A DNA stretch of 64,000 nucleotides, taken from contig JBFLZW010000030.1 in assembly GCA_040755755.1 (NCBI GenBank), positions 124,001-188,000 of the forward strand. Reading direction: 5' to 3'. Below, in pieces: positions 1-64,000 of this stretch (position 1 is its first letter; each line of letters begins with the position of its first letter). The notes beneath the pieces are model-generated. The model was not told the origin of the DNA. It saw nothing but the letters and a program-made list of their open reading frames with translations, and made no database searches. The stretch comes from a bacterium. GTDB lineage: Bacteria; SZUA-182; DTGQ01. The position numbers were made by a program, and so were the translations under genes.

Positions 1-1
1 T

Positions 2-292
2 ATGTCCTGGAATATAAGATTGGCTACGAAAGCTCGAAAAAATTTTATAAAGCTGCCAAGGAAAATGAGGATTACCTTTCAACTCTTGTTGAATGAAATG
101 GAGCTTCGAGGACCTGATGCACATGAGTGGCCCAATTATGGAAAGCTCTTTGAAAACTGCTATCATTGCCATCTGAAGAAAGGAAATCCTGCCTATGTGG
201 CAGTCTGGAAAGTTATCAGCAAAAAAGACAAAATTATAGAGGTGACGTATGTTGGAACCCACGAAAAAGCGCACTACGACCGGCTATGTTGA
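2..292 (+). CDS. RelE/HigB-type toxin of a toxin-antitoxin pair
   Basis: A 96-residue basic protein of RelE-fold size. RelE/HigB toxins are ribosome-dependent mRNA interferases. The recognisable part is the C-terminal half: the W-x-NYGKL block, then YHCHLKKG and the end block V-x-YVGTHEKAHY, typical of small 'cytotoxic translational repressor' proteins. Its last 44 bases overlap the next gene, an HTH antitoxin, giving the toxin-first order of higBA-type modules. The ATG lies one base from the window edge, so an upstream start cannot be excluded. The family call is good; cleavage specificity cannot be read. Confidence 0.8.
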   Translation: MSWNIRLATKARKNFIKLPRKMRITFQLLLNEMELRGPDAHEWPNYGKLFENCYHCHLKKGNPAYVAVWKVISKKDKIIEVTYVGTHEKAHYDRLC

Positions 293-593
293 AATTAGGT
301 TCCGTATTCCGGTAAAAAACCTGGATAAAGTCAAAAAGGCGATGGCCGATTATGGAGCAGAGGAAGCCGCTGATTCCACTCCCTGGCGGGAAGTCTGTCC
401 AGATTTCAATGCCAGTCTGGCCCTCCAGGGAGCGCGCCATAGGGAATCACTCACCCAAAAGGAATTAGCTCGTTTGATAGGAATAAGCCAAACACATATC
501 TCTGAAATGGAGCATGGGAAAAGACCAATTGGCAAGGAAATGGCGAAGCGCCTGGCCAAAGCTCTCCACGTTGATTACAGGGTTTTCCTGTAA
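249..593 (+). CDS. XRE-family antitoxin (HigA-like)
   Basis: A 114-residue protein with a C-terminal Cro/C1 helix-turn-helix (about residues 60-110; core LARLIGISQTHISEMEHGKR followed by the conserved MAKRLAKALHVDY helix). The first 45 residues form a separate short segment (GYVEIRFRIPVKNL) that probably contacts the toxin. GAGGTGA lies just before the ATG, inside the end of the toxin gene, so translation is coupled. Expected role: neutralise the upstream toxin and repress the shared promoter, which lies outside the window. The HTH is certain; the pairing rests on the overlap. Confidence 0.85.
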   Translation: MLEPTKKRTTTGYVEIRFRIPVKNLDKVKKAMADYGAEEAADSTPWREVCPDFNASLALQGARHRESLTQKELARLIGISQTHISEMEHGKRPIGKEMAKRLAKALHVDYRVFL

Positions 594-624
594 TCATCAT
601 CGTCCTCGGTTTGTTGACAATTGT

Positions 625-918
625 GGGTTAGGCCGAATGGCACTTACATAAGCCAAGCTTATAATATAGAGAGGACACAAAACGCACAGGGAAAAACGAT
701 CTCCCGCAGAGACGCAGAGGCGCAGAGAACAACCAATCCGGCAAGGCTCTGATGAAAGTCGGGATATCCCGATGTGTCAACGGCCTGGAAGCAAGCAAAA
801 AGTAAAAAGGCACAAGGAGGAGCTTATTTTACTTTTACTTTTCAATGACATCCTCTGCGTCTCAGCGTCTCTGCGGGAGAATTACTAATTCTTATGTAAA
901 TGCCATTCGGGTTAGGCC
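625..918. mobile_element. MITE-like element with 18-bp terminal inverted repeats and 10-bp target duplication
   Basis: GGGTTAGGCC occurs at 625-634 and again at 909-918. Directly inside lie inverted ends GAATGGCACTTACATAAG (635-652) and its complement with one mismatch (891-908). The enclosed 274 bp encodes no convincing protein. Its core carries a second inverted pair (about 701-728 and 853-880) of the 'cgcagagacgcagag' type. Terminal repeats abutting a direct repeat are the signature of a transposed non-autonomous element. A truncated copy of one end is at 54625-54697. Confidence 0.85.
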
Positions 919-944
919 ATTAGAGAGAAAAAGAAGATACAGTC

Positions 945-2330
945 ATGCATAACCGTACTAGCCATACCCATACTTTGATCATAGCCGGTCGCATCCTTCT
1001 GCCGGGGATGGTGCTCTGCCTGCTTCTTTTCACTCTTCCCCTGAGGGCTCAGGGAGCGGTGGAACCTGAGGTCAAATTCACCTCATCCCTCAACCCGGTC
1101 GGATCAGGGGCCAGAGCTCTTGGCATGGGGGGTGCTTTCATTGCCTTTGCCGATGATGCCACAGCCGCATCCTGGAACCCGGCTGGTCTGAAAAACCTGC
1201 TGAGGCCGGAAATGAGCATCGTAGGACAATATGACAACCGCCGGGAGAGCTTTTCCTTCAGCGACTCACCCGGAGCTTCGAATGAATATGGCATATCGAG
1301 CGAGTATCTGAATTACCTGAGTCTGGCCTACCCTTTCCGCTGGCAGGACCGGAATTTCGTCTTCTCGTTGAATTATCAGAACCTCTACAGCCTGAACCGG
1401 AAGATGAACTACCAGTGGCAGGATGAAAATCCTCAGGGAGCTTCCAGCATGACGTATGAAGTCACCTACCGGCAGGAGGGCAGCCTCAAGGCTGCATCAC
1501 CGGCCATAGCCGCCTTTTTGACCCGCACGGTCTCACTCGGTCTTACCCTCAACTTCTGGTCGGATAAATTCGGTGATAACGGATGGGTCGAAGATTACCG
1601 CAAGTCAGGCAAGGGAATCAAAAGAGGAGAGAAGTGTGAAAGCACTGAAGAATTCAAAGACCGTTACTCCTTTTCGGGATTTAACACCAATATCGGGCTT
1701 CTGTGGGACATACGTCCCTCTGTTACCCTTGGGGCTGTGGTCAAGACTCCCTTTACCGCCCGACTCAGGCATGAGGGGAAAAGTCTGAACCATACGATAA
1801 ACCCGGATACGCCGTTACAGGATAATCCTGTCTATTCCCCCCCTTCCACCGATGAGCAGAAGCTCAGCATGCCCTTATCGTATGGGCTCGGCCTGGCTGT
1901 CAGACCATCCGATCGCCTCATCTTCGACCTGGACCTTGCCAGAACCGAATGGAACGGCTATGTACTGCGCGATGCCGAAGGACGCAAAATCGACCCCGTC
2001 ACCTGCAAGCCCAAGGAGCAAAGCTCGATCAAACCTACCCATCAGGTCAGGCTCGGTGGAGAATATGTCTTTCTACTGAAAAAGACGACCTTCTCATCCC
2101 GGTTTGGACTGTTCTACGATCCGGAGCCAGCCGCAAAAAATCCGGATGATTTCTCCGGCTTCAGCCTCGGCTTGGGTATGCTCCTTGGCCGCCTGGCCCC
2201 GGTGTCTTTTGATGTCGCTTACCAATACCGTGTTGGGAGGAATGTGGAGGGAGACAGCATCAAGGGCCAGAATTCACCCGCTGACGTGAAGCAGCATTTG
2301 TTTTATTATTCAGCGATATTTTACTTTTGA
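945..2330 (+). CDS. FadL/UPF0164-like outer-membrane beta-barrel protein
   Basis: A 461-residue exported protein. A signal peptide (about residues 1-35, ending near LRAQGA) is followed by the diagnostic block GSGARALGMGGAFIAFADDATAASWNPAGL, as in the N-terminal plug of FadL/OmpP1 and UPF0164 proteins (quoted in parts: GARALGMGGAF, ADDATAASWNPAGL). The rest alternates short polar and aromatic strands and ends in an aromatic residue (YF), as barrel proteins do. FadL proteins move hydrophobic compounds across the outer membrane; the substrate here is unknown. It ends convergently with the kinase gene on the other strand, overlapping by 21 bp. It starts 27 bp after the mobile element, so the element may have displaced or supplied its promoter. 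Confidence 0.75.
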   Translation: MHNRTSHTHTLIIAGRILLPGMVLCLLLFTLPLRAQGAVEPEVKFTSSLNPVGSGARALGMGGAFIAFADDATAASWNPAGLKNLLRPEMSIVGQYDNRRESFSFSDSPGASNEYGISSEYLNYLSLAYPFRWQDRNFVFSLNYQNLYSLNRKMNYQWQDENPQGASSMTYEVTYRQEGSLKAASPAIAAFLTRTVSLGLTLNFWSDKFGDNGWVEDYRKSGKGIKRGEKCESTEEFKDRYSFSGFNTNIGLLWDIRPSVTLGAVVKTPFTARLRHEGKSLNHTINPDTPLQDNPVYSPPSTDEQKLSMPLSYGLGLAVRPSDRLIFDLDLARTEWNGYVLRDAEGRKIDPVTCKPKEQSSIKPTHQVRLGGEYVFLLKKTTFSSRFGLFYDPEPAAKNPDDFSGFSLGLGMLLGRLAPVSFDVAYQYRVGRNVEGDSIKGQNSPADVKQHLFYYSAIFYF

Positions 2331-4979
2331 ACTATCCTGATTTTGCGGTTCCTTCAGGCATGGTCCCTGCTTTCCCTTGAGCACACTGGATATGACCCTG
2401 GCCAGTTCCTTGATTTCATAGGGCTTGGCAATTCCACCGCAGAAGCCGTAATCCTGATATGCCGAGATAACCGGATCGTTGGAATAGCCGCTTGAGACGA
2501 TCGCTTTGACTCCGGGGTCCATTTCACGGAGCTTCTGGACGGCAAACTGCGCCCCCAGGCCTCCCGGCACGGTGAGATCCAGGATAACGGCGTCAAAGCC
2601 ACGGCCTGAGACCTTGGCCTGCTCATAGAGCTGTACCGCCTCACTGCCCTCTTTGGCCAATGTGACCTCGTATCCAAGGTCCATGAGCATGTCGCCGACC
2701 ATATCCCTGATGGTTTTCTGATCATCCATGAACAGGATTTTCCCCCGGCCGGTGGAGAAATCTTCTTCCACCACATTTTTGACCGCAAAAAGCTCTTTCT
2801 CTGAGGCGGGGAGAAAGAGGTGGAATGTCGTACCCGCTCCTGCCTCGGATTCTGCGGTAATATATCCTCCATGCTTCTTGATAATGGAGTAGCTGGTGGC
2901 CAGACCGAGCCCGGTTCCTGTCTCTTTGGTGGTAAAGTACGGGTCAAAGATCTTCTGAAGATGCTCTGCGGGAATACCGACTCCCTGGTCCTGCACCGAT
3001 ATCTTGACATATCTTCCCTCCGCCAGGGGCAGGCTCTCATGAGCTTCGATAGTCACATTTTCAGCCCATACCCTGAGATTTCCTCCCTGCGGCATGGCCT
3101 CGATAGCGTTGATGGTCAGGTTATTGATAACCTGCCTGATCTGGCCTTTATCGGCCTCAACCGGCCAGAGATTATCCGGCATCAAAAATTCGCTTTGCAC
3201 TTTGGAACCGACTAAAGAAAAGCTCATGGCTTCTTCCAGGATTTCAGGAAGAGAGATGATCTTTTTGACCGGTTCCTGAACGCCCCGGGAGAAGGCAAGC
3301 AACTGCTGGGTTAAGTCCCTGGCTGCAAAGGCAGCTTTTTCCGCCCTGGTCAACCAGTCAAAAAACTTTTCTCCCTGTTTGGCATGCAGTTTCAGAAGAG
3401 AGAAGCTGCCGATGATAGAGCTCAGAATATTGTTGAAGTCATGGGCAATGCCGCCAGTCAGGAGACCAAGGGACTCAAGCCGCTGGGCCTTCTGCACCTC
3501 CTCTTCCATCCTTTTGCGCTCAGTGATATCCTTAAAGTTTTCCACAATGCCGATCAGTTCCCCGCCAGGGCTTTTAAAAGGTATGGCTGTCAAGATGCAG
3601 GAGGTTTTCAGACCCTCCTCCCTGGGCTCAATTTGCAGATCGGACTCGAAGCACTCCATACCCTTATGGATCATAGCCAGGGGACAGTTTGGGGTGTGGC
3701 AAAGCGGGTGGTGCAGTACCTCGTGGCAGGTTTTCCCTATGGCTTCATCCCTGTTCAGGCCAAACAGGCTGCAAAATGCCTCGTTGAACCGCAGCACTTT
3801 GAAATCCTTGCTGATCACGCATATTCCATCAACCGCTGCCTTGAAAATCTGGTTGAGCTCCGCATATGCCAGCATGGTCCTCTCCTCTGCCTGCTGGCGC
3901 TCGGCAATCTCCTGCCGAAGCTGTTCATTGGCCGCGGTCAACTGACTGGTGCGCTCTTTCACCAGTTTCACCAGCCGTTGGCGGTAGCGCTCCTCACTTT
4001 CACGAAGCGCCCGCTCGTTCTCGGTGCGTATTTCTTCCAGACGCACCCGCTGAATGGCTTCGCCAAGTTGCAGGGCAACTTTTTCAAGCATGGTTACTGT
4101 TTTTAAGGGAAGCATGTTTTCCCGCTGGTCAGCCACATGGATCACACCAAGAGTGCTCTCACCCAGGCGGATCGGAACCAGGGCTGTGGATTCGTATCCT
4201 GTCTGCTGGCGAACCTTGCAGGTCTCACCACCCTTCTCTTCCTCTTCCGAAGGTGCGGCCAGGAACCGGCTCATATGGTTCGTGAAAAAGGAGCCTGCTT
4301 CGGTGCACCAGGAGATCCGGGAATTCGTCTCTCCTTTCATGACCCTGATGCACATGCACTGTCCGGATTTGATCGACAGAGGGTCCTCGGCTTGATAAAA
4401 GTCTTTTTCGAAGCCGTCACATGCCTGGTAGGGGATGTTGCCTTCCTCATCCAGAATCCTGATGCCCACGGCTTCGCATCCGGTAAACTTCCTGATTTCA
4501 GCTATGCACTCCTGGAGCAGGGGGTTCATCTTCGTGTGCCGGTTGGTGATTTCGAGAAACCGGTGAGTAATCCTCAGTGCCTCTTCCACCTGCCTGCGGC
4601 CTATGGCATAGCGTATGGAGTGAACAAGCAAATGGCCATCCACCTGCCCCTTGAACAGATAATCCTGGGCTCCCTTCTCTACAGCTTTCATGGCTGTCAT
4701 TTCATCGGCCAGGATGGTCAGAATAATGACCGGCACATCCGGTGCCTGAAAGGCTACCCGCTCGAAGGTGGCAAGACCATGGCTGTCAGGCAGGGAAAGA
4801 TCCAGTAAAACTATGCCGACCCTTTCCCTGGCCAGGCAGTCCAGGCCGCTCGACAGCCGGTCGACCCACACAAGATCAAAGGGAAAATTCTTCACCTCAC
4901 GGAGCATTTCCCGGATCAGCCGGGCATCTCCCGGATTGTCTTCGATCAGTAATATTTTCACCGGCTTATTATCCATCAC
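2310..4979 (-). CDS. Hybrid sensor kinase: receiver-GAF-PAS-HisKA-HATPase-receiver
   Basis: An 889-residue soluble protein with no membrane segment. Domains in order: receiver (about 6-125, Asp60 in VLLDLSLPD), GAF (about 150-310), coiled coil (320-375), PAS (375-490), HisKA with phospho-His about 513 in IAHDFNN, HATPase (about 600-725; DQGVGIP and GTGLGLA boxes) and C-terminal receiver (745-870, Asp801). The H-box IAHDFNN is of the class that passes phosphate to its own C-terminal receiver. The PAS domain has a cysteine cluster (C418, C427, C432). The first ATG overlaps the stop of the upstream receiver gene by 4 bp, so the two are coupled. No DNA-binding output domain is present; the target is probably another protein. 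Confidence 0.9.
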
Positions 4980-5431
4980 TCACAGGCTCCCGGCAATTTT
5001 ACAATGGTAAGCCAAAAACCTTCGATGCCTTTCACGACCTCGATGAACTGATCAAAGTCAACCGGTTTGACAATATAGCAATTGACGTGCAGGTCATAGG
5101 TCTTGAGAATATCCTCTTCGGATTTCGAGGTCGTCAGGGCAATCACCGGAATACGCCGCAGATCCGAATCATTTTTTATTTCCGCCAATACCGCCCGGCC
5201 ATCCTTCTTCGGAAGGTTGAGATCGAGCAGAATAAGGTCCGGGTAGGGTGCCTGGCTATACTTACCCTCATGGTGCAGAAAAGAAATAGCCTCTACACCA
5301 TCCATAACTACACGCAGATTATTTTGTATTTTGGCCTCCTTGAAAACCTCCTCCGTCAAACGTACATCACCGGGGTTGTCCTCAACCAGGAGAATCTCAA
5401 TCGGTCGGATCGATGCTGATTGCATATTCAT
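4976..5431 (-). CDS. Stand-alone response regulator (Rcp1/CheY-like receiver)
   Basis: A 151-residue single receiver domain. Acidic pocket in VEDNPGD, phospho-acceptor Asp in [13 protein letters not shown], then the ALTTS switch and the IVKPVDF lysine. The [10 protein letters not shown] and [17 protein letters not shown] blocks match the Rcp1 subfamily, commonly found beside phytochrome or hybrid kinases. It lies 45 bp downstream of the CheR-kinase gene and overlaps the hybrid kinase by 4 bp, so it is probably the phosphorelay shuttle between them. No output domain. Confidence 0.9.
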
Positions 5432-5476
5432 TTTTCCTGTTCCTTAATTTATATTTAAAAAGCTTTATTTAATAAC

Positions 5477-7903
5477 TTATCTCGGAAGAGTGAAGTAAAA
5501 TGTTGCTCCTTTTCCAGGTTCAGACTTCACCCAGATACGTCCGCCATGCCGCTCCACAATTCTCTTGCAGATAGCCAGTCCAATGCCGGTACCGGGATAT
5601 TCCGCTTTGTTGTGGAGACGTTGAAAAATGACAAAGATTCGCTCGGCATACTCCGGATCGATACCGATACCGTTATCGGATATCGAAAACAGCCAGGTCT
5701 TTCCTCTTGGCTCGACCGTAATATGAATGAGTGGCGGTTCCTGTCCGTGAAACTTGATTGCATTGCTGATCAGGTTCTGAAAGAGATGGACCAGTTGCGG
5801 GCCATCAGCCATAAGTGTCGGCAGCGGGTCGAAGGTAATGATTGTACCGCTCTCGGCAATCGCCTCCTGGAGATTGGCTATGGCCTGGTTCAGAACCACC
5901 GTGCTATCGATTGGCTGAAATTCCTTCCCATGCGTGCCCACCCGTGAATAGGACAGAAGATCATTGATCAGACCCTGCATGCGGACAGCGCCATCCACGG
6001 CATACGCAATAAAATCATCAGCACTGGAATCGAGCCTGCCCTTGTAGCGCCGCGACAGGAGCTGCATATAGCTGGCTACCATGCGCAACGGCTCCTGCAG
6101 GTCATGTGAAGCCACATAGGCAAACTGCTGCAGATCGGCATTCGAACGGGCAAGCTCTTCCGCCCGCCGGGCCAGTTCCTTCTCGGCTTTTTTCCGTTCG
6201 GTAATGTCCTTGAAATCCTCAACGATTCCAAGCACTTCACCATCCGGCTTCCGAAATGGCGTAGCCGTGACAATGCAGGGGATCATAGTGCCATCCTGCC
6301 TTTTTTTCTCGGTGTCGCATTCGACCCTCTCCTCACCATGAAGAATTTTGATCAGCGGACAATCAGACGTATGGCAGAGAGGACCGGGGAAGGTCTCATA
6401 ACATTTTTTACCTACAGCTTCATCAGCCCTGCTCAGGCCCGACAGGTTCAACAGGGTCTTATTAATCCGAAGTATGGTGAAGTTTTTGTCGATTACCCGC
6501 ATGCCATCGGCTGCGGTGTTGAATATCTGATCGAGCTCGCTATTGCGCTCCCGCAACTTCTCATTGGCATCAGCCAGTTTTCCATTGGCTGCCTCAAGCT
6601 CTTCCTTGGCTGCCTCAAGCTCCTCATTAGTGCTTTGCAGCTCCTCGTTGCTTGACTGAATCTCCTCGTTGGCAGCTCTCAGTTCCTCATTGGTACTTTC
6701 CTGCTCCTCGATAGTGGATTGCAGATTCGCTCTGGTTGCTGCAAGCTCCCGCCGTAATCTGACGACTGTCTCGTGGTGCTCATCCAGCCCCTCGGTCTCT
6801 TCATTTCCCTGATCACCTTTCAGGTGAGTGGACTCACTCTCTCCGGGTTTAAGGCCCCTGACCTGAGCGCAGTCGGTCGTTGTGTGCAGGTTAAATGCGC
6901 CACTGGCCTGCTCCTCCCCCCTGTTTTCCTTCCCCTTGCCAACAGACATCATTTCCGGGGTGTGCTTCTGAGTGGTAAAATCAACAGGCAGCGAGCTTGT
7001 GACCGCTCCTTTCACATAGATTTTATTCTTCTTGTCAACCACAGGAAAAAGGTCCGAAAATAGAGCGGCGCTTTCAGACGATCCCAGGATAAGAAACCCC
7101 CCGGACTTCAGGGCATAGTGGAAAAGACGGATGACCCGCTGCTGTAAATCCTGCCCCAGGTAGATCAGAAGGTTCCGGCAACTGATCAGGTCCATATTTG
7201 AAAGAGGGGGGTCTTTGGTTACATCCTGCCTGGCAAAGGTACACAGCTCCCGGACATGGCTGGCAATCCGGCAGCCATCCTCCGTGCGGATAAAAAAGCG
7301 CTGCAGGCGCTCCGGCGAGATGCCGGGATTTTCCGGATACGTGGCGGACCGTGCAGTTTCGATGACTTTCCCGTCAATGTCGGTGCCAAAAATTTGGATC
7401 GGGGGCAGGCAATTGCACCCGTCGAAAAACTCCAGCAGGCAGATAGCTATGGAATATGCTTCCTCACCCGTCGAACATCCCGGAACCCAGACTCTGATGG
7501 GCAGATCGGGCTGCCTGTCCCTCATCAGGGCAGGCAATACCCTGCTCTGTAAAGTCTGGAACACTTCCTGCTCACGGAAAAAGGCGGTAACCTTGATAAG
7601 GATATCCTCATATAAGGCCATCACTTCGGCAGGATGTTCAATAAGGTACTTCAGATAATCGCCTGCCTCGGGAATCTTTTGGAGAGCCATGCGCCGGGTG
7701 ATACGTCGGCTGATGGTTGTGTACTTATACTGAGTAAAGTCACTGCCGGTTACATTCCGCAGCAAAGCAAGAATCCCGGTCAGGGCTTCCCTCTCTTTTT
7801 CCTCATCCCTGGAAAGCTCAGATTCATGCCCTCCTGGAGAACCTCCGGCATTGTCTCCGCTCTTTTTTTGAAAAAACCTGGATGCTGATTCTTTTTCCTG
7901 CAT
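5477..7903 (-). CDS. CheR-type methyltransferase fused to PAS sensor histidine kinase
   Basis: An 808-residue fusion. CheR methyltransferase (about residues 35-300: KVTAFFRE, SAM-binding PGCSTGEEAYS, NLLIY), then a long coiled coil rich in NEEL/SNEELQSTNEE (about 385-455), a PAS domain (457-570) with the same C-x8-C-x4-C cluster as the operon's other kinase, HisKA (phospho-His in ASHDLQEPLR) and HATPase (NGIGID, GTGIGLAIC). CheB-CheR-PAS-kinase fusions are known; here the CheB methylesterase is absent. A TTG at 7969 would add 22 residues, but the ATG at 7903 is preceded by GGGGAGAAGAGG and fits better. First gene of a three-gene minus-strand operon. Confidence 0.88.
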   Translation of the reverse strand: MQEKESASRFFQKKSGDNAGGSPGGHESELSRDEEKEREALTGILALLRNVTGSDFTQYKYTTISRRITRRMALQKIPEAGDYLKYLIEHPAEVMALYEDILIKVTAFFREQEVFQTLQSRVLPALMRDRQPDLPIRVWVPGCSTGEEAYSIAICLLEFFDGCNCLPPIQIFGTDIDGKVIETARSATYPENPGISPERLQRFFIRTEDGCRIASHVRELCTFARQDVTKDPPLSNMDLISCRNLLIYLGQDLQQRVIRLFHYALKSGGFLILGSSESAALFSDLFPVVDKKNKIYVKGAVTSSLPVDFTTQKHTPEMMSVGKGKENRGEEQASGAFNLHTTTDCAQVRGLKPGESESTHLKGDQGNEETEGLDEHHETVVRLRRELAATRANLQSTIEEQESTNEELRAANEEIQSSNEELQSTNEELEAAKEELEAANGKLADANEKLRERNSELDQIFNTAADGMRVIDKNFTILRINKTLLNLSGLSRADEAVGKKCYETFPGPLCHTSDCPLIKILHGEERVECDTEKKRQDGTMIPCIVTATPFRKPDGEVLGIVEDFKDITERKKAEKELARRAEELARSNADLQQFAYVASHDLQEPLRMVASYMQLLSRRYKGRLDSSADDFIAYAVDGAVRMQGLINDLLSYSRVGTHGKEFQPIDSTVVLNQAIANLQEAIAESGTIITFDPLPTLMADGPQLVHLFQNLISNAIKFHGQEPPLIHITVEPRGKTWLFSISDNGIGIDPEYAERIFVIFQRLHNKAEYPGTGIGLAICKRIVERHGGRIWVKSEPGKGATFYFTLPR

Positions 7904-7969
7904 TTTCCTCTTCTCCCCGATAATACTTTGTATACCTGGACTAGGGAATTGCCCATAATACCTTGCCAA

Positions 7970-8441
7970 TACATGGCAAAATAGTTCATCGGTCGAATTT
8001 ATTGTTGATAAAACCTTGTATTATTCTATAATACTAATATTATGTTAAAACTTAAAGGCTATTTTCTTACATTATACAACAAAACTTAATCCTATCATAA
8101 CAATTTTTTTGTCATATCTCTCTACCGGACACTTTTGAGGTAACAACCGCGAATGAACGCGAATGAACGCGAACTGAACAAAGAGGACTCGATAATGAAG
8201 GCAAATCAAAAGAATTTATTAGCGTCTATTCGTGTGCATTCGCGGTTGATTACAGGAATTGAAAAAAAAGTGTCCGGTAGCGAATGTCATATCTATTTAT
8301 CCCGCAAATTCAGATGAATTAAAGGAAGGCTTGGTACTCTGACCCAAGATCTGCTTTGCATGCTATACTTTCAGGGAGAAATAGTATAAAATAATCAAGG
8401 TAAATAGCCGCTCCCTTAAAAACACCCAGGAGGAATCGCCA
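7970..8441. other. Divergent intergenic region with AT-rich stretch and palindromic insertion
   Basis: This 470-bp gap separates the minus-strand signalling operon from purE. It should hold both promoters. The part at about 8010-8110 is very AT-rich, and TATACT at about 8361-8366 could be the purE -10 box. The middle is occupied by the palindromic element described separately. No open frame with a ribosome site was seen. Confidence 0.5.
8111..8294. repeat. Palindromic element with CTACCGGACACTTTT inverted ends and 9-bp flanking direct repeat
   Basis: Perfect 15-bp inverted repeats lie at 8122-8136 and 8266-8280. A second inverted pair just inside (CAACCGCGAATG at 8144 and CATTCGCGGTTG near 8237) makes the 159 bp almost wholly foldable. 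GTCATATCT is repeated directly outside (8111-8119 and 8286-8294), 2 and 5 bp from the inverted ends, consistent with a target duplication. The sequence differs from the 625-918 element. No coding content. Confidence 0.7.
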
Positions 8442-8966
8442 ATGACTGAAAAACCCTATGTAGGAATCGTGATGGGCAGTGATTCTGACCTGCCCATCAT
8501 GTCAGAAGCAGCCGGGGTTCTGGATAAATTCGGTGTGGAGTACCGGATCGATATTCTCTCCGCCCACAGGACCCCTCAGAAAACCGCCGAGTATGCCCAG
8601 AACGCCATTCAGCAGGGGATCGGGGTAATCATTGCCGGTGCTGGAGGAGCGGCACACCTGGCAGGCAACCTGGCTGCCTGGACCGTGCTGCCGGTTCTGG
8701 GAGTGCCCATTGCCTCTTCTTCCCTGCAGGGGCTGGATGCCCTGTTGTCCACCGTGCAGATGCCCGCAGGCGTGCCGGTGGCTACCTTGAGCATCGGAAA
8801 AGCGGGAGCCAAAAACGCGGCTATTCTGGCTGTTCAGATTCTCTCGCTCCAGTTCCCCGAACTGCGGCTGAAGCTGATCAACTTCAAGAGAGAAATGGAA
8901 GAGGAGATAGAGCAGAAGAATGCAGAACAAAAGAATGCGGCCCTGTCAAAAAATATACCCATCTGA
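8442..8966 (+). CDS. purE: 5-(carboxyamino)imidazole ribonucleotide mutase PurE
   Basis: A 174-residue class I PurE, converting N5-CAIR to CAIR in purine synthesis. Seen: [13 protein letters not shown] at the N terminus, SAHRTP with the catalytic His, [10 protein letters not shown] and [30 protein letters not shown] (shown here as its sub-blocks GVPIASSS and [10 protein letters not shown]). Length matches the usual 160-175, with a charged C-terminal tail ([13 protein letters not shown]). AGGAGG lies 9 bases before the ATG. No purK is visible nearby. Its 3' end overlaps tsaC by 47 bp. Confidence 0.97.
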
Positions 8967-9699
8967 ACACTCCCCTGATGCGCCTGCTGCCCCTGATGGG
9001 CTGTCGTTACCCGACGCCAGTGGCGATTTCTCTCACCGGGTTATCAGGGTTGATCCTCACCGTCCGGAGCCATCGAGTCTCCGGAAGGCAGCCCAAGTAA
9101 TACGGGAAGGCGGTCTGGTGATCTTTCCCACGGATACCCTCTATGGGCTGGGGTGCAGTGCTTTTCATGAGCCCTGCCTCGATCGGATTTTCTCCCTGAA
9201 GGAGCGTCCGTCGGCAAAGCCCCTGCCAGTCCTGGTGAGTGGGCCCGGCCAACTGGCCGAACTGATTCGCGGCCCGGTATCGGCCCTGGCTCACGACATT
9301 ATTCAGGAATTCTGGCCGGGAGCCCTGACCCTGATCTTTCAGGCCGCAGACAGGGTCTTGGCCCGGATAACCGGAGGAACCAAAACTATCGGAGTGCGGA
9401 TGCCGGGCTGTCAGCTTACCCTTGATCTGATCAACCTCGCCCGTGTCCCCCTGGCAGCCACCAGTGTCAATATATCAGGCAGGCCGGTGCATCAGGAAAT
9501 GAGGAGCATGATAGCTGAATGGGCACCAAAGGTTGAGCTGATCCTGGATGCAGGAGCTGTCCAGGGGAATCTGGCCTCAACCGTTCTTGACCTGACCACC
9601 CATCCACCCAGGCTGCTGAGAGAAGGAGCCATCAGTGCCCGAAGACTGCACCGCTATCTTGGCCCGGACCCTGAACCGGATCAAAAGCAGACTGGCTGA
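8920..9699 (+). CDS. tsaC: L-threonylcarbamoyladenylate synthase (TsaC/YrdC family)
   Basis: A 259-residue YrdC-domain protein. It makes threonylcarbamoyl-AMP for the t6A37 modification of ANN-decoding tRNAs. The domain runs from about residue 50 ([60 protein letters not shown]). The Sua5 C-terminal domain is absent, so it is the short TsaC type. The first 45 residues are a low-conservation extension within the purE overlap, so the true start is uncertain; no later in-frame ATG precedes the domain. It overlaps the next gene, another tRNA enzyme, by 65 bp. Confidence 0.92.
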
Positions 9700-11074
9700 A
9701 TTGCCGGTCCTTTTTCAGATCGCAGCCCTTCTTGGTGACATGGGCATATCCGGCTACCTGATCGGAGGAACTATCCGTGATCTTGTTCTGGACCGCCCCA
9801 TCAAGGATATTGATCTGGCCATCACCGCCAGCCCGGAACGTTTTCTGAAAAGGCTGTCCGGAAAAGTTCCCGGCCACTCGGTCTGTCTGGACAGGGAATT
9901 TCTCACCTTCCGGTTTATGACCAAAGATCAGCACTGGTTTGATGTTACACCTCTGAAAGGGGAAACCATCATCCAGGACCTTCACCGGAGAGACTTTACC
10001 GTCAATGCCATGGCCATTGATCTCCAGAATATTGCTGCTCCTGATTCTCCCCTGCACCTGATCGATCCTCTGGGGGGAATCAACGACCTTGCTCAAAGAA
10101 CCATCCGGGCAGTTTCTGAAGAAGCATTTCGCGATGATCCCCTGCGGATACTCAGGGCTTTTCGGCAGGCAGGGCAACTGGGCTGGCGGATCGAGGAGAA
10201 AACCGGAAATCTCATCCGCCGGGACCGGGATCTGCTTAAAAAACCAGCCCCGGAAAGAATCCGGGAGGAATTATTTTTGATCCTTTCGATGGACCATGCC
10301 GGTCCCACCTTCAGCAGGCTGCATCAGAGCGGTATTTTGCCCATCCTTTTCTCCCCGGTTCTGCCGGAATGTCCTGAACGGCAAGAAGCTCCTGAAGGGA
10401 AGGCTCTTGCGGAGGGTAAGCATGGCTGGGCAGATGCCCTGAGGAACCTGGCCTCAGTGGAGGCGATTCTCTCCTGTCTGCCGATCGGCGATCCGGCCTG
10501 CCTTCGGGAAATCCACAGCCTGCTGTCCCGGACTTGCGGGCATCAGGCAACCTATTGGCCGCTATTGAAACTTTCCGCCTTCCTCAGTGCAATGCTCCAA
10601 GGTTGGCCGGCAAAGAACCATGACCGGCTCGATTCCTTCCTCCGGTGGCTATGTCTCAGCACTCCCCAGCGAAAGTATGTCCTTGGCTGCATCCAGGGAC
10701 TGGAAAAACCCCTTGAGCTGATATCAAGCCAATGCTGCACTCCCCGCTATTTCCTCCGCTTCTTCCGGCAGTTCGGTGAAGCCGGCCTCGGTGCCCTGAT
10801 CCTCAGTATAGCCCGCCAGAGGGCGGATAACGTCTCCCCTGACCTAATCAGGGACATGGATGACCTCTTGAGCCGAATGGCAAGCTTTTATTGCACCTGG
10901 CAGCAAATGAAATCCCATCCGCTGGTGGATGGGAACTTCCTTCTTGATTATTTTCACCTTTCGCCGGGTCCCGTCATCGGCGATATCCTCAATTTTCTGG
11001 AGGAAGCCAGAGCCGAAGGAGAGATACAAACCAGAGAGGAAGCCATAGAGCTGGCCAGGCAATTTTTTAACTGA
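9635..11074 (+). CDS. CCA tRNA nucleotidyltransferase / poly(A) polymerase family protein
   Basis: A 479-residue class II nucleotidyltransferase. Head domain: GGTIRD (glycine motif), DIDLA (two catalytic carboxylates), then RRDFTVNAMA and the DPLRILRAFRQAG block that reads the base in CCA-adding enzymes and poly(A) polymerases. The C-terminal half (about 230-479) is less conserved and lacks an obvious HD phosphohydrolase motif. It starts with GTG inside tsaC. Role: add or repair the tRNA 3' CCA end; an A-adding-only or poly(A) role cannot be excluded from sequence. Confidence 0.87.
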   Translation: MPEDCTAILARTLNRIKSRLAELPVLFQIAALLGDMGISGYLIGGTIRDLVLDRPIKDIDLAITASPERFLKRLSGKVPGHSVCLDREFLTFRFMTKDQHWFDVTPLKGETIIQDLHRRDFTVNAMAIDLQNIAAPDSPLHLIDPLGGINDLAQRTIRAVSEEAFRDDPLRILRAFRQAGQLGWRIEEKTGNLIRRDRDLLKKPAPERIREELFLILSMDHAGPTFSRLHQSGILPILFSPVLPECPERQEAPEGKALAEGKHGWADALRNLASVEAILSCLPIGDPACLREIHSLLSRTCGHQATYWPLLKLSAFLSAMLQGWPAKNHDRLDSFLRWLCLSTPQRKYVLGCIQGLEKPLELISSQCCTPRYFLRFFRQFGEAGLGALILSIARQRADNVSPDLIRDMDDLLSRMASFYCTWQQMKSHPLVDGNFLLDYFHLSPGPVIGDILNFLEEARAEGEIQTREEAIELARQFFN

Positions 11075-11458
11075 CCACCGACCACTTATCACCACTCAAC
11101 CCCTCGCTACATATCCCTTTGCAGCAAAATTCCATCCGCATGACGATAGAGATAAGCGTGAAGGCAGAAACAGGAATGAGGAACGCTTTTCTCCCTCGCC
11201 CCCTCAAGGGGGCGAGGGAGAAAATCAGGGAAGGCTGGGTGGGGGTGATGGTTATTATCATCCTCCTCATCGATAAAAGGGGAACATCTGCGGGATCAGT
11301 GAGGAGTCGCCCATGAATGACTTATTCAGGTATTTTTCTCTGTGTTTCTCTGTGCCTCGGTGTCTCTGTGGTATCATTGGTATTTTTTGTCTCTATGGTA
11401 TCATTGACACTTGGAATGAACATCCCTTTACCGGTCCGGAGTCGGAAGAGGTGTCGGC
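11075..11458. other. Intergenic region with long perfect hairpin and CTCTGTG repeats
   Basis: The 384-bp gap after cca holds a 17-bp perfect stem with a TCAA loop at 11187-11224 (stem centre CTCCCTCGCCCCC), of the kind dispersed in many genomes. A run of CTCTGTG/CTCGGTG-like units is at about 11336-11372, and a near-duplicate TATCATTG(G/A) follows at about 11372-11408. No reading frame with a ribosome site was seen. The hairpin lacks a following T-run, so it is a repeat rather than a clear terminator. Confidence 0.6.
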
Positions 11459-11461
11459 TTG

Positions 11462-12727
11462 ATGATCGAGAAAGTGCAGCTTTCTCTGTTTGATCTCCTG
11501 ATGTGTCTTTCCGAGGCCATGGACCTGGTCAGCGATATGGTGGTCAACCACCAGAAACGGGTCAGTTATATAGCCCTGCGTCTGGCTGTGGAGCTCGGAC
11601 TTTCGGTTCAGGAGCAGAATGAATTGATCATTGCCGGAGCACTCCATGATTGCGGAACCTTCTCGCTCAAGGAAAAACTCGACATTTTGCAGTTCGATAC
11701 CCGGCTGCTCTGTGATCATGCTGAGATTGGGTATCAACTGCTGAAAAACTTCCCCCCTCTCAAAAAATCAGCCCTGCTGATTCGCTATCATCATCTCCCC
11801 TGGCAGGATGGACGGGGAAGCGAATGGGCAGGAGAGCCGGTGCCATCAGGAAGCCACATCCTGCATCTGGCCGACCGGATCGACATTCTGGTCGATAAGG
11901 AGCGGGAGATCCTGGGGCAGGTGCGGGGAATCCGCCAGAAAATCTGGGAGCGGTCGGGTACTCTGTTCATTCCCAGCCTGGTGGAAGCCTTCGGAGGGCT
12001 TTCCTCCAAGGAATATTTCTGGCTGGATCTGGCATCTCCCTTTCTGGACGATGTCCTGATCCGGCGCGGGCCGATGTCAACTTTAGAGCTGGGCTGGAAT
12101 GACCTGATGGGCCTTACCAACCTGTTCTGCCAGATCATCGATTTTCGCAGCCCCTTCACCGCTACCCATTCCAGCGGAGTGGCAGCCTCGGCAGAAGCAC
12201 TGAGCCAACTGGCGGGCTTTTCCGAGCGGGAGAGCCGGATGATGAAAATCGCCGGATTTCTCCACGATCTTGGCAAACTGGTTATTCCCTCCGAGATCCT
12301 GGAAAAGCGGGCTCATTTGACTGAAAGTGAATTCAACCTCATCCGCAGTCACAGCTTTTATACCTACCGGATACTGGAGAATATCTCCGATTTGAGCACG
12401 ATCAATGCCTGGGGGTCTTTCCATCACGAGCGGATGGATGGTCAGGGCTACCCATTCCATTACCTCGCCAGGGACCTCCCCCTGGGGTCCAGGATTATGG
12501 CTGTAGCCGATGTATTTACGGCCATTAATGAGGACCGGCCTTATCGCAAGGGATTGACAAAAGAAAGCGTTTTACCGATCCTTCGGGAAATGGCCAGGGA
12601 TAAGGGTCTTGATCCAGCCATGGTTTCAATCCTGGAGCGGCATTATGATGAGGTCAACAGCCTTCGCCTCAGAGCGCAGGAAGTTTCTCATCAGGAATAC
12701 AAGGAAATACTGTCGCCTGCCCAGTAG
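11462..12727 (+). CDS. HD-GYP protein, double HD domain, putative cyclic di-GMP phosphodiesterase
   Basis: A 421-residue cytosolic protein with two HD-fold halves. The first (about 20-125) has NHQKRVSYIALRLA and ALHDCGTFSL, where the HD is intact but the following motif diverges. The second (about 230-390) is a full HD-GYP: HSSGVAASAEAL, FLHDLGKLVIP, SHSFYTY, HHERMDGQGYP and ADVFTAINEDRPYRKGL. HD-GYP proteins hydrolyse cyclic di-GMP. There is no receiver or sensor domain, so activity may be set by the first HD half. A TTG lies one codon before this ATG; GAAGAGG precedes both. It is a single gene, not in an operon. Confidence 0.88.
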   Translation: MIEKVQLSLFDLLMCLSEAMDLVSDMVVNHQKRVSYIALRLAVELGLSVQEQNELIIAGALHDCGTFSLKEKLDILQFDTRLLCDHAEIGYQLLKNFPPLKKSALLIRYHHLPWQDGRGSEWAGEPVPSGSHILHLADRIDILVDKEREILGQVRGIRQKIWERSGTLFIPSLVEAFGGLSSKEYFWLDLASPFLDDVLIRRGPMSTLELGWNDLMGLTNLFCQIIDFRSPFTATHSSGVAASAEALSQLAGFSERESRMMKIAGFLHDLGKLVIPSEILEKRAHLTESEFNLIRSHSFYTYRILENISDLSTINAWGSFHHERMDGQGYPFHYLARDLPLGSRIMAVADVFTAINEDRPYRKGLTKESVLPILREMARDKGLDPAMVSILERHYDEVNSLRLRAQEVSHQEYKEILSPAQ

Positions 12728-13029
12728 TCAGCATCTGCGGATGACTTTCACTATATCAGGGTCCAAGTATTTTCAAGGAATCTCGCATCTCGAATTCAAC
12801 TGCAATATCCAGTTACTGTTCAATTATTGGCAATACAATGTTTAATCATTGAAGACAAAATTTGAACACTACGGTTAAAATTCTTGCAGAATCTGTAAAT
12901 TATTCTTGAATGGCACCAGACAACTGCCCTCCCCGGAATAAGAACTCATGCCATGATCACACTGAGATCACACTGATATAACAGCACTTCCCTGCCTGAT
13001 TATATCCATAAAAAATGGTAATTCTGTGG
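12728..13029. other. Intergenic region upstream of the PEP-CTERM-like gene
   Basis: Moderately AT-rich and non-coding as far as I can see. No strong terminator for the HD-GYP gene was found. The useful content is the sigma-54 promoter just downstream (13030-13045). Confidence 0.4.
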
Positions 13030-13045
13030 TGGTACACAAATTGCA
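13030..13045 (+). promoter_or_regulatory. Sigma-54 promoter (-24/-12)
   Basis: TGGTACACAAATTGCA matches the RpoN consensus TGGCAC-N5-TTGCW at all but one position, with the required GG to GC spacing. It lies about 110 bp before the start of the PEP-CTERM-like gene, on the same strand. PEP-CTERM genes are known to be driven by sigma-54 with the PrsK/PrsR two-component system, so motif and target agree. Confidence 0.75.
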
Positions 13046-13154
13046 GCTTCCTTTTCCCTGAGACCGGAACTGGGTATTTCTCATTGCTGCAAAGCCGATG
13101 GATAGGATTTCTTATAATATTCTAATATCTGTTGTCATCATAAGGAGATAAGCA

Positions 13155-13787
13155 ATGGGTAAAAAGTTATCATTTATCTTGCTCAGTTTTTTACTTATGT
13201 TATGTTCAATGAATAGAGCCAGTGCTACGGTTCTCACCTTCCGGCCCAATCAGCTCAATTCTTCCATCCCGATAGATTTATGGGATTTAGATCATGGCAA
13301 GTATTACCTCTGGGGCATGAGTGGGAATATGCCGACTCAGGAGACCATTGTAAGTGCCTCTTTGTTCATTGATAATATCAATGACTGGGCTGTAGAGCCT
13401 GATGATAGATTATATATCCACTTGCTCGATAATCCTTCCCCGGGTGTCAGGGTGAGAAGTGACTCCGAGGGAGGGGGAGATAATTTTCTCAATCAGGGGA
13501 TTCTGCTCACGACATACACTGATCATAATGAAACGGGACCTCAGCAGAGAAATAATCCTCCGGAAGACTGGAGGTATGTCTTTACTGCCGCCCAGCTTGA
13601 TATTTTCAAGGATTACGCAGGCAACGGGATATGGGGTTTGGGTTTAGACCCGGATTGCCATTACTACAACGATGGAATAACCTTCACGGTGGAAACTGCT
13701 CCTGTGCCTACGCCTTTACCATCCAACTGGTTACTTTTTCTTGCCGGACTCGTAGGATTGGCGGGAACCCGGAGAAAGCTCTGGTGA
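13155..13787 (+). CDS. Exported protein with PEP-CTERM-like sorting signal
   Basis: A 210-residue protein: signal peptide (about 1-24, ending ASA), a 150-residue beta-rich domain of unknown function, and a C-terminal tripartite tail of about 25 residues: short Pro motif (PVPTPLPSNW), hydrophobic helix (LLFLAGLVGLAG) and basic end (TRRKLW). This is the layout of PEP-CTERM substrates, which exosortase/EpsH anchors or releases in exopolysaccharide-producing bacteria. The motif is VPTPLP rather than VPEP, a tolerated variant. AAGGAG sits 7 bases before the ATG. No exosortase is in the window, so it must be elsewhere. Transcription probably comes from the sigma-54 site upstream. Confidence 0.75.
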   Translation: MGKKLSFILLSFLLMLCSMNRASATVLTFRPNQLNSSIPIDLWDLDHGKYYLWGMSGNMPTQETIVSASLFIDNINDWAVEPDDRLYIHLLDNPSPGVRVRSDSEGGGDNFLNQGILLTTYTDHNETGPQQRNNPPEDWRYVFTAAQLDIFKDYAGNGIWGLGLDPDCHYYNDGITFTVETAPVPTPLPSNWLLFLAGLVGLAGTRRKLW

Positions 13788-13872
13788 CATTTCGGAGTCT
13801 TTTTCGGGAAATGTCGATAACCCTGTGCCTGTCCACCATTGACCAGATTCCCAAAAAATATTGACAATCCAA

Positions 13873-13901
13873 TTGACAGGTAAGCTGGTACATGGCATAC
13901 T
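13873..13901 (+). promoter_or_regulatory. Possible sigma-70 promoter for the TonB-receptor operon
   Basis: TTGACA at 13873 is followed after 17 bp by CATACT, a standard -35/-10 arrangement. It lies about 375 bp before the receptor start, leaving a long structured leader. A second TTGAC(T) at 13912 could be an alternative. Confidence 0.4.
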
Positions 13902-13924
13902 TATATATCAGTTGACTATATAAA

Positions 13925-14278
13925 ATCAGGGATGAACCCTGGACATGGAAAATATCAGCCTATACCCGCCCCTGCTGGGCCAGGTTCAGGAGATCGGGTA
14001 CAGGTTAAGACAGGCAGATCAAAAGCCCTGGAAAAGGGCTGTCTGAAAAAAGCCATGAAGGCTTTGAGCCGACGGGAAAAATCGGCGCAAGGTATTCATG
14101 GCTTTTTTTGTTTTTCAGCTCCCGCCTTGGCCGAAAAACCCGGTCTATCTGTCCGGCAAAAAACCCGGTCTATCTGTCCGGCATTGCCTTAATTGGTCAT
14201 ATTCTTCAATTCAAAGTATGGTTCAATTTACCATGTTACCGTGTTAGCGTGTTTTTCAGTCCAAAGGAGGAAAATGGA
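13925..14278 (+). promoter_or_regulatory. Long structured leader of the TonB receptor gene, with terminator-like hairpin and 25-bp tandem repeat
   Basis: The leader holds AGCCCT-GGAAA-AGGGCT (about 14022-14040) and a large stem whose arms AAAAAAGCCATGAA (14046-14059) and its complement (14095-14108) pair perfectly and end in seven T, like an intrinsic terminator. A smaller GCCGA/TCGGC hairpin nests inside. Then a 25-bp unit (core ACCCGGTCTATCTGTCCGGC) is repeated twice at 14133-14182. A terminator inside a leader suggests attenuation or a riboswitch. It matches no class I can recognise (cobalamin, GEMM, Moco). Confidence 0.5.
14046..14110 (+). terminator. Rho-independent terminator-like hairpin in the receptor leader
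   Basis: A perfect 14-bp outer stem (14046-14059 with 14095-14108) followed by T's, enclosing a smaller hairpin. It stands about 170 bp before the receptor start, downstream of the proposed promoter, so it would stop the receptor transcript unless unfolded. The alternative is simple termination of upstream transcription. Confidence 0.55.
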
Positions 14279-16252
14279 ATGCTGAAAATGTTGAAATGGT
14301 TTGGTAAAGGAATATGCATTTTTCTCTTCAGTATGTCTTTCCTTGTTGGTTTCCGGTGCATTGTCCTGGCTGAGGAAAAACCTCAGCCGGAGAGGGTGCT
14401 GCAGCTCGATGAAGTCAATGTCGTGGCCTCACCGATCATCGAGGAGAACCAGGTAACCAGGTACGGCAGTCAGGTGACGGTAATCAGCACCGAGCAGATA
14501 TCCGACCTCAATGCCCAGGACCTTCCTTCCGCCCTGCGGAGGACTCCGAGCGTGATTATTTCCCGGCATAATCCCATCGGCAGCTTTGGGGGAGGCACGG
14601 GGGGCACCATATTCATCAGGGCGCAGGGCAGCTCCCGCCCCGGTGCCGAGATTCAGACCCTGATCGATGGAATTCCCAAATTTTCCGGGGTCTGGACTCA
14701 TCCGCTCATGGATTCCCTCAGCATCGATCCGGTCGAGTCGATCGAGGTCTACAAGGGGGCACAGCCGGTGCTCTATGGCAACATGGCCTTCGGGGCCGTG
14801 AATCTGGTAACCAAAAGAAAAAGAAAACCCGGTTTTTCCACCAGCCTTCAGGGATCAGGGGGATCGTACAATACCTGGGTAGAGGTTACCGAGCATGGCG
14901 GCAAGATCGATGCCTTCGATTATTATCTCATCCAGAGCTACCGCAAATCCGATGGTCACCGGGATAATGCCGATGGCGAGGTCAAGGATTATTTCGGACG
15001 GATGGGGTATGAATTATCGCCAGCCTGGGATGTCAGCCTGACCTTGAACCGCACCGACAACTGGGCTCTCGATCCGGGACCGGAGGGCAGACCCCGGGAT
15101 GCGCAGGGCAAGTTCAGTATCAACGATTCCATGACTGTCCTGGCCCTGTCCAACCACTATGAACGGGCTGACGGGTATTTCAGGCTCTATTGGGACAAAG
15201 GGGATATGGACTGGGAAGATCAGCCGGATACCAAGAAACCCAACCGGGAGCTTTTCGATACCCTGACCGACTACACCAACTACGGCTTTCGTACCCGGCA
15301 GATCATCACTCCCTGGGAAGCTGGCGAAATCATGGCCGGGTTCGATCTTGACTTTTTCGGCGGCAGGGTGACGGAGGTCCGGCCTTCGGGTAACAAGCGG
15401 ATGGACCGCGAAACCTTCCGCCTGGCAGCTCCTTACCTGGCCATCAGCCATCAGTTTGGCCCCAAAGAGAGCTGGCACCTTACGCCTTCAGCCGGTGTGC
15501 GCTACCTTGACCACAGTCAGTTCGATGACCAGTGGGGTCCGCAGGCAGGCATGATCCTGGGATATAGGGAAACGCAATTGCATGCCTCCTACGCCAGAGG
15601 GATCAATTACCCCGGCATCAATGTCATTGCCCAGTCGTATCTTTCCTGGGGCCGCAATACCCTCTGGAGAAATCTCGATCCTGAGATCCTTGATCATTTT
15701 GAAGTGGGACTGTCCCACACATTCAGCCCGATGATCAGGGCCGATGCTACCGCCTTTCAGGATAATGGCCGGGACCGGTTCCGGTTTGTGGCTCCGCCGC
15801 CTCCCCCTGCGCATTTTGAAAACATCGAGACCTACAAAACCAGGGGAGTCGAGACCACGATTACCCTGACCCCGTCCCCCGATCTGGCCTTCTTTGCCGG
15901 TGGGACCTATCTTGACGGTGACCCCTATGACCTGCCCAATGTTCTCAAATGGAGCGGCAGCGCCGGAGCCACCGTGCGGTTCCTGAAACACTTTCAGCTC
16001 AGCCTCGATACTCTCTACCTCGATGAGCACTATGTCACCAATCCCCGCTTCCCCGGCGCACGGGACAAGGTCGGATCAGCCGCTCTCCTGAACGGTAAGT
16101 TGAGCTATAATTTTACCATTCAGCCGGTGAAGAAGTTTGACGGACAGATTTACCTGGCCGGAGAGAATCTCCTGGACAGAGAGTATGAGTACAAAAAGGA
16201 TTACCCCATGCCCGGCATCAACGGAATGGCCGGATTAACCGTGAAATTTTAG
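14279..16252 (+). CDS. TonB-dependent outer-membrane receptor
   Basis: A 657-residue receptor. A signal peptide (about 1-30) is followed by the TonB-box region (LDEVNVVASP), plug domain (about 45-155: ALRRTPSVII, IFIRAQGSSRPGAEIQTLIDG in parts, VESIEVYKGAQPVLYGNMAFGAVNLVTK) and a 22-strand barrel to the C-terminal Phe. Such receptors import scarce ligands (chelated metals, cobalamin, some sugars) using TonB-ExbBD energy. The chosen ATG is preceded by AAAGGAGG; an upstream frame to 14108 lacks this and has no signal peptide. It is 30 bp from the nucleoside hydrolase/FmdE gene, so they form an operon. No ABC importer or TonB is adjacent. The ligand is unknown; the FmdE-like partner hints at a metal or oxyanion. 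Confidence 0.92.
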   Translation: MLKMLKWFGKGICIFLFSMSFLVGFRCIVLAEEKPQPERVLQLDEVNVVASPIIEENQVTRYGSQVTVISTEQISDLNAQDLPSALRRTPSVIISRHNPIGSFGGGTGGTIFIRAQGSSRPGAEIQTLIDGIPKFSGVWTHPLMDSLSIDPVESIEVYKGAQPVLYGNMAFGAVNLVTKRKRKPGFSTSLQGSGGSYNTWVEVTEHGGKIDAFDYYLIQSYRKSDGHRDNADGEVKDYFGRMGYELSPAWDVSLTLNRTDNWALDPGPEGRPRDAQGKFSINDSMTVLALSNHYERADGYFRLYWDKGDMDWEDQPDTKKPNRELFDTLTDYTNYGFRTRQIITPWEAGEIMAGFDLDFFGGRVTEVRPSGNKRMDRETFRLAAPYLAISHQFGPKESWHLTPSAGVRYLDHSQFDDQWGPQAGMILGYRETQLHASYARGINYPGINVIAQSYLSWGRNTLWRNLDPEILDHFEVGLSHTFSPMIRADATAFQDNGRDRFRFVAPPPPPAHFENIETYKTRGVETTITLTPSPDLAFFAGGTYLDGDPYDLPNVLKWSGSAGATVRFLKHFQLSLDTLYLDEHYVTNPRFPGARDKVGSAALLNGKLSYNFTIQPVKKFDGQIYLAGENLLDREYEYKKDYPMPGINGMAGLTVKF

Positions 16253-16282
16253 GGAAGGCCAGAACCTGTGGAGGATACAATT

Positions 16283-17872
16283 ATGAATTTGGTCCCCAAA
16301 AATACACCCGGAAGAAGGCTGCCGCTGTCCGGCAGGCGGCTGGTGGATGTGCTGGCCGCGGCAGGGTTCCTGCTGGCGCTGACAGCAGCCCTGTTGTGGA
16401 TGGGCCAGGCGGCAGTCGTACCTTTGGCATATGCCCATGAGATAAAGATTCCGGTCATTGTGGATACTGACATGGCCCTCGATGATGTGCGGGCACTGGC
16501 CATGATGTTCAACTCTCCGCACGTCGAAGTCAAGGCCGTTGTCACTGCGGATGGCTCATCATCTGCGCAGGCCGGATACCGGAACCTGCTTCGCATCCTG
16601 AAGTTTCTGGAAGCCCCGGAAATTCCGGTGGGAAGGGGAAAGAGTCTGGATCAGCCGCCGCCTGCCTGGAGGGAGCGTTCGGAATCGCTCGGCTGGGCAC
16701 AATTGCCTGCTGCTGCCGCTGCTTCCGCCGCCGCACAGGAATCGGCTCCGGAGGCCGTATCGGTAATTATCAGTACCCTCTCCAAAGCAGAGGACACGAA
16801 AATAACCTATGTCTGCCTCGGCCCGCTCACCAACCTGGCCGGGGTACTCGAGAAAAATCCTTCAGCCAGGGACCGGATCGCAGGCATTCTCTATGCAGGC
16901 ACACCGCCTGATGCGCCGGATCCGGACTGGAATACCAGCCGGGACCGTCAGGCAGCCAGGGCGGTTTTCAGTTGCGGTCTTCCCCTGTATACCTTCTCCA
17001 CCGGGAGTCCGGGCGGGAGTGCGGAGCCGTTCAGCTTTGATTCTGAGCTGCTTCAGGATATCCGGAAATACAGCACCAGGTCCGCCCGCCTGATAGACCT
17101 CCTCCACAGCGACAGCAGGATGCAGAAGCTCATGCAGAATCGGCACTTCAAGATCTGGGATGAACTGGTGGCCCTCTACCTCAATGACTCTTCCCTGGGG
17201 GGCAGGGAGCCGGTCCAGATTAAGAATAACCTCTTTGCCTTTTCACAATGGGATTGGAAAACAGTCCGGCCTGCCTATCTGGAACTGGTATCCGGAATTG
17301 ACAGCCAGAAGCTCAGCCCCAGAATTCCGGTTATTCTCGAACAATACCCTACCAATCCTGGTGATTTTCGGGAAGACCTGCGCCCTTTGATTCCCAAGAT
17401 CATTGCTGTTCACGGAGTTGAAGAATGGAAAGCCGCGCTTCTGACCAATGAGCTTCATCGTCACCTGGGGATTTATTCTATCTTCGGGGCAAAAATGGGC
17501 ATCCGGGCCAGAGAGATTCTCGGTGCCTCTCTGGATGAGCTTTCCGTCGAGAGCATGGCCGGGTTGAAACCGCCTGTAAGCTGCATGAACGACGGCCTGC
17601 AGGTATCCACCGGGGCCAGCCTGGGCAGGGGGACCATACGGGTTATCGAGGAAAAGGCCCTCCCTGAAGCCACCTTCGTCTTCGGTTCCAAAAAACTTCA
17701 TATGCGGATAAAAGATGATATCCTCAAACGTATCCAGGCCGATATCAAAGACATCGTTCAGCGCTTTGGATCATTGACCCCCCAGTACTTCGAGGAGGTC
17801 AGAAAACTTTCCTTCCGGTATTGGGCGGACATGAACCGCAGCCAGATATTTGAGGAGACACTCGGAGAGTGA
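16283..17872 (+). CDS. Exported nucleoside hydrolase fused to an FmdE-like domain
   Basis: A 529-residue protein. An N-terminal hydrophobic segment (about 20-45) suggests export or a membrane anchor. Residues about 55-370 resemble IunH nucleoside hydrolases: VDTDMALDD supplies the Asp cluster that binds Ca2+ and ribose, and VCLGPLTNLAG is the second conserved block. Residues about 385-529 resemble FmdE (PF02663): H-R-H-L then GIRAREILG, SCMNDGLQVSTGASLGRGTI and a FVFGSKKLHMRI strand. In classical FmdE the first block is HGHxCPG; here the Cys-Pro-Gly is missing. GGAGG lies 8 bases before the ATG at 16283. It directly follows the TonB receptor. Function of the fusion is unknown. Confidence 0.75.
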   Translation: MNLVPKNTPGRRLPLSGRRLVDVLAAAGFLLALTAALLWMGQAAVVPLAYAHEIKIPVIVDTDMALDDVRALAMMFNSPHVEVKAVVTADGSSSAQAGYRNLLRILKFLEAPEIPVGRGKSLDQPPPAWRERSESLGWAQLPAAAAASAAAQESAPEAVSVIISTLSKAEDTKITYVCLGPLTNLAGVLEKNPSARDRIAGILYAGTPPDAPDPDWNTSRDRQAARAVFSCGLPLYTFSTGSPGGSAEPFSFDSELLQDIRKYSTRSARLIDLLHSDSRMQKLMQNRHFKIWDELVALYLNDSSLGGREPVQIKNNLFAFSQWDWKTVRPAYLELVSGIDSQKLSPRIPVILEQYPTNPGDFREDLRPLIPKIIAVHGVEEWKAALLTNELHRHLGIYSIFGAKMGIRAREILGASLDELSVESMAGLKPPVSCMNDGLQVSTGASLGRGTIRVIEEKALPEATFVFGSKKLHMRIKDDILKRIQADIKDIVQRFGSLTPQYFEEVRKLSFRYWADMNRSQIFEETLGE

Positions 17873-18026
17873 AGAAACATCCGGGGGACAGCCCCTGATA
17901 TTTCCTGGTAAATGTCAAGAGAGCTGCCCCCTTCGATGCTCTGCATGTTGATTAGTTTGACAAGACAAACCATTTTTGAAATACTAGAGAAGAATTGAAC
18001 AACTATAAAAGTAAGAGGGTAGAGAG

Positions 18027-18266
18027 ATGAACAAGACTGCTTTAAAAAAGCATGAAATTTATAATAAGTTAACAGAACTTACCGAGCAGGAATTAGGTTC
18101 TATTGCTGATTATGTCGATTTTATGCGGCACAAGAAGCAGCTTGAAGAGGGAAAAACCATCAGACTGGAAGGAATCCTGAAGGGCTATCACATTGATCTT
18201 TCCTTTTTGAAAGAACTTAAGGAAAAGACATGGAAACATGTGGATGAGGAATCTAGCGGTGAATAG
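18027..18266 (+). CDS. Antitoxin of a PIN-type toxin-antitoxin pair
   Basis: A 79-residue protein: N-terminal helices (YNKLTELTEQELGSIADYVDFM, seen in two halves) in the style of short DUF2281-like antitoxins, then a charged tail that would bind the toxin. AGAGGG precedes the start. Its end overlaps the PIN gene by 23 bp in another frame, the standard order for vapBC-like modules. With its toxin frameshifted, it may now be a solitary repressor. Confidence 0.6.
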   Translation: MNKTALKKHEIYNKLTELTEQELGSIADYVDFMRHKKQLEEGKTIRLEGILKGYHIDLSFLKELKEKTWKHVDEESSGE

Positions 18267-18647
18267 CTATGTTACCGATACTCAGGCATTGATAAAGTTT
18301 GTGATGGGGCAAAAGGTTATCAATCACAACTGTCATCAGGCTTTTTGGTCTGCTGATCGGGGTGAAAATATTTCATTATTCCTGCTGTAGTCTTGATGGA
18401 AGTTCTGTACCTATTTGAAAAGAACAGGATCAGGATCAATCTGCTTCAAACAGAAGATCTTATGAAAAGCAGGAACTATCAATTCGAGCCACTCAGTCTG
18501 GATATCCTTAAAACAGCTTCCGAAATAACCGACATCCCCGAATTACACGACCGGCTTATTGCTGCCACAGCCAGATACTTCGATGTTCCCCTCATTACGA
18601 ATGATCCGGTGATCCGGCAATCGAAGTTTGTTAAGATCCTGGAATAA
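18244..18647 (+). pseudogene. PIN-domain toxin, broken by a one-base frameshift
   Basis: From 18244 the frame gives the PIN start (SYVTDTQALIKFVMG...ADRGE) and stops at 18388. Moving one base at about 18366 restores FIIPAVVLMEVLYLFEKNRI, then DIPELHDRLIAATA and VPLITNDPVI, ending at 18647. Together they form a complete PIN ribonuclease of about 133 residues with its acidic residues (D of VTDT, E of LMEV, D of LHDR, D of TNDP). The break lies in a GAAAATATTTC run: a real single-base deletion or a sequencing error. VapC-like toxins cleave RNA. It overlaps its antitoxin. Confidence 0.8.
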
Positions 18648-19077
18648 TATAATCCTGATCGACCTCTTGATTAATCCACAGCTATCAGATTTCTGAGAAA
18701 GGCTCTCAGAAATCTGAGGTTCCATGACAATATCTGATTACCAAAGCTCAGGCACGATAGTCAGATTACCTCCTTTAACCTGCTGATAAACCTTTCTTTT
18801 AGCTAATCCATCTTATTATCCCCACATTCTGGAATTTGAAAAACCACGATGGCATGAATATTGCTATAAGATATAGTAAATAAAAATTCTGATCTATTTA
18901 TCCATATATATTGCACAGCCATTGGCAGGGTAACAGAGATTGTCGTCTTCCTTTTTCACCTTATAGCCAAAAAGGACAGGTCATTATACTGCAAACGGGT
19001 TAAAAACTTTACTTTTTGTCGAGAATTAGGTTATCAGTGGAGCATTACCAGGCTCTCAGCGAAAGGAGTGGAGCGAG
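18648..19077. other. AT-rich intergenic region with a perfect 14-bp hairpin
   Basis: At 18685-18717 a perfect inverted repeat (TCAGATTTCTGAGA, 5-base loop AAGGC) follows the PIN gene and may terminate it, though no T-run follows. The rest is AT-rich and should contain the promoter of the inhibitor-like gene. No other reading frame is convincing. Confidence 0.5.
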
Positions 19078-21099
19078 ATGAAATCAAGAGACAGGTATAA
19101 AAGAGTTCCTTTTTTTGGTGTTTTTTTACTTATTTCCGGCTTAGCTGTTTCGACAGCTTTTGCCCAAAGTCGCCTGTACAGCCAATTGTATAGTCAAAGT
19201 GTGAGTAACCCGATATCGATATCGGTCCTGTTGTATGATCCCCCATCAGGCTCATCAGCCGGTGATTTGCCCTGGATCACTGAGGTGAATCAAAAGGAAG
19301 GTTCAGCACCTTACCTGTTCTCCTATCTGCCCTGGTCTTTTCCTGAATATAATACCGGCTATAAGCCGGTTATGAGCTTTGGTCTCAGGCAGCAGGCCAC
19401 TTTCTCTGATTCTGCCTCGTATAAGAGCTATCGGAACAACTATCAGGGGTATTGGGACTCCCTGCAATACGACTACACCCCTGGCCTGCCCCGGTGGGGA
19501 TATGGCTCCTCCGATACCTATGGGATATTTGGAAACCCCTATGGGAGAGCCTATGGCCTGATTTTTAATTTCAATGATTTCTTCGGCTTCAAGCCTTCTG
19601 TCATTAATCCTTCCCCGAAGGAGGCGGCTGCTCTGGAATGCACGGCAGTAACGGACAAAACCGGGTATGAGAGCGGAGAACCGGCTGCCATCACCTTTAC
19701 GGTAACCAACACGGGGGGACAGCCTGCTGACCTTCATTTTTCTTCCGGAAAACAGTATGATATTATCATTAAGGATGAAGCGGGAAATCAGGTCTGGCAG
19801 CAATCCCGGCACCAGTTCTATACCCTTAGTCTGGCCAATCTGGTAGTGCAGCCGGGGGAAGTAAGAACCTACCGGAGCCAGTGGGATCAAAAGGACGACC
19901 AGGGGGCACCGGTTTCAGGAGGGGTCTATACCGTGGAAGCCTTCCTGACTCCTTCCGGCAAAGATTATCAGATCGGCGCTTCCACCAGGCTGTCGATTGC
20001 AGATCTGATTATCGATGAATCATACCATGAAAAGACTATTCATATCAGCCAGGGGAGCCTGGTCCAGATCAACCTGAAAGCCAATGTCTCGACCGGCTAT
20101 CAATGGCAGGGAGAGTGGGACACATCGTTGATGGCATTGCATGACCACTCCTATCTTGACTCACCCGCTGGGCTGCTCGGCACGGGTGGCACCGATGTAT
20201 GGCTCCTGAAAGCTCTGGCCGCAGGAGAAACGGCCCTGTCTTTTACCTGCCATCGTCCCTGGGAGACCGGAGTCGATCCGGCACAGGAGTTTATCGTGTA
20301 TGCCGTAATCGATACGGTCAGCCAGCCTCCCGACACTCCTCCCGCCCTGCTGGCAGCACCCTTGACCTATACCGTAAGAACGGATAAGGCCTTGTATTCT
20401 CAGGGGGAGGAAATTATCATTACCTTCACGGTAACAAATTATCGTGGAGCTGAGCCGATTACCCTTAACTTTACCTCTGGCCAGAGATTTGATGGTGTGG
20501 TGAAAGATAGCGCAGGCAAAGAGATATTTCGATTATCCGACAACAAGTTCTTCACTCTCAGCTTGGCTTTCATCGAACTGGAGCCGGGAGAAACCCTGAG
20601 CTTTCAGGACCGATGGGACCAAAAGGATAGTCAGGGTTCCCTGGTGCCGCCTGGAACCTATACCCTGGAGGCCTTTTTAACCTCCTCTGATTATTCAGGA
20701 AAAGATGCTACTACGATTACGATTGGTGAACCCCGCATTAAGAGCTTCGCCAACAGCGGCTGCAAGACCGCAACCCGGGGGGATGTTTCCCTGTCCTTAA
20801 CCGAGGAACTTAAATTCAGCTATAGTTATCAACAGGATAGTGGTATCCTTTTCCTGAAGCATACCAATGCTTCCTTCAACTGCTGCATCGAAGAGATCAC
20901 GGTAACCATGAGCATAGAGGGCCAGGTTATCAACGTCTATGAAGAAGAGAAGTTAAAGGGAAGCGGATGCCGCTGCATGTGCAACTACGATATTACTGCC
21001 GAAGTGGTCGATCTGCCTGCCGGTACCTATGAGGTGAACTTTTTCAATAAATCGAGCGGAAAATTGTCCGGAACTATCCCTCAAGTAATTATTCCTTGA
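19078..21099 (+). CDS. Secreted multidomain protease-inhibitor-like protein: BsuPI - chagasin (I42) - BsuPI
   Basis: A 673-residue exported protein. Signal peptide (about 1-30), then a Tyr/Ser/Pro-rich region to about 180. A BsuPI-type domain (about 185-305) has ITFTVTNTG, FSSGKQYDIIIKD, WQQSRHQFYTLSL and WDQKDDQG. A chagasin-like domain (about 315-415) shows all three loops that block papain-type active sites: STGYQW, GTGGTD and RPWE. A second BsuPI domain (about 440-555) repeats the first (FTSGQRFDGVVKD, WDQKDSQG). The C-terminal 110 residues carry paired cysteines (FNCCIE, GCRCMC). BsuPI and I42 proteins inhibit serine and cysteine proteases, so a dual inhibitor is inferred. AAAGGAG precedes the ATG. 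Confidence 0.85.
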   Translation: MKSRDRYKRVPFFGVFLLISGLAVSTAFAQSRLYSQLYSQSVSNPISISVLLYDPPSGSSAGDLPWITEVNQKEGSAPYLFSYLPWSFPEYNTGYKPVMSFGLRQQATFSDSASYKSYRNNYQGYWDSLQYDYTPGLPRWGYGSSDTYGIFGNPYGRAYGLIFNFNDFFGFKPSVINPSPKEAAALECTAVTDKTGYESGEPAAITFTVTNTGGQPADLHFSSGKQYDIIIKDEAGNQVWQQSRHQFYTLSLANLVVQPGEVRTYRSQWDQKDDQGAPVSGGVYTVEAFLTPSGKDYQIGASTRLSIADLIIDESYHEKTIHISQGSLVQINLKANVSTGYQWQGEWDTSLMALHDHSYLDSPAGLLGTGGTDVWLLKALAAGETALSFTCHRPWETGVDPAQEFIVYAVIDTVSQPPDTPPALLAAPLTYTVRTDKALYSQGEEIIITFTVTNYRGAEPITLNFTSGQRFDGVVKDSAGKEIFRLSDNKFFTLSLAFIELEPGETLSFQDRWDQKDSQGSLVPPGTYTLEAFLTSSDYSGKDATTITIGEPRIKSFANSGCKTATRGDVSLSLTEELKFSYSYQQDSGILFLKHTNASFNCCIEEITVTMSIEGQVINVYEEEKLKGSGCRCMCNYDITAEVVDLPAGTYEVNFFNKSSGKLSGTIPQVIIP

Positions 21100-22019
21100 G
21101 GAGAGGCATTCTTACCTACGCGGCCAGTCAGCCCCCTCCCCCTTACTCTCCTCCCCCAGAGGGGCCAGAGGGGAAGGGATAAGGGGAGAGGGGGCTCCAG
21201 TCATAGCCTGTCCCGAAATGCATCCCGGTATGAAACGTTTACCACGCTTACCTGTCCACCCAATGCCGGTCAACGATGAAGTTTGTTCCCGAGCCTTTTG
21301 TATTATTGACTTCACAATAAAGGTAACTCTTTCAGAGGCATTGAGGTTGTGATGGTTTCGACGAAATTGGAGTACCTTGGCATATTTAGGCAGAATGGCA
21401 CTGAGACCGTGCACGATAATTGATGGACTTGATTTCACGGTATTTGAGGGGAACCAGATACCAGTTGCTGATATTTTACCGTGAAAATATTGGGGGACCA
21501 AGGGCAAAATCCTCCCTTCCCGTCAACCTGCCGGTTTATACAGGCTGGATTGCAGCCCACGGAGAGTGGGGTTAACTCAAATTTACCTGTGCTTGTACAG
21601 GCCAGTAGCCATACTTCTTCAGTGCCTTTATCCACGGGTGCATTACCGATTTGTTACGAGTATGGCAACCATTCCCCGTCCCCGCTTAATACCTGCGGGG
21701 ACAAGGTTCTGCAATCGGCCATCATGCAAAGCAATCGTCATTCCCGCGCAGGCGAGAATCCAGAAGCCCGGTAAAACGCATATTGCCTCATGGATAACCA
21801 CTATCACCTTGTGTAGAGACAATTGAGGGCAACCTTTCCCCTGGCATGCGCCACCTGACCCCTGACTGTGCTGGCATCTTTTCGGTTGACATGACAGCAT
21901 GAGAGGCATTATGATAATTCACTTTATTCACCAGCTTGAATCGTTATCCGCCAGCTTGAATGTATGGCAGGGATTCATGCTTTATATACCTATTTACCAG
22001 GAGGCTTGGAAAACCGGAA
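21100..22019. other. 920-bp non-coding region with decayed repeats
   Basis: It holds a C-rich/G-rich inverted repeat (about 21128-21196) and a REP-like palindrome beginning CGTCATTCCCGCGC at 21736-21763. Just after lies a short relic of a REP-associated transposase. A minus-strand frame (21112-21507) looks like a decayed gene or chance; I recognise nothing in it. The promoter of ettA must be near the right end. Confidence 0.5.
21736..21816 (+). pseudogene. REP palindrome plus relic of a REP-associated (Y1/RAYT) transposase
   Basis: The GTCATTCCCGCGCAGGCGAG repeat is a widespread REP type. Fourteen bases later, codons at 21778-21813 spell AYCLMDNHYHLV before a stop. This is very close to the HUH catalytic segment of IS200-like RAYT transposases (consensus YxLMxNHxHL). 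Nothing else of the gene remains, so it is a fragment. The short match keeps confidence moderate. Confidence 0.5.
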
Positions 22020-23708
22020 ATGAGCAACAACATACCGAACAAGGTCATTTACTCCATGATCGGAGTCAGTAAATATTACGGCAAGAGAGCGGTCCTCAAG
22101 GATATTTATCTTTCGTACTTCTACGGTGCCAAGATAGGCGTTATCGGACTGAACGGCTCAGGGAAAAGCTCGCTGCTTCGGATCATGGCCGGAGTCGATA
22201 AGGACTTTCTCGGCAAGACCGCCATCTCTCCCGGTCATACGATCGGCTTTCTCGAACAGGAGCCGCAGCTTGACGAATCAAAAACAGTGCGGGAAATTGT
22301 AGAGCAGGGCGTCCAGGAAACGGTCGATCTGCTGAAAGAGTATGAAAAGATCACCGAGAGATTTTCCGAGCCGATGTCTGACGACGAGATGGCCTCACTC
22401 CTCGATCGCCAGGGGGTGGTGCAGGAGAGGCTCGATGCCCTCAACGCCTGGGACCTTGACAGCAGGCTCGATATGGCCATGGATGCCCTGCGGTGTCCGC
22501 CCGCGAGTACCCCGGTCAAGGTTATTTCCGGCGGTGAGCGGCGGCGCGTGGCCCTCTGCCGCCTGCTTCTTCAGGAGCCGGATATCCTGCTGCTCGATGA
22601 GCCGACCAACCACCTCGATGCCGAATCGGTAGCCTGGCTGGAGCAGCACCTGCAGCGCTACCCCGGCACGGTCATTGCCGTGACCCACGACCGCTATTTT
22701 CTCGACAATGTGGCCGGATGGATCCTCGAACTGGACCGGGGGGCCGGTATCCCCTGGCAGGGCAACTATTCATCCTGGCTGGAACAAAAGCAGGTCCGCC
22801 TCCAGCAGGAAGAAAAAGCCGAGACCGAGCGGCAGAAAACTCTCCAGCGAGAGCTTGAATGGATCAGGATGACGCCCAAAGGCCGAAGCGCCAAAAGCAA
22901 GGCGCGCCTCAATTCCTACGAGACCCTTCTGGCCCAGGAGAGTGAGAAACAGGCGCGTGACCTTGAAATCTATATTCCGCCCGGCCCCCGGCTGGGGAAT
23001 GTGGTCATCGAGGCGGATGGCATCAGCAAGGCCTATGGAGACCGGCTTCTGGTGGAGAACCTGACATTCTCCCTGCCACCGGCAGGTATCGTCGGTGTGA
23101 TCGGACCGAACGGGGCTGGAAAGACGACGCTGTTCAAGATGATCACCGGACAGGAGCAGCCGGACAGCGGAACCTTCCGGATCGGCGAGACAGTCAAACT
23201 GGCCTATGTCGATCAGAGCCGAAATGCTCTTGATCCGGATAAGACGGTCTGGGAGGTGGTCTCGGACGGCCTCGACACGATTCAACTGGGGAGCAGGCAG
23301 GTCAATTCACGGGCTTATGTCGCCCGGTTCAACTTTTCGGGCACGGATCAGCAAAAGAAAGTCGGCACACTTTCCGGCGGCGAGAGAAACAGGGTCCATC
23401 TCGCCAGGATGCTGAAAGAGGGGGCCAATGTGATCCTTCTCGATGAGCCGACCAATGATCTCGATGTCAATACCCTGCGGGCTCTTGAGGAGGCTTTGGA
23501 AAACTTTGCCGGTTGCGCGGTGGTGATCAGCCATGACCGATGGTTTCTCGACCGGATCGCCACCCATATCCTTGCCTTTGAAGGTGACAGCAAAGTCGTC
23601 TGGTTCCAGGGCAACTATTCCGATTACGAAGCGGACCGAAGAGCGCGGCTTGGCGCGGCAGCAGATCAGCCCCACCGGATCAGATACCGTCAGTTGACCC
23701 GGAAGTAG
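22020..23708 (+). CDS. ettA: ABC-F translation factor EttA (energy-dependent translational throttle)
   Basis: A 562-residue soluble ABC-F protein with two ATPase domains. First: GLNGSGKSS Walker A, SGGERRRVALC signature, LLLDEPTNHLD Walker B. Second: GPNGAGKTT, SGGERNRVHLARML, LLDEPTNDLD. The linker between them is charged (PtIM, about 245-305: EWIRMTPKGRSAKSKARL), and the start VIYSMIGVSKYYGKR is EttA-like. EttA binds the ribosomal E site and gates entry into elongation by ATP/ADP ratio. Start chosen at 22020 by family alignment with AGGAGG upstream; an ATG at 21960 would add 20 unrelated residues. It appears monocistronic. Confidence 0.93.
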   Translation: MSNNIPNKVIYSMIGVSKYYGKRAVLKDIYLSYFYGAKIGVIGLNGSGKSSLLRIMAGVDKDFLGKTAISPGHTIGFLEQEPQLDESKTVREIVEQGVQETVDLLKEYEKITERFSEPMSDDEMASLLDRQGVVQERLDALNAWDLDSRLDMAMDALRCPPASTPVKVISGGERRRVALCRLLLQEPDILLLDEPTNHLDAESVAWLEQHLQRYPGTVIAVTHDRYFLDNVAGWILELDRGAGIPWQGNYSSWLEQKQVRLQQEEKAETERQKTLQRELEWIRMTPKGRSAKSKARLNSYETLLAQESEKQARDLEIYIPPGPRLGNVVIEADGISKAYGDRLLVENLTFSLPPAGIVGVIGPNGAGKTTLFKMITGQEQPDSGTFRIGETVKLAYVDQSRNALDPDKTVWEVVSDGLDTIQLGSRQVNSRAYVARFNFSGTDQQKKVGTLSGGERNRVHLARMLKEGANVILLDEPTNDLDVNTLRALEEALENFAGCAVVISHDRWFLDRIATHILAFEGDSKVVWFQGNYSDYEADRRARLGAAADQPHRIRYRQLTRK

Positions 23709-23796
23709 AGGGTTAGGGAGCGAGGGGAACCGCTATAAACTATCAATCTGCCGGGATTGCCGGCCTCTTCATACAAGAAGGCGGAGAAATTCTCAG

Positions 23797-24387
23797 ATGA
23801 AAAAATTCGGTGCGGTATTCGTGCTTTTTTCCAGTTTGGTGATTTTTACCCGCGACGGCTCCTGCGCTCTGAAAGATCGATTGGTGGACCCGCATTATCT
23901 CAGACCTCCGTCGGCAGTTGCCTGCCGATTATCGTATGGCGGAGTGAATTCGAGCACTGTCAGCAAAGCACTCCACGACCTTCGGGGAGGCAGTCTGGAA
24001 TTTGAATATGAAAAGACGGGTTCTTCGAACCCGTTTTCAGGGGTAATCGGCCTCGGTTACCTTAATCTTGACAATAGTTCCGCCTCGGTGACAGCTTATC
24101 TGAAAGGCCCCTTTCTGAAAGCCGGAGTCAATCTCATAGCCTTTTCCTCTCCCTCCATGGATTTCAAACTCGGTCCCGATATCCGATTTATCCAGATGGA
24201 AGTAGCCGATAAGGATAACAGCGAGAAATCCTATACGGGAATAGGCATGGGAATCAACCTGGCGGTAAATATCTCGATCAAACCAAAGTGGTTTGCGGGA
24301 GCCGGTATCAGGGAGGGAATCCTGAACTTCGGCAACGAAGAACTCAAGACACGATACCTGTTTCTCACCCTGCAAAGACTCCTCTAG
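23797..24387 (+). CDS. Small exported protein, probable outer-membrane beta-barrel
   Basis: A 196-residue protein with a signal peptide (about 1-24, SCA). The mature part is made of alternating strands with many Gly and aromatic residues (IGLGYLNLDNSSASVTAYL, in parts), suggesting an 8-strand barrel. No family recognised. GGCGGAGA lies about 11 bases before the ATG. Its last codons and stop are duplicated in the flank (24362-24420). It precedes a lipoprotein gene on the same strand, 113 bp away. Confidence 0.5.
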   Translation: MKKFGAVFVLFSSLVIFTRDGSCALKDRLVDPHYLRPPSAVACRLSYGGVNSSTVSKALHDLRGGSLEFEYEKTGSSNPFSGVIGLGYLNLDNSSASVTAYLKGPFLKAGVNLIAFSSPSMDFKLGPDIRFIQMEVADKDNSEKSYTGIGMGINLAVNISIKPKWFAGAGIREGILNFGNEELKTRYLFLTLQRLL

Positions 24388-24420
24388 TGTTCTCTCACCC
24401 TCCAAAGGGCTCCTCTCGTG
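24362..24420. repeat. Imperfect tandem duplication of the 3' end of the barrel gene
   Basis: A unit of about 28-31 bp (TCTCACCCT-CAAAG-CTCCTCT-GTG) occurs twice in a row: once across the stop codon and once just after it, with a few substitutions. It is a local slippage or duplication event that does not change the protein. Confidence 0.6.
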
Positions 24421-24500
24421 CTGTTTGCCTCATACCGGACCATCCTATGAAATCGTTGCGAAACCGTTATGAGATCATGCTGATATCATAAGGAAACTGT

Positions 24501-25358
24501 ATGCCGATGTTCAGACCCAGGTCCAGGCTCAGGTTCAGGTCCATGACCATGGTGATTATCTCCTGGATATTGGAAGTCCTTGCCCTTGTGGGTTGCTCAC
24601 CATTGCGGGATCTTGGCCGGACAAGCAAACGCTACTCCGCTGTGCCGGTATTCTCTCCCTGTCCTGTTCACGATTACCCGAATTATTCAGCCGGGCGCTT
24701 TAAGGCGCCATTCCTGGCCGAACAACTGACTGCGGTCCTGAAGGTCAGTCAGGCCCAGAAAGCTCCGCTGATCGTCCTGCCGATTCAGGAACTGGACAGG
24801 CAGAACATAGTCAGTTCATTTGGACGCTATCTTGCTGAGCAGCTCAAGACGGAATTATACCTGAACGACTTTCGCATCCTCTGCCCCTGGCACAACGCGG
24901 AGGAAGAGCTTTTGAAACAGATGGGCAAAAATCCGGGCACCTTCACCCTTTCCCAGGATAGCCCTTTGATAAAAAAGCTGGTCAATTCCGGCGTGAAATC
25001 CATTGTATATGGCTCCTATCAGGTGGGGAAGGATAACATCTACCTGAATATCAGGATGGTTTCCCTGGAAAACCTGGAGGTTATCTCCATCGGGACCTGT
25101 GAGCTGCCGAAAGACAGAAATATTCTGGAACTGATCAGCCAAAGGAAAATCCTGGCCCAACCGGCATCCCTGGCCTCACCGTCATCTTCTGACCAGCAGG
25201 GAGATGAAGTATCCATACCTGTTCGGGGAGTACAGAAGAATGGAGATCCCATCGATGAACTGCCAATCGATGAACCGGATGATGTGCCGGGCGGCAGGCA
25301 AGGTGACGGGAAAATCAAGAACCCGGCAAATAAAATGGACGATAAACAAGATGAGTAA
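24501..25358 (+). CDS. FlgO-like lipoprotein
   Basis: A 285-residue protein. A basic leader and hydrophobic stretch end in a lipobox (LALVGC, Cys about 34), so it is lipidated. Residues about 75-210 match the FlgO fold: IVLPIQELDRQNIVSSFGRYLAEQLKTEL (in parts), FRILCPW, FTLSQDSPLIKKLVNSGVKSIVYGSYQ (in parts) and IRMVSLENLEVISIGTCELP (in parts). The C-terminal 75 residues are acidic and low-complexity. FlgO is an outer-membrane flagellar lipoprotein in Vibrio, but the domain also occurs in non-flagellar envelope proteins, and no flagellar gene is near. The first codons lie in a short CCAGG-type repeat. Confidence 0.7.
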   Translation: MPMFRPRSRLRFRSMTMVIISWILEVLALVGCSPLRDLGRTSKRYSAVPVFSPCPVHDYPNYSAGRFKAPFLAEQLTAVLKVSQAQKAPLIVLPIQELDRQNIVSSFGRYLAEQLKTELYLNDFRILCPWHNAEEELLKQMGKNPGTFTLSQDSPLIKKLVNSGVKSIVYGSYQVGKDNIYLNIRMVSLENLEVISIGTCELPKDRNILELISQRKILAQPASLASPSSSDQQGDEVSIPVRGVQKNGDPIDELPIDEPDDVPGGRQGDGKIKNPANKMDDKQDE

Positions 25359-25471
25359 GGTGAGTAAGAGAATGAAAAACCGGATAACGAAGCGGGTGAT
25401 AAAACCGGTAATAAAGTCTATCGCTGCTCATGTTCATACTATTTTACAAATCCAGAATGGAGGGACTATTG

Positions 25472-26110
25472 ATGAACCGCTTTCCAAAAACTTATATCCT
25501 CACCTTCCTGCTTCTCTTTATGGCTGGTTTTTCTCCGGCTCAAACCCTGGCAGCACCTGCATCGGATCAGGTCGTCTTTTCCTTCGAGAAGGAGAATGTA
25601 ACCTCACCGGGCGGACAAATCCACAGAGTGCACTTCGGAATCCAAAAAGGCTCGGCAGTAGTCCCTGTCTGCCTGACTACCTCCATAGAATATGATACTG
25701 AAGTTTTCGATCTTTTCTCCGAGGAAGACCTGGTTGCCTCTTCCAATGTCAGCAATAAAGCCGTAACGCCGAATCTCTCCAAAAATGACCAGGGTATTAT
25801 CAAGGTCGGTGTCGGAGTTGAAGACTATAACGATACACCTCTGCCAGAAGGAGAAATGTTTTATATCAACTTCAGAGTCAAACCGGGTGTCACGCCGGAA
25901 GAGGACGATGTTGCTTTTAACTATAATATCATGCTGGGCCCGAATCAGGCCAGCGATAGCAGCGCCAGGCTGCTGAAAGTGGCGGATGTTACGGGCGCAA
26001 TTTTTAACGACAAGATCGAGGTGGCCAATACCACCCCACCCCCCAAGAAATCAGGCGGCGGCAGCAAGGGAAGCTGCTTCATCGGATCGCTCATCGGATG
26101 GCACAAATAG
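25472..26110 (+). CDS. Exported cohesin-like domain protein
   Basis: A 212-residue protein with a signal peptide (about 1-28, LAA). The body (about 32-180) has the cohesin-like pattern: V-F-S-F-E...SPGGQ at the start, SIEYDTEVFDLF as the strand that meets a dockerin, and GEMFYINFRVKPGV before the last strand. After a Pro/Lys/Gly linker (PPPKKSGGGSKG) it ends SCFIGSLIGWHK, with a lone Cys that could be a processing or anchoring signal. GGAGG lies before the ATG at 25472. It is 57 bp from a giant protein carrying its own cohesin-like domain and a dockerin. Confidence 0.6.
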   Translation: MNRFPKTYILTFLLLFMAGFSPAQTLAAPASDQVVFSFEKENVTSPGGQIHRVHFGIQKGSAVVPVCLTTSIEYDTEVFDLFSEEDLVASSNVSNKAVTPNLSKNDQGIIKVGVGVEDYNDTPLPEGEMFYINFRVKPGVTPEEDDVAFNYNIMLGPNQASDSSARLLKVADVTGAIFNDKIEVANTTPPPKKSGGGSKGSCFIGSLIGWHK

Positions 26111-26167
26111 ATGAAAATAAAAAATGGATCACCGACGGCACAATATTCATTGAGAAAGGAACCCACA

Positions 26168-29100
26168 ATGTCAGCAAAAAAACCCCTTTTGCTAGCCTTG
26201 ACGCTCTTTATTCTGCTGCTGTCTGCTGCTGCACCCGCTCTCTGGGCTGCAACCACCCTGCAATCCATTACTCCGCTGGCGCATTCAGGGGGTAAGTTTT
26301 ATTCGGTAAAGGTGGTGGACATCGGAGGGACTAAATACTTCCTGGCAGGCAACGAGAGTGGCTTGCAGATTTATTCTCAGGACGGTCCTCCGATATTGAC
26401 CAGTGAATATCCTTCCTCGACCGCAAGTTATACGGGTGGTGCTTCCGGTCTGGAAATTACCAATTTTAAAACCGCTGTGGATGGAATCACCATAGGCACT
26501 ACGGAATATGCCTTTTATGCCGATGGAGTGAATCTGTATGTCATCAATGTGGATACGGTAGGCACCCCGACGCTGGCCAGCTCCTATGGAGTCGCCAATG
26601 TCAGGGCGGTAACCGTGGCCGCGACGGGTAGTACCAGTAAATACTATGCTTATGCCCTGGCCTATCGTCCGCAGGTAAATATCGAAGACGGTGAGCCGCT
26701 GCCGCCAAACACTCTTCTCTATATCTTTGACGTTACTACTCCCACCAGCATCAGCCTGGCAGCAACCCTCGAACTGGATACAGACAGTGAAACTCCCAAC
26801 AATACCGGAGCCTGTGATCTGGTCTATGTGGCTGATATAGATAATGACAGCACTGCCGATTACGATGGTGACGGGGAGGATTATGATCCCTACCTGTTTA
26901 TTGCTGACGGTGTTGAGGGGCTGAAAGCCGTTGACCTCACCGGTCTGGAACTGGAGACTGCCTCCTACCCGACTACTAACGATATTTATCAGACGGATAC
27001 CAGTGGTACGGCCACCGGCCTTGACGTGGTACGGTTCGGAAGTACCCTCTACGCTTTTGTCGCCGACGGCCCCCAGGGGCTGAAAATTTTCGATGTCACC
27101 AATCCTACCAGCATGCCGACGGATGATAGTGCCCGAACCGGCGCAGTAACTGCCTTCACCTATGCGACCGGATACAGCGGATATGCCTACGATGTAAAGC
27201 TTTTTGGCACCACTGCTTTTATTGCCAACGGCCAGAACGGTGTTCAGGTGGTGGATGTATCCGATCCCGCCAACCCGGTTGATCTTACGCTCAGCGACGC
27301 TGGATCGTATATAGATTCGACCGGCTCCTATAACCGGCTGAAAGGTACAGCTTTTGACCTGGATTTTGTTGTTGACACCGATACGTTGTATACCGTTGTG
27401 GCCTGGGGGGAAGCGGGTCTGGTCAGAGCGACGATCAATATTGATAATATTGTCAATCAGAACGTAACGACAGCCATAGCTGATTATGTTATCGATGATG
27501 ACATAATTTATGTGAGAACAACCAACGGCAAACTGGCTTCTTATAATATCGATGCCACCCTGAGTGCGAAGACTGCGCTCACCGCTGCAATCTTGGATAC
27601 TGGCGGTGCTGCCAACATGATCTGCGTGGGAGATTATCTCTTTGCAATCGATAGTAGTGCTGATGATGCAGCTCCCAATGATGATATCATTGCCATGATC
27701 CAAAAAAGCGATTTATCAAAAGTTGATGTTACGAATTCGGTGGCAGGTGTCATCAGCAAACTTTATTATGACAGTGCGGATGAAGAAGCAATTTACTTTC
27801 TGGAAGGAACGAACAATAAACTTGGTAAAGTTGTTGTCGATACGGTAACTCCAGCGTTTGGTGCTGAAACCTTATCTCCCGCGAGTTACGCCACGACGGA
27901 TTTGGTTGTTGCGGGAAACTATGTTTATGGGGTTAAGCAGGGCGCTGCAACGACACTTCTTCAAGTGGCTAAGGCAGATATTACTGCTGCTCCTACTGAC
28001 CTTGTAGTTTTGGGCGCCGACATAGTCAAACTTGCTACCGATGGAACCTATGTATATTGCCTGACAGCAGATGGAAAACTGAACCGGGTGGACAGTTCAG
28101 GCAATGCTACCACCTCAGCCATTGCCTTTACAGCAGGCTCTACACAATTGTTTATCCAGGATGGATATGCCTACGGCATCGACACATTGAAACTGGCCAG
28201 GATCAGTACGTCATTTGCATCCGGCGATGACTCCACAGTTTCAACGGTCACGATCGATGCAGCTTCTCTCATTACGGGAGATGGAGTGGATATTTACATA
28301 AACGATGCCGGCAAGATCACCAAAGTGGCGATGGACCGTTTGGGCGACACTGATTGGGACGGCTTCAGCTCTGGTACCTTGGTGGAAGCTGCCGAAGAGA
28401 TTATCGTCGTTGATGGCTATGTATACGGTGTTGATAATGGCGTCACCACGACAATCCAGCAGGTCGGCTTCAAGGCGACCGAAGCAAACAATACCATCGC
28501 CCTGAACGAGGCAGCCGCTGGCGGGGGCAAAGACAATTTCGGCGGATATGCCAAAGATATCGCGCTGTATACGGATGGTGCATCCGGGTCAAATGACTAC
28601 GTCTATGTAGCTGACGGAAGCAAAGGTATCAGACGCTATACCGTCACTGACCCTACTCTCCATACCGCCTGGGATCCTGTCATCCTGACCGATGTGGATA
28701 AGGATGGTACAGGCGGTGGTTTTACTGCTAACGGAGATGTAAGTGACGAGTGGGATATCTACGATGCCAGAGGCGTCGATTTTGCCTATATTACTGACTT
28801 TGCCCATTCCGTTATCCTGGTCGCCGATGGCACGAAAGGCGTCAAATTAGTGAACTCCGGTGCAACTGCATTACTGCCCGGCGACTCGGCAGTAAGCAAT
28901 AAGACCGGCTACATAGTTCAGCACGACGCCACAGCAGCGGACAGTCTGACCGGCAATAATGAAACCACCGATGGAGCGGCAGCCGAAGACATCAAGTACT
29001 TCAAGGTCGGAAGTACGCATTATGCGGCTGTAGCCAATGGATCGGCCGGTCTGGTCATACTGAGCTTTAATGCAACTACCGGCGTCGTAACCGTAGTGGC

Positions 29101-31372
29101 CAGGGTTTCCCTGCCTACAGGTGGTTATGCCTATGGGGTGGATGTGGACACCGCTAACAACCTGGTCTATGTGGCTGCCGGTACGATAGGTGTGGTCATT
29201 GTCGAGCTTGATCCGGACGAAGATGACAGTTTCACCGATGCAGCCCTGCTGGACGGCGGGACCTATACCTACAGCTCGGTTTATTACGGATCAAACCATG
29301 AGGCCTATTCAATAACCCTGGATGATCCGACCGACCCCGAGTATGCATTTGTTGCCTATGGCACCAGGGGAGTGATTGTCCTCGATATCAGCGACCCCAG
29401 TGCGCCGGTCAAAAAGGCCATCTATCCCTCCACCGGCCAGGTTGACGGCAAAGCCTGTGACATTGCATATGCTGACAGTACCCTCTATGTGGCCATGAGC
29501 TATGGGGCAGTCCTTTCCCTGGATGTTGCCGACACCAGCCACCTGGATCTGAGGGACAGTATGAATACCTTTGGTGAGGCCAGGGGAATCGCTTTCGGAA
29601 ATGTGGATGGCGGCAGCCTCAAGAAGAAAAATCACCTCTTCATCGCCAATGGCCCTGGCGGAATGCTCAGTGCCCTGGTCAAATACCAGATGCAGATCAA
29701 CACTGTGGTTACCAATGTTCAGACGCAGGAAGGCGGTGATACCGTTAAGCTCATCGGTTCCGGGTTCTTTGACGATGCCGCGACTATCAAGGTAACTGTA
29801 AACGGCGACGATGTCGGTACCGTGACCATAGCCGATGCCTTCGAGCTCACCTTTACCGCTCCCTCGCAGGATGCCGGGACATACGATATCAGGGTGTATG
29901 ATAATGATTCCGAATTGGAGGAAGACACCGCCTCCAGCTCTATCACCTACGCACCCGAAGGGAGTGCGATTCTCGGCCTTTTTGCCGATACCACCACCCA
30001 GGGCGGCATCACTTCGCCGGGTGGAAATGTAACCCTTGATCTGGTGCTGCATAATAATGGCGCCGGGAATCTCATCTCAGCCAAGGCCCTGATCAAGTAT
30101 GATAAGAATAAATTCCAGGTATTGAATTCAGGCGGTATGGCCAATGTTGTCGGACAGATCGATCCGAACACGGCTTTTACCCTGAATACCAGCCTGACCG
30201 ATCTTACGGCGACAACAAGTATCATCGATCTTAATCCCAATGACGACTACCTGAGTTTGATGATTTCCATCTACGGGACGGAGCCCTTTTCCACCTCGCC
30301 CGACGACAAGATCACCCTGGGTACGGTTTCTTTTACCGTCCCCACCGATGTCGCGGGTGATCAACTGCTGACCCTCGACAACACTACCGGCCAGGAAGTG
30401 TCTATTCCCCATGGGGACGTTGTTCCTGCCACGGGAAGTGTGACCATGGTCTATGTAAAACAGGCAGCGAAACTGACCTGTGACTACACCAGCGAAACCC
30501 TGGCAGCGGGAGGAACGGAAGCCTTTGGTGTCGGGCCGTTTGCGGTAACCGTTTCCGAAATTCTGGACCCGGACGAGATGGTCGAGAATGCGGAAATCAC
30601 CTTCAGCGTAAGCTCCGATGCGCTCATCGATGCCGACGGGGTAACCAGTGTATACAGGGTCAATACGGGAACCTTAAAAACCGGCTCCAGCGTGACTACC
30701 TCCCCCATTACCGTCAAAACCACTTCGGCGGGAGCAGTCTCGGTGGGTCTGAATATCGGAACAAAAGCCGGAACGTATACCATGACTATCAGTGGAGTAT
30801 CCTCCGATGGCGCACCATTGACCGGCTCCCCGATTACCAAGACCTTTACCATCAGTGCTGAAACCGATCCAGGAGATGACAATGACAGCATTTCGCTGGC
30901 TGCAAATACCCAGACCCCGGCACCAGGTGATACGGTAACGATTACGGCTACCGCCTATGACCGGTATGGGAATGCCATGGAGGATGAGCTTGTCACCCTT
31001 TCCACGGACAAGGGTTCTCTCAGCGTGACTTCAGGCGAAACCGACTCGAACGGCCAGATTACCACCAACCTGAAGCTGCTGAACAGCATCGCCACCCATA
31101 CGGTGACCGCAAGCTATGACAGTGCGGCTACTTCGACAACACTGGAAGTGACACCAATCGGGCCGGATGTGAATGCCGACGGCTCGTTCACCATCGCCGA
31201 CATCCAGACAGCCATCAATTATCACCTGAACTGGACCGATCTGTCCTCAGCGACTAAACCGTCAGGCAAAAGCTACGTTCCCGGCGATACCAATCATAAC
31301 GACCGGTTCGACCTGAACGAAGTGGTAGCTATCATCAACCTGGCTATGGAACTGGGGATGGAGGTGGAATAA
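26168..31372 (+). CDS. Giant surface protein: LVIVD beta-propeller, IPT/TIG, cohesin-like, Ig-like and type I dockerin
   Basis: A 1734-residue exported protein with a signal peptide (about 1-28, LWA). Residues about 30-1170 are repeats of the LVIVD propeller type (VADGPQGLKIFDV, ANGQNGVQVVDVSDP, VAYGTRGVIVLDISDP). An IPT/TIG domain follows (about 1177-1260), then a cohesin-like domain (about 1267-1428, begins ITSPGGNVTLDLVLHNN, seen as SPGGNV), one or two Ig-like domains (about 1435-1660; DTVTITATAYDRYGN is Big_1-like) and a terminal dockerin pair (about 1665-1734: DVNADGSFTIADIQ and GDTNHNDRFDLNEV, two Ca-binding loops). Cohesin-dockerin contacts assemble proteins at cell surfaces. Start chosen for its AAAGGA site; an ATG 57 bp upstream lacks one. 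Confidence 0.8.
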   Translation: MSAKKPLLLALTLFILLLSAAAPALWAATTLQSITPLAHSGGKFYSVKVVDIGGTKYFLAGNESGLQIYSQDGPPILTSEYPSSTASYTGGASGLEITNFKTAVDGITIGTTEYAFYADGVNLYVINVDTVGTPTLASSYGVANVRAVTVAATGSTSKYYAYALAYRPQVNIEDGEPLPPNTLLYIFDVTTPTSISLAATLELDTDSETPNNTGACDLVYVADIDNDSTADYDGDGEDYDPYLFIADGVEGLKAVDLTGLELETASYPTTNDIYQTDTSGTATGLDVVRFGSTLYAFVADGPQGLKIFDVTNPTSMPTDDSARTGAVTAFTYATGYSGYAYDVKLFGTTAFIANGQNGVQVVDVSDPANPVDLTLSDAGSYIDSTGSYNRLKGTAFDLDFVVDTDTLYTVVAWGEAGLVRATINIDNIVNQNVTTAIADYVIDDDIIYVRTTNGKLASYNIDATLSAKTALTAAILDTGGAANMICVGDYLFAIDSSADDAAPNDDIIAMIQKSDLSKVDVTNSVAGVISKLYYDSADEEAIYFLEGTNNKLGKVVVDTVTPAFGAETLSPASYATTDLVVAGNYVYGVKQGAATTLLQVAKADITAAPTDLVVLGADIVKLATDGTYVYCLTADGKLNRVDSSGNATTSAIAFTAGSTQLFIQDGYAYGIDTLKLARISTSFASGDDSTVSTVTIDAASLITGDGVDIYINDAGKITKVAMDRLGDTDWDGFSSGTLVEAAEEIIVVDGYVYGVDNGVTTTIQQVGFKATEANNTIALNEAAAGGGKDNFGGYAKDIALYTDGASGSNDYVYVADGSKGIRRYTVTDPTLHTAWDPVILTDVDKDGTGGGFTANGDVSDEWDIYDARGVDFAYITDFAHSVILVADGTKGVKLVNSGATALLPGDSAVSNKTGYIVQHDATAADSLTGNNETTDGAAAEDIKYFKVGSTHYAAVANGSAGLVILSFNATTGVVTVVARVSLPTGGYAYGVDVDTANNLVYVAAGTIGVVIVELDPDEDDSFTDAALLDGGTYTYSSVYYGSNHEAYSITLDDPTDPEYAFVAYGTRGVIVLDISDPSAPVKKAIYPSTGQVDGKACDIAYADSTLYVAMSYGAVLSLDVADTSHLDLRDSMNTFGEARGIAFGNVDGGSLKKKNHLFIANGPGGMLSALVKYQMQINTVVTNVQTQEGGDTVKLIGSGFFDDAATIKVTVNGDDVGTVTIADAFELTFTAPSQDAGTYDIRVYDNDSELEEDTASSSITYAPEGSAILGLFADTTTQGGITSPGGNVTLDLVLHNNGAGNLISAKALIKYDKNKFQVLNSGGMANVVGQIDPNTAFTLNTSLTDLTATTSIIDLNPNDDYLSLMISIYGTEPFSTSPDDKITLGTVSFTVPTDVAGDQLLTLDNTTGQEVSIPHGDVVPATGSVTMVYVKQAAKLTCDYTSETLAAGGTEAFGVGPFAVTVSEILDPDEMVENAEITFSVSSDALIDADGVTSVYRVNTGTLKTGSSVTTSPITVKTTSAGAVSVGLNIGTKAGTYTMTISGVSSDGAPLTGSPITKTFTISAETDPGDDNDSISLAANTQTPAPGDTVTITATAYDRYGNAMEDELVTLSTDKGSLSVTSGETDSNGQITTNLKLLNSIATHTVTASYDSAATSTTLEVTPIGPDVNADGSFTIADIQTAINYHLNWTDLSSATKPSGKSYVPGDTNHNDRFDLNEVVAIINLAMELGMEVE

Positions 31373-31406
31373 GTAGTCCTTCCCGTTTCCATCGAAATAC
31401 CTGCCC

Positions 31407-31454
31407 CCCTCCTGATCCTGCCGATTCGGCAGGGTCGGGAGGGATTTATTTTTC
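31407..31454 (+). terminator. Rho-independent terminator after the giant surface gene
   Basis: An 18-bp stem (CCCTCCTGATCCTGCCGA with its near-complement, two-base loop) followed by ATTTATTTTT. It is 35 bp past the stop codon. Confidence 0.8.
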
Positions 31455-31555
31455 CCGGACCGGAGTCCCGCTATGACGAGGACGAAAAGAAAGGAAACGG
31501 GCAGCAGTGAACTTATAATACCAGGTACTCAGAATACCATAAGGAGGAGATCCAC

Positions 31556-31789
31556 ATGAGAGAGGCCCTATTATTGCTGGTTTTTTCTTTTATTTTCCCC
31601 GATATCGCCTATGCCCACGGTGGTCACAGCAGCGTTATCATGCAGGTAAAAGGGTGGTGGGATGTCATACGGCTGAAATACTGGGGAGCCATCACCTGGG
31701 TATTGGTATTTGCGCTGGCAGGACTCATCATCTTTTTCGTTGTCAGGCAGATACAGGCCAAAAGGCAGGGCAGTTCAACACCAGCTTGA
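31556..31789 (+). CDS. Small membrane protein with N-terminal HGGH after signal peptide
   Basis: A 77-residue protein. The signal peptide ends AYA, giving a predicted mature start HGGHSS, and a single membrane helix (about 45-67, ITWVLVFALAGLIIFFVV) is followed by a basic cytoplasmic tail. The His cluster at the mature N terminus could bind a metal such as copper or nickel. AAGGAGG stands 10 bases before the ATG. It sits 144 bp before an ABC-2 transporter pair on the same strand. No family recognised. Confidence 0.6.
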   Translation: MREALLLLVFSFIFPDIAYAHGGHSSVIMQVKGWWDVIRLKYWGAITWVLVFALAGLIIFFVVRQIQAKRQGSSTPA

Positions 31790-31933
31790 ACTGAGGAGTT
31801 GCCGAACCTTTTTACCCTGCAATCCGAAAAGATAGATAAATAGGTAAGTGGACAGAATCAATCCAGTGATACGGTCTGATCTTCGTCTGAACTATGGTTA
31901 TTCTTTTCATATGATTGCTGCATAATCCAGACT

Positions 31934-32851
31934 ATGATTGCTATTAAAACCACAGGCTTGAAAAAAACCTACAAGACAGGCTTTGCCAGGAAGATAGAAG
32001 CCCTCAAAGGACTTGATCTGGAAATCGAGGAAGGGGAAACCTTCGGCTATCTGGGGCCAAACGGCGCAGGGAAAACAACCACCTTAAAGCTCATTCTGGG
32101 ATTGATGCACCCGACTGCGGGCGCTGCGTATATTCTGGGAGAAGACAGCAGGAATGTGAAGGTAAAAAATTCCGTCGGCTTTCTTCCGGAGCAGCCATAT
32201 TTTTACAGCTATCTGACAGCACAGGAATTTTTGGGCTTTTACGGACGGTTGTTTGATATTTCCCGGGGATCGTACCAGGGTAAAATCGATGAATTGCTTG
32301 CTCTGGTGGGGTTGAAAGGGAAGGCGCATCTGCAGCTGCGGAAATTTTCCAAGGGGATGCTGCAGCGTCTCGGCATTGCCCAGGCCCTGATGAATGATCC
32401 GAGAGTGATCTTTTTCGATGAGCCCTTTTCGGGTCTTGATCCCATTGGCCGGAAAGAAATCCGGGATATTGTATTGAAGTTGAAGGAGAGAGGGAAAACC
32501 ATTTTCTTTTGCTCTCATATCCTGTCTGACGTGGAAATGGTTTGCGACCGGGTCGGGATCCTCGTCAATGGGGAACTGAAGGCTGTCGGGAGGATAGACA
32601 GCCTCGTGGAGACAAAGCTCAAATCAGCGGAAATCGCTTTTTCCGGACTCGCAGAGGCTGCCAAAGAGAAAATCCGCCAGATTGCCACCCGAATGCTGGA
32701 CCACGCCGACAAAACCCTGGCCACACTTCCCAGCCGGGAATCGGTCGATCAGGTGATACGGATTATTTCTGAAGGGCAGGGTTCTCTGATCTCCCTGACG
32801 CCGATTCGGGAAACACTCGAAGATATCTTTCTGAAAGAAGTGGCGGGTTAA
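31934..32851 (+). CDS. ABC transporter ATP-binding protein (ABC-2 type)
   Basis: A 305-residue ATPase. Walker A GPNGAGKTTT, the LSGGQ position reading FSKGMLQRLG, Walker B VIFFDEPFSGLD and the H-loop CSHIL. The variant signature 'SKGMLQR' is usual in NosF/CcmA/NatA-type export ATPases. The C-terminal 80 residues are a regulatory extension. Paired with the permease 75 bp downstream. The substrate is not readable. Confidence 0.9.
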   Translation: MIAIKTTGLKKTYKTGFARKIEALKGLDLEIEEGETFGYLGPNGAGKTTTLKLILGLMHPTAGAAYILGEDSRNVKVKNSVGFLPEQPYFYSYLTAQEFLGFYGRLFDISRGSYQGKIDELLALVGLKGKAHLQLRKFSKGMLQRLGIAQALMNDPRVIFFDEPFSGLDPIGRKEIRDIVLKLKERGKTIFFCSHILSDVEMVCDRVGILVNGELKAVGRIDSLVETKLKSAEIAFSGLAEAAKEKIRQIATRMLDHADKTLATLPSRESVDQVIRIISEGQGSLISLTPIRETLEDIFLKEVAG

Positions 32852-32856
32852 AAAGT

Positions 32857-32901
32857 GATCAGTGGCCAGTGGTCAGTGGTCAGAAAAACTGATAATTGAT
32901 A
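32857..32901. repeat. GTGGTCAGT-type dispersed repeat
   Basis: GATCAGTGG followed by CAGTGGTCAGTGGTCAG then AAACTGATAATTGATA. Nearly the same module lies between pstS and pstC (49786-49824), and a degenerate one before hdrA (40871-40906). All are in spacers between genes. Confidence 0.6.
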
Positions 32902-32925
32902 ACTTTCTTTTCCGGGAGTTATGTC

Positions 32926-33693
32926 ATGTTCAAGATTCAGGCCATTATGATCAACACCTTTCGTGAAGCCATTCGAGACAGGATACTCTACAATCTGCTG
33001 CTGTTTGCCCTGCTCATCATCGGAGGTTCAATTCTGCTGGGGACCCTGACCATCGGGGAGCAGCAGAAGATCATCAAGGACATGGGACTGGCGAGTATCT
33101 CGATATTTGGCACGCTGATTGCCGTTTTCGTTGGCATTGGCCTGGTTTACAAAGAGATTGAGCGAAAGACGGTTTACAATATTATTTCAAAACCGGTCCA
33201 TCGGTATCAGTTTTTTATCGGCAAGTACCTGGGGCTCATCCTGACTCTGCTGGTTAATGTTCTGATAATGACAGGAGTATTTCTTTCAATCAGTTACTTC
33301 ATGGATGGAAACATCCAGCGAGGGCTGATCGAGGCGATTTTTTTAATCTTTCTGGAACTGATGATTATCACCGCTGTGGCCTTGCTCTTTTCGACCTTCA
33401 CCACTCCTACCCTGAGTGCAATCTTTACCCTGGCCATCTATGTGATCGGCCATTTGAGCCGGGATTTGAAAGTATTTGGAGCCAAATCCGAGCTCGTCTG
33501 GGTGAGACATCTCACCAGGTCTCTCTATTACCTGATACCCAATCTGCAAAATTTCAACATCAAGGGCCTGGTAGTTCACAATATCCCTCTGCCCCCTCAT
33601 TTTATCCTGTTTTCCTTTTTATACGGCATCCTCTATATCAGCATTCTTCTTGCGCTGGCTATCTGTATCTTTGAACAGAGGGACTTCAAATAG
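32926..33693 (+). CDS. ABC-2 family permease
   Basis: A 255-residue protein with six predicted helices (for instance LLLFALLIIGGSILLG, LTLLVNVLIMTGVFL, TLAIYVIGHL). The opening FREAIRDRILYNLL is typical of NosY/YfiM-like ABC-2 permeases. ATG 32926 is used because GGGAG lies just upstream; a TTG ten codons earlier is weaker. It forms an export system with the preceding ATPase. The direction is inferred from the family. Confidence 0.85.
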   Translation: MFKIQAIMINTFREAIRDRILYNLLLFALLIIGGSILLGTLTIGEQQKIIKDMGLASISIFGTLIAVFVGIGLVYKEIERKTVYNIISKPVHRYQFFIGKYLGLILTLLVNVLIMTGVFLSISYFMDGNIQRGLIEAIFLIFLELMIITAVALLFSTFTTPTLSAIFTLAIYVIGHLSRDLKVFGAKSELVWVRHLTRSLYYLIPNLQNFNIKGLVVHNIPLPPHFILFSFLYGILYISILLALAICIFEQRDFK

Positions 33694-33913
33694 CTCTATG
33701 CCTGAGTAGTTACCCGAATTCTTTATTCCGGTCTGCAATGAAAAATGGTTTTTTCTTTTTCAATATGTTATAATTTACATCTGAGTTGTGCCTTTCATCG
33801 GGCATCCGGAATTCTCCGGATGCCGGGCATGACGGGCAGGCAAGATTGAGCGGTTAATAGTGAGTGGTTAATTTAAATAAGGCTTTGGGAGGGGGCCGTG
33901 GAGACAACTTCGC
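33694..33913. other. Spacer with palindrome and AT-rich promoter region
   Basis: GGCATCCGGA and TCCGGATGCC pair perfectly around ATTC at 33801-33824, a possible terminator or operator without a T-run. TATAAT-like sequences (for instance TTATAATTT near 33769) upstream could start the sigma-54 activator transcript. Confidence 0.4.
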
Positions 33914-36900
33914 ATGATCAGCGGCAGGCAATTGAAAGAAAAGGGCACGATATTCCTGAATGATATCTTCAAGAGTAATCACCCGATCATCATCACCGGT
34001 ATTGTAGCAGTCATTCTTTTAATCTTCGTTATCCTTTCCATTTATACTCAATCCAAAGATAATATTGTCAATGAGTTCCAGAAGCATCAACTGACTTCGG
34101 TAGAGAGTGCGGCCCGGGGCATTGAGGGATTCATCAAAGAAGTTATCAAAGACCTGTGCATCCTCAGCGAACTGAAGTCTGGCCAGGATTCAGAGCTGCC
34201 GATCAAGCAGGCAGCTCTGGACAATCTCTATGCTCTTCATGCCAAGGAAAACGGCTTTCTGGTCTCGCTGTTTTATTTTGACCAGCAGGGGAACCTGCGG
34301 CTTGCTGCTCCGGCACTGCCGGGAAGAGGAGAGAACCTCATGGCAGGTTACGGGCGGGGAAAGAATCCGGCTGGCGTGAACGATGTAACCAAACTGCATA
34401 TTTCAAGGTTATTTTTTAATGAAAAAAGAGAGGGGAGGATCCGCGTCAGTGTCCCTGTTTTTTATACTGATACATCCAGCGGGCATGAGCGGAGAAAATT
34501 TCTTGGTATCCTGGCTGCGGACATCGATGTCAAAAAGATGGCCGACCATTTTCTTGGACATGTCAATCTGGGCGGAAGCTATGTGAGTATTCTGGATGCT
34601 GACGGGACGATCCTGGAGCACCCGTGTCCGCAATTTACCGGAAAGAGTATCAAGGACATAGACATCAAGAGAATCGATGAAAACAACAAGGTCTTTCCTT
34701 TTCAGAATAACGAGGATTTTCTGGCCCTTTTGCTGGGAAAAAGCGAGGGAGTCCTGCGGGTCATCAGTCCCAATCTGGGCCGGTTGGAACTCTTGTCTTA
34801 CGCGCCTATCTATTTGCCGGTAAGATCCTGGATCATGACGATGTTTACGCCTTACAGCGAAATATCCAATCCCATCGGCAGATTGCAGAAAAGATTTACT
34901 CTTATTATGCTCGCGCTCATCATCCTCATGACCGTCGGAAGCGTTTTGCTGATTACCGTCAATAATAAACGGGTAAAGACAGAGGCCAGGGTTGCGCACC
35001 TGACAAGGGAAATCCAGCTCGAGGAGAAGATTAAAAAGTCGGAGGCCAAGCTGCGGGCAATATTGCAGTCGATCAATGACCGGATTGTTATTCTCGACCC
35101 GGATTTGCAGGTGATCTGGAGCAATTCAAAGGGAAGCGGGGAGGGGCTGATCGGGAAAAAGTGTTATGAGATCTACCGCGGTCTGCATCAGCCATGCTCG
35201 AAATGTGTGGTAAAGGCCAGCTTTGCCGATGGCAATTCTCACCTGTCGGAAGTGATCGGAGTGGAAAAGGATCAGAAATTCTTTTACGAAATATGTTCTT
35301 CCCCAATTTTGGATCATGAGGGCAAGGTCGCCAGTGTAGTCGAGATGACACGGGACATTACCAAAGCCAGAAAGATGGATATCCTGATCAGGGAATCCGA
35401 GAACCGGTACCGGAATCTGGTCGAGCAGATGAACGAAGGCCTTATGGTCATTAACCATGAAGGTAAAATCACCTTCGTGAACCAGAAGTTTTGCGAAGTA
35501 CTTGGTTATAAGCATAAAGAGATTGCCGGGCAGGATTATGGAATTTTTCTCGATGCCGAGAACCAGGTCAGAATGAAAGAGGCGATTGAAGAAAGCAAAA
35601 AAAATCAGGCCCTTTCATTCGAGATGGAATTGGCTAATCAGCAGGGTGAGCATTTAACCTTGATTTGCAGCCTGTCATCTCTTTTCGACGACCGCGGGGA
35701 TTACCGTGGTGCATCCGTGGTCTTTACCGAGATTACCGAGAGGAGAAAGCTGGAGCGGGAAATTCAGGTCAACAGGGATAAACTGCGGGCTATTCTGAAG
35801 AGTCTGAGTGACGGAGTAGTGATTATCGATAAAAATTATACCATTCAATACATGAACGAGAGCGGCCGGAAAATTTTTGGGGACCAGATACAAGGGGTGT
35901 GCTATCAGGCTCTCTGGAACCGGACCGGGCCCTGTGATGCCTGCGTGCTGGAGGAGGTTATCGAGAGGCGGCAGAGTTTATTCCTGACCAAAGATTCTCT
36001 CAAGGGACAGGCACTGGACATTTCCATAAGCCCTGTGGTGATGGAAGATGGAACCATCTCTTTGCTCAAGGTATTTCGCGATGTTACTGAACGCAAGCGT
36101 CTGGAGAGCCAGCTCCTTGAATTTGAGCAGAACCGGCTGCGGGATCTCAGGGAGAGGTACCGGTTCGGCAACATTATCGGGAAAAATCACAAAATGCAGG
36201 AAATTTATGAGCTTATCTCCATCGTTTCTCAGGGATTCACCACAGTCCTGATTCAGGGAGCAAGCGGCACGGGAAAGGAACTGATTGCCCGGGCAATTCA
36301 CTATAACAGCCCCCAGCAGGATAAACCCTTCATCGGTGTAAGCTGCTCGGCCCTGTCCGACGGGCTCCTGGAGAGTGAGTTATTTGGCCATGTGCGGGGG
36401 TCATTTACCGGTGCTGTCAGGGATAAAATGGGACGATTCGAATTGGCGGATGGGGGAACCCTGTTTCTGGACGAAATTGGAGATATCTCTCCGATGATTC
36501 AGGTGAAGTTACTCCGGGTGCTCCAGGAGCGGCAATTCGAGCGGGTGGGATCCTTGAAGACCATCAGCGTCAATGTACGGGTGATCGCGGCCACCAATAA
36601 GGACCTTAAGGCTGCGGTAGCCAGAGGAGAATTCCGTGAGGATTTATACTACCGTCTGAATGTGGTCAGTATTTTTATCCCCTCCCTGAAAGAGCGGGTG
36701 GATGATATCCCCCTTCTGGTCAACCATTTTATCGAGCACTTCAATAAGAAACTCAACCGGAACATCTCTTCGGTCTCCTCCAGTGCCATGGATTGTCTCA
36801 TCAGCTTCGACTGGCCGGGCAATATCCGCCAACTGGAAAACACCATCGAACATGCGTTCATCTGCGCCAAGGGGAAGATCCTCATGCCGGAGGACTTCCC

Positions 36901-37204
36901 GATTGAAATCCAGAAGGCCAAAAAGAAAAAGAAGAGCGAATCACCAACCGGAACGGATCTGGAGCAGGAGGAGGGAGAAAAGGTCCGGACCCTCGACGAA
37001 ATGGAAGCCCGGATGATTGCCCATGCTCTTCAGGAAACGGGCGGGCACCTGGGAAATACGGCACAGGTTTTGGGGATTGCACGGTCTACCCTGTGGCGGC
37101 TGATGAAGAAGCACGGGATTAGTAAAGGAGCTGTCAAAGGGGCTGACCGGGAAGATAAAGTCGTCTCTCTCGAAGAGAGATTTCTGAATAAAAAGCAGGG
37201 TTGA
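33914..37204 (+). CDS. Membrane-bound sigma-54 activator: dCache-like sensor, three PAS, AAA+, Fis HTH
   Basis: A 1096-residue one-protein sensor-regulator. Two membrane helices (about 22-44 and 325-350) bracket a periplasmic Cache-like domain (SVLDADG-like block [13 protein letters not shown]). Three PAS domains (about 375-735) follow; the first and third carry C-x9-12-C-x2-C clusters ([33 protein letters not shown]). The AAA+ domain (753-985) has [14 protein letters not shown] (normally GAFTGA), DEIGDI and NIRQLEN. A Fis-type HTH ends the protein (about 1030-1075: [19 protein letters not shown]). Most such activators are soluble; a membrane anchor means DNA is bound at the membrane. The target genes are unknown; the sigma-54 site at 13030 shows the genome uses this sigma factor. 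Confidence 0.9.
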
Positions 37205-37208
37205 TGAT

Positions 37209-37880
37209 TCAGGCTAAAAGTGCGGCAATCAGGCCGCTCAGAAAAATCCCATCGAATGTTCCTGCCCCCCCGATGGATGCAGTGGAAATACCCAGCCAGG
37301 CGAATATCGGGAGATTGGCGAGGTCGGCCCCAATCAGGGTGCCGATGCTGCCGGCGATATAAGCGGTCTGGGGAGTTGCATGCCCCTCGATGAGAAGAGA
37401 AATGAGCGCAGCACACAGGGGGGGAAGCAGAGAGGGAACGGTAATCCCGACGCCCGGCACTGGCCGGGAAGAGGCATAAACAATAAACGCAACGATCAGG
37501 GTGGCCAGGGTTGTCTTTCCCGGTGAAGGGGCTTTGGTCATCAGCCTGAAAGAAATAAGAACCGGGATAACGGCCCCTCCCAGATTAATGGCTACGGTGG
37601 TCCTGGCAGTGAGAGCAGATGGCCCAAACCAGGTCCAAAAACGTGAAGGCCCGATAAGGCAGGGAGGAATGACCGCAGGGATCTGCCAGAGCGGGATATT
37701 CACATAACTTCCCATGAGGGACAGGAGGAGGAGAAGAAAAAGAGAGCGGTGGTGAATGCCGATTCTTTCAAAGGCATATTTAATGACCTGAATTTTGATC
37801 AGCAGGAAGAGAATAACCAGCAAAAGAGCGGATAGCAGTGAGAATGGAAAGTGAGGTATTGAAACCGGCCCGTGCCCCAC
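37209..37880 (-). CDS. DUF1614 family membrane protein
   Basis: A 223-residue integral membrane protein with about seven helices (LLSALLLVILFLLIKI and others). The C-terminal signature SIGGAGTFDGIFLSGLIA identifies DUF1614, a family of unknown function in bacteria and archaea. Its start is 8 bp from the stop of the pentapeptide-repeat gene upstream on the minus strand, so they are co-transcribed. It converges on the sigma-54 activator with 4 bp between stops. Confidence 0.8.
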   Translation of the reverse strand: MGHGPVSIPHFPFSLLSALLLVILFLLIKIQVIKYAFERIGIHHRSLFLLLLLSLMGSYVNIPLWQIPAVIPPCLIGPSRFWTWFGPSALTARTTVAINLGGAVIPVLISFRLMTKAPSPGKTTLATLIVAFIVYASSRPVPGVGITVPSLLPPLCAALISLLIEGHATPQTAYIAGSIGTLIGADLANLPIFAWLGISTASIGGAGTFDGIFLSGLIAALLA

Positions 37881-37888
37881 GATATCCC

Positions 37889-38836
37889 CTAGAAGCGATC
37901 GGGGAAGTTTTTTTGCAGATATTCTTTAAACTGCGCAGGAGACACGCAGAAAGCAGACCACCAGTTGGCTCCCCGAAAACTGGCCCCGTGAAATTGCTCG
38001 ATTTGCGAGATGTTGGCACCGGTCATAATGGAATAATCAAACAGGGCATCCTGAATCGATGCCCCCTGCAGGTTACAGGACATCAGATTCGTATCCTTCA
38101 GATTGGCACCATCCAGTCGGGCACCTTCAAAGTGGGCACCGCTTAAATCAGAACCTTGAAAGTCCGCCTGGCGAAGGTCTTTGTTTTGAAAGGATGCATT
38201 GGAAAAATTCATAAAGCGGAATATTTTCCCATTGAAAGTGGCCTGGTGGAAGTTGGCCTGCTGGATGTTGCTGGCCTCTTCCAGGCTGACCTGATCAACG
38301 ATGGCTCCCTGAAAGTCAGTCTGGCTGAGATTGGAACCTCTCAGACAGACATTGATCAGTTGGGCATAGGCCAGATTGCATCTTTGTAAATTGGCCCTCT
38401 CCAGATTGGCATTAATCAATACGGCCCCCTCCAGGTTGGCTTGACTTAAATTGGCACCCCAAAGATCAGCATTGATCAGTTTTGCATGAGCAAGATTTGC
38501 GAGCGTCAGGTTCGCCGAGCGCAGGTTAATCCCTTCCATGTTGGTGTAAGCCAAATGGGCTCCGTACAGGAAAGATCCCGGCATCTGAGCGCCGCAAAGG
38601 TCTGCCCCCTCCATAAAGGCCCGCTCGAGATTGATATTCTGGCTGTGGAATTCCCTCATGGTGGCGTCCCTAAAACATGCCTCCCGCGCATAGGCATAAT
38701 CAAGGTTGGCTCTCCAGAGATTCGCCTTTTCCAGGTTCGCCCGCTCCAGATTAGCTCTGGAGAGCAGGGCCTCGCCAAAATCCGCAAAGGCCAGGTTGTG
38801 CCCCGGCCAATGAGCCCCTTCCAGGTTTTTTCCCAT
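37889..38836 (-). CDS. Pentapeptide-repeat protein
   Basis: A 315-residue protein, almost entirely A(D/N)Lxx pentapeptides (RANLERANLEKANLWRANL seen as separate units) from about residue 15 to 285. It should fold as a right-handed quadrilateral beta-helix about 50 coils long. There is no signal peptide. The C-terminal 30 residues (FRGANWWSAFCVSPAQFKEYL) are a non-repeat cap. Some family members mimic DNA to protect gyrase; most are unassigned. Upstream partner of the DUF1614 gene. Confidence 0.92.
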   Translation of the reverse strand: MGKNLEGAHWPGHNLAFADFGEALLSRANLERANLEKANLWRANLDYAYAREACFRDATMREFHSQNINLERAFMEGADLCGAQMPGSFLYGAHLAYTNMEGINLRSANLTLANLAHAKLINADLWGANLSQANLEGAVLINANLERANLQRCNLAYAQLINVCLRGSNLSQTDFQGAIVDQVSLEEASNIQQANFHQATFNGKIFRFMNFSNASFQNKDLRQADFQGSDLSGAHFEGARLDGANLKDTNLMSCNLQGASIQDALFDYSIMTGANISQIEQFHGASFRGANWWSAFCVSPAQFKEYLQKNFPDRF

Positions 38837-39037
38837 GATTTCGCTCCCTCAAGATGAATGAGCATGAACGGTGAAAATATTTCAATATGATATTATACTT
38901 ACCCCTTTTTTGTCAAATTGAATGTGCACGTTATCCCCGCCCCAATACCGTGTGGCCTGAGCCGTGTGATGTCAGAAGGAATCAAAGGGCATAACCCGGA
39001 TGGGAAAGGGGGCCCCCCACCCCCTTTCATGTCTGCT

Positions 39038-39628
39038 TTACAACCCCAGGATTGCACTTGCCGTTAAAAGTGTTGGCGGCGTCCAGGGAGCCGGAGAAAC
39101 AGGAGGAATCGTAGTAGGCGGCGTAATCAGAGGAGGCAGTGTCGTTGGAGGTAAAACAACTGGCTTCAGGTACGCGATGAAGGCTGTATTGGCTATTGGC
39201 ACATTTGTAGTGAGCCAGGAGGAATCGATGGGAGCCAAAGAGGAATAGTCAGCAGGCAAAACAATAGGCAGCGGACCTGAAGGGCCAACCAGGTAGCTTG
39301 GCGGCCACAGGTCTATGCCCGCGATCGGATCATAATAGGCCATTCCAAGAGGAGTATTGTAGAGAAGCCAGGGGTAGCTGAGGGACGGATCCCAGGTCAA
39401 ACCAGGTTGTACCGGCAATACGGTACTCGGATACAGGGCGCTTACGGTCGGTACGGGAAGCCCGGTGACAGGATCTGGGGGAGACAGCACCGGGGACCAG
39501 AGTGGCCATAAGGTATTGTACGGAGGAAGCGGAGTCCAATATTGTGCATGAATAACCGGGGAAAACAGAAGACAGATTAATCCAAGAAGGCTGATAAAGA
39601 ATATTTTCTTGCCGGGTTTTTGTGTCAT
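39038..39628 (-). CDS. Secreted Pro/Leu/Tyr-rich protein of unknown function
   Basis: A 196-residue protein: signal peptide (about 1-28, IHA), then low-complexity sequence with about one Pro in six residues (TPLPPYNTLWPLWSPV). A Thr-Pro stretch (PPTTLPPLITPPTTIPP) near the end resembles surface stalks. No domain recognised. It is separated from the pentapeptide operon by about 200 bp. Likely an envelope or extracellular structural protein. Confidence 0.55.
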   Translation of the reverse strand: MTQKPGKKIFFISLLGLICLLFSPVIHAQYWTPLPPYNTLWPLWSPVLSPPDPVTGLPVPTVSALYPSTVLPVQPGLTWDPSLSYPWLLYNTPLGMAYYDPIAGIDLWPPSYLVGPSGPLPIVLPADYSSLAPIDSSWLTTNVPIANTAFIAYLKPVVLPPTTLPPLITPPTTIPPVSPAPWTPPTLLTASAILGL

Positions 39629-40301
39629 GACTATTAATCCTTTGTAAGCTCATCTTTTCATGAGGCTGTAAATTTTCTCTTGGGATATCTCTCTATCAAT
39701 ATTTTGCCTTATAAATAATGTATGGAGGAACGAAAAGTACTGATATCTCTCCAGAGGAGGACCGCGATTTGAATCTATTATGAATAAATCTTCAGTATAA
39801 TATAGGATAAGCATTCTGGTTATCTCTTCTATCCTCGTTGTTTGGACAAGCAAGGAGTGCAATTCTCTTGGAGCGGCATCCGGGAGCTTCAGCGGCAGGG
39901 CTGTATGGTAACGCGAGTATGAATTTCCGATTCCGTATTCACAATATTCACAATTATATGCACCTGATATTAACTACATCTTTCACCCTCTCATTTACCT
40001 TTTTGGGATAATCATAAAAATTTTTGCAATCCAGTACTTATTAGATCAATTTATATGCCAGGAGATGCACAAATCTTATCTCTTCGGTAATTGTGCCTGA
40101 ACCGGGGCTTTCCGATAATCTGTTGCGGTATATGCTTACCGTTGATTAGACCAAATCCTGGTGATTGGATAAGGATATGCCAGGAACGTTTTCCAAATAA
40201 TTATGGACATGTCATAAGATTTATACACCTTGCCGCAGGTGTAATATAACACTTCTCCATATCTTACATTCCTTCAGAATTCATAATTTCCAATCCTGAC
40301 C
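39629..40301. other. AT-rich 670-bp intergenic region
   Basis: No open frame with a ribosome site was convincing. A minus-strand frame at 39650-39862 (70 codons) lacks one and looks random. Nothing matching tRNA, known riboswitches or repeats was recognised. It probably holds the divergent promoters of its neighbours. Confidence 0.4.
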
Positions 40302-40859
40302 ATGTCATCTTTCATTTTTTTTTATGCTGGCATCTGGAATGCTATCTTTTATTATCCAGAGGAAATGAGGTGTTTTGAACTGATGGTTAGCGAGAGAGGA
40401 GTCTTTGAGGTGATTTCCGTTAGGTTGAAAATAATGATAACCGCACTAATTTTTCTGCTCTTGCTGATCCTTGACATCCCGGAATTTATCATTTGTACGT
40501 GTACTATTCCTGATGAAATTCTGGATGTTCCCCGTATGTTGCCCACAAGGAACCTGTCAGACAGTGGTATCAATGCTGAAAGATTGAGAGCAATAATCAA
40601 GATGCTGGAATCGGTGCCCTACCTCCCTACGAAAAAGGAAGCGGCCCACCCCCGGATCATGATAGTCAGCGGCTACGCTGCCGAAATTAAAAAACACTAC
40701 CTTGGTGAAGAGAGCGGCCCTCGATATGAGGATACCACTCAGAAAGGAGATGCTATCCTCTACCTCCAGGGGAAAAACCGATTCATTACATTTATTAACA
40801 AATCCAGGCAAATTTGCGCTATCCTCCGTACTTCTAGCCTTTCAATCCTCAGAATTTAG
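40302..40859 (+). CDS. Hypothetical protein with an N-terminal hydrophobic segment
   Basis: Up to 185 residues. A strong hydrophobic run (ITALIFLLLLILDIPEFII) could be a signal anchor. The sequence after it is ordinary and polar (IPDEILDVPRMLPTRNLS, AHPRIMIVSGYAAEIKKHYLG). The true start is probably internal: 40365 has AGAGGA directly before it, and 40434 would put the hydrophobic stretch at the N terminus. No family recognised. Base use is more AT-rich than its neighbours, so it may be acquired or not a gene. Confidence 0.35.
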   Translation: MSSFIFFYAGIWNAIFYYPEEMRCFELMVSERGVFEVISVRLKIMITALIFLLLLILDIPEFIICTCTIPDEILDVPRMLPTRNLSDSGINAERLRAIIKMLESVPYLPTKKEAAHPRIMIVSGYAAEIKKHYLGEESGPRYEDTTQKGDAILYLQGKNRFITFINKSRQICAILRTSSLSILRI

Positions 40860-41053
40860 AATTCCCATAACCAGTCATCAGTGGCCAGTGGCCAATGGTC
40901 AGTGGCGCAAGGCGCTATCCCGCGCCGTGGTCGAAGCACCATAGAGGTTTTTCCTCTGGGCTTCCCTCTGTGTCTTTAGTGTCTCTGTGGTGTCCTTTGC
41001 ATTTGCCTTTGTCTTTGCAGTTACGAGTGGGAGAGAGATAAGGAGTTGGATTA
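40860..41053. repeat. Spacer with GTGGCCAGTGG and CTCTGTG repeat debris upstream of hdrA
   Basis: CATCAGTGGCCAGTGGCC at 40878-40895 resembles the repeats at 32857 and 49786. CCTCTGTGTCTTTAGTGTCT near 40969-40990 resembles the run at about 11336-11372. GGGAGAGAGATAAGGAG before hdrA provides its ribosome site. Confidence 0.5.
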
Positions 41054-43030
41054 ATGTCGCGGATTGGAGTATTTGTTTGCTGGTGTGGATCGAGTATCGC
41101 CGAACAGGTGGATATTCGTGAGGTATCCCGATACGGGGCCATGCTGCCTGGGGTGGTCAAGGTTATTGATCATCAATACCTGTGTTCCGAATCGGGGCAA
41201 AAATTGATTGTGAAGACCATCCGTGAGCAGCGTCTCGACGGAGTGGTGGTGGCCGCATGCTCGCCCGGGATGCATCAGGTGACGTTCCGCAGGGCTGTGA
41301 CCGGCGGAGGACTAAACCCCTATCTCCTGGAAATAGCCAATGTACAGGAGCATTGCTCCCGGGTATATAAAGACCGGTCAGAAGCTACAGCCAGGGCTAA
41401 AAACCTGGTCAGGATGATGGTGGAGCGGGTGAAATGGAATCGTCCCCTTGATCAGGTTAAACTCCCTGTTACCAGGAGGGCTCTGGTCATTGGCGCTGGC
41501 ATCGCCGGTATCCAGGCATCCCTCGATATTGCGGCTTGCGGTTATGAAGTGGTCCTGGTGGAAAAGAAGCCTTCGATCGGCGGGCATGTGGCCCAACTGG
41601 CTGAAATATTTCCTCCTCTGGGCTCCTCTCCCTGCATCATGACCCCGTATGCGGCTGAAGTGGTACAGAATCCGAATATAACACTCTATCCCTATGCGGA
41701 ACTGGAGTCGCTGGAAGGGTATGCCGGGAATTTTACTGCCAGAATCAGAAAAAAAGCCCGCTTTGTAGATGCCAGTAAATGCACTGGCTGCGGAATATGC
41801 CAGCAGAAATGCCCCGTTTCCGTGAAGAGTGAATTTAACGAAGGGCTCTCCTTCCGACCGGCTGTTTATCTCCCTTTTCCTTATGCTGTACCGAACACAG
41901 CGATCATTGACCGGGAAAATTGCCTTCGGTTTCAGGAAGGCACATGCAGCCTTTGCCAGGAAGTTTGCCCGACCGGTGCCATTGACTACCGGCAGAAGGA
42001 TGAAATTATCTCTGAAGAGGCGGGAGCGATAGTGGTGGCTACAGGCTATGACCTGATGGCCAGGGAGGTATATGCAGAATATGGAGGCGGGCAATACCCC
42101 GACGTTATCACTTCTCTTCAATTCGAACGGCTGATGAGTGCCTCCGGCCCGACCCGCGGTCTATTGCGCAGACCCTCGGATGGCAGGATCCCCGGCAGTG
42201 TGGTCTTTATCCAGTGTGTCGGCTCGATGGATGCTTCCCACGGAATACCTTACTGTTCGAGGATATGCTGTACCTATACAGCCAAACAGGCCATGCTCTT
42301 CCGGCATCAGTGTCCCGATGGCCGGGCTTATGTATTTCATGTGGATATTCGTGCTGCGGGCAACAATTACCATGAATATGTGCGAAAGGCCATTGAGGAG
42401 TATAAGACGGTCTATATCCGGGGCCGGGTGTCCAGGGTATTTCTTCGTGATGGCTGTCTTGTGGTCAGCGGAGTGGATGCCATGATCGGAGAGCAGGTGG
42501 AGATCGAGGCAGATTTGGTGGTTTTGGCTGCGGCTGTCACTGCATCTTCGGGAGTGGAAAATCTGGCGCGGAAATTAGGGATCGCCTACGACCTCCACCA
42601 CTTTCTTTCAGAGGCCCATCCAGGGCTTCGACCCATTGAAACCAATAGTATGGGTATCTATCTGGCCGGAGCCTGCCAGGCACCCAAAGATATCCCCGAG
42701 ACCGTGGCCCAGGCAGGAGCGGCGGCAGCCAAGGTGCTGGGGTTGTTCGGAAGCAAAGACCTTTTTCAGGACCCCAGCGTAGCCAGAGTTAATGAAAATA
42801 CCTGCACCGGCTGCCTCCTCTGTCAAAAGGTCTGCACCTACAACGCTATCGAAATCAAGGGATTGAAAAACCGGAGAGGGGATGTCGTAAAGATAGTTTC
42901 ATCAGTAAACACGAACAAGTGCCGGGGATGCGGCACCTGTGCTGCCGAGTGCCGGTCACATAGTATCGAGTTTGAGGGATTTAACGACCAGCAGATATAT
43001 GCCCAGATCAATGCCCTGGGTTTGAGGTGA
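41054..43030 (+). CDS. hdrA: Heterodisulfide reductase subunit A-like iron-sulfur flavoprotein
   Basis: A 658-residue HdrA. It has an N-terminal Cys domain (FVCWCGSSIAEQVD), FAD-binding GAGIAGIQASLDIA with EKKPSIGGH, and four ferredoxin-like clusters: CTGCGICQQKCP, CLRFQEGTCSLCQEVCP, and at the end CTGCLLCQKVC and CRGCGTCAAEC. HdrA splits electron pairs at its flavin, sending one electron to ferredoxin in electron bifurcation. It is the first gene of a tight five-gene cluster with floxD, B, C and A homologues. HdrB and HdrC do not follow within the window. Expected to be cytosolic. Confidence 0.92.
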   Translation: MSRIGVFVCWCGSSIAEQVDIREVSRYGAMLPGVVKVIDHQYLCSESGQKLIVKTIREQRLDGVVVAACSPGMHQVTFRRAVTGGGLNPYLLEIANVQEHCSRVYKDRSEATARAKNLVRMMVERVKWNRPLDQVKLPVTRRALVIGAGIAGIQASLDIAACGYEVVLVEKKPSIGGHVAQLAEIFPPLGSSPCIMTPYAAEVVQNPNITLYPYAELESLEGYAGNFTARIRKKARFVDASKCTGCGICQQKCPVSVKSEFNEGLSFRPAVYLPFPYAVPNTAIIDRENCLRFQEGTCSLCQEVCPTGAIDYRQKDEIISEEAGAIVVATGYDLMAREVYAEYGGGQYPDVITSLQFERLMSASGPTRGLLRRPSDGRIPGSVVFIQCVGSMDASHGIPYCSRICCTYTAKQAMLFRHQCPDGRAYVFHVDIRAAGNNYHEYVRKAIEEYKTVYIRGRVSRVFLRDGCLVVSGVDAMIGEQVEIEADLVVLAAAVTASSGVENLARKLGIAYDLHHFLSEAHPGLRPIETNSMGIYLAGACQAPKDIPETVAQAGAAAAKVLGLFGSKDLFQDPSVARVNENTCTGCLLCQKVCTYNAIEIKGLKNRRGDVVKIVSSVNTNKCRGCGTCAAECRSHSIEFEGFNDQQIYAQINALGLR

Positions 43031-43074
43031 TTAGAGAGAAAGAATACGGATAATCTTAAAAAAGGAGAAATAAC

Positions 43075-43563
43075 ATGTCTATCCCCAGCCATGTTACCAG
43101 CCATGTTACCAGCAGGAGCGAAACGCTCGAGAAGAAAAACTGGCAGCCGAGAGTGGTTGCCTTTCTCTGCAACCGGTGTGCATCTATCGGTGATAATCCG
43201 GCAGGCATGAGCCGCCTGCTTTCAGACAACCGTATCGAGGTTATTCGGGTCCCCTGTTCCGGGCGGGTGGACCCGATCTTCCTGCTGAAATGCTTTGAGA
43301 AAGGAGCGGATGGTGTTCTTGTCTCCGCTTGTTCCCCGGGAGCCTGTCACCATGCCCTGGGAAATTATCATGCCCGAAAAAGATTCGCGGTCTTTCAAAA
43401 ATTGCTGGAATTTTGCGGCCTTGATGGCCGGAGAATCCATTTTCCCTGGGACTTGTCAGATGCAGGAGTACAATTGCCCGGACTGATCGACCGGGTAGTG
43501 AGCCAAGTGCGGGAAGCAGGGCCTCTTCCGGATATCCGCTCCAGAGGAGGAAACCGGTCATGA
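43075..43563 (+). CDS. FlpD/MvhD-type [2Fe-2S] electron-transfer subunit (FloxD)
   Basis: A 162-residue protein of the MvhD/FlpD family: FLCNRCASIGDNPAGMSR, RVPCSGRVDP, LVSACSPGACHHALGN and HFPWD. These small iron-sulfur proteins hand electrons to HdrA. An N-terminal tail (about 1-20) arises partly from a 12-base repeat (AGCCATGTTACC, twice). AAAGGAG precedes the ATG. It overlaps the next gene by 4 bp and follows hdrA by 44 bp. Confidence 0.88.
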   Translation: MSIPSHVTSHVTSRSETLEKKNWQPRVVAFLCNRCASIGDNPAGMSRLLSDNRIEVIRVPCSGRVDPIFLLKCFEKGADGVLVSACSPGACHHALGNYHARKRFAVFQKLLEFCGLDGRRIHFPWDLSDAGVQLPGLIDRVVSQVREAGPLPDIRSRGGNRS

Positions 43564-44384
43564 ACAGGTTATTGCAGGAAAAAGCGCAGGAGCTGCTCGA
43601 TCAGAATGAGGTTTCCCTCGTTATCGGATATGGCGAATATTTCCGAAGGACTAATGATGAATCGCTTCAGCGTATAGTTACACCGCTCTTCATTTCGAAA
43701 CCGGATGAGGCAAAATCCCTCGTCTGGAATGATCACTGTGTCCATAACCTTTCTGCCTATCTGCTCAGGAAAGAGGTGAAGGTGCATCGCAGGGTCGCTC
43801 TTGTGGCCAAGGGATGCGATGTCAAATCGATCTGTGTTCTCGTTCAGGAGAACCAGATCAAAAGAAATAACGTGCTCATCATCGGCTTGACCTGCCAGGG
43901 AGTAGTCGGAAACAGCCCGTACCGAAATGCGGAGAAATGTTATTCCTGTCAGTTACATACCCCTCACATCTGCGACATTTTAATTTCTTCGCCTCAAGAG
44001 CGGTCCAGGGAACCGGAGCAGGAGCCGTTGGAAGGTTCCGGCTCCCTGCAGGAGAAAATCGATCGACTGGACAGGATGAGCACTCCTGAGAGATGGCATT
44101 TCTGGAAAGATCAGTTCGGTCGGTGCGTTCGATGCTATGCCTGCCGGAACATCTGCCCCTTGTGCTACTGTGAAAGATGCATTGGAGATAGCAGCAGCCC
44201 GCAATGGATTGAAAAAGGCTCTTTATCGGGAAACCTCGCTTTTCATATCATCAGAGCCCTTCACCTGTCAGACAGATGCACCGACTGCGGGGAATGCGAA
44301 AGGGTCTGCCCTATGGGACTGCCCTTAAACCTTTTATACCACAAGATGGCCCGGATAGCAAAAGACCTCTTTCAGACAAAATAA
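43560..44384 (+). CDS. Iron-sulfur oxidoreductase of the Flox type (FloxB-like)
   Basis: A 274-residue protein. The N-terminal half has VALVAKGCDVKSICVLVQE and IIGLTCQGVV, resembling the FrhB/FdhB C-terminal fold. The C-terminal half has two ferredoxin-like sites: CVRCYACRNICPLCYCERC (a six-Cys run) and CTDCGECERVCP. In sulfate reducers, FloxB/FloxC carry electrons from the NADH-oxidising FloxA to HdrA. It overlaps floxD by 4 bp and leads into the next subunit after 13 bp. The B/C assignment is by order and size. Confidence 0.75.
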   Translation: MNRLLQEKAQELLDQNEVSLVIGYGEYFRRTNDESLQRIVTPLFISKPDEAKSLVWNDHCVHNLSAYLLRKEVKVHRRVALVAKGCDVKSICVLVQENQIKRNNVLIIGLTCQGVVGNSPYRNAEKCYSCQLHTPHICDILISSPQERSREPEQEPLEGSGSLQEKIDRLDRMSTPERWHFWKDQFGRCVRCYACRNICPLCYCERCIGDSSSPQWIEKGSLSGNLAFHIIRALHLSDRCTDCGECERVCPMGLPLNLLYHKMARIAKDLFQTK

Positions 44385-44397
44385 GGACACTCGATCG

Positions 44398-45447
44398 ATG
44401 ACCACGAAACTCATTACCCGCAATAGTTTAAAAAAGCTCATGCGCGACCTTTTAACCGTGTTTGAAATTGTGGCCCCTGTTCAGGGTGAAGCTGTCTCGG
44501 CCTTTCAGCGGATATCTGCCTATGAGGAGATCGGATGGCCGGATTCCAATACGGCCAGGTCTCCCAAGGAATTCTTTCTGCCTCCTGCCGATGGTCTTTT
44601 TCGATTCCAGCAGACAGGAAGGGAAACGCTCCTGTCCGAGCCTGCAAACCATCATGGTCCAAGAATCATCCTGGGAGTCCGGCCCTGTGACGCCGCAGCT
44701 CTGGCAATCATGGACCGGGTCTTTAGTGAAAAGGGCATAGATGTTCACTACACTGCTCTTCGGGATAATACGCTGGTGATCGGCCAGCCCTGTTGGAAAC
44801 CGGGCAAGGACTGCTTTTGTACCTCTGTCGGCATCAATCCCACGGCAAGCCTGAACATGGATATCATGCTGACCGATCTTCGGGACGAGCGGTTTCTCGT
44901 GGACATCGTCAGCCCGAAGGGTGAAGATTTCTTTTCGTATTTTTCACATTTTTTTCAGGAACCGGAAGACCTGCCCAGGGCCCTATCAGCTCAAACGAGG
45001 GAGATGGTGTTTTATCTCGGAGAGGATAAGATGTTCGACCTGCGGGTCATCAAGAAATGGCTGGATAATAATTTCGAGAACCCTCTCTGGACAAAGACAG
45101 CAGCCAGGTGCATCGGCTGCGGTGCCTGCTCGTTTCTTTGTCCCACGTGTCATTGTTTTGACTTCACTGATGAGTCTACCTATCAGGATAACAGTTTCCA
45201 GGGCTTGAGAAAGAGAGTCTGGGACTCCTGTTCCTTCAGCCATTTTACTCAAACGCCCACGCATCAGCCCCGGCCTACGCAGGACCGAAGATTTCGGCAA
45301 AGAATTATGCACAAGTTCAAATATTCTTTTGACCGGTATCAACAATTGGCTTGTGTGGGCTGCGGCCGCTGCCGCAGCCTCTGTCCAGTGGGAATCGACC
45401 TGGTCGAGGTTTTAGTGTCAATCTCCCGGCAGTCTCATCAGTTTTGA
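44398..45447 (+). CDS. 4Fe-4S dicluster protein (FloxC / sulfhydrogenase beta-like)
   Basis: A 349-residue protein related to HydB/AsrA subunits: LGVRPCDAAALAIMDRVF in the body, then CIGCGACSFLCPTCHCFD and CVGCGRCRSLCPVGID at the end for two clusters, separated by RVWDSCSFSHFT with a further Cys. Family members pass electrons from an FAD/NAD subunit to partner enzymes; the next gene encodes that subunit. The gap to the next start is 14 bp. Confidence 0.82.
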   Translation: MTTKLITRNSLKKLMRDLLTVFEIVAPVQGEAVSAFQRISAYEEIGWPDSNTARSPKEFFLPPADGLFRFQQTGRETLLSEPANHHGPRIILGVRPCDAAALAIMDRVFSEKGIDVHYTALRDNTLVIGQPCWKPGKDCFCTSVGINPTASLNMDIMLTDLRDERFLVDIVSPKGEDFFSYFSHFFQEPEDLPRALSAQTREMVFYLGEDKMFDLRVIKKWLDNNFENPLWTKTAARCIGCGACSFLCPTCHCFDFTDESTYQDNSFQGLRKRVWDSCSFSHFTQTPTHQPRPTQDRRFRQRIMHKFKYSFDRYQQLACVGCGRCRSLCPVGIDLVEVLVSISRQSHQF

Positions 45448-45461
45448 AAGGTTATGGAATC

Positions 45462-46295
45462 ATGGAAAGTATTTACCAGCCACATATTATGGCTATTGAA
45501 GATATTATTGTTGAAACCCCGGATGTGAAAACTTTCCGGCTTATCTTCCAGGAGCGGAAGATACGCCGCCACTTTTCATTCAAGGCAGGACAATTTGGCA
45601 AGTATTCCGTTTTCGGGGAAGGGGAATCCACCTTTTATCTTGCATCCTCTCCCACCTGGGAGGGCTATCTCGAGTGCAGTGTCAGAAGGGCAAGCAAGGT
45701 TGCCGAAGCTTTCCATAAACTCGGAGTCGGAGACCGGATCGGTTTCCGTGGCCCGTATGGAAACGGGTTCCCGCTTCCCGAATTGACGGGGAAAAATCTC
45801 ATTCTGATCGGTAGCGGGATCGGCATTGTCCCGCTCAGGTCTTTAATCTGGAACTGCCTGGATTTCCGGGAGTCTTTCGGCAAGATCACCATCTTATACG
45901 GAGCCGAGCGGGTAGCTGATCTGGTCTATAAACGGGAGCTCAGGGAATGGGAATCAAGAAGGGATATCAATCTTATCAGGACAGTAGACCCTGGAGGGGA
46001 AGAGCCTGGGTGGGATGGACGGGTCGGCTTTGTGCCCATGATCATGAGGGAGATCGACTTATTGCCGGAAAAATCCTGGGTTATCACCTGTGGTCCTCCG
46101 GTCATGATTAAATTTGTCATTGAAGGTCTGATCAGCCTGGGATTTTCTCCTGAGCGGATTATAACCACGCTTGAAATGAAGATACGGTGCGGTCTGGGAA
46201 AATGCGGACGATGCAATATCGGGAAACATTATGTCTGCCAGGATGGGCCTGTTTTTACTTACGCTCAGATTGGTGAATTTCCCAATGAATTTTAG
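45462..46295 (+). CDS. FAD/NAD(P)-binding reductase subunit (FloxA / HydG / AsrB-like)
   Basis: A 277-residue ferredoxin-NADP-reductase-type protein. FAD domain (about 1-105) with FKAGQFGKYSVFG and VGDRIGFRGPYGNGFP; NAD(P) domain (about 110-240) with IGSGIGIVPLRSL and TCGPPVM; a C-terminal [2Fe-2S] loop CGLGKCGRC...C, as in PyrK and AsrB. It oxidises NAD(P)H and feeds the Flox/Hdr complex. Start at 45462 follows the stop of the preceding gene; an in-frame ATG at 45351 would lie in that gene and give non-homologous sequence. Confidence 0.9.
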   Translation: MESIYQPHIMAIEDIIVETPDVKTFRLIFQERKIRRHFSFKAGQFGKYSVFGEGESTFYLASSPTWEGYLECSVRRASKVAEAFHKLGVGDRIGFRGPYGNGFPLPELTGKNLILIGSGIGIVPLRSLIWNCLDFRESFGKITILYGAERVADLVYKRELREWESRRDINLIRTVDPGGEEPGWDGRVGFVPMIMREIDLLPEKSWVITCGPPVMIKFVIEGLISLGFSPERIITTLEMKIRCGLGKCGRCNIGKHYVCQDGPVFTYAQIGEFPNEF

Positions 46296-46321
46296 TAGTA
46301 CAACGAGACATGGAAGAATGA

Positions 46322-46397
46322 TTTCCCGCAGAGACGCAAAGGCGCAGAGTATGTCATTTTTAGTCATTCTCTGCGACTCCGCGTCTCTGCGGGAGAA
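46322..46397. repeat. Hairpin repeat of the CGCAGAGACGC family
   Basis: TTCCCGCAGAGACGCAAAGG and, 46 bases on, its near-complement form a long stem. The arms resemble the inner inverted pair of the 625-918 element. It lies 27 bp past the floxA stop and may also terminate that transcript. Confidence 0.65.
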
Positions 46398-46546
46398 ATA
46401 CCAAATAGCACGCAAATGGCTGCAAAGTCCCTCGCACTCCATCCCTCTCCCCCTCCAACCCCTCTGGGGAAGAGGGTGGGGTGAGGGGGATAGCTTGCTG
46501 CCAGCACCGGCTTATGACAGATACTAACACTCTGGGAGGAGTGAAA

Positions 46547-46951
46547 ATGAATACGATGGAAGATTCCAAAAGCGTATTGATTATCGATGACGATGCGGAT
46601 TGGGTGGAAGCCAATAGAATTGCGCTGGAAGCAAATTCTTATAAGGTGTTCACCGCTTACAGCGGGCAGCAGGGTATTTTCAAATTTCTGAAGGTTCTCC
46701 CTGATCTGGTTATTCTCGACATCTCTATGGAAAGAAGGGATGAGGGGTTTTACGTAGGCCATAAAATCAGAAGTTACCCGAATGTCGGCAATGTTCCAAT
46801 CATCATGATCACGGCTATACATCAATCCAGCAAGTTCCGGTTTTCCCCTGATACGGATGGTAATTATCTGCCGGCAGATGAATTGATAGATAAACCGGCG
46901 GATCCTTCACGGCTACTTGAATTGGTGCATAAGTGGCTGAAAGACAGGTAA
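46547..46951 (+). CDS. Stand-alone response regulator receiver
   Basis: A 134-residue receiver domain: IIDDDADW acidic pocket, LVILDIS phospho-Asp, IIMITA switch and DKPAD lysine. There is no output domain. GGGAGGAGTG precedes the ATG at 46547; a longer frame from 46481 lacks a site. It ends 4 bp before the heme-type sensor kinase, so that kinase should phosphorylate it. Insertions after the switch strand (HQSSKFRFSPDTDGNYL) are unusual. Confidence 0.88.
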   Translation: MNTMEDSKSVLIIDDDADWVEANRIALEANSYKVFTAYSGQQGIFKFLKVLPDLVILDISMERRDEGFYVGHKIRSYPNVGNVPIIMITAIHQSSKFRFSPDTDGNYLPADELIDKPADPSRLLELVHKWLKDR

Positions 46952-46955
46952 AAAA

Positions 46956-48527
46956 ATGAAACAGATCAGCAAATGTCTGGAAGGTAAAATGATCCCCGGG
47001 ATCGGCATGGTAATCATACTGGCCCTGATGGGTTTCTTTTACCTTCACAGCAAGGAAGATTACCGTCATCTGGTTCTGTTAATCAGAGATGAGGCATACC
47101 AGTTGAGCGACATTGTCATAAGGGGCATCAGGCACGATATGCTGCTGAACAGGAGGGCTGACCTTCAGCAGAGGATAGGTGATATCGTCAATCACGATAA
47201 GATAATCAGGATAAGGATCATCAAGGACGGGAGGGTAAAAGTTGCCTCTAATACCTATGAAATCGGCATGCTTATCGATAAAAAGTCTGAAGGTTGCATT
47301 GAATGCCACCGGGGAAATAGTCAACTCCCATCCTCCCGGTCCATGAAAGATTACCGGATATTCCAACCCGCGTACGGGAGCGAGGCTATCGGCATCATGA
47401 ATCCCATTTACAACGAAAAGCCCTGCTATCGATGTCATGGAAGTCAAAAAAAGATTATCGGAGTGTTGGGCATCACTATTTCTCTGTCCAGGATTCATGC
47501 CTTCATGAGAGGCAGCCATATCAGAATGGTGCTGTTCCTGATATGTACCCTTATCCTGATCTCCATAACCGCAGGCCTTCTGATCCGGCATCTGGTGATT
47601 ATTCCCATCCGTAAACTGGCCAGGGAGACAGCCATGATTACGTACGGGAACCTGGATCATCAGGTTTGCCTTGATACCGGAGACGAGATTGAGGATCTGG
47701 CTCGGGCTTTTAACCTTATGACTTCACAATTACAGGCAGCCACCCGGGAGGTTGAAGACCAGGTCAAATTGGCTGCCTCCCGATTGGCACAAGCCAACCA
47801 GGAATTGGAAACAGCCAATCAAAGACTGGAGGAAAGCGATCGGAGAAAATCGGAGATGATGATGGCGGTAGCTCACGATCTCCATACACCCCTGGCTGCC
47901 ATCGAAAGCTGCCTGCGGGTTGTTCTGGATGGGTATCTGAAAAACGATCCGGATAAGGAAAGAGAGATGCTTCAGCGGATAGAGGCCAGGATAAAGGATC
48001 AGATAACTCTGGTCAAAAACCTTCTGGATTTCTCCCTGATAACGGAAAGTTGCAGGGAAATGAAAGAAGTGAACATTTCCGACGTGATCCGGAAAGCAAC
48101 GGATTTGGTATCACATCTGGCGAGTGCCAGGAAGATTTCCATCCAGGTCCAGGAAGATACCACTACTCCGTTGTCTGTTCCGGGAGATGAGGAATCGCTG
48201 GTGCGCGCGCTGACCAATCTGCTCGACAATGCCATAAAGTACAGTCCGCTGAGAAGCACGATCTGGATCAGCAGTCAGAGTCTCAATCATCACATTCAAT
48301 TGGTTGTCAGAGACTATGGTCCCGGGATCCCGGCGGAGGAGCTTCCCCTGATCTTTGATTTTCTCTTTCGAGGCAGAAGCGCCAAAAGGCAGAAAAAGCA
48401 AGGATCAGGTTTGGGGTTATCCATTGTCAAACAGATTATCGATCTCCACAAGGGAGAGATCCGGGTTGAGAGCGAAAAAGGAGAGGGAACGAGCTTCTTT
48501 ATCACTTTGCCGAGATGTCGGTCCTAG
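46956..48527 (+). CDS. Sensor histidine kinase with periplasmic domain carrying two CxxCH heme motifs
   Basis: A 523-residue kinase. Membrane helix (about 12-30), periplasmic domain (about 31-185), second helix (188-210), HAMP, coiled coil, HisKA (phospho-His in VAHDLHTPLAAIE) and HATPase (NLLDNAIKY, DYGPGIP, GSGLGLSI). The periplasmic domain carries CIECH and CYRCH, the c-type heme attachment motif, about 48 residues apart, in a DUF3365-like fold. Such domains sense redox state or ligand at heme. It needs cytochrome c maturation genes, none here. It lies after the Flox/Hdr genes and before pstSCAB, but could serve either or neither. Confidence 0.88.
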   Translation: MKQISKCLEGKMIPGIGMVIILALMGFFYLHSKEDYRHLVLLIRDEAYQLSDIVIRGIRHDMLLNRRADLQQRIGDIVNHDKIIRIRIIKDGRVKVASNTYEIGMLIDKKSEGCIECHRGNSQLPSSRSMKDYRIFQPAYGSEAIGIMNPIYNEKPCYRCHGSQKKIIGVLGITISLSRIHAFMRGSHIRMVLFLICTLILISITAGLLIRHLVIIPIRKLARETAMITYGNLDHQVCLDTGDEIEDLARAFNLMTSQLQAATREVEDQVKLAASRLAQANQELETANQRLEESDRRKSEMMMAVAHDLHTPLAAIESCLRVVLDGYLKNDPDKEREMLQRIEARIKDQITLVKNLLDFSLITESCREMKEVNISDVIRKATDLVSHLASARKISIQVQEDTTTPLSVPGDEESLVRALTNLLDNAIKYSPLRSTIWISSQSLNHHIQLVVRDYGPGIPAEELPLIFDFLFRGRSAKRQKKQGSGLGLSIVKQIIDLHKGEIRVESEKGEGTSFFITLPRCRS

Positions 48528-48629
48528 CAAAATTCTTACACAAATTTAACAGTCAATTAATGATCAATGATTATCATTATTTTAGTTAACCGAAAGGTTT
48601 GGTGAGATATCTCTCTGTATCCGTGATCG

Positions 48630-48673
48630 TAACAGAATTCTAACTATTCTCTAACAAAACGCTAACAATCGGA
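48630..48673 (+). promoter_or_regulatory. Four direct TAAC repeats at 11-bp spacing, probable PHO box array
   Basis: TAAC starts at 48630, 48641, 48652 and 48663, exactly one helical turn apart, 51-90 bp before the pstS start. PhoB and PhoP bind such direct repeats with 11-bp period before phosphate-starvation genes. Three of the four read C-TAAC, two of them CTAACAA. No matching regulator is in the window. Confidence 0.75.
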
Positions 48674-48723
48674 GCGTAAATTCAGAAAAAGAGAAAAGTC
48701 ATAACCCAAGGAGATGGAAAAGA

Positions 48724-49782
48724 ATGAATACCATGAAAATCAGGGCCTGCTTAGGGAGTTTTCTGGTATCGGTGCTTCTCTTGATCAGCGGCTTTGCACC
48801 CCGGGTTGAATCGTTGACCATCAACGGGGCGGGAGCATCGTTTCCCTATCCTATTTACTCTCAATTGGCACACAAGTATGAGCAAATGAGCGGCCAGAAA
48901 CTCAACTATCAATCCATCGGTTCCGGGGGCGGCATAGCACAGATCAAGGCCAAAACCGTGGACTTTGGCGCTTCGGATGCCCCACTGAAGAAAGAAGAGC
49001 TGGATGCAGGCGGCCTGATCCAATTCCCCATGATCATGGGAGGGGTAGTGCCGGTTGTCAATATCAAAGGGATCAAGGCAGGAGAGTTGAAGCTCACCCC
49101 CCAGCTTTTAAGTGGCATCTTCCTGGGCACGATAACCAGGTGGAATGACGAGGCTGTCAAGCAGGTCAATCCCGGCCTGAAACTTCCCGATAAAGCCATT
49201 ACCGTGGTACACAGGGCGGATGGATCGGGGACAACCTGGATTTTTACCAATTACCTGGATAAAGTTTCGGCGCAATGGCATGAAAAAGTCGGAACCGACA
49301 AGGCTGTTGCCTGGCCTGTCGGCGTGGGTGGCAAGGGGAATGAAGGTGTGGCCGCTTATGTGCAGCGCATCGACGGATCGATTGGCTACGTCGAATTTGC
49401 CTATGCTCTGGAGAGCAGGATGAATCACGTACTATTGAAGAACAAGGCAGGCAAATTCGTTGAGCCAACGATCGAGACTTTCCAGGCTGCCGCAGCCAAC
49501 GCCGACTGGGAGCATGCTCCCGGCTTCTATCTGGTCCTGACCGACCAGGCCGGTGAAAACAGTTGGCCGATTACCGGAGCATCCTTTATCCTCGTTCACC
49601 GCAATCAGTCACAGGCAGAAAAGGCCAGGGCCATGCTCAAGTTTTTTGACTGGTGCTTCCAGAATGGAACGAAAGAAGCAAAAGACCTCCAATATGTGCC
49701 GATGCCCCAGAATGTGGTTAAACTTGTGAAATCAGCATGGAGCAAAGAAATGAAGGCCGCAGGTCAGCCTGTCTGGCCGTAA
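48724..49782 (+). CDS. pstS: Phosphate ABC transporter substrate-binding protein PstS
   Basis: A 352-residue periplasmic protein: signal peptide (about 1-29), then the phosphate-binding blocks GAGASFPYPIYSQL, SIGSGGGIAQI, DFGASDAPL and RADGSGTTWIFTNYL. Residues in GSG, SGTT and DFGASD match those that hold phosphate in PstS. First gene of pstSCAB; AAGGAG lies before the ATG. A repeat-filled spacer of 64 bp separates it from pstC. Confidence 0.96.
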   Translation: MNTMKIRACLGSFLVSVLLLISGFAPRVESLTINGAGASFPYPIYSQLAHKYEQMSGQKLNYQSIGSGGGIAQIKAKTVDFGASDAPLKKEELDAGGLIQFPMIMGGVVPVVNIKGIKAGELKLTPQLLSGIFLGTITRWNDEAVKQVNPGLKLPDKAITVVHRADGSGTTWIFTNYLDKVSAQWHEKVGTDKAVAWPVGVGGKGNEGVAAYVQRIDGSIGYVEFAYALESRMNHVLLKNKAGKFVEPTIETFQAAAANADWEHAPGFYLVLTDQAGENSWPITGASFILVHRNQSQAEKARAMLKFFDWCFQNGTKEAKDLQYVPMPQNVVKLVKSAWSKEMKAAGQPVWP

Positions 49783-49785
49783 GGG

Positions 49786-49824
49786 AGTGGTCAGTGGTCA
49801 GTGGTCAGTACAAACTGATAACTG
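49786..49824. repeat. GTGGTCAGT repeat between pstS and pstC
   Basis: Three AGTGGTC units followed by AAACTGATAACTGAC, nearly identical in layout to the repeat at 32857-32901. It sits just past the pstS stop and could form a weak stem or processing site that separates high pstS expression from the rest of the operon. Confidence 0.65.
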
Positions 49825-49846
49825 ACTTGTGTCCGGAATCTATTTT

Positions 49847-50815
49847 ATGGTTCAACAGGTCAACAAAGCAATGAAGCCGATCAGTCACCAGAACATCCAG
49901 AAGAAGGCGGATGGGCTTTTCCGCTACCTGACCGCCTTGTGCGCCCTGGTGGTTCTGGCCCTGATGGTCGGCATATTCTGGGCCTTACTCAGCAATTCTC
50001 AACTGGCTATACGTAGGTTCGGATTCAGGTTTCTCGTTTCTCAAGCCTGGAATCCGGTCACCCAGGAGTTTGGGGCAGCAAGCAGTATTTACGGGACCCT
50101 TGTTTCCACCGCCATTGCCCTGATCCTGGCCGTTCCCCTCAGCCTGGCGATCGCCATATTCCTCGTGGAGCTGGCCCCCCCGGCACTTGGACGGGTGGCA
50201 GGATACGGCATTGAGCTTCTGGCGGCCATTCCCAGCATAATTTTTGGCATGTGGGGGCTGTTTGTCTTTGCACCCTTCATGGCTGACCATGTCCAGCCCG
50301 CTTTGAATAAAACCCTGGGATTTTTACCCTTTTTTCAAGGGCCGCCTATGGGCATAGGGATGCTCACGGCTGGAATTATCCTGGCGCTGATGATCCTTCC
50401 CTTTATCAGCGCTGTGGCCAGGGATGTTTTTCGGATGGTGCCGCCGGTATTAAAGGAATCCGCCTACGGTCTGGGATCGACTAACTGGGAAGTCACCCAC
50501 AAGGTAACGATCAGCTATGGGCTGCGCGGCCTTTTGGGAGCCACATTTCTGGGACTTGGCCGGGCCATTGGGGAGACTATGGCTGTCACCTTCGTTATCG
50601 GCAATGACCACACCATTTCAAAATCCCTCTTTGCAGCCGGTAACAGCATCGCCTCGACCCTGGCCAATGAGTTTGCCGAAGCGTCCGAGCCGCTCTATCT
50701 GAGCGCCCTGGTGAAGCTGGGCCTGGTGCTGTTTGTCATTACTATCCTGATCCAGATCGTGGCCCAGCTCTGGCTGAAGAGAATTGGCAAAAGTCTGGGA
50801 GGTGGCGGCCTGTGA
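49847..50815 (+). CDS. pstC: Phosphate ABC transporter permease PstC
   Basis: About 322 residues with six helices. Typical blocks: FRFLVSQAWNPVTQEFGA, IYGTLVSTAIALILAVPLSLAIAIFL, SIIFGMWGLFVFAPFM and the EAA-type loop KESAYGLGSTNWEV with GRAIGETMAV. The start is uncertain: GTG 49829, ATG 49847 or ATG 49871 are all in frame, with no clear ribosome site. It overlaps pstA by 4 bp. Confidence 0.94.
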   Translation: MVQQVNKAMKPISHQNIQKKADGLFRYLTALCALVVLALMVGIFWALLSNSQLAIRRFGFRFLVSQAWNPVTQEFGAASSIYGTLVSTAIALILAVPLSLAIAIFLVELAPPALGRVAGYGIELLAAIPSIIFGMWGLFVFAPFMADHVQPALNKTLGFLPFFQGPPMGIGMLTAGIILALMILPFISAVARDVFRMVPPVLKESAYGLGSTNWEVTHKVTISYGLRGLLGATFLGLGRAIGETMAVTFVIGNDHTISKSLFAAGNSIASTLANEFAEASEPLYLSALVKLGLVLFVITILIQIVAQLWLKRIGKSLGGGGL

Positions 50816-51657
50816 TCATCCGATCGGCGACACCCCGGAAACTGGCTGACCTTGGCGTCAAAATCATGTCGAGCCTGGCCGCATTGCTGGGCATAGCTAT
50901 CCTGGCCTGGATACTCTACGAGGTCATTAAACGGGGCTCGGCTTCGCTGAACTGGTCCTTTTTTACCCGGCTGCCCACTCCGCCTGGCTTACGAGGCGGA
51001 GGCGTGGCCAATGCCATCCTGGGGACCTCGATGATTACCCTCCTGGCTACCCTGGCCGGAGTCCCGACCGGCCTGTTAGCCGGAGTTTACCTGGCCGAAT
51101 TCGGCCAGAGCACCCGCCTCGGTGCAGCAGTACGATTTACCAGCAATGTCATGATGGGCATTCCATCCATTATCGTGGGGCTTTTCGCCTACACCCTGCT
51201 GGTTCTCCCCTGGCACCATTTCTCAGGATTTGCCGGAGCAGCCGCATTGGCCATCATCATGCTGCCCATTGTCGCCAGAACCACCGAGGACATGCTGAGG
51301 CTCGTTCCCAACGCTTTACGCGAATCAGCCCTGGCCCTTGGGTCTCCCCGGTGGAAGGCAACACTGGGGGTAGTATTCCGGGCGGCTAAAACAGGTCTTA
51401 TTACCGGTGTCCTTCTGGCCATCGCACGGGTGAGCGGAGAGACAGCGCCTCTCCTGTTTACGGCCCTCAACAGCCCCTACTGGCCCGGTTCTCTCAATCA
51501 GCCCACGGCTAACCTTACGGTGACCATATTCAATTATGCCATGTCCCCCTATCCCGACTGGCAGGAAATAGCCTGGGGAGCCTCCCTGCTGATTATGATC
51601 GCTGTTTTGGCTTTAACCGTAGTTGCCCGTTTTGCTCTCAAAGAGGTAAAGAAATGA
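50812..51657 (+). CDS. pstA: Phosphate ABC transporter permease PstA
   Basis: A 281-residue permease with six helices. It has [20 protein letters not shown] (in parts), [13 protein letters not shown] and the EAA loop [19 protein letters not shown] with [16 protein letters not shown] start in a GTGA overlap with pstC; ends in an ATGA overlap with pstB, so all three are translationally coupled. Confidence 0.95.
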
Positions 51658-52526
51658 ATGCAGCCGTAAACGGCGAACCCCGGAAATTTTCAGCATATCA
51701 GTACACCAGATCACCGGGCGATAAATATCCGGACGGCAGCAGCTCATATATAGCGGCAGCTTCTCAGATTATTCAGCCCAAGATATCGACCCGCAACCTG
51801 AACTTCTACTATGGCAACCATCAGGCTCTGAGGGACAACAGCCTGGACATTGCTCCAAATAAGGTAACGGCCATCATTGGCCCGTCGGGGTGCGGAAAGT
51901 CTACGCATATCAGGGTATTTAACCGGATATTCGAGCTCTACCGGGACCAGCGGGCCACCGGCGAGGTCCTGCTGGATGGAGAGAATATCCTCCTGCCCTC
52001 GGTGGATGTTATAGAACTGCGCAGGAAAGTGGGAATGATCTTTCAAAAGCCGACGCCATTTCCGATGAGCATTTTTGAAAATGTCGCCTATGGCCTTAAG
52101 CTGCACTATAAGCTGGCCAAGAGTGAGCTGGCCGAACACGTAGAAACAGCCCTGAGGCGTGCGGCCTTATGGGAGGAAGTCAAAGACAAGCTGCACCGTC
52201 CGGGGACCGCCCTCTCAGGAGGACAGCAGCAGCGGCTGTGTATTGCCAGGGCCATAGCCATTGAACCGGAGGTGCTGCTCATGGATGAGCCCACCTCCGC
52301 TATCGATCCGGTGGCCACGGCCAAGATCGAAGAACTGATTGAGACGATAAAGTCGATATATACCATCGTCATTGTCACCCATAATATGCAGCAGGCGGCC
52401 CGCGTCTCTGACTTTACGGCCTTTTTCTATGGAGGGAGGGTTGTGGAGTTCGGGCCTACTACCCACATTTTTACCAACCCCTCCAACAAGCAGACCGAGG
52501 ATTATATAACCGGCCGTTTCGGTTAA
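51654..52526 (+). CDS. pstB: Phosphate ABC transporter ATP-binding protein PstB
   Basis: A 290-residue ATPase. GPSGCGKST (Walker A), [19 protein letters not shown] with Q-loop, [27 protein letters not shown] and [13 protein letters not shown] are the PstB signature. An N-terminal extension of about 40 residues precedes the usual start ([10 protein letters not shown]). After Walker A it reads STHIRVFNR where most PstB have STFLR. The usual neighbour phoU is absent downstream. Confidence 0.96.
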
Positions 52527-53255
52527 GGGTGATCGATAACGTTAAAATTTTCAATTTTTACTTTAGTTTCTATAGACGCCGGGGTTGCAGAAAATAGAAA
52601 AGACAGCCTGTAATTTGACCTGCAACTTATCACCTTAATTATGAACCTTGTGACAGTCAAGAATAATCCCGGTAACAATCGGCAGAGGAACAGTAATAAT
52701 CAACCATCCAAATAAGGATCCCAGCAATAATGTCTGTATAACAGCGTTCATGGTCTTATCTCCTTGAAATAATTTGTTACTCTTACTCACCAAACTTCAT
52801 CATATCAGACGGTCAGCCATACCGGGTAATTACTCTCTTTTTTTATTCTGAAACAGATAAGAAATCAGGATGACAGATACTAACTGCTTTGTTCCCCCTT
52901 TCTTCAAATCGCATAAGTCCGGATAAGTCTACAAGTGTAAGTACCCAGTTAAAGCGGCATCAATGCCGTCATTCCTGCCTTTGCAGGAATGACGGGAAAT
53001 ATCAACACTTGTGGGCGCATGCAGAAGACATTACAAATCAAGACCAGATATGACCCTAACTTTTCGGGAAGACAAAGGGAGAAATAAAGAGAAAACTCCG
53101 TCTTCAAAAATAATCCTTGACCTTTCTTAACCAGTCCATTAAACTCGTTGTTATGAAAACCATGAAAACAATAAAAAATTCAAATTTTTCTTCGAATTGG
53201 ATAATGCATGTCCAGGATTAAACGGTATCCGTTAAATCTGAAAAGGGAATTAATC
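52527..53255. other. Intergenic region with a small ORF and REP-like hairpin
   Basis: Beyond the small minus-strand ORF at 52635-52751, a 13-bp perfect palindrome (CCGTCATTCCTGC, 52966-52978 with 52983-52995) is nested inside a looser ACAAGTGT/ACACTTGT pair. This resembles a REP element. The right end is AT-rich and includes the promoter of the RelB/ParE pair. Confidence 0.5.
52635..52751 (-). CDS. Possible 38-residue single-helix membrane protein
   Basis: ATG at 52751 on the minus strand, preceded at 6 bases by AAGGAGA, opens a 38-codon frame to TAA. The product starts MNAVIQTLLLGSLF, continues as a hydrophobic helix (GWLIITVPLPIVTGIIL) and ends DCHKVHN. A strong ribosome site and a complete membrane helix make chance less likely. 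It is convergent with pstB. Short single-helix proteins of this kind often accompany transporters or oxidases. No family recognised. Confidence 0.5.
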   Translation of the reverse strand: MNAVIQTLLLGSLFGWLIITVPLPIVTGIILDCHKVHN

Positions 53256-53465
53256 ATGAGCAGTAAGGAAATATTGGAAAAGGCAATCCAGCTTAAACCC
53301 CATGAGAAGCTTGCCATTATTGAGGGCTTATTAAGGAGCTTAGATGAGCCGAATAAAAATATTGATGAAATATGGGCTATCGAGGCTGAAAAAAGGTTAA
53401 GTGCTTATAGGAATGGTAGATTAAAAGGGATTCCAATGGAAGAGATTTTTCGTGAAGAGAAATGA
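53256..53465 (+). CDS. Antitoxin of the addiction-module component (RelB-like) family
   Basis: A 69-residue acidic protein with SSKEILEKAIQLKPHEKLAIIEGLLRSLDEP (in parts) and a C-terminal IPMEEIFRE helix, the hallmark of the small TIGR02574 antitoxins paired with ParE. AAAGGGA precedes ATG 53256; a start at 53208 is out of family. It overlaps the toxin gene by 4 bp. Confidence 0.85.
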   Translation: MSSKEILEKAIQLKPHEKLAIIEGLLRSLDEPNKNIDEIWAIEAEKRLSAYRNGRLKGIPMEEIFREEK

Positions 53466-53755
53466 AAATTATATTCACAGAACTTGCAAAAGCCGAACTT
53501 TTGGATGCTGTTGCATATTATGAACTTGAATATGAAGGCTTGGGGAAAAAGTTTAAAGAAGAAGTTAACGCTTCAATATTAAGAATAAACCAATTTCCAA
53601 CAGCTTGGTCGGTTGAATGTGGCGAAGTCCGGAAATGTTTAATGCACAAGTTTCCATACAAGATACTTTATTCTATTGAAGAAGATCATATACTGATTAT
53701 TGCTATTGCTCATCAGCACAGAAAGCCTGATTACTGGGTTGACCAAAAGGGTTAA
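53462..53755 (+). CDS. ParE/RelE-family toxin
   Basis: A 97-residue toxin: AKAELLDAVAYYELEYEGLGKKF, RINQFPTAW, RKCLMHKFPYKILYSIEE and the end block IIAIAHQHRKPDYW (each a recognised ParE segment). ParE toxins poison gyrase; RelE-like ones cut mRNA at ribosomes. The HRKPxYW end fits the ParE subgroup. The pair is intact, unlike the PIN module at 18.2 kb. Confidence 0.88.
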   Translation: MKIIFTELAKAELLDAVAYYELEYEGLGKKFKEEVNASILRINQFPTAWSVECGEVRKCLMHKFPYKILYSIEEDHILIIAIAHQHRKPDYWVDQKG

Positions 53756-54004
53756 GGTCGCAGCGCGGTAAATCCAGGACCAAATAAAATCGGTCAACAG
53801 ACACGTGTGATATTTTATTAGGGCATAAGCCCTACCCTGCATTTGTTTTGAAGGGATATATCGGGAGTTCATGAGTAAGATACAGAGCAATTCCTAAATT
53901 GGCGTCCCGATAGGAAGGGAGAAAAATCCTCACAAAAAAGAGAACAAACAGGACAAAGGTAACTTTGTGCCTGGCATCTTGCCCCTCTAAGCCTAAGTAG
54001 TTAC

Positions 54005-54550
54005 TCAGAAAAAGCAATATACTCCTATCAGGATGAACAATACACCGGCAGCCGTAGAGATTATTCTCTTGTCCAGTTTGCTCAGGAGATATTTACCCAG
54101 GTATATGGCCATAAGGGATAAAACAGCCAGAGCGGTTATGACGCCAAGAAACACCATGAAGGGATTGAACTTTGTGGCAAACAGGCCGGAAGCGATCTGG
54201 GTCTTGTCTCCCATTTCGGAGAGCAGCACGATACCGAATCCCGATAAAAAAGGATTTTTGAGCCTGCACTCCGATTCCTCTTCTTTCCTGCCTGCAAGAG
54301 TCAGGATGCCAAACAGGATAAATACGGCCCCGGAGATGATTTTGATATAATCAATGGGAACAAGGCGAAGCAGGAAGTTGCCGAAGATAATGGCCATACC
54401 GTCAGCTATACAAAAGGCCAGTAATACACCAGACAGCAGTTGAAAATACTTCCTGGTGTTCGATGCCAGACAAAAGATAGCCAGTTGGGTTTTATCACCC
54501 AGCTCTGCTATTCCAATCGTCAGGAAAGGAACTAAAAAATCCTTGATCAT
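54005..54550 (-). CDS. GDT1/UPF0016 (TMEM165) family cation exporter
   Basis: A 181-residue membrane protein with six helices arranged as two repeats. Each repeat has the family signature E-x-GDKT: AELGDKTQLA (about 15) and SEMGDKTQIA (about 111). The family exports Mn2+ or Ca2+ from the cytoplasm. No yybP-ykoY Mn riboswitch was recognised upstream; the upstream region instead carries a copy of the mobile element end. Confidence 0.9.
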   Translation of the reverse strand: MIKDFLVPFLTIGIAELGDKTQLAIFCLASNTRKYFQLLSGVLLAFCIADGMAIIFGNFLLRLVPIDYIKIISGAVFILFGILTLAGRKEEESECRLKNPFLSGFGIVLLSEMGDKTQIASGLFATKFNPFMVFLGVITALAVLSLMAIYLGKYLLSKLDKRIISTAAGVLFILIGVYCFF

Positions 54551-54624
54551 AATTCCCTCGAGAGTATGATAGTAATCAGGTTGTTGAGACTGTAGGCTGT
54601 TAGGCTAAAGCCTTTCTTGCGGTG

Positions 54625-54697
54625 CGGGAGATCGTTTTTCCCTGTGCGCTTTGTGTCCTCTCTCTATTATAAGCTTGGCTTATGTAAGTGCCATTCC
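54625..54697. mobile_element. Truncated copy of the 625-918 mobile element (one end)
   Basis: The 73 bp are the reverse complement of the left end of the first copy (635-707) with about two mismatches. They include the complete terminal repeat (54680-54697). The other end is missing, and no flanking duplication is seen. It lies in the region upstream of the GDT1-family gene. Confidence 0.85.
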
Positions 54698-54774
54698 TTT
54701 TAGGAAGGATAAAGGATTCATATGCAGTTATCAAGAGAATTCGAGGTGGCAAATTGAAAAATCCCGGATCAGAA

Positions 54775-55105
54775 ATGACAAACCTTAGAAAATATGGTAA
54801 TCCTCCCTATTCTGTTGCCGTCATTCACGGCGGTCCGGGTGCACGAGGAGAGATGGCTCCGGGAGGAGGACAGAGCGGAATATACATCCATCATCCGCAT
54901 TCTGGATGACCCGGCAGCTCACGATAAAAATACCTTACTTGCCAGGCTCGGCTCATTGGCATCAAAGGCCGATGTCTGTGATCCGGTCATAGACGGGTCT
55001 GCGGGCATGAGCCCTGGATCGAACGGCAGGCAAAGGATGATTTTTACCAGGTTCTCGAAGAAGAACTGCATGGTACGGTCTAATTGGTTAAAATCCCGGT
55101 GGTGA
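54775..55105 (+). pseudogene. Alpha/beta hydrolase remnant (internal deletion and frameshift)
   Basis: The first frame reads NPPYSVAVIHGGPGARGEMAPGG, the oxyanion-loop start of an alpha/beta hydrolase. A different frame then gives EYTSIIRILDDPAAHDKNTLLARLGSLASKAD (read in parts), which resembles the C-terminal lid part of the same family. The catalytic middle (nucleophile elbow) is missing. A jump between frames near 54855 with loss of about 100 or more codons explains it. No intact product is possible. Confidence 0.65.
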
Positions 55106-55218
55106 ATTTTCAAGCAAAATAACACTTGTTATTTACGCAAATCTGGATTATTATTTTTGCGATTCCTCGATGAAACTCTGAAAGTTATTGCATTCCCCAA
55201 ATTTAGGAAAAACAAAGA

Positions 55219-55956
55219 ATGACGGAAGATTATCGCAGCAAGGTCGCTTTAGTGATTGGCGGGAGCCGTGGAATAGGGCGGGCGATAGCATTACGGCTGG
55301 CCCGGTCGAGCTTTGATATCTGGCTCGCTTACCGGGAGAATCATGAAGCTGCGCAGACAGTCAGGGCAGAAGTGGAACAGGCAGGCAGGCTCTGTGATCT
55401 GTTTTCCTTCGATGTCGCTAATTACGATGAGACAAAAGCCGCTCTGGGAGAAAAAGTGGAAGCGCATGCTCCCTCGGTGGTGGTATATAATGTCGGTGTT
55501 GCCCGGGATAATCTTTTTATGTGGATGACAAAAGAGGAGTGGGACACGGTTCTTTCCACTAATCTTGACGGGTTCTATAATATCATGCACCTGGTGCTCT
55601 TTCCCATGCTGCGTGAGAAGCAGGGACGCATTGTGGTTATATCTTCGGTCTCCGGGCAGATCGGGCAGGCAGGTCAGGTGAATTATTCCGCTTCCAAAGC
55701 CGGACTGATCGGTGCAGTCAAGGCCCTGGCCAGAGAAGTCGGAAAGAAAAATATCCTGGTCAATGTCGTTTCTCCGGGAATGATTGAAACGGATATGACC
55801 AGGGAAATCCCCAAAGACAAAGTAATCCCCCTCATTCCATTACAGCGGTTCGGGACTCCGGAAGATGTGGCCTCGGTCGTTAACTTTTTATGCACCGAAG
55901 AGCATATGTACATTCATGGTCAGGTTATCGGCATCAACGGGGGGCTGGCTATTTAG
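55219..55956 (+). CDS. 3-oxoacyl-ACP reductase (FabG-like short-chain dehydrogenase)
   Basis: A 245-residue SDR. GGSRGIGRAIALRLA binds NADPH (normally TGxSRGIG), YNVGVARD stands for the NAG motif, ISSVSGQIGQAG and NYSASKAGL supply Ser, Tyr and Lys. The FabG-type end IHGQVIGINGGLAI is complete. In polyene clusters the ketoreductase reduces the beta-keto group of each elongation. First gene of a nine-gene operon; its stop abuts the next ATG. Confidence 0.9.
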   Translation: MTEDYRSKVALVIGGSRGIGRAIALRLARSSFDIWLAYRENHEAAQTVRAEVEQAGRLCDLFSFDVANYDETKAALGEKVEAHAPSVVVYNVGVARDNLFMWMTKEEWDTVLSTNLDGFYNIMHLVLFPMLREKQGRIVVISSVSGQIGQAGQVNYSASKAGLIGAVKALAREVGKKNILVNVVSPGMIETDMTREIPKDKVIPLIPLQRFGTPEDVASVVNFLCTEEHMYIHGQVIGINGGLAI

Positions 55957-57471
55957 ATGGAGCGCTATGATGACCTCGTCGTTGGCAGTGGGGTAAGCGG
56001 TATGACCATTGCTCTCCTTCTGGCCATGAATGGACACAAGGTCCTGCTCCTGGAAAAAAATCCTCACCTTGGCGGAGCGATGGCCAGGTTTTACAAACAG
56101 GGTATCCCGTTTGACATAGGATTTCATTTTACCGGAGGGCTTTCCGACAATGGGATCCTTCGCCAGATGCTTTCGGTCCTCGAAATCGAGGAAGATATCC
56201 ACCCTGTATTCCTCCTCCATGAGAAAGCCAATCAGCTCGTTTTTGAAGCGGAACAAAATTCATACGAGATGCCGGCTGGAATACAGAATCTGCAAAGTAA
56301 GTTAAAAGGATACTTCCCTGACGAATGCCCGGCAATTGACCGGTATTTCGCTCTGGTACAGAAGGTTTGCAGGCAAACTGTTACTACTGATTTAAGCAGG
56401 ATTTCCCTGTCCCCGGATATGCTCGACGAAGATTTCATCAGCCTTGATCAGGTCCTGAACCAGTTAACTGACAATCAATCCTTAAAAGGCGTGTTATCGG
56501 CGTATTGTCTGTGCTACGGCGTGAAACCGCAGGAGGTCTCTTTTGCCAATCACAGCAGGATATGTCTGAATCAATATGAATCGATGGCCCGGGTTGAGGG
56601 GGGCGGAGATGCCTTTATTCAAGCCTTTGAGAAACAGTTTGCCCGCTATGATGTTGACATTATGAATAACAGATACCTGAGCGAAATGGTCGATATCAAA
56701 AATAATTCCGTTCAGCGGTTCGTTCTGAACACGGGAGAAGAAATAACCTGCAGCCGGTGTATTCTGACTATCCACCCCACGGAGATACTCAAGATACTGC
56801 CCCGGAAATATTTGAGCAAAGCCTTTATTGACCGGATATCGGCCTTTGAATCGTCAGCCGGATTTTTTTCGCTCTTCGGGGTCCTCCAGGCTGAGGGTCC
56901 TGAAGGTGAAAACAAAGATAATTTCCAGCCCTCGATTGTTACTCTTCTCCCATCCGGGGATTTGAATCAGATGCTCGATCCGGAATATTCCGGCACGCCT
57001 TCGTTGATTATCATGAAGTATCTGGAGGCAGTCAACGGGAAAACCTACCGGCTGGTAAGTGCCTTCGAACCATCTTTTTTCGAACATGCAGTTGCCTGGA
57101 AAGATTCACAAACCGGCAAAAGGCCTGCGGATTACCAAAAATACAAACAGCAGCGAATTGAGAGTATAACCGAGCGCATCCATAAATTCTATCCGGAATT
57201 CAAAAACTCCCTTCAGGTGATGGATGCGGCTTCGATTTTGACCTACCGGGATTATCTGCATTCACCCGAGGGGTCAGCTTATGGCATAAAGCAAAAAGTC
57301 GGACAGTATAACCTTTTTGGAAGGCTTCACCTTCGCAACATCTACGTTGCCGGTCAGAGCGCCCTGTTACCCGGATTGGTAGGGGCAATGATGTCATCGT
57401 TTATCATGGGCCGGGGCATAGTTGGCAAAGAAACATTCACCCGGTTTATCGAACAGAGATTATGCAATTGA
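55957..57471 (+). CDS. CrtI/phytoene-desaturase-like FAD oxidoreductase
   Basis: A 504-residue flavoprotein. The N terminus YDDLVVGSGVSGMTIALLL...EKN is the dinucleotide-binding fold, with GGAMARFYKQGIPFDIGFHF as the second block. The C terminus NIYVAGQSALLPGLVGAMMSSF is the conserved desaturase/isomerase end. Relatives introduce or isomerise double bonds on carotenoids and on fatty acid chains in ladderane-type clusters. It starts one base after fabG and overlaps the ketosynthase by 10 bp. Its substrate is probably ACP-bound or a released acyl chain. Confidence 0.82.
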   Translation: MERYDDLVVGSGVSGMTIALLLAMNGHKVLLLEKNPHLGGAMARFYKQGIPFDIGFHFTGGLSDNGILRQMLSVLEIEEDIHPVFLLHEKANQLVFEAEQNSYEMPAGIQNLQSKLKGYFPDECPAIDRYFALVQKVCRQTVTTDLSRISLSPDMLDEDFISLDQVLNQLTDNQSLKGVLSAYCLCYGVKPQEVSFANHSRICLNQYESMARVEGGGDAFIQAFEKQFARYDVDIMNNRYLSEMVDIKNNSVQRFVLNTGEEITCSRCILTIHPTEILKILPRKYLSKAFIDRISAFESSAGFFSLFGVLQAEGPEGENKDNFQPSIVTLLPSGDLNQMLDPEYSGTPSLIIMKYLEAVNGKTYRLVSAFEPSFFEHAVAWKDSQTGKRPADYQKYKQQRIESITERIHKFYPEFKNSLQVMDAASILTYRDYLHSPEGSAYGIKQKVGQYNLFGRLHLRNIYVAGQSALLPGLVGAMMSSFIMGRGIVGKETFTRFIEQRLCN

Positions 57472-58697
57472 AGCGAGTAGTCATAACAGGAGTTGGTGCA
57501 GTCTGCGGGTTAGGCCAGGACGTTCCCTCTCTTATCGAGGGAATCGAACAGGGGAAAAGCGCTGTTCGCTCCATGGAGGGATGGGACCGGTATAACGGCC
57601 TGCGCTGTCTGGTGGGGGCACCTTGTGAGTTGAAAAATGAGAAGGAAATCCCGCGGCAGTACCGGCGGCTGATGGGCAGGATGAGCATTTTTGCCGTACA
57701 GGCCAGCCAGCAGGCAATCGCTGATGCCGGGATACCACAGGAGAGCTTATCATCGGGACGGATCGGCTGCATCATCGGCTCGACTATGGGAAGCGCCGAG
57801 AGCCTGAACGAGGCATTTGAAATAATATTGCCGAACAAAGATCTGACTCAGTTAAAGTCGACCCAGTTTTTTCAATGTGTTTCCCACACAGCGACCATGA
57901 ATGTATCCCGATATCTGGGAATTCATGGGTATGTTACCGCCACTTCGGCAGCCTGCGCATCCGCCCTGCAGGCCCTGGGAGCGGGTTACGACCTGATCAG
58001 GCTGGGAAGACAGGAAGCCATGGTGTGCGGCGGTGCGGAGGAGCTCCATCCTACGGTAACCGGCTCTTTCGATGTCCTGGTTGCAACTTCGGCCCGGTAT
58101 AACCATGCTCCTCATCAAACTCCCCGGCCCTTTGACAGCAAACGTGACGGCCTTGTCTGCGGTGAAGGAAGCGGCATGCTCCTTCTGGAGGAATATGAAC
58201 GCGCACGGCAAAGAGGTGCCAGGATATACGCTGAAATCATCGGCTATAACACCAGTGGAAATGGAATCAATGTCAGCCAGTCCTATAAGGAAGCAATCGT
58301 CTCGTGTATGAGTGAGGCCTTACAAGACGCCTCTCTCACCCCACAGGATGTTGACTATATCAATGCCCATGCCACGGCAACCATCCAGGGAGATAAAGAA
58401 GAGGCCGAGGCGATCAGGGAGGTTTTCGGAAATTCCGTACCGGTAAGCAGTCTGAAGGGCTACTTTGGACATACCCTGGGGGCGTCAGGATCGATCGAAC
58501 TGATCGCCTCCCTGATCATGATGAAGAAAGGCAGGATTTATCCTACGCACAATCTGGAAACGGTCAGTCCGGAATGCGAGGGGATTTTTCATGTACAGGA
58601 ATGCCTGAACCGGGAGATCCGCGTCCTGCTCAAGAATTGCTTTGCCTTTGGGGGGATCAATGCTGCCTTGATCTGTAAAAAAGTGCCCTCTGAATAA
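57462..58697 (+). CDS. Beta-ketoacyl-ACP synthase (FabF/KAS II-like)
   Basis: A 411-residue condensing enzyme. The catalytic Cys is in ATSAACASAL, the two His in INAHATAT and GYFGHTLGASG, so all three are intact. Other family blocks: VVITGVGAV, GRIGCIIGSTMG, RPFDSKRDGLVCGEGSGM (in parts) and LLKNCFAFGGINAAL. It elongates an acyl chain on ACP with malonyl-ACP. It overlaps the oxidoreductase and sits 21 bp before the ACP. No chain-length factor is present, so it is a stand-alone homodimer type. Confidence 0.92.
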   Translation: MQLKRVVITGVGAVCGLGQDVPSLIEGIEQGKSAVRSMEGWDRYNGLRCLVGAPCELKNEKEIPRQYRRLMGRMSIFAVQASQQAIADAGIPQESLSSGRIGCIIGSTMGSAESLNEAFEIILPNKDLTQLKSTQFFQCVSHTATMNVSRYLGIHGYVTATSAACASALQALGAGYDLIRLGRQEAMVCGGAEELHPTVTGSFDVLVATSARYNHAPHQTPRPFDSKRDGLVCGEGSGMLLLEEYERARQRGARIYAEIIGYNTSGNGINVSQSYKEAIVSCMSEALQDASLTPQDVDYINAHATATIQGDKEEAEAIREVFGNSVPVSSLKGYFGHTLGASGSIELIASLIMMKKGRIYPTHNLETVSPECEGIFHVQECLNREIRVLLKNCFAFGGINAALICKKVPSE

Positions 58698-58718
58698 CCA
58701 GCAGCAAAAAGGATATCT

Positions 58719-58970
58719 ATGACTGAGCAAGAAATAATCACCAAGGTAAACGAGGTATTTATCGAGTCGTTTGAAATAGCGCCGGAAAAGCTCCAGCCCC
58801 AGGTGAATATTTTTCAGGATCTGGGGCTGGATAGCCTTGATATTGTAGATTTGGTTGTGGCTCTGCAAAACAAGTTCAAGATAAAAATACACAATGATGA
58901 GCGGATGAGAGAAATCCGGACCCTGGAAGATATTCATCAGTTTGCCAAAAATATAGTTATTGACCGTTGA
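58719..58970 (+). CDS. Acyl carrier protein
   Basis: An 83-residue ACP. The phosphopantetheine Ser is in LGLDSLDIVDLVV, with typical acidic helices (QEIITKVNEVFIE, MREIRTLEDIHQF). A dedicated ACP next to a KS, KR and hotdog domain shows this locus builds its own acyl chain. AAAGGA lies before the ATG. Confidence 0.95.
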   Translation: MTEQEIITKVNEVFIESFEIAPEKLQPQVNIFQDLGLDSLDIVDLVVALQNKFKIKIHNDERMREIRTLEDIHQFAKNIVIDR

Positions 58971-59005
58971 AGAACATAGTTCCCGGACCTTGAGAGGGGT
59001 AGTCC

Positions 59006-59758
59006 ATGGATGGCCTCAGCGTTATACTGTTAAACACCTTTTTTTATGGAGCGTTTCTCGTGTTTTCGGCAACGGTTATACCGCTTTTCATCCTGTATCT
59101 TGCTCTTCTTTCGGTATTCATGTCACACCGCGGCATCATGAGACAGTTACGCCGTGCTATCAGTTGGTATGGTTTTATTATCATCAAGGTCTTTCCCTTT
59201 CCTTTTGCCCGGGTCCGGTACCGGGATTATGGAAAAGCCGATCCTGAGGGACCGTATCTTTTCGTCTGCAACCATCGGTCCGCTTCGGATGCCTTTTTAA
59301 TGGCCTGTTTGCCCTACGAATGTGTCCAGGTGGTAAACATCTGGCCGTTTCGGATACCGGTTTTGGGGACATTTGCCCGGCTGGCTGGCTATCTCAGCAT
59401 CAGAGAGATGTCGTTTGAGGAATTTTCCCGCAAATCGATCGATCTCCTCAACCAGGGAGTTTCCATCATTGCCTTTCCTGAAGGAACCCGTTCCGGGAGC
59501 AGCGTCATGAGGCCGTTTCACAGCTCAGTGTTCCGGGTCGCTCTCGAAGCCCGGTGCCCGATTGTGCCAATATGTATTTCCGGAAACGAAGACAAGCCCC
59601 ATCGGGGCTCTCTCATACTTCATCCGGGAATAATCAGGATGCATAAATTACCAGCCCTGCCCTGGGAAAAATACAAAGATTTAACCTCGTTTAAGTTAAA
59701 AAACATGGTGCGGGACATTATTGCCCGGGAACTGGCTGGTATGGAGGGAAATAGATAA
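59006..59758 (+). CDS. 1-acyl-sn-glycerol-3-phosphate acyltransferase-like protein (PlsC family)
   Basis: A 250-residue membrane-associated acyltransferase. An N-terminal hydrophobic region (about 8-40), then NHRSASDAFLMA (HX4D catalytic motif), FPEGTRSGSSVM (the substrate-binding EGTRS block) and IVPICISG. Transfers acyl groups from ACP or CoA to a lipid. GAGGGG precedes the ATG. Its TAATG end overlaps the ligase gene by one base. In aryl polyene clusters an acyltransferase moves the finished chain to a lipid core. Confidence 0.88.
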   Translation: MDGLSVILLNTFFYGAFLVFSATVIPLFILYLALLSVFMSHRGIMRQLRRAISWYGFIIIKVFPFPFARVRYRDYGKADPEGPYLFVCNHRSASDAFLMACLPYECVQVVNIWPFRIPVLGTFARLAGYLSIREMSFEEFSRKSIDLLNQGVSIIAFPEGTRSGSSVMRPFHSSVFRVALEARCPIVPICISGNEDKPHRGSLILHPGIIRMHKLPALPWEKYKDLTSFKLKNMVRDIIARELAGMEGNR

Positions 59759-61065
59759 TGACAGAGCTGTCCCGGTATCGGGAAATTTCGTTTTCCAGCC
59801 CGGAAGCGATACGAGAGGTGCAGGAGGGCCGGTTGCGAAAACATCTTGTTTATTGCCGTGAGCATTCCCCGTATTATCGAAGGGTGTTACAAGATATTGA
59901 CCTTGATTTTGAAAAGATAACCCTCGACCTGATATCCCGGCTTCCCTTCACGGATAAATCCGAGATCGAAAAATATAACCATGACCTGTGCGCAGTTGCC
60001 CCGGATAAAATCGTCGATATTGTCCTGTCCTCCGGAACAACCGGCAGCCCGACTCTGGTAATGTACACGGAGCATGATCTCAGGCGGCTTGCTTACAATG
60101 AGGAAATCTCCTTCCAGGGATGTGGAATGACCAGGGATGATGTGGTGCTGCTGACCTGTACCATAGACCGGTGTTTTGTGGCTGGTCTGGCGTATTTCCT
60201 GGGGGTGCGCAGTGTCGGGGCGGCAGCAATCAGGAGTGGCCAGAATAGTGTGGAAAGTCACTGGGAAATCATCAGGAGAATGAATCCTACAATTATCGTT
60301 GGAGTCCCGACCTTTCTCAAGAAACTGGGCCTCTATGTGCAGGAAAGGGGAGTCGATCCTGGTCAACTCAGGGTATCCAAACTGATATGCATCGGTGAGC
60401 CGTTACGGGATAAATATCTCAAGTTATTGAAGATCGGGGAAGATTTGGAAAAAATCTGGCAGGCTCAATGCTTTTCCACCTACGCTTCTTCGGAAGTGGT
60501 GACCACATTCTGCGAATGCAGTGCCCGGCAGGGAGGGCATCTTCATCCGGACCTGGCGGTTCTTGAAATCGTCGATGAAGCGGGCAGGGCAGTCCCTGCC
60601 GGAACTATCGGGGAGGTAGTGATAACTCCGCTGGCGGTTGAAGGAATGCCGCTGGTACGGTTTAAAACCGGAGATGTAAGCTTCCTGATCGATAAACCCT
60701 GCTCCTGCGGAAAAAACTCTCCCCGCCTGGGTCCGATCCTGGGGAGAAAGAAACAGATGATGAAGATCCGCGGGACCACCCTTTATCCCCAGGCAGTATA
60801 TTCAGCCCTGGACGAAATCGAGGCGGTCGGTGAATATTATCTTGTCGTCAGCCGCGAGAGCAATCTGTCTGACACCATAACCATTTATGCGGCGGTCAAC
60901 GACGCCTCATGTACGGCTGAGGTTATTCAGGACCGGCTTCAGGCACGGCTGCGGGTGAAACCGTCGGTGGTGATCGATTCTCCGGAAGCGGTACGGCAAC
61001 AGGTGTTCAACCCGAAATCGAGGAAACCGATCCGGTTCCGGGATAAACGACAGGGGATGAAGTAA
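59758..61065 (+). CDS. PaaK-like adenylate-forming ligase
   Basis: A 435-residue enzyme of the phenylacetate-CoA ligase type. Shown by VLSSGTTGSPTLVMYTE (P-loop), TYASSEVV, VITPLAVEGMPLVRFKTGD and GRKKQMMKIRGTTLYP. The Cys-rich PCSCGKNSPR loop is usual in PaaK relatives. It activates an aryl or acyl acid as AMP ester and passes it to CoA or ACP; here it may load the starter unit. It overlaps plsC by one base and is 2 bp from the radical SAM gene. Confidence 0.85.
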   Translation: MTELSRYREISFSSPEAIREVQEGRLRKHLVYCREHSPYYRRVLQDIDLDFEKITLDLISRLPFTDKSEIEKYNHDLCAVAPDKIVDIVLSSGTTGSPTLVMYTEHDLRRLAYNEEISFQGCGMTRDDVVLLTCTIDRCFVAGLAYFLGVRSVGAAAIRSGQNSVESHWEIIRRMNPTIIVGVPTFLKKLGLYVQERGVDPGQLRVSKLICIGEPLRDKYLKLLKIGEDLEKIWQAQCFSTYASSEVVTTFCECSARQGGHLHPDLAVLEIVDEAGRAVPAGTIGEVVITPLAVEGMPLVRFKTGDVSFLIDKPCSCGKNSPRLGPILGRKKQMMKIRGTTLYPQAVYSALDEIEAVGEYYLVVSRESNLSDTITIYAAVNDASCTAEVIQDRLQARLRVKPSVVIDSPEAVRQQVFNPKSRKPIRFRDKRQGMK

Positions 61066-61067
61066 CC

Positions 61068-62558
61068 ATGCAAACCTGCCCAAGCAAGATTCGTAACTTT
61101 GAATTCAGCCGGGAAGAAATCGAAGAGGCAGTAAGAGCTGACCGGCTCCTTTCTCTGGAGATCGAATTCAGCCTGCGCTGCAATTTTCGCTGCTCGTATT
61201 GCTACCAGCCGGAAAGCTCTGTGTTCGAACATGAACTGACGGAAGAAGAAATCCGGGATGTTATTCTCCAGGCCAAAGACCTTGGAGCCAGAAAAATCGT
61301 TATCCTCGGCGGCGAGCCGATGGTCTATCCCCACATTCTCGAAGTAATTGCCTTTATCCGGCAGCAGGGTCTCGATATCGAGATGTTTACCAACGGCTTT
61401 CAGATCACGGCTGCCGTGGCCGGGTATTTGTTCAACCATCAGGTCATGGTGGTCCTCAAGATGAATACTCATGATGAAAAGACCCAGGATATGCTGGCCG
61501 GGAAAAAGGGAGCCTACAAAATCATCCAGACTGCGTTTTTGCATTTGAAACAGGCAGGCTACCCCTCCGAAAAAGCTCCTCTGGCAGTCAGCACCATTAT
61601 CTGCCGGCAGAATATCGATGATCTGGCAGGTATGTGGCAGTGGCTGCGAAATCAAAACATTATTCCCTATTTTGAAATGATTACTCCCCAGGGCAATGCC
61701 AGACAGAATGCATGGTTAGCGGTCGATTCAAAAAAAGTGTTTGACGTATTTCAGCAGATCGCCGACATCGACCGCCGTCAATATGGCCAGTGCTGGGACC
61801 CTCAGCCTCCTCTGGTCGGCAACAAGTGCCTGCGGCACCGGTTTTCCTGCCTGGTCAATTCGCAGGGGGATGTAATGCCCTGTGTCGGGGTGGGTATTCC
61901 TATCGGCAATATCCGGGAGCACAGGCTTTCCGATATCTTGCAGGGGAGTGAGGTTGTCCGGGACCTCAAAAACTTCCGTCACACCATCAAAGGCCCCTGC
62001 CGCAGGTGCGAAAAACTCGAGAGCTGCTACGGCTGCCGGGGGGCGGCCTATCAATTGACCGGAGATTATCTGGCCTCGGACCCCTTATGCTGGAAGAACG
62101 CCGACCGTCAGGATGAAATCGTTACCCTGCCGATATCGGCCCATGAGATTATCCCGCAGAAAGAACCGATGCGGGTCATCGATTCCCTGCTCAAATTGGG
62201 CGAGCGGACAGCGGAAGTTTCGGTAACTATCCGGGAAGATATGCCCGGGGTCGATGAAAACGGCATGATCGACCAGACCCTCTATCTTGAAATGATGGCC
62301 CAGGCCGTTGCAGCTCAAAAGGGATTCAAATACCTTGGCACATCTCAATCGCCGCCCGATGGATTTCTGCTGGGAGCCAGAAATCTGGAGATTCTGGGGA
62401 GTGCCTGTGTCGGCGATACCCTGACCGTGATGGTAACCCAGTCTGTCCAGTATGGTGATTTTGGGCTGGTACAGGGCACCGTGGTGCGGGGCGGTCAGGT
62501 GCTGGCACGAGGGGAGATAAAGGTCTGGCAAAATACCAGTCAGGAGGCAGTTGCTTGA
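61068..62558 (+). CDS. Radical SAM/SPASM protein fused to a C-terminal hotdog domain
   Basis: A 496-residue fusion. Radical SAM core (about 28-230): CNFRCSYC cluster site, GGEPMVYPH and NGFQITA. SPASM region (about 250-345): CLRHRFSC, MPCVG, CRRCEKLESCYGC and CW bind auxiliary clusters. Residues about 355-496 are a FabA/FabZ/ApeP-like hotdog: IPQKEPMRVIDSLL corresponds to the FabZ PHRYPFLLVD block but has Gln in place of the catalytic His, while LEMMAQAVAAQ keeps the Glu. The hotdog may thus bind acyl chains without dehydrating. A radical step on an ACP-bound chain is inferred. Its end overlaps the LolA gene by 4 bp. Confidence 0.85.
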   Translation: MQTCPSKIRNFEFSREEIEEAVRADRLLSLEIEFSLRCNFRCSYCYQPESSVFEHELTEEEIRDVILQAKDLGARKIVILGGEPMVYPHILEVIAFIRQQGLDIEMFTNGFQITAAVAGYLFNHQVMVVLKMNTHDEKTQDMLAGKKGAYKIIQTAFLHLKQAGYPSEKAPLAVSTIICRQNIDDLAGMWQWLRNQNIIPYFEMITPQGNARQNAWLAVDSKKVFDVFQQIADIDRRQYGQCWDPQPPLVGNKCLRHRFSCLVNSQGDVMPCVGVGIPIGNIREHRLSDILQGSEVVRDLKNFRHTIKGPCRRCEKLESCYGCRGAAYQLTGDYLASDPLCWKNADRQDEIVTLPISAHEIIPQKEPMRVIDSLLKLGERTAEVSVTIREDMPGVDENGMIDQTLYLEMMAQAVAAQKGFKYLGTSQSPPDGFLLGARNLEILGSACVGDTLTVMVTQSVQYGDFGLVQGTVVRGGQVLARGEIKVWQNTSQEAVA

Positions 62559-63217
62559 AACAACAGGCAATAGTGTTCATGGTATGGTTTTTACTGTTCG
62601 GAATATGCCGCCTCAGTGAACCGGCAATGCAGGAAGCCGGTCGTCCGGATACGCCGCAAATCGTTACGATCCTGAAAAGGCTGGAAGGGAAAATGTCCGG
62701 CATAAAAACACTCAGGACCAGTTTCACTCAGGAGAAAAATCTCGCGGTTTTCGATCGCAAGCTCATCCTGAAAGGAACTATTTTTCTGCAAAAGCCTGAT
62801 CTTTTCGCCTGGCATGTCAAAGATCCGGTCCGCTATTCCCTGCTCATAAAAGGCGGCGCAGTAACTCAATGGGATGAAGAGAGCGGGAAGGTCCAGCACA
62901 TATCCCTGGCGAAGAATCCCGGATATCAAATTGTCACCCGGCAGTTGCAGGAATGGTTTTCCGGTACCTATACTTCACTGCTTGAGCACTACGAGGTGAG
63001 GGTCCTGAATCATGATCCGGTTTGCCTGAAGTTCGATCCCCGCAAAGATGCCCTGGCCAGTAAAGCCATTACCAGTGTCACCGTTACCTTCGATAAGGAT
63101 GAGCGCTACATTCAAACAATCTCCATCCAGGAAAAGAATGGAGATGGCACCCTCCTTACCTTTACCGATACTCAGCTCAATATTCCCATCGATGCCAGGG
63201 CCTGGGAGGTGAAATAG
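62555..63217 (+). CDS. LolA-like outer-membrane lipoprotein carrier
   Basis: A 220-residue periplasmic protein: signal peptide (about 1-20), then RTSFTQEKNLAVFDRKLILKGTIFLQKPDLFAW (recognised in parts), a fold that carries acyl chains between membranes. In aryl polyene clusters a LolA-like gene beside an MMPL exporter moves the product to the outer membrane. It begins with TTG (AGGAGG upstream) overlapping the radical SAM stop. Confidence 0.88.
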   Translation: MKQQAIVFMVWFLLFGICRLSEPAMQEAGRPDTPQIVTILKRLEGKMSGIKTLRTSFTQEKNLAVFDRKLILKGTIFLQKPDLFAWHVKDPVRYSLLIKGGAVTQWDEESGKVQHISLAKNPGYQIVTRQLQEWFSGTYTSLLEHYEVRVLNHDPVCLKFDPRKDALASKAITSVTVTFDKDERYIQTISIQEKNGDGTLLTFTDTQLNIPIDARAWEVK

Positions 63218-63218
63218 G

Positions 63219-64000
63219 GTGTCTGACGGCTCTCTCTCACCTTCTCCCCGGATACAGAGAAGGAAATATCTGTTTCCTGGATTGATAGGGGTAATCATCC
63301 TTGCCTCGGCCCTTGGCCTGAGATCCATTTCCTTTGACAACAATGTGGAATCCATGCTTCCGGCAGATGAGGAAGTTGTTCGCTCCATCCGGTTTTTCAG
63401 AGAATCCGATCTTTCAGACAAGGTTTTCATCTCATTAGGCATAAAGTCTTCCGGCCATTCGACGAAGGAGCTCATTCAGGCCGTCGATCAATTAGCCGCT
63501 TCTCTCAGGTCCCCCCTGGTGACCGAGGTGATGACCGGAGTGTCGGAAACCGAGATGCTTAGTGAGATCGATACCCTGCTGACAGGTTTTCCCCAGTTGG
63601 CCAGTCAAAAAGACCTCTGCCGCATCGATCGGTTGCTAACCCCCCAGGGAGTCAAAGACAGCCTGGCCAGGGATTTTCAGCACCTTTTAACCCCTGCCAG
63701 CAGCTTCATGGTGCCCTTCATCCGCTCGGATCCTTTGGGGATAAAGGCCAGGGTACTGGGCAATCTCCGCACCCTTTATACCAGCCTGGGATATGAAGTC
63801 AATCTCGAAGACGGGCACTTTATCAGCAAGGATGGAAGGCATGCCCTGCTCATCCTGAAAACTCCGGTAGTCCTTACCGACGGATTCGGTTCCCGGAAAT
63901 TGCACGCCTTCCTGCTTGACCGCCTGAAGTCTTTGCCCGACTTTGTCTTCGCAGACATCGTGGCCGGGCACCTTCACTCCATAAGTAATGAAGATGTCCT
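63219..64000 (+). CDS. MMPL/RND-family exporter, N-terminal part (cut by window edge)
   Basis: The frame begins GTG one base after the LolA stop and runs open to the window end, 260 codons. The N-terminal helix (YLFPGLIGVIILASALGL) is followed by SFDNNVESMLPADEEVV, the periplasmic start of MMPL exporters in aryl polyene clusters, then a long periplasmic loop. MMPL proteins export lipids with proton force. It completes the LolA-MMPL pair. GGAGG sits 10 bases before the GTG. The rest, including the second half, is outside the window. Confidence 0.85.
   Translation, partial: MSDGSLSPSPRIQRRKYLFPGLIGVIILASALGLRSISFDNNVESMLPADEEVVRSIRFFRESDLSDKVFISLGIKSSGHSTKELIQAVDQLAASLRSPLVTEVMTGVSETEMLSEIDTLLTGFPQLASQKDLCRIDRLLTPQGVKDSLARDFQHLLTPASSFMVPFIRSDPLGIKARVLGNLRTLYTSLGYEVNLEDGHFISKDGRHALLILKTPVVLTDGFGSRKLHAFLLDRLKSLPDFVFADIVAGHLHSISNEDV

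Follow-up and report, generated by a model that had tools for sequence, protein, structure and literature searches.

What purpose does a bacterium have in joining a nucleoside hydrolase to an FmdE-like domain, giving the product a hydrophobic N terminus and encoding it directly behind a TonB-dependent receptor? This question was raised by an ORF in a 64,000-nucleotide stretch of a bacterial contig, here called the window. A preliminary description, made from the sequence alone, had suggested that the pair takes up a ligand carrying a ribosyl bond or a metal, and, from a link of FmdE to molybdenum-type chemistry, had considered an oxyanion or cofactor scavenging role conceivable. The genes and domains concerned are as follows.

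14279..16252, + strand: TonB-dependent receptor (PF07715 plug; NCBIfam; start by AGGAGG)
16253..16282, + strand: intergenic gap of 30 bp with a ribosome-binding site, same-strand operon (sequence)
16283..17872, + strand: exported nucleoside hydrolase-FmdE fusion, 529 aa (ORF, Pfam, relatives, predicted model)
16283..16435, + strand: hydrophobic N terminus, aa 1-51, apparent signal peptide or anchor (sequence; alignment of relatives)
16436..16438, + strand: His52, expected first residue after cleavage (alignment of relatives)
16442..17299, + strand: nucleoside hydrolase domain, aa 54-339 (Pfam profile at aa 58-311; fold match)
17453..17731, + strand: FmdE domain, profile at aa 391-483 (Pfam; fold match), in a conserved block that begins near aa 345 and reaches the C terminus

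Profile searches recovered both halves of the protein. IU_nuc_hydro (PF01156) matched aa 58-311 with 109.6 bits against a Pfam gathering score of 34.2, and FmdE (PF02663) matched aa 391-483 with 36.4 bits against 22.9; the FmdE scores of three relatives (L079, L081, L082) were 41.4 to 48 bits. These were the only Pfam families in the window protein, in which neither DUF4198 nor the NCBIfam NikL models found a match. The AlphaFold2 model of the full-length fusion, built with 13 family members, had a mean pLDDT of 76.6 and a pTM of 0.57, with aa 341-392 below a pLDDT of 50, and does not fix the mutual placement of the two domains. In this predicted model, residues 54-339 matched nucleoside hydrolases throughout (RihA 3g5i, Z 30.7, rmsd 3.0, 268 aligned residues; VIA-align). 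Residues 345-529 modelled alone (pLDDT 74.6, pTM 0.72) matched the FmdE structures 2gvi (Z 14.5), 2glz (13.5) and 3d00 (10.3), the next unrelated row being at 6.7. The preliminary description, which had named IunH-type and FmdE-type domains in one polypeptide and had allowed that the C-terminal part might fail to match FmdE, was therefore right on this point by both profile and fold. The ORF at 16283-17872 is confirmed as a real fusion, and not a chance one, because the whole architecture was found again in 22 further genomes. It is the only PF01156 gene of the window genome, which has five FmdE loci, the fusion included.

The long hydrophobic stretch of the fusion protein ends in ...AYA|HEIK. 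Relatives have typical signal peptides, and we infer from these sequences that the protein is exported, as had been supposed from its N terminus. In the alignment, 22 of the 23 fusions have His as the residue right after the apparent signal peptide, and L084 has Asp there. The same His lies directly behind the apparent signal peptide of two FmdE-only relatives, L081 and L082, whose N terminus is AHE. In the accessible text of PMC12537917, DUF4198 is a secreted nickel binder whose free N-terminal His binds the metal with a Kd of 18 nM, and its genes adjoin TonB and NikR genes.

Relatives were sought in a genome collection described as holding one genome per species, for 84,980 species. A two-row alignment as query recovered them, and a single-protein query of the same collection recovered none. 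The alignment scan gave 16 loci: 14 fusions, counting L047 and L048, which end at contig ends before FmdE, and two loci (L050, L051) with the nucleosidase part and no FmdE, which stand outside the final set. This set comprises 23 fusions, the window's included, and is accompanied by the two exported FmdE-only proteins, which are not among the 23; together they occur in 25 genomes. The handles L002, L026 and L040 denote one gene, counted once. Three truncated fusions (L047, L048, L080) belong to the 23, lack some alignment columns and were kept outside the tree. Carriers include metagenome-assembled genomes (MAGs) of Desulfobacterota, Verrucomicrobiota, Acidobacteriota and Aminicenantes, and identity is 39-44% for the 12 further fusions that were aligned. 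In whole-genome samples at E <=1e-40, which include the seed genomes and carriers known before, matches were found in 9 of 395 genomes (phylum of G060; two of the nine FmdE-only), 1 of 387 (phylum of G073) and 9 of 293 (order of G073). Of four genomes in the family group of the window, two have the full fusion. The survey drew on 1,207 genome look-ups altogether. A plasmid search returned 22 records, none covering 80% of the query, and the 20 listed match the nucleosidase part; a phage search found nothing. The architecture is thus rare but real. A tree of the C-terminal part places L079 next to the window protein (support 97/94) and joins this pair to the Verrucomicrobia members (98/94); only inner forks were used, because the deep outgroups have very long branches.

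Two members depart from the common form. The fusion frame of L080 (8345-9490) stops inside FmdE, and FmdE residues are found further on in different frames, which means either a broken gene or assembly errors at this place. At L083 (7686-9953) the reading frame of the fusion continues through the final three quarters of CbiM, from CbiM position 47, and this nucleosidase-FmdE-CbiM ORF may be a true triple fusion or an assembly deletion or artefact. Separately, a nucleoside hydrolase domain ends an 832-aa ORF at L010 (91-2589), whose N-terminal parts have no assignment.

We then considered the receptor and its surroundings. The stop of the receptor gene at 16252 leaves the 30 bp noted earlier before the fusion gene at 16283, both on the + strand, with GGAGG about 8 nt 5' of the ATG. 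The receptor ORF opens at TTG 14108, with the likely start at ATG 14279 after AGGAGG. Its plug was confirmed (PF07715, 67.2 bits), and the Pfam barrel model gave no match at E up to 1; the protein weakly resembles several TonB receptor families, the best NCBIfam stretches lying mainly in its N-terminal part. Between a PEP-CTERM gene and the receptor are a terminator-like hairpin with 27-bp arms ending in a T run (14046-14108) and two tandem copies of a sequence of about 25 bp (14135-14186). On the other side of the fusion, a small antitoxin-like ORF is followed by two ORFs resembling, by eye, a frameshifted PIN-type toxin (18027-18647).

The proposed association with TonB genes held for part of the family. 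Within 6.5 kb, a range shortened where a contig ends, a TonB receptor accompanies 13 of the 23 fusions (window, L036, L037, L039, L040, L041, L042, L043, L047, L077, L078, L079, L080); the other ten have no TonB gene in reach, partly since contigs end, and the fusion itself is rare. In the same range we counted nickel-type genes, defined as DUF4198, CbiM/NikM, NikR, or NikL above its cut-off. Such a gene is found near 11 fusions: DUF4198 near L036, L037, L040 (match taken from the identical locus L026), L043 and L079; CbiM/NikM near L046, L049, L079, L083 and L085; NikR near L048 and L049; and NikL near L041. The NikL-like genes of L037 and L079 score below the NCBIfam cut-off and that of L080 was seen by similarity only, and none of these was counted alone. 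The remaining 12 fusions, the window's among them, have no strict nickel-type neighbour, and four (L044, L045, L084, L086) have neither a TonB nor a nickel-type gene in reach. A neighbour of L038 had appeared by eye to be a metal transporter with HX4DH, a motif of such transporters; it matched DsbD_2 just below the Pfam cut-off and nothing in NCBIfam, and was not counted.

The fusion gene adjoins nikMQO-type or NikR genes at L046, L048, L049, L079, L083 and L085, as do the FmdE-only genes of L081 and L082, and does not do so in the window. The two FmdE-only genes, which encode no nucleosidase domain, lie 5' of CbiM, CbiQ and ABC ATPase genes, with NikR additionally in front of that of L081 (neighbours of L081 and CbiM of both by Pfam or profile; CbiQ and ATPase of L082 by similarity). 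L079, the nearest relative of the window protein, comes from a 4.5-Mb contig of a 4.5-Mb genome, where the cluster spans about 9.6 kb from the CbiQ-like gene to the fusion:

958-1959: CbiQ-like (NikQ-like; by eye)
1928-2548: CbiM (NikM; profile match)
2977-3324: NikL-like (96.6 bits against an NCBIfam cut-off of 100)
3379-4377: DUF4198/NikK (Pfam)
4611-6344: double ABC ATPase (Pfam)
6561-8714: TonB receptor (similarity)
8850-10532: fusion, last gene of the cluster (Pfam)

Judged by its genes, this cluster is a putative nickel (or cobalt) route that leads from the outer to the inner membrane and has the fusion at its end. CbiM was found in 19 of the 25 carrier genomes and a NiFe-hydrogenase match in 18, and the six and seven absences should be read with the caveat that most carrier genomes are probably incomplete MAGs. 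The window genome has four CbiM genes and NiFe-hydrogenase genes. In Verrucomicrobia, an exported-looking family of about 380-480 aa adjoins the fusion, mostly divergently (L049 6238-7446, L048 8625-9866, L083 6425-7573, L085 6913-8301, L086 6387-7841), with a pilin-like gene alongside and, in L048 and L049, NikR as well; the L049 member has no Pfam match.

The proposed uptake of a metal is supported, but the neighbours of the fusions point to nickel (or cobalt) as that metal, and not to molybdenum or an oxyanion. The latter idea rests on the FmdE name, which links the family to molybdenum only through its naming after a molybdenum operon, and on molybdate-type ABC genes seen by eye downstream of the L041 fusion. 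No molybdate gene was recognised beside the other fusions read, nickel genes predominate in the contexts, and the FmdE structures, in the portion of PMC2954224 available, bind Zn/Ni by His and Cys and not oxyanions. By eye, the ORF listings for the loci read showed no genes of a formylmethanofuran dehydrogenase operon; according to the same portion, most FmdE family members likewise lack this operon. Handling of molybdenum or another oxyanion, already disfavoured, is very improbable.

Cobalt is the main rival to nickel. In a cobalt- or corrinoid-scavenging protein, the nucleosidase part would act on a ribazole-type N-glycosidic bond while FmdE would take cobalt from complexes or incomplete corrinoids. 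An exported protein of the tetrapyrrole-methylase fold adjoins seven of the 23 fusions (L036, L037, L040, L043, L047, L077, L080; PF00590 confirmed in L026, the L040 locus), and the CbiM models, which do not tell Ni from Co, carry a cobalt name. However, no methylase-like neighbour was found by the window gene, by L079 or by the Verrucomicrobia members, NikR, NikL and DUF4198 are among the neighbours, and an Rfam scan of window 9000-25000 detected no riboswitch, so no cobalamin riboswitch. We consider the cobalt explanation unlikely, although it deserves more weight than any of the other alternatives.

It is odd to find an exported methylase fold of the SAM type by TonB receptors (L026 11864-15791, L036 8320-9231, L043 5019-6032), because SAM would not be expected in the periplasm; the exported protein may bind a tetrapyrrole or metal complex. 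A cluster of this kind is also present in the window genome (L030, G000:C8, 8960-15978), with a TonB receptor, an exported PF00590 protein, DUF4198, a permease, a NikL-like gene and FmdE. Another FmdE gene of the window genome, at L032 (G000:C33, 9726-18820), adjoins transport genes of the ECF type and genes for a small His-rich protein and for a large CobN-like one, as judged by eye.

Next, we searched the promoters for signs of nickel-dependent regulation. GTGTTAC is the NikR half-site of delta-proteobacteria (PMC545781, accessible text). It occurs eight times in 147 kb of 11 loci, which were picked after some had been viewed, and six of the eight are within about 4 kb of promoter sequence. 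The promoter copies belong to five loci (L038, L039, L046, L048 with two, L049), and the half-site is missing from 19 of the 24 scanned upstream regions, that of the window among them. Among the loci scanned, only L039 has a convincing full site, GTGTTAC-N13-GTAGCAC with one mismatch, between the divergent receptor and fusion genes; a full-site scan of window 13000-16400 found nothing within 3 mismatches. E. coli-type NikR sites in L036, L037 and L045 were taken as chance, since shuffled sequence gives 0 to 3 such matches. NikR itself is encoded in 7 of 14 carrier genomes, namely all of those from Verrucomicrobia, Acidobacteria and Aminicenantes and none of the other seven, and is absent from the window genome.

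To see what the two domains could do, we surveyed conserved residues in an alignment of 25 members, that is, the 23 fusions and the two FmdE-only proteins. The sites in the window protein are:

16463..16486, + strand: DTDMALDD calcium/ribose motif, aa 61-68 (aligns with DCDPGHDD of 1yoe)
17156..17161, + strand: Trp292-Asp293, the last calcium-ligand Asp after Trp, not His (alignment to HD of 6ba1)
17456..17464, + strand: His392-Arg393-His394, two predicted metal ligands, HxHxG for HxHxC (alignment; ligands from PMC2954224, accessible text)
17582..17584, + strand: Cys434, counterpart of the fourth FmdE metal ligand (alignment; PMC2954224, accessible text)

In FmdE structures, the Zn/Ni ligands are HxHxC and a distant Cys (PMC2954224, as far as accessible). 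Three of the four are kept in the fusion (H392, H394, C434), and Gly396 replaces the third, a Cys; His392, His394, Gly396 and Cys434 are kept in all members covering those columns. The metal-ligand check called for at the outset thus gave a retained HxH and Cys with one ligand changed throughout. SYN_00638 likewise lacks two of the FmdE metal ligands, and Axelrod et al. (2010) reported Zn/Ni in the FmdE domain and metal-ion transporter genes adjoining most family members (both PMC2954224, accessible text).

In the nucleosidase domain, the four Asp of DTDMALDD (D61, D63, D67, D68) and Asn217 with Trp216 are present in all 23 fusions, Thr/Ser183 is kept among them, and Asp293 is kept in every fusion whose sequence covers that column. 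Asn168, Glu166 and the ribose contacts are among the residues with known roles in nucleoside hydrolases. The leaving-group His of group I nucleosidases is replaced by Trp292 in the alignment to 6ba1, and alignments show other residues in place of the catalytic His and of the Glu in the AEFN motif. Trp before the last Asp is the pattern of group II nucleoside hydrolases, in which it stacks on the base (PMC8910321, accessible text); this weakened our idea that Trp292 marks a cationic leaving group, as Trp is normal in such enzymes.

The group II pattern, the complete nucleoside hydrolase fold of the predicted model and the kept Asp motif, Thr/Ser183, Asn217 and Asp293 would also suit an ordinary periplasmic nucleosidase that scavenges nucleosides, with FmdE as a structural or regulatory appendage, and a Gate-domain (nucleoside recognition) gene lies 3' of L044. 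However, with the exception of L044, the loci read showed by eye no gene for nucleoside transport or base salvage beside the fusion, the catalytic His and AEFN Glu are replaced, and the FmdE-only relatives with the same N terminus are in nikMQO operons, which makes simple scavenging improbable. Those FmdE-only forms, L081 and L082, manage without a nucleosidase domain, and XopQ and Sde_0182 have NH-like domains devoid of nucleosidase activity (PMC8910321, accessible text), as would be expected if the domain were catalytically dead, a furanose-binding or spacer module in a protein that only binds metal. The calcium and ribose residues are nevertheless kept in all covered fusions, and a mere spacer needs none; we give this possibility about as little credence as scavenging.

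In scattered bacterial groups, relatives lie beside nickel-uptake genes, and the fusion is therefore likely to be a helper, so far little known, that gathers nickel or frees it outside the inner membrane. The FmdE-only form occurs by itself in nikMQO operons, which suggests that the central task falls to the FmdE part and that the nucleosidase part adds something, most simply the handling of a furanosyl moiety on the carrier. The explanation that we favour, with reasonable though far from full confidence, is that the fusion is an envelope nickel-acquisition protein, and as such an accessory factor of metal uptake, in which the FmdE site and the N-terminal His bind Ni and the nucleosidase part handles the furanosyl moiety of a nickel carrier. 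The carrier would cross the outer membrane through the TonB receptor. The fusion, exported to the periplasm, would take over nickel via the two His and one Cys of the FmdE site, probably with help from the mature chain's free N-terminal His, and the nucleosidase domain would bind or hydrolyse the ribosyl-like (furanosyl) part of the carrier. The next recipient of nickel would be a partner of the NikK/NikL type or, directly, an inner-membrane transporter of the NikM type. Domains, folds, conserved residues, neighbourhoods and promoter half-sites are what the analysis shows; the choice of nickel over cobalt, the path of delivery and a nucleosidase activity, if there is one, are inferred from there on. 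The case for the metal is indirect, as the window gene has no nickel gene beside it and its genome has no NikR.

A stronger variant would make the protein a nickel-releasing glycosidase, which frees the metal from a metallophore with an N-ribosyl ligand by hydrolysis. The nickel-pincer nucleotide is a nickel ligand of the pyridinium riboside/nucleotide type, and microbes might exchange a nickel complex with a similar N-ribosyl bond. After import by the TonB receptor, the nucleosidase domain would cut the N-glycosidic bond, with Trp stacking standing in for protonation by His, and the FmdE site would capture the freed metal. We regard this chemistry as a long shot.

Nickel acquisition by the fusion, if true, would give the FmdE family, which is known mainly through the name of a methanogen operon, a testable function in nickel trafficking. 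Little is known of how nickel passes through the outer membrane and periplasm, and the nickel carriers identified so far are few; a conserved exported protein that has both a metal site and a sugar-bond hydrolase fold, encoded by TonB and nickel ECF genes, offers a direct handle on the form of the imported nickel complex. In a literature search that left most subscription journals outside, no single paper combined FmdE with nucleoside hydrolase or with TonB, and for FmdE and nickel only the FmdE structure paper seemed relevant at the level of titles and listings. Within that scope, both domains are known, and no publication was found on their exported union or its link to nickel transport.

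Among known systems, NikK (DUF4198) and NikL of the NikMQO nickel ECF transporter resemble the fusion in being exported, in lying, for part of the fusion family, near nikMQO, NikR and TonB genes and in their N-terminal His, but belong to unrelated sequence families without FmdE and nucleosidase domains. The FmdE proteins of PF02663 (Dhaf_2992 2glz, Ta1109 2gvi, SYN_00638 3d00) share the core fold, HxH and Cys, and metal-transporter neighbours; unlike them, the fusion is exported, is joined to a nucleosidase, has Gly for the third ligand Cys and has no C-terminal zinc finger. With the PF01156 nucleoside hydrolases (RihA, YeiK, T. vivax IAG-NH) it shares the full fold, the Asp calcium site, Asn217 and a group II-like Trp, whereas it is exported, about 200 residues longer, without the catalytic His and AEFN Glu, and linked to metal uptake. 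The multidomain NH-like Sde_0182 and XopQ place the NH fold outside nucleoside salvage, as the fusion does, but are not described with FmdE or nickel in the accessible text of PMC8910321.

Follow-up and report, generated by a model that had tools for sequence, protein, structure and literature searches.

The window, that is, the whole 64,000-nucleotide stretch of DNA that was analysed, ends within an operon whose seventh gene encodes a 496-residue protein that joins a radical SAM (rSAM)/SPASM enzyme to a hotdog domain of the FabZ/ApeP type. This reading frame opens with an ATG, contains no internal stop codon, starts two bases past the stop codon of a ligase gene, and ends in a stop codon that overlaps the start of a LolA gene by four bases. 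The genes of the operon and the principal features of the fusion protein are as follows.

55219–55956, + strand: 3-ketoacyl-ACP reductase (FabG/FlxB-like), above the NCBIfam NF004200 cut-off
55957–57471, + strand: CrtD/CrtISO-like FAD oxidoreductase ("phytoene desaturase-like"; Pfam NAD_binding_8 and Amino_oxidase; TIGR02733 best, below cut-off)
57462–58697, + strand: beta-ketoacyl-ACP synthase (NF006587, 432 bits; cut-off 470)
58719–58970, + strand: acyl carrier protein (Pfam PP-binding)
59006–59758, + strand: PlsC-type acyltransferase (Pfam Acyltransferase)
59758–61065, + strand: FlxY-like acyl-CoA/ACP ligase of the PaaK fold (NF053551, 471 bits; cut-off 520)
61068–62558, + strand: rSAM/SPASM-ApeP fusion gene, 496 aa, a single ORF (Pfam domains; 20 fused homologues including this one)
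61179–61202, + strand: CX3CX2C motif for the SAM-binding [4Fe-4S] cluster (C38, C42, C45), invariant in 41 of 41 rSAM homologues and gone in the relative from genome G302
61827–62090, + strand: SPASM region (Pfam) with Cys 254, 272, 311, 314, 320, 323 and 341 for auxiliary Fe-S clusters (all seven in 41 of 41 homologues) and C261 (40 of 41)
62130–62549, + strand: ApeP-like hotdog domain, with PDB 6QSR_B as best profile match and top fold match
62157–62159, + strand: Gln364 of PQKEPM, the site of a supposedly lost histidine
62289–62291, + strand: Glu408 of LEMMAQ, aligned with the FabZ/ApeP catalytic Glu (ApeP "IEMMAQA")
62555–63217, + strand: LolA-like carrier (Pfam LolA; NF053544 LolA2_flexi, 94 bits)
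63219–63998, + strand: MMPL-type exporter, running off the window; the operon continues in L038
Beyond the window (L038): DUF3261, ApeI-like hotdog (L038:3287–3691), 4HBT, KS2, CLF, B12-rSAM1, B12-rSAM2, GT2 and LpxL

As far as the contigs or fetched stretches extend, all fused loci share a near-invariant 18-gene operon in the order FabG, CrtD-like, KS, ACP, PlsC, FlxY-like, rSAM-ApeP, LolA, MMPL, DUF3261, ApeI-like, 4HBT, KS2, CLF, B12-rSAM1, B12-rSAM2, GT2 and LpxL, the exceptions being the absence of CrtD in L041 and of FlxY in L097 (genome G550) and G302. With its KS, CLF, FabG, ACP, ApeI, ApeP, ligase, and LolA/MMPL/DUF3261 export set, the operon is of the aryl-polyene (APE)/flexirubin type; the ketoreductase scores above the curated NF004200 cut-off, while the flexirubin equivalogs of this operon fall below their own. 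When compared with the published gene list of APE and flexirubin clusters (PMC8253772), FabG, KS, CLF, ACP, the PlsC-type acyltransferase, ligase, LolA, MMPL, DUF3261, 4HBT, and GT2 are held in common, whereas three radical SAM enzymes and the CrtD-like oxidoreductase set the present operon apart, as do its hosts, which are mostly MAGs labelled Desulfobacterota and Nitrospirota. In further contrast to those clusters, no ammonia lyase was seen among the conserved operon genes; no enoyl reductase was seen there either. Taken as a whole, the operon looks built for polyene lipids; in the literature searched, no paper joining flexirubin and radical SAM was found. Two side observations concern the neighbourhood: a type II toxin-antitoxin pair (Unstab_antitox/ParE_toxin) lies upstream of the operon at 53208–53755, and a candidate defence pair (PADLOC PDC-M07A/B, an AAA ATPase and a small partner; L038:5334–7109, C30:192333–194108), just past the window, interrupts the operon of the window genome between KS2 and CLF. 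KS2 and CLF adjoin in most relatives inspected, with other small ORFs between them in L047 and L040.

The same rSAM-hotdog join, at the same point and in one frame, recurs in 20 loci from unrelated assemblies. It is therefore practically certain that the fusion does not stem from a missed stop codon or a mis-assembly; nothing was found in favour of such an artefact, and the missing stop that the initial annotation had named as a possible refutation is ruled out, leaving its description of a radical SAM/SPASM enzyme fused to a FabZ/ApeP-type hotdog intact. The family survey that it had proposed recovered these 20 copies across several phyla: four of nine genomes sampled in the window's phylum, one of four in that of G042, 11 of 296 in that of a Nitrospirae MAG, and further copies in G061 and G063 (MAGs labelled Desulfuromonadales and Desulfobacterales), L044, and G302.

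Unfused relatives were also found, in 16 of 345 genomes of the Desulfobacterota sample and 2 of 296 of the Nitrospirota sample, and are of two kinds: close ones (57–60% identical), which include Thiorhodococcus and lie in KS-PlsC-rSAM clusters without FlxY or hotdogs, and distant ones beside FlxY. For the close relatives, an ApeP/ApeI hotdog or a stand-alone hotdog gene was sought by motif and by profile and none was found in the loci fetched, which indicates that the radical reaction can proceed without the fusion. FlxY adjoins the rSAM gene in nearly all fused clusters and in the FlxY-type unfused clusters. A quick tree placed the unfused clade among the fused ones, but a single fused clade was not rejected (AU p 0.52), so that this tree does not establish a loss of the fusion. 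A DAK2/DegV (fatty-acid-kinase-like) fusion is encoded in some KS-PlsC-rSAM clusters that lack FlxY (L111:16444–18531, L051:4060–5916), which suggests that these clusters use preformed fatty acids. In another genome (G202, L109:451–9283), an unfused rSAM gene is followed on the same strand by three large RHS-repeat proteins.

In the radical half, the Pfam Radical_SAM domain spans residues 32–186 (74.5 bits) and SPASM residues 254–315 (40 bits), and the ten canonical cysteines of the radical SAM/SPASM superfamily are kept in all 41 homologues. As judged from the intact Fe-S motifs, nothing suggests that the radical enzyme of the window genome is dead. The best NCBIfam models for this half are AhbD, NirJ2, and PqqE (126, 115, and 110 bits), SPASM enzymes with which the cysteine motifs are shared; however, the curated cut-offs are 500, 500, and 381 bits, and assignment to any of these equivalogs was rejected on scores so far beneath them. 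The fusion protein also differs from these three enzymes in bearing a dehydratase-type hotdog, and in contrast to them, no peptide precursor or PqqD-like protein was seen in the conserved operon. The window genome additionally encodes a stand-alone rSAM/SPASM paralogue (G000:C66:9758–10801, locus L039; 32–34% identical), near which no polyene-operon genes were recognised. A structure model of the full-length fusion, of modest confidence (pLDDT 65), gave no usable domain arrangement.

In the C-terminal half, a single-sequence search placed the Pfam ApeP-like domain (PF22817) at residues 361–494 with 21.3 bits, short of the curated gathering score of 27. Used as a profile, the hotdog found its best solved relative in ApeP (6QSR chain B, E 1.2e-11), and its predicted structure (modest confidence, pLDDT 72), a check that had been proposed beforehand, returned the same chain as top fold match (E 8.9e-10); the resemblance to FabZ/ApeP noticed at the outset is thus borne out. 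The catalytic histidine is a different matter. The initial annotation had identified it with the His of PH-R-YPF, replaced here by Gln364, but the FabZ catalytic His lies in GHFP: the catalytic pair of Helicobacter pylori FabZ is His58 and Glu72 of the other subunit (PMC2692856), and in alignments of the Scalindua amxFabZ structures, 8AYB reads GHFP and 8AYI, titled "H48N", reads GNFP, while both read PQKYPF at the site first singled out. Since the native protein (8AYB) has this Gln alongside an intact dyad, Gln is compatible with a working FabZ dyad, and the H-to-Q change was rejected as a loss of catalysis because it concerns the wrong residue. Nor is the change general, Gln being found in just 4 of the 20 fused proteins and His in the remaining 16. 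What holds of the original observation is that the domain lacks the FabZ His: at the true position, no residue of the fused hotdog aligns, so that the alignment anticipated as a refutation, one finding the His elsewhere, did not materialise. ApeP likewise lacks this His. The Glu in LEMMAQ does stay, as had been stated, Glu408 being invariant in all 20 fused proteins. The domain therefore resembles an ApeP-type half (nearest solved structure ApeP, Glu kept, own catalytic His absent) and not a homodimeric FabZ, in which one chain carries both the His and the Glu of the dyad.

A candidate for the missing residue is encoded by the fourth gene downstream of the fusion in the same operon, the small ApeI-like hotdog. 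This partner is present in all 20 fused clusters and keeps the GHFP His in every one, whereas position +14, a Glu in FabZ, never bears an acid (Gln in 18, Gly in one, Leu in one); in an ungapped alignment with H. pylori FabZ, its His39 lies opposite His58 and its Gln53 opposite Glu72. Its best PDB profile match is 6QSR_A (E 1.5e-7), and so the two hotdogs find their best matches in the two chains of one heterodimer. ApeI and ApeP are reported to form a dehydratase heterodimer that has just one active site (PMC8041823). As in the Xenorhabdus doucetiae ApeI:ApeP structure (6QSR), each cluster contains two hotdogs, the ApeP half without the catalytic His and the ApeI half with the GHFP His, and each half matches the corresponding chain best. 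Unlike in 6QSR, the ApeP half is here C-terminal to an rSAM/SPASM enzyme; moreover, 6QSR ApeI has an Asp at +14 where the ApeI-like half has no acid, which makes the split cleaner here than in the template. A precedent for joining one dehydratase half to another pathway enzyme comes from Acinetobacter baumannii, where ApeI and the ligase ApeH make up one fusion protein (PMC8041823), whereas the ApeI-like protein here stands alone. As a control, the dehydratase of L115 and L117, the only distant unfused clusters in which one was found, is an ordinary FabZ that has the His as well as the Glu. From these residue patterns, it is very likely that the partner supplies the catalytic His in trans and the fused domain the Glu, and we predict with high confidence that the two form a heterodimer with dehydratase activity. 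The "lost" histidine would then point to a division of labour rather than to a loss of dehydratase function. As a counterpoint, two other FabA/FabZ-family genes in the window genome could in principle dehydrate.

The fused relative in G302 (L084:1093–2226, G302:C22; 365–377 residues) amounts to a natural experiment, its operon being otherwise complete except for FlxY. Here the CX3CX2C and GGE motifs are gone, about 140 barrel residues are deleted, and no Pfam Radical_SAM domain is found; SPASM, the Glu-bearing hotdog, the reading frame, and the ApeI partner are all retained. A dead radical core beside a preserved hotdog implies that the hotdog has a job of its own, as a dehydratase subunit would. 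No close copy of the missing operon FlxY occurs elsewhere in this genome (best 29%), and the joint absence of ligase and radical core, a single event, hints at a shared role of the two in handling the starter or head group. In G550 (L097), the operon also lacks FlxY, the rSAM is intact, and a FlxY homologue lies elsewhere in the genome, which weakens the link between FlxY and the rSAM.

The explanation that best accounts for the whole, and which we consider probable, is a bifunctional subunit that combines the ApeP half of a split dehydratase with tethered radical tailoring. At the level of sequence, the fusion, the family, the complementary residues, the synteny, and the intact Fe-S motifs are established. 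The protein would belong to an anaerobic type-II polyene-lipid synthase related to APE/flexirubin clusters, in which KS/CLF would extend an ACP-bound starter and FabG would reduce it. Paired with the ApeI-like hotdog, the fusion's hotdog would form the ApeP half of a split 3-hydroxyacyl-ACP dehydratase, the partner His and Glu408 making up one active site across the interface that dehydrates the growing chain; with no enoyl reductase seen in the conserved operon, the gene set suggests that the chain would become a polyene. Anchored to the elongation complex via the dehydratase, the rSAM/SPASM half may tailor an ACP-bound intermediate in an oxygen-free radical step, the likeliest target being the starter or head group that the adjoining FlxY-like ligase activates. 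Linking the product to a lipid would fall to the acyltransferases and the glycosyltransferase, and exporting it to LolA/MMPL/DUF3261. For the radical reaction itself, our favoured hypothesis is tailoring of an ACP-bound starter or chain, although that the substrate is ACP-bound is suggested only tentatively, at somewhat below even confidence; the earlier idea that the fusion links the radical enzyme to the ACP-bound chain is upheld to the extent of being plausible. That the rSAM/SPASM half acts on an ACP-bound polyene or head group docked via the dehydratase heterodimer, making it a radical SAM enzyme inside a fatty-acid-like elongation complex, in a family that includes an anammox ladderane-candidate enzyme, seems to us rather unlikely.

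Other readings differ in what they make of each half. According to the initial annotation, the hotdog is no longer catalytic as a dehydratase and serves only to bind the ACP-bound chain, or to isomerise it, on behalf of the radical enzyme. The domain has no catalytic His of its own, and hotdogs can serve as binding or thioesterase folds; yet the residue called lost is non-catalytic, Glu408 never varies, all 20 operons encode a partner that bears the His and lacks the acid, the nearest solved structure is that of ApeP within a dehydratase heterodimer, and the hotdog persists where the radical core dies (G302), all of which renders this role improbable and leaves the step from a lost His to binding or isomerisation, instead of dehydration, unsupported. 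A different proposal accepts the hotdog as a dehydratase subunit but has the halves joined for co-expression or stoichiometry only, with the rSAM modifying the free starter acid, FlxY's substrate, before loading and without channelling. The unfused same-family rSAMs without a hotdog, the adjacency of FlxY and rSAM, and the absence of both FlxY and the radical core in G302 would all fit it, whereas the retention of the fusion across several phyla despite strong sequence divergence suggests that the fusion matters, and G550 lacks FlxY beside an intact rSAM. We regard this arrangement as possible, though on the doubtful side.

The comparison with ladderane candidates bears on the rSAM family as well as on its chemistry. 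The gene order in L115 and L117 (ligase, rSAM, B12-rSAM, FabG, ACP, FabZ) is that of kuste3344 to kuste3339 as listed for Kuenenia (PMC4790861), and, by gene order, the ladderane candidate kuste3343 and its Desulfotalea counterpart probably belong to the rSAM family. With the Kuenenia kuste3335–3352 cluster and its Desulfotalea counterpart (PMC2649909, PMC4790861), the present operon shares a ligase, rSAM, B12-rSAM, FabG, ACP, dehydratase, phytoene-desaturase-like gene, glycosyltransferase, and a TIGR04072 member, but it has a fused ApeP and a separate ApeI instead of FabZ, together with APE-like export genes. The TIGR04072 model, "rSAM_ladder_B12", matches B12-rSAM2 of the window genome at 626 bits (cut-off 360), which, with the L115/L117 order, might suggest that the fused rSAM acts on the polyene chain in a ladderane-like radical reaction, either a cyclisation or a desaturation. 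This is very improbable: Rattray and co-workers described the Kuenenia-Desulfotalea synteny, and no ladderanes were detected in Desulfotalea psychrophila (PMC2649909), while the present operon carries the APE export set. The family link to kuste3343 does not mean that the hosts of this operon make ladderanes. The ladderane pathway itself is unproven, and no protein was detectable when the Kuenenia rSAM genes kuste3342/3343 were expressed in a foreign host (PMC4790861); beyond the anammox bacteria, "ladderane" calls by antiSMASH have been reported in several phyla and lack an explanation (PMC9902471).

Radical SAM enzymes recur in the fatty-acid-like clusters of anaerobes, including those of the anammox ladderane candidates, and a version fused to a dehydratase subunit tells which complex the radical enzyme belongs to. 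The fusion and its ApeI-like partner form a tractable pair with two residue predictions, and G302 offers a ready-made comparison, since the contribution of the radical step, and nothing else, should be missing from its lipid.
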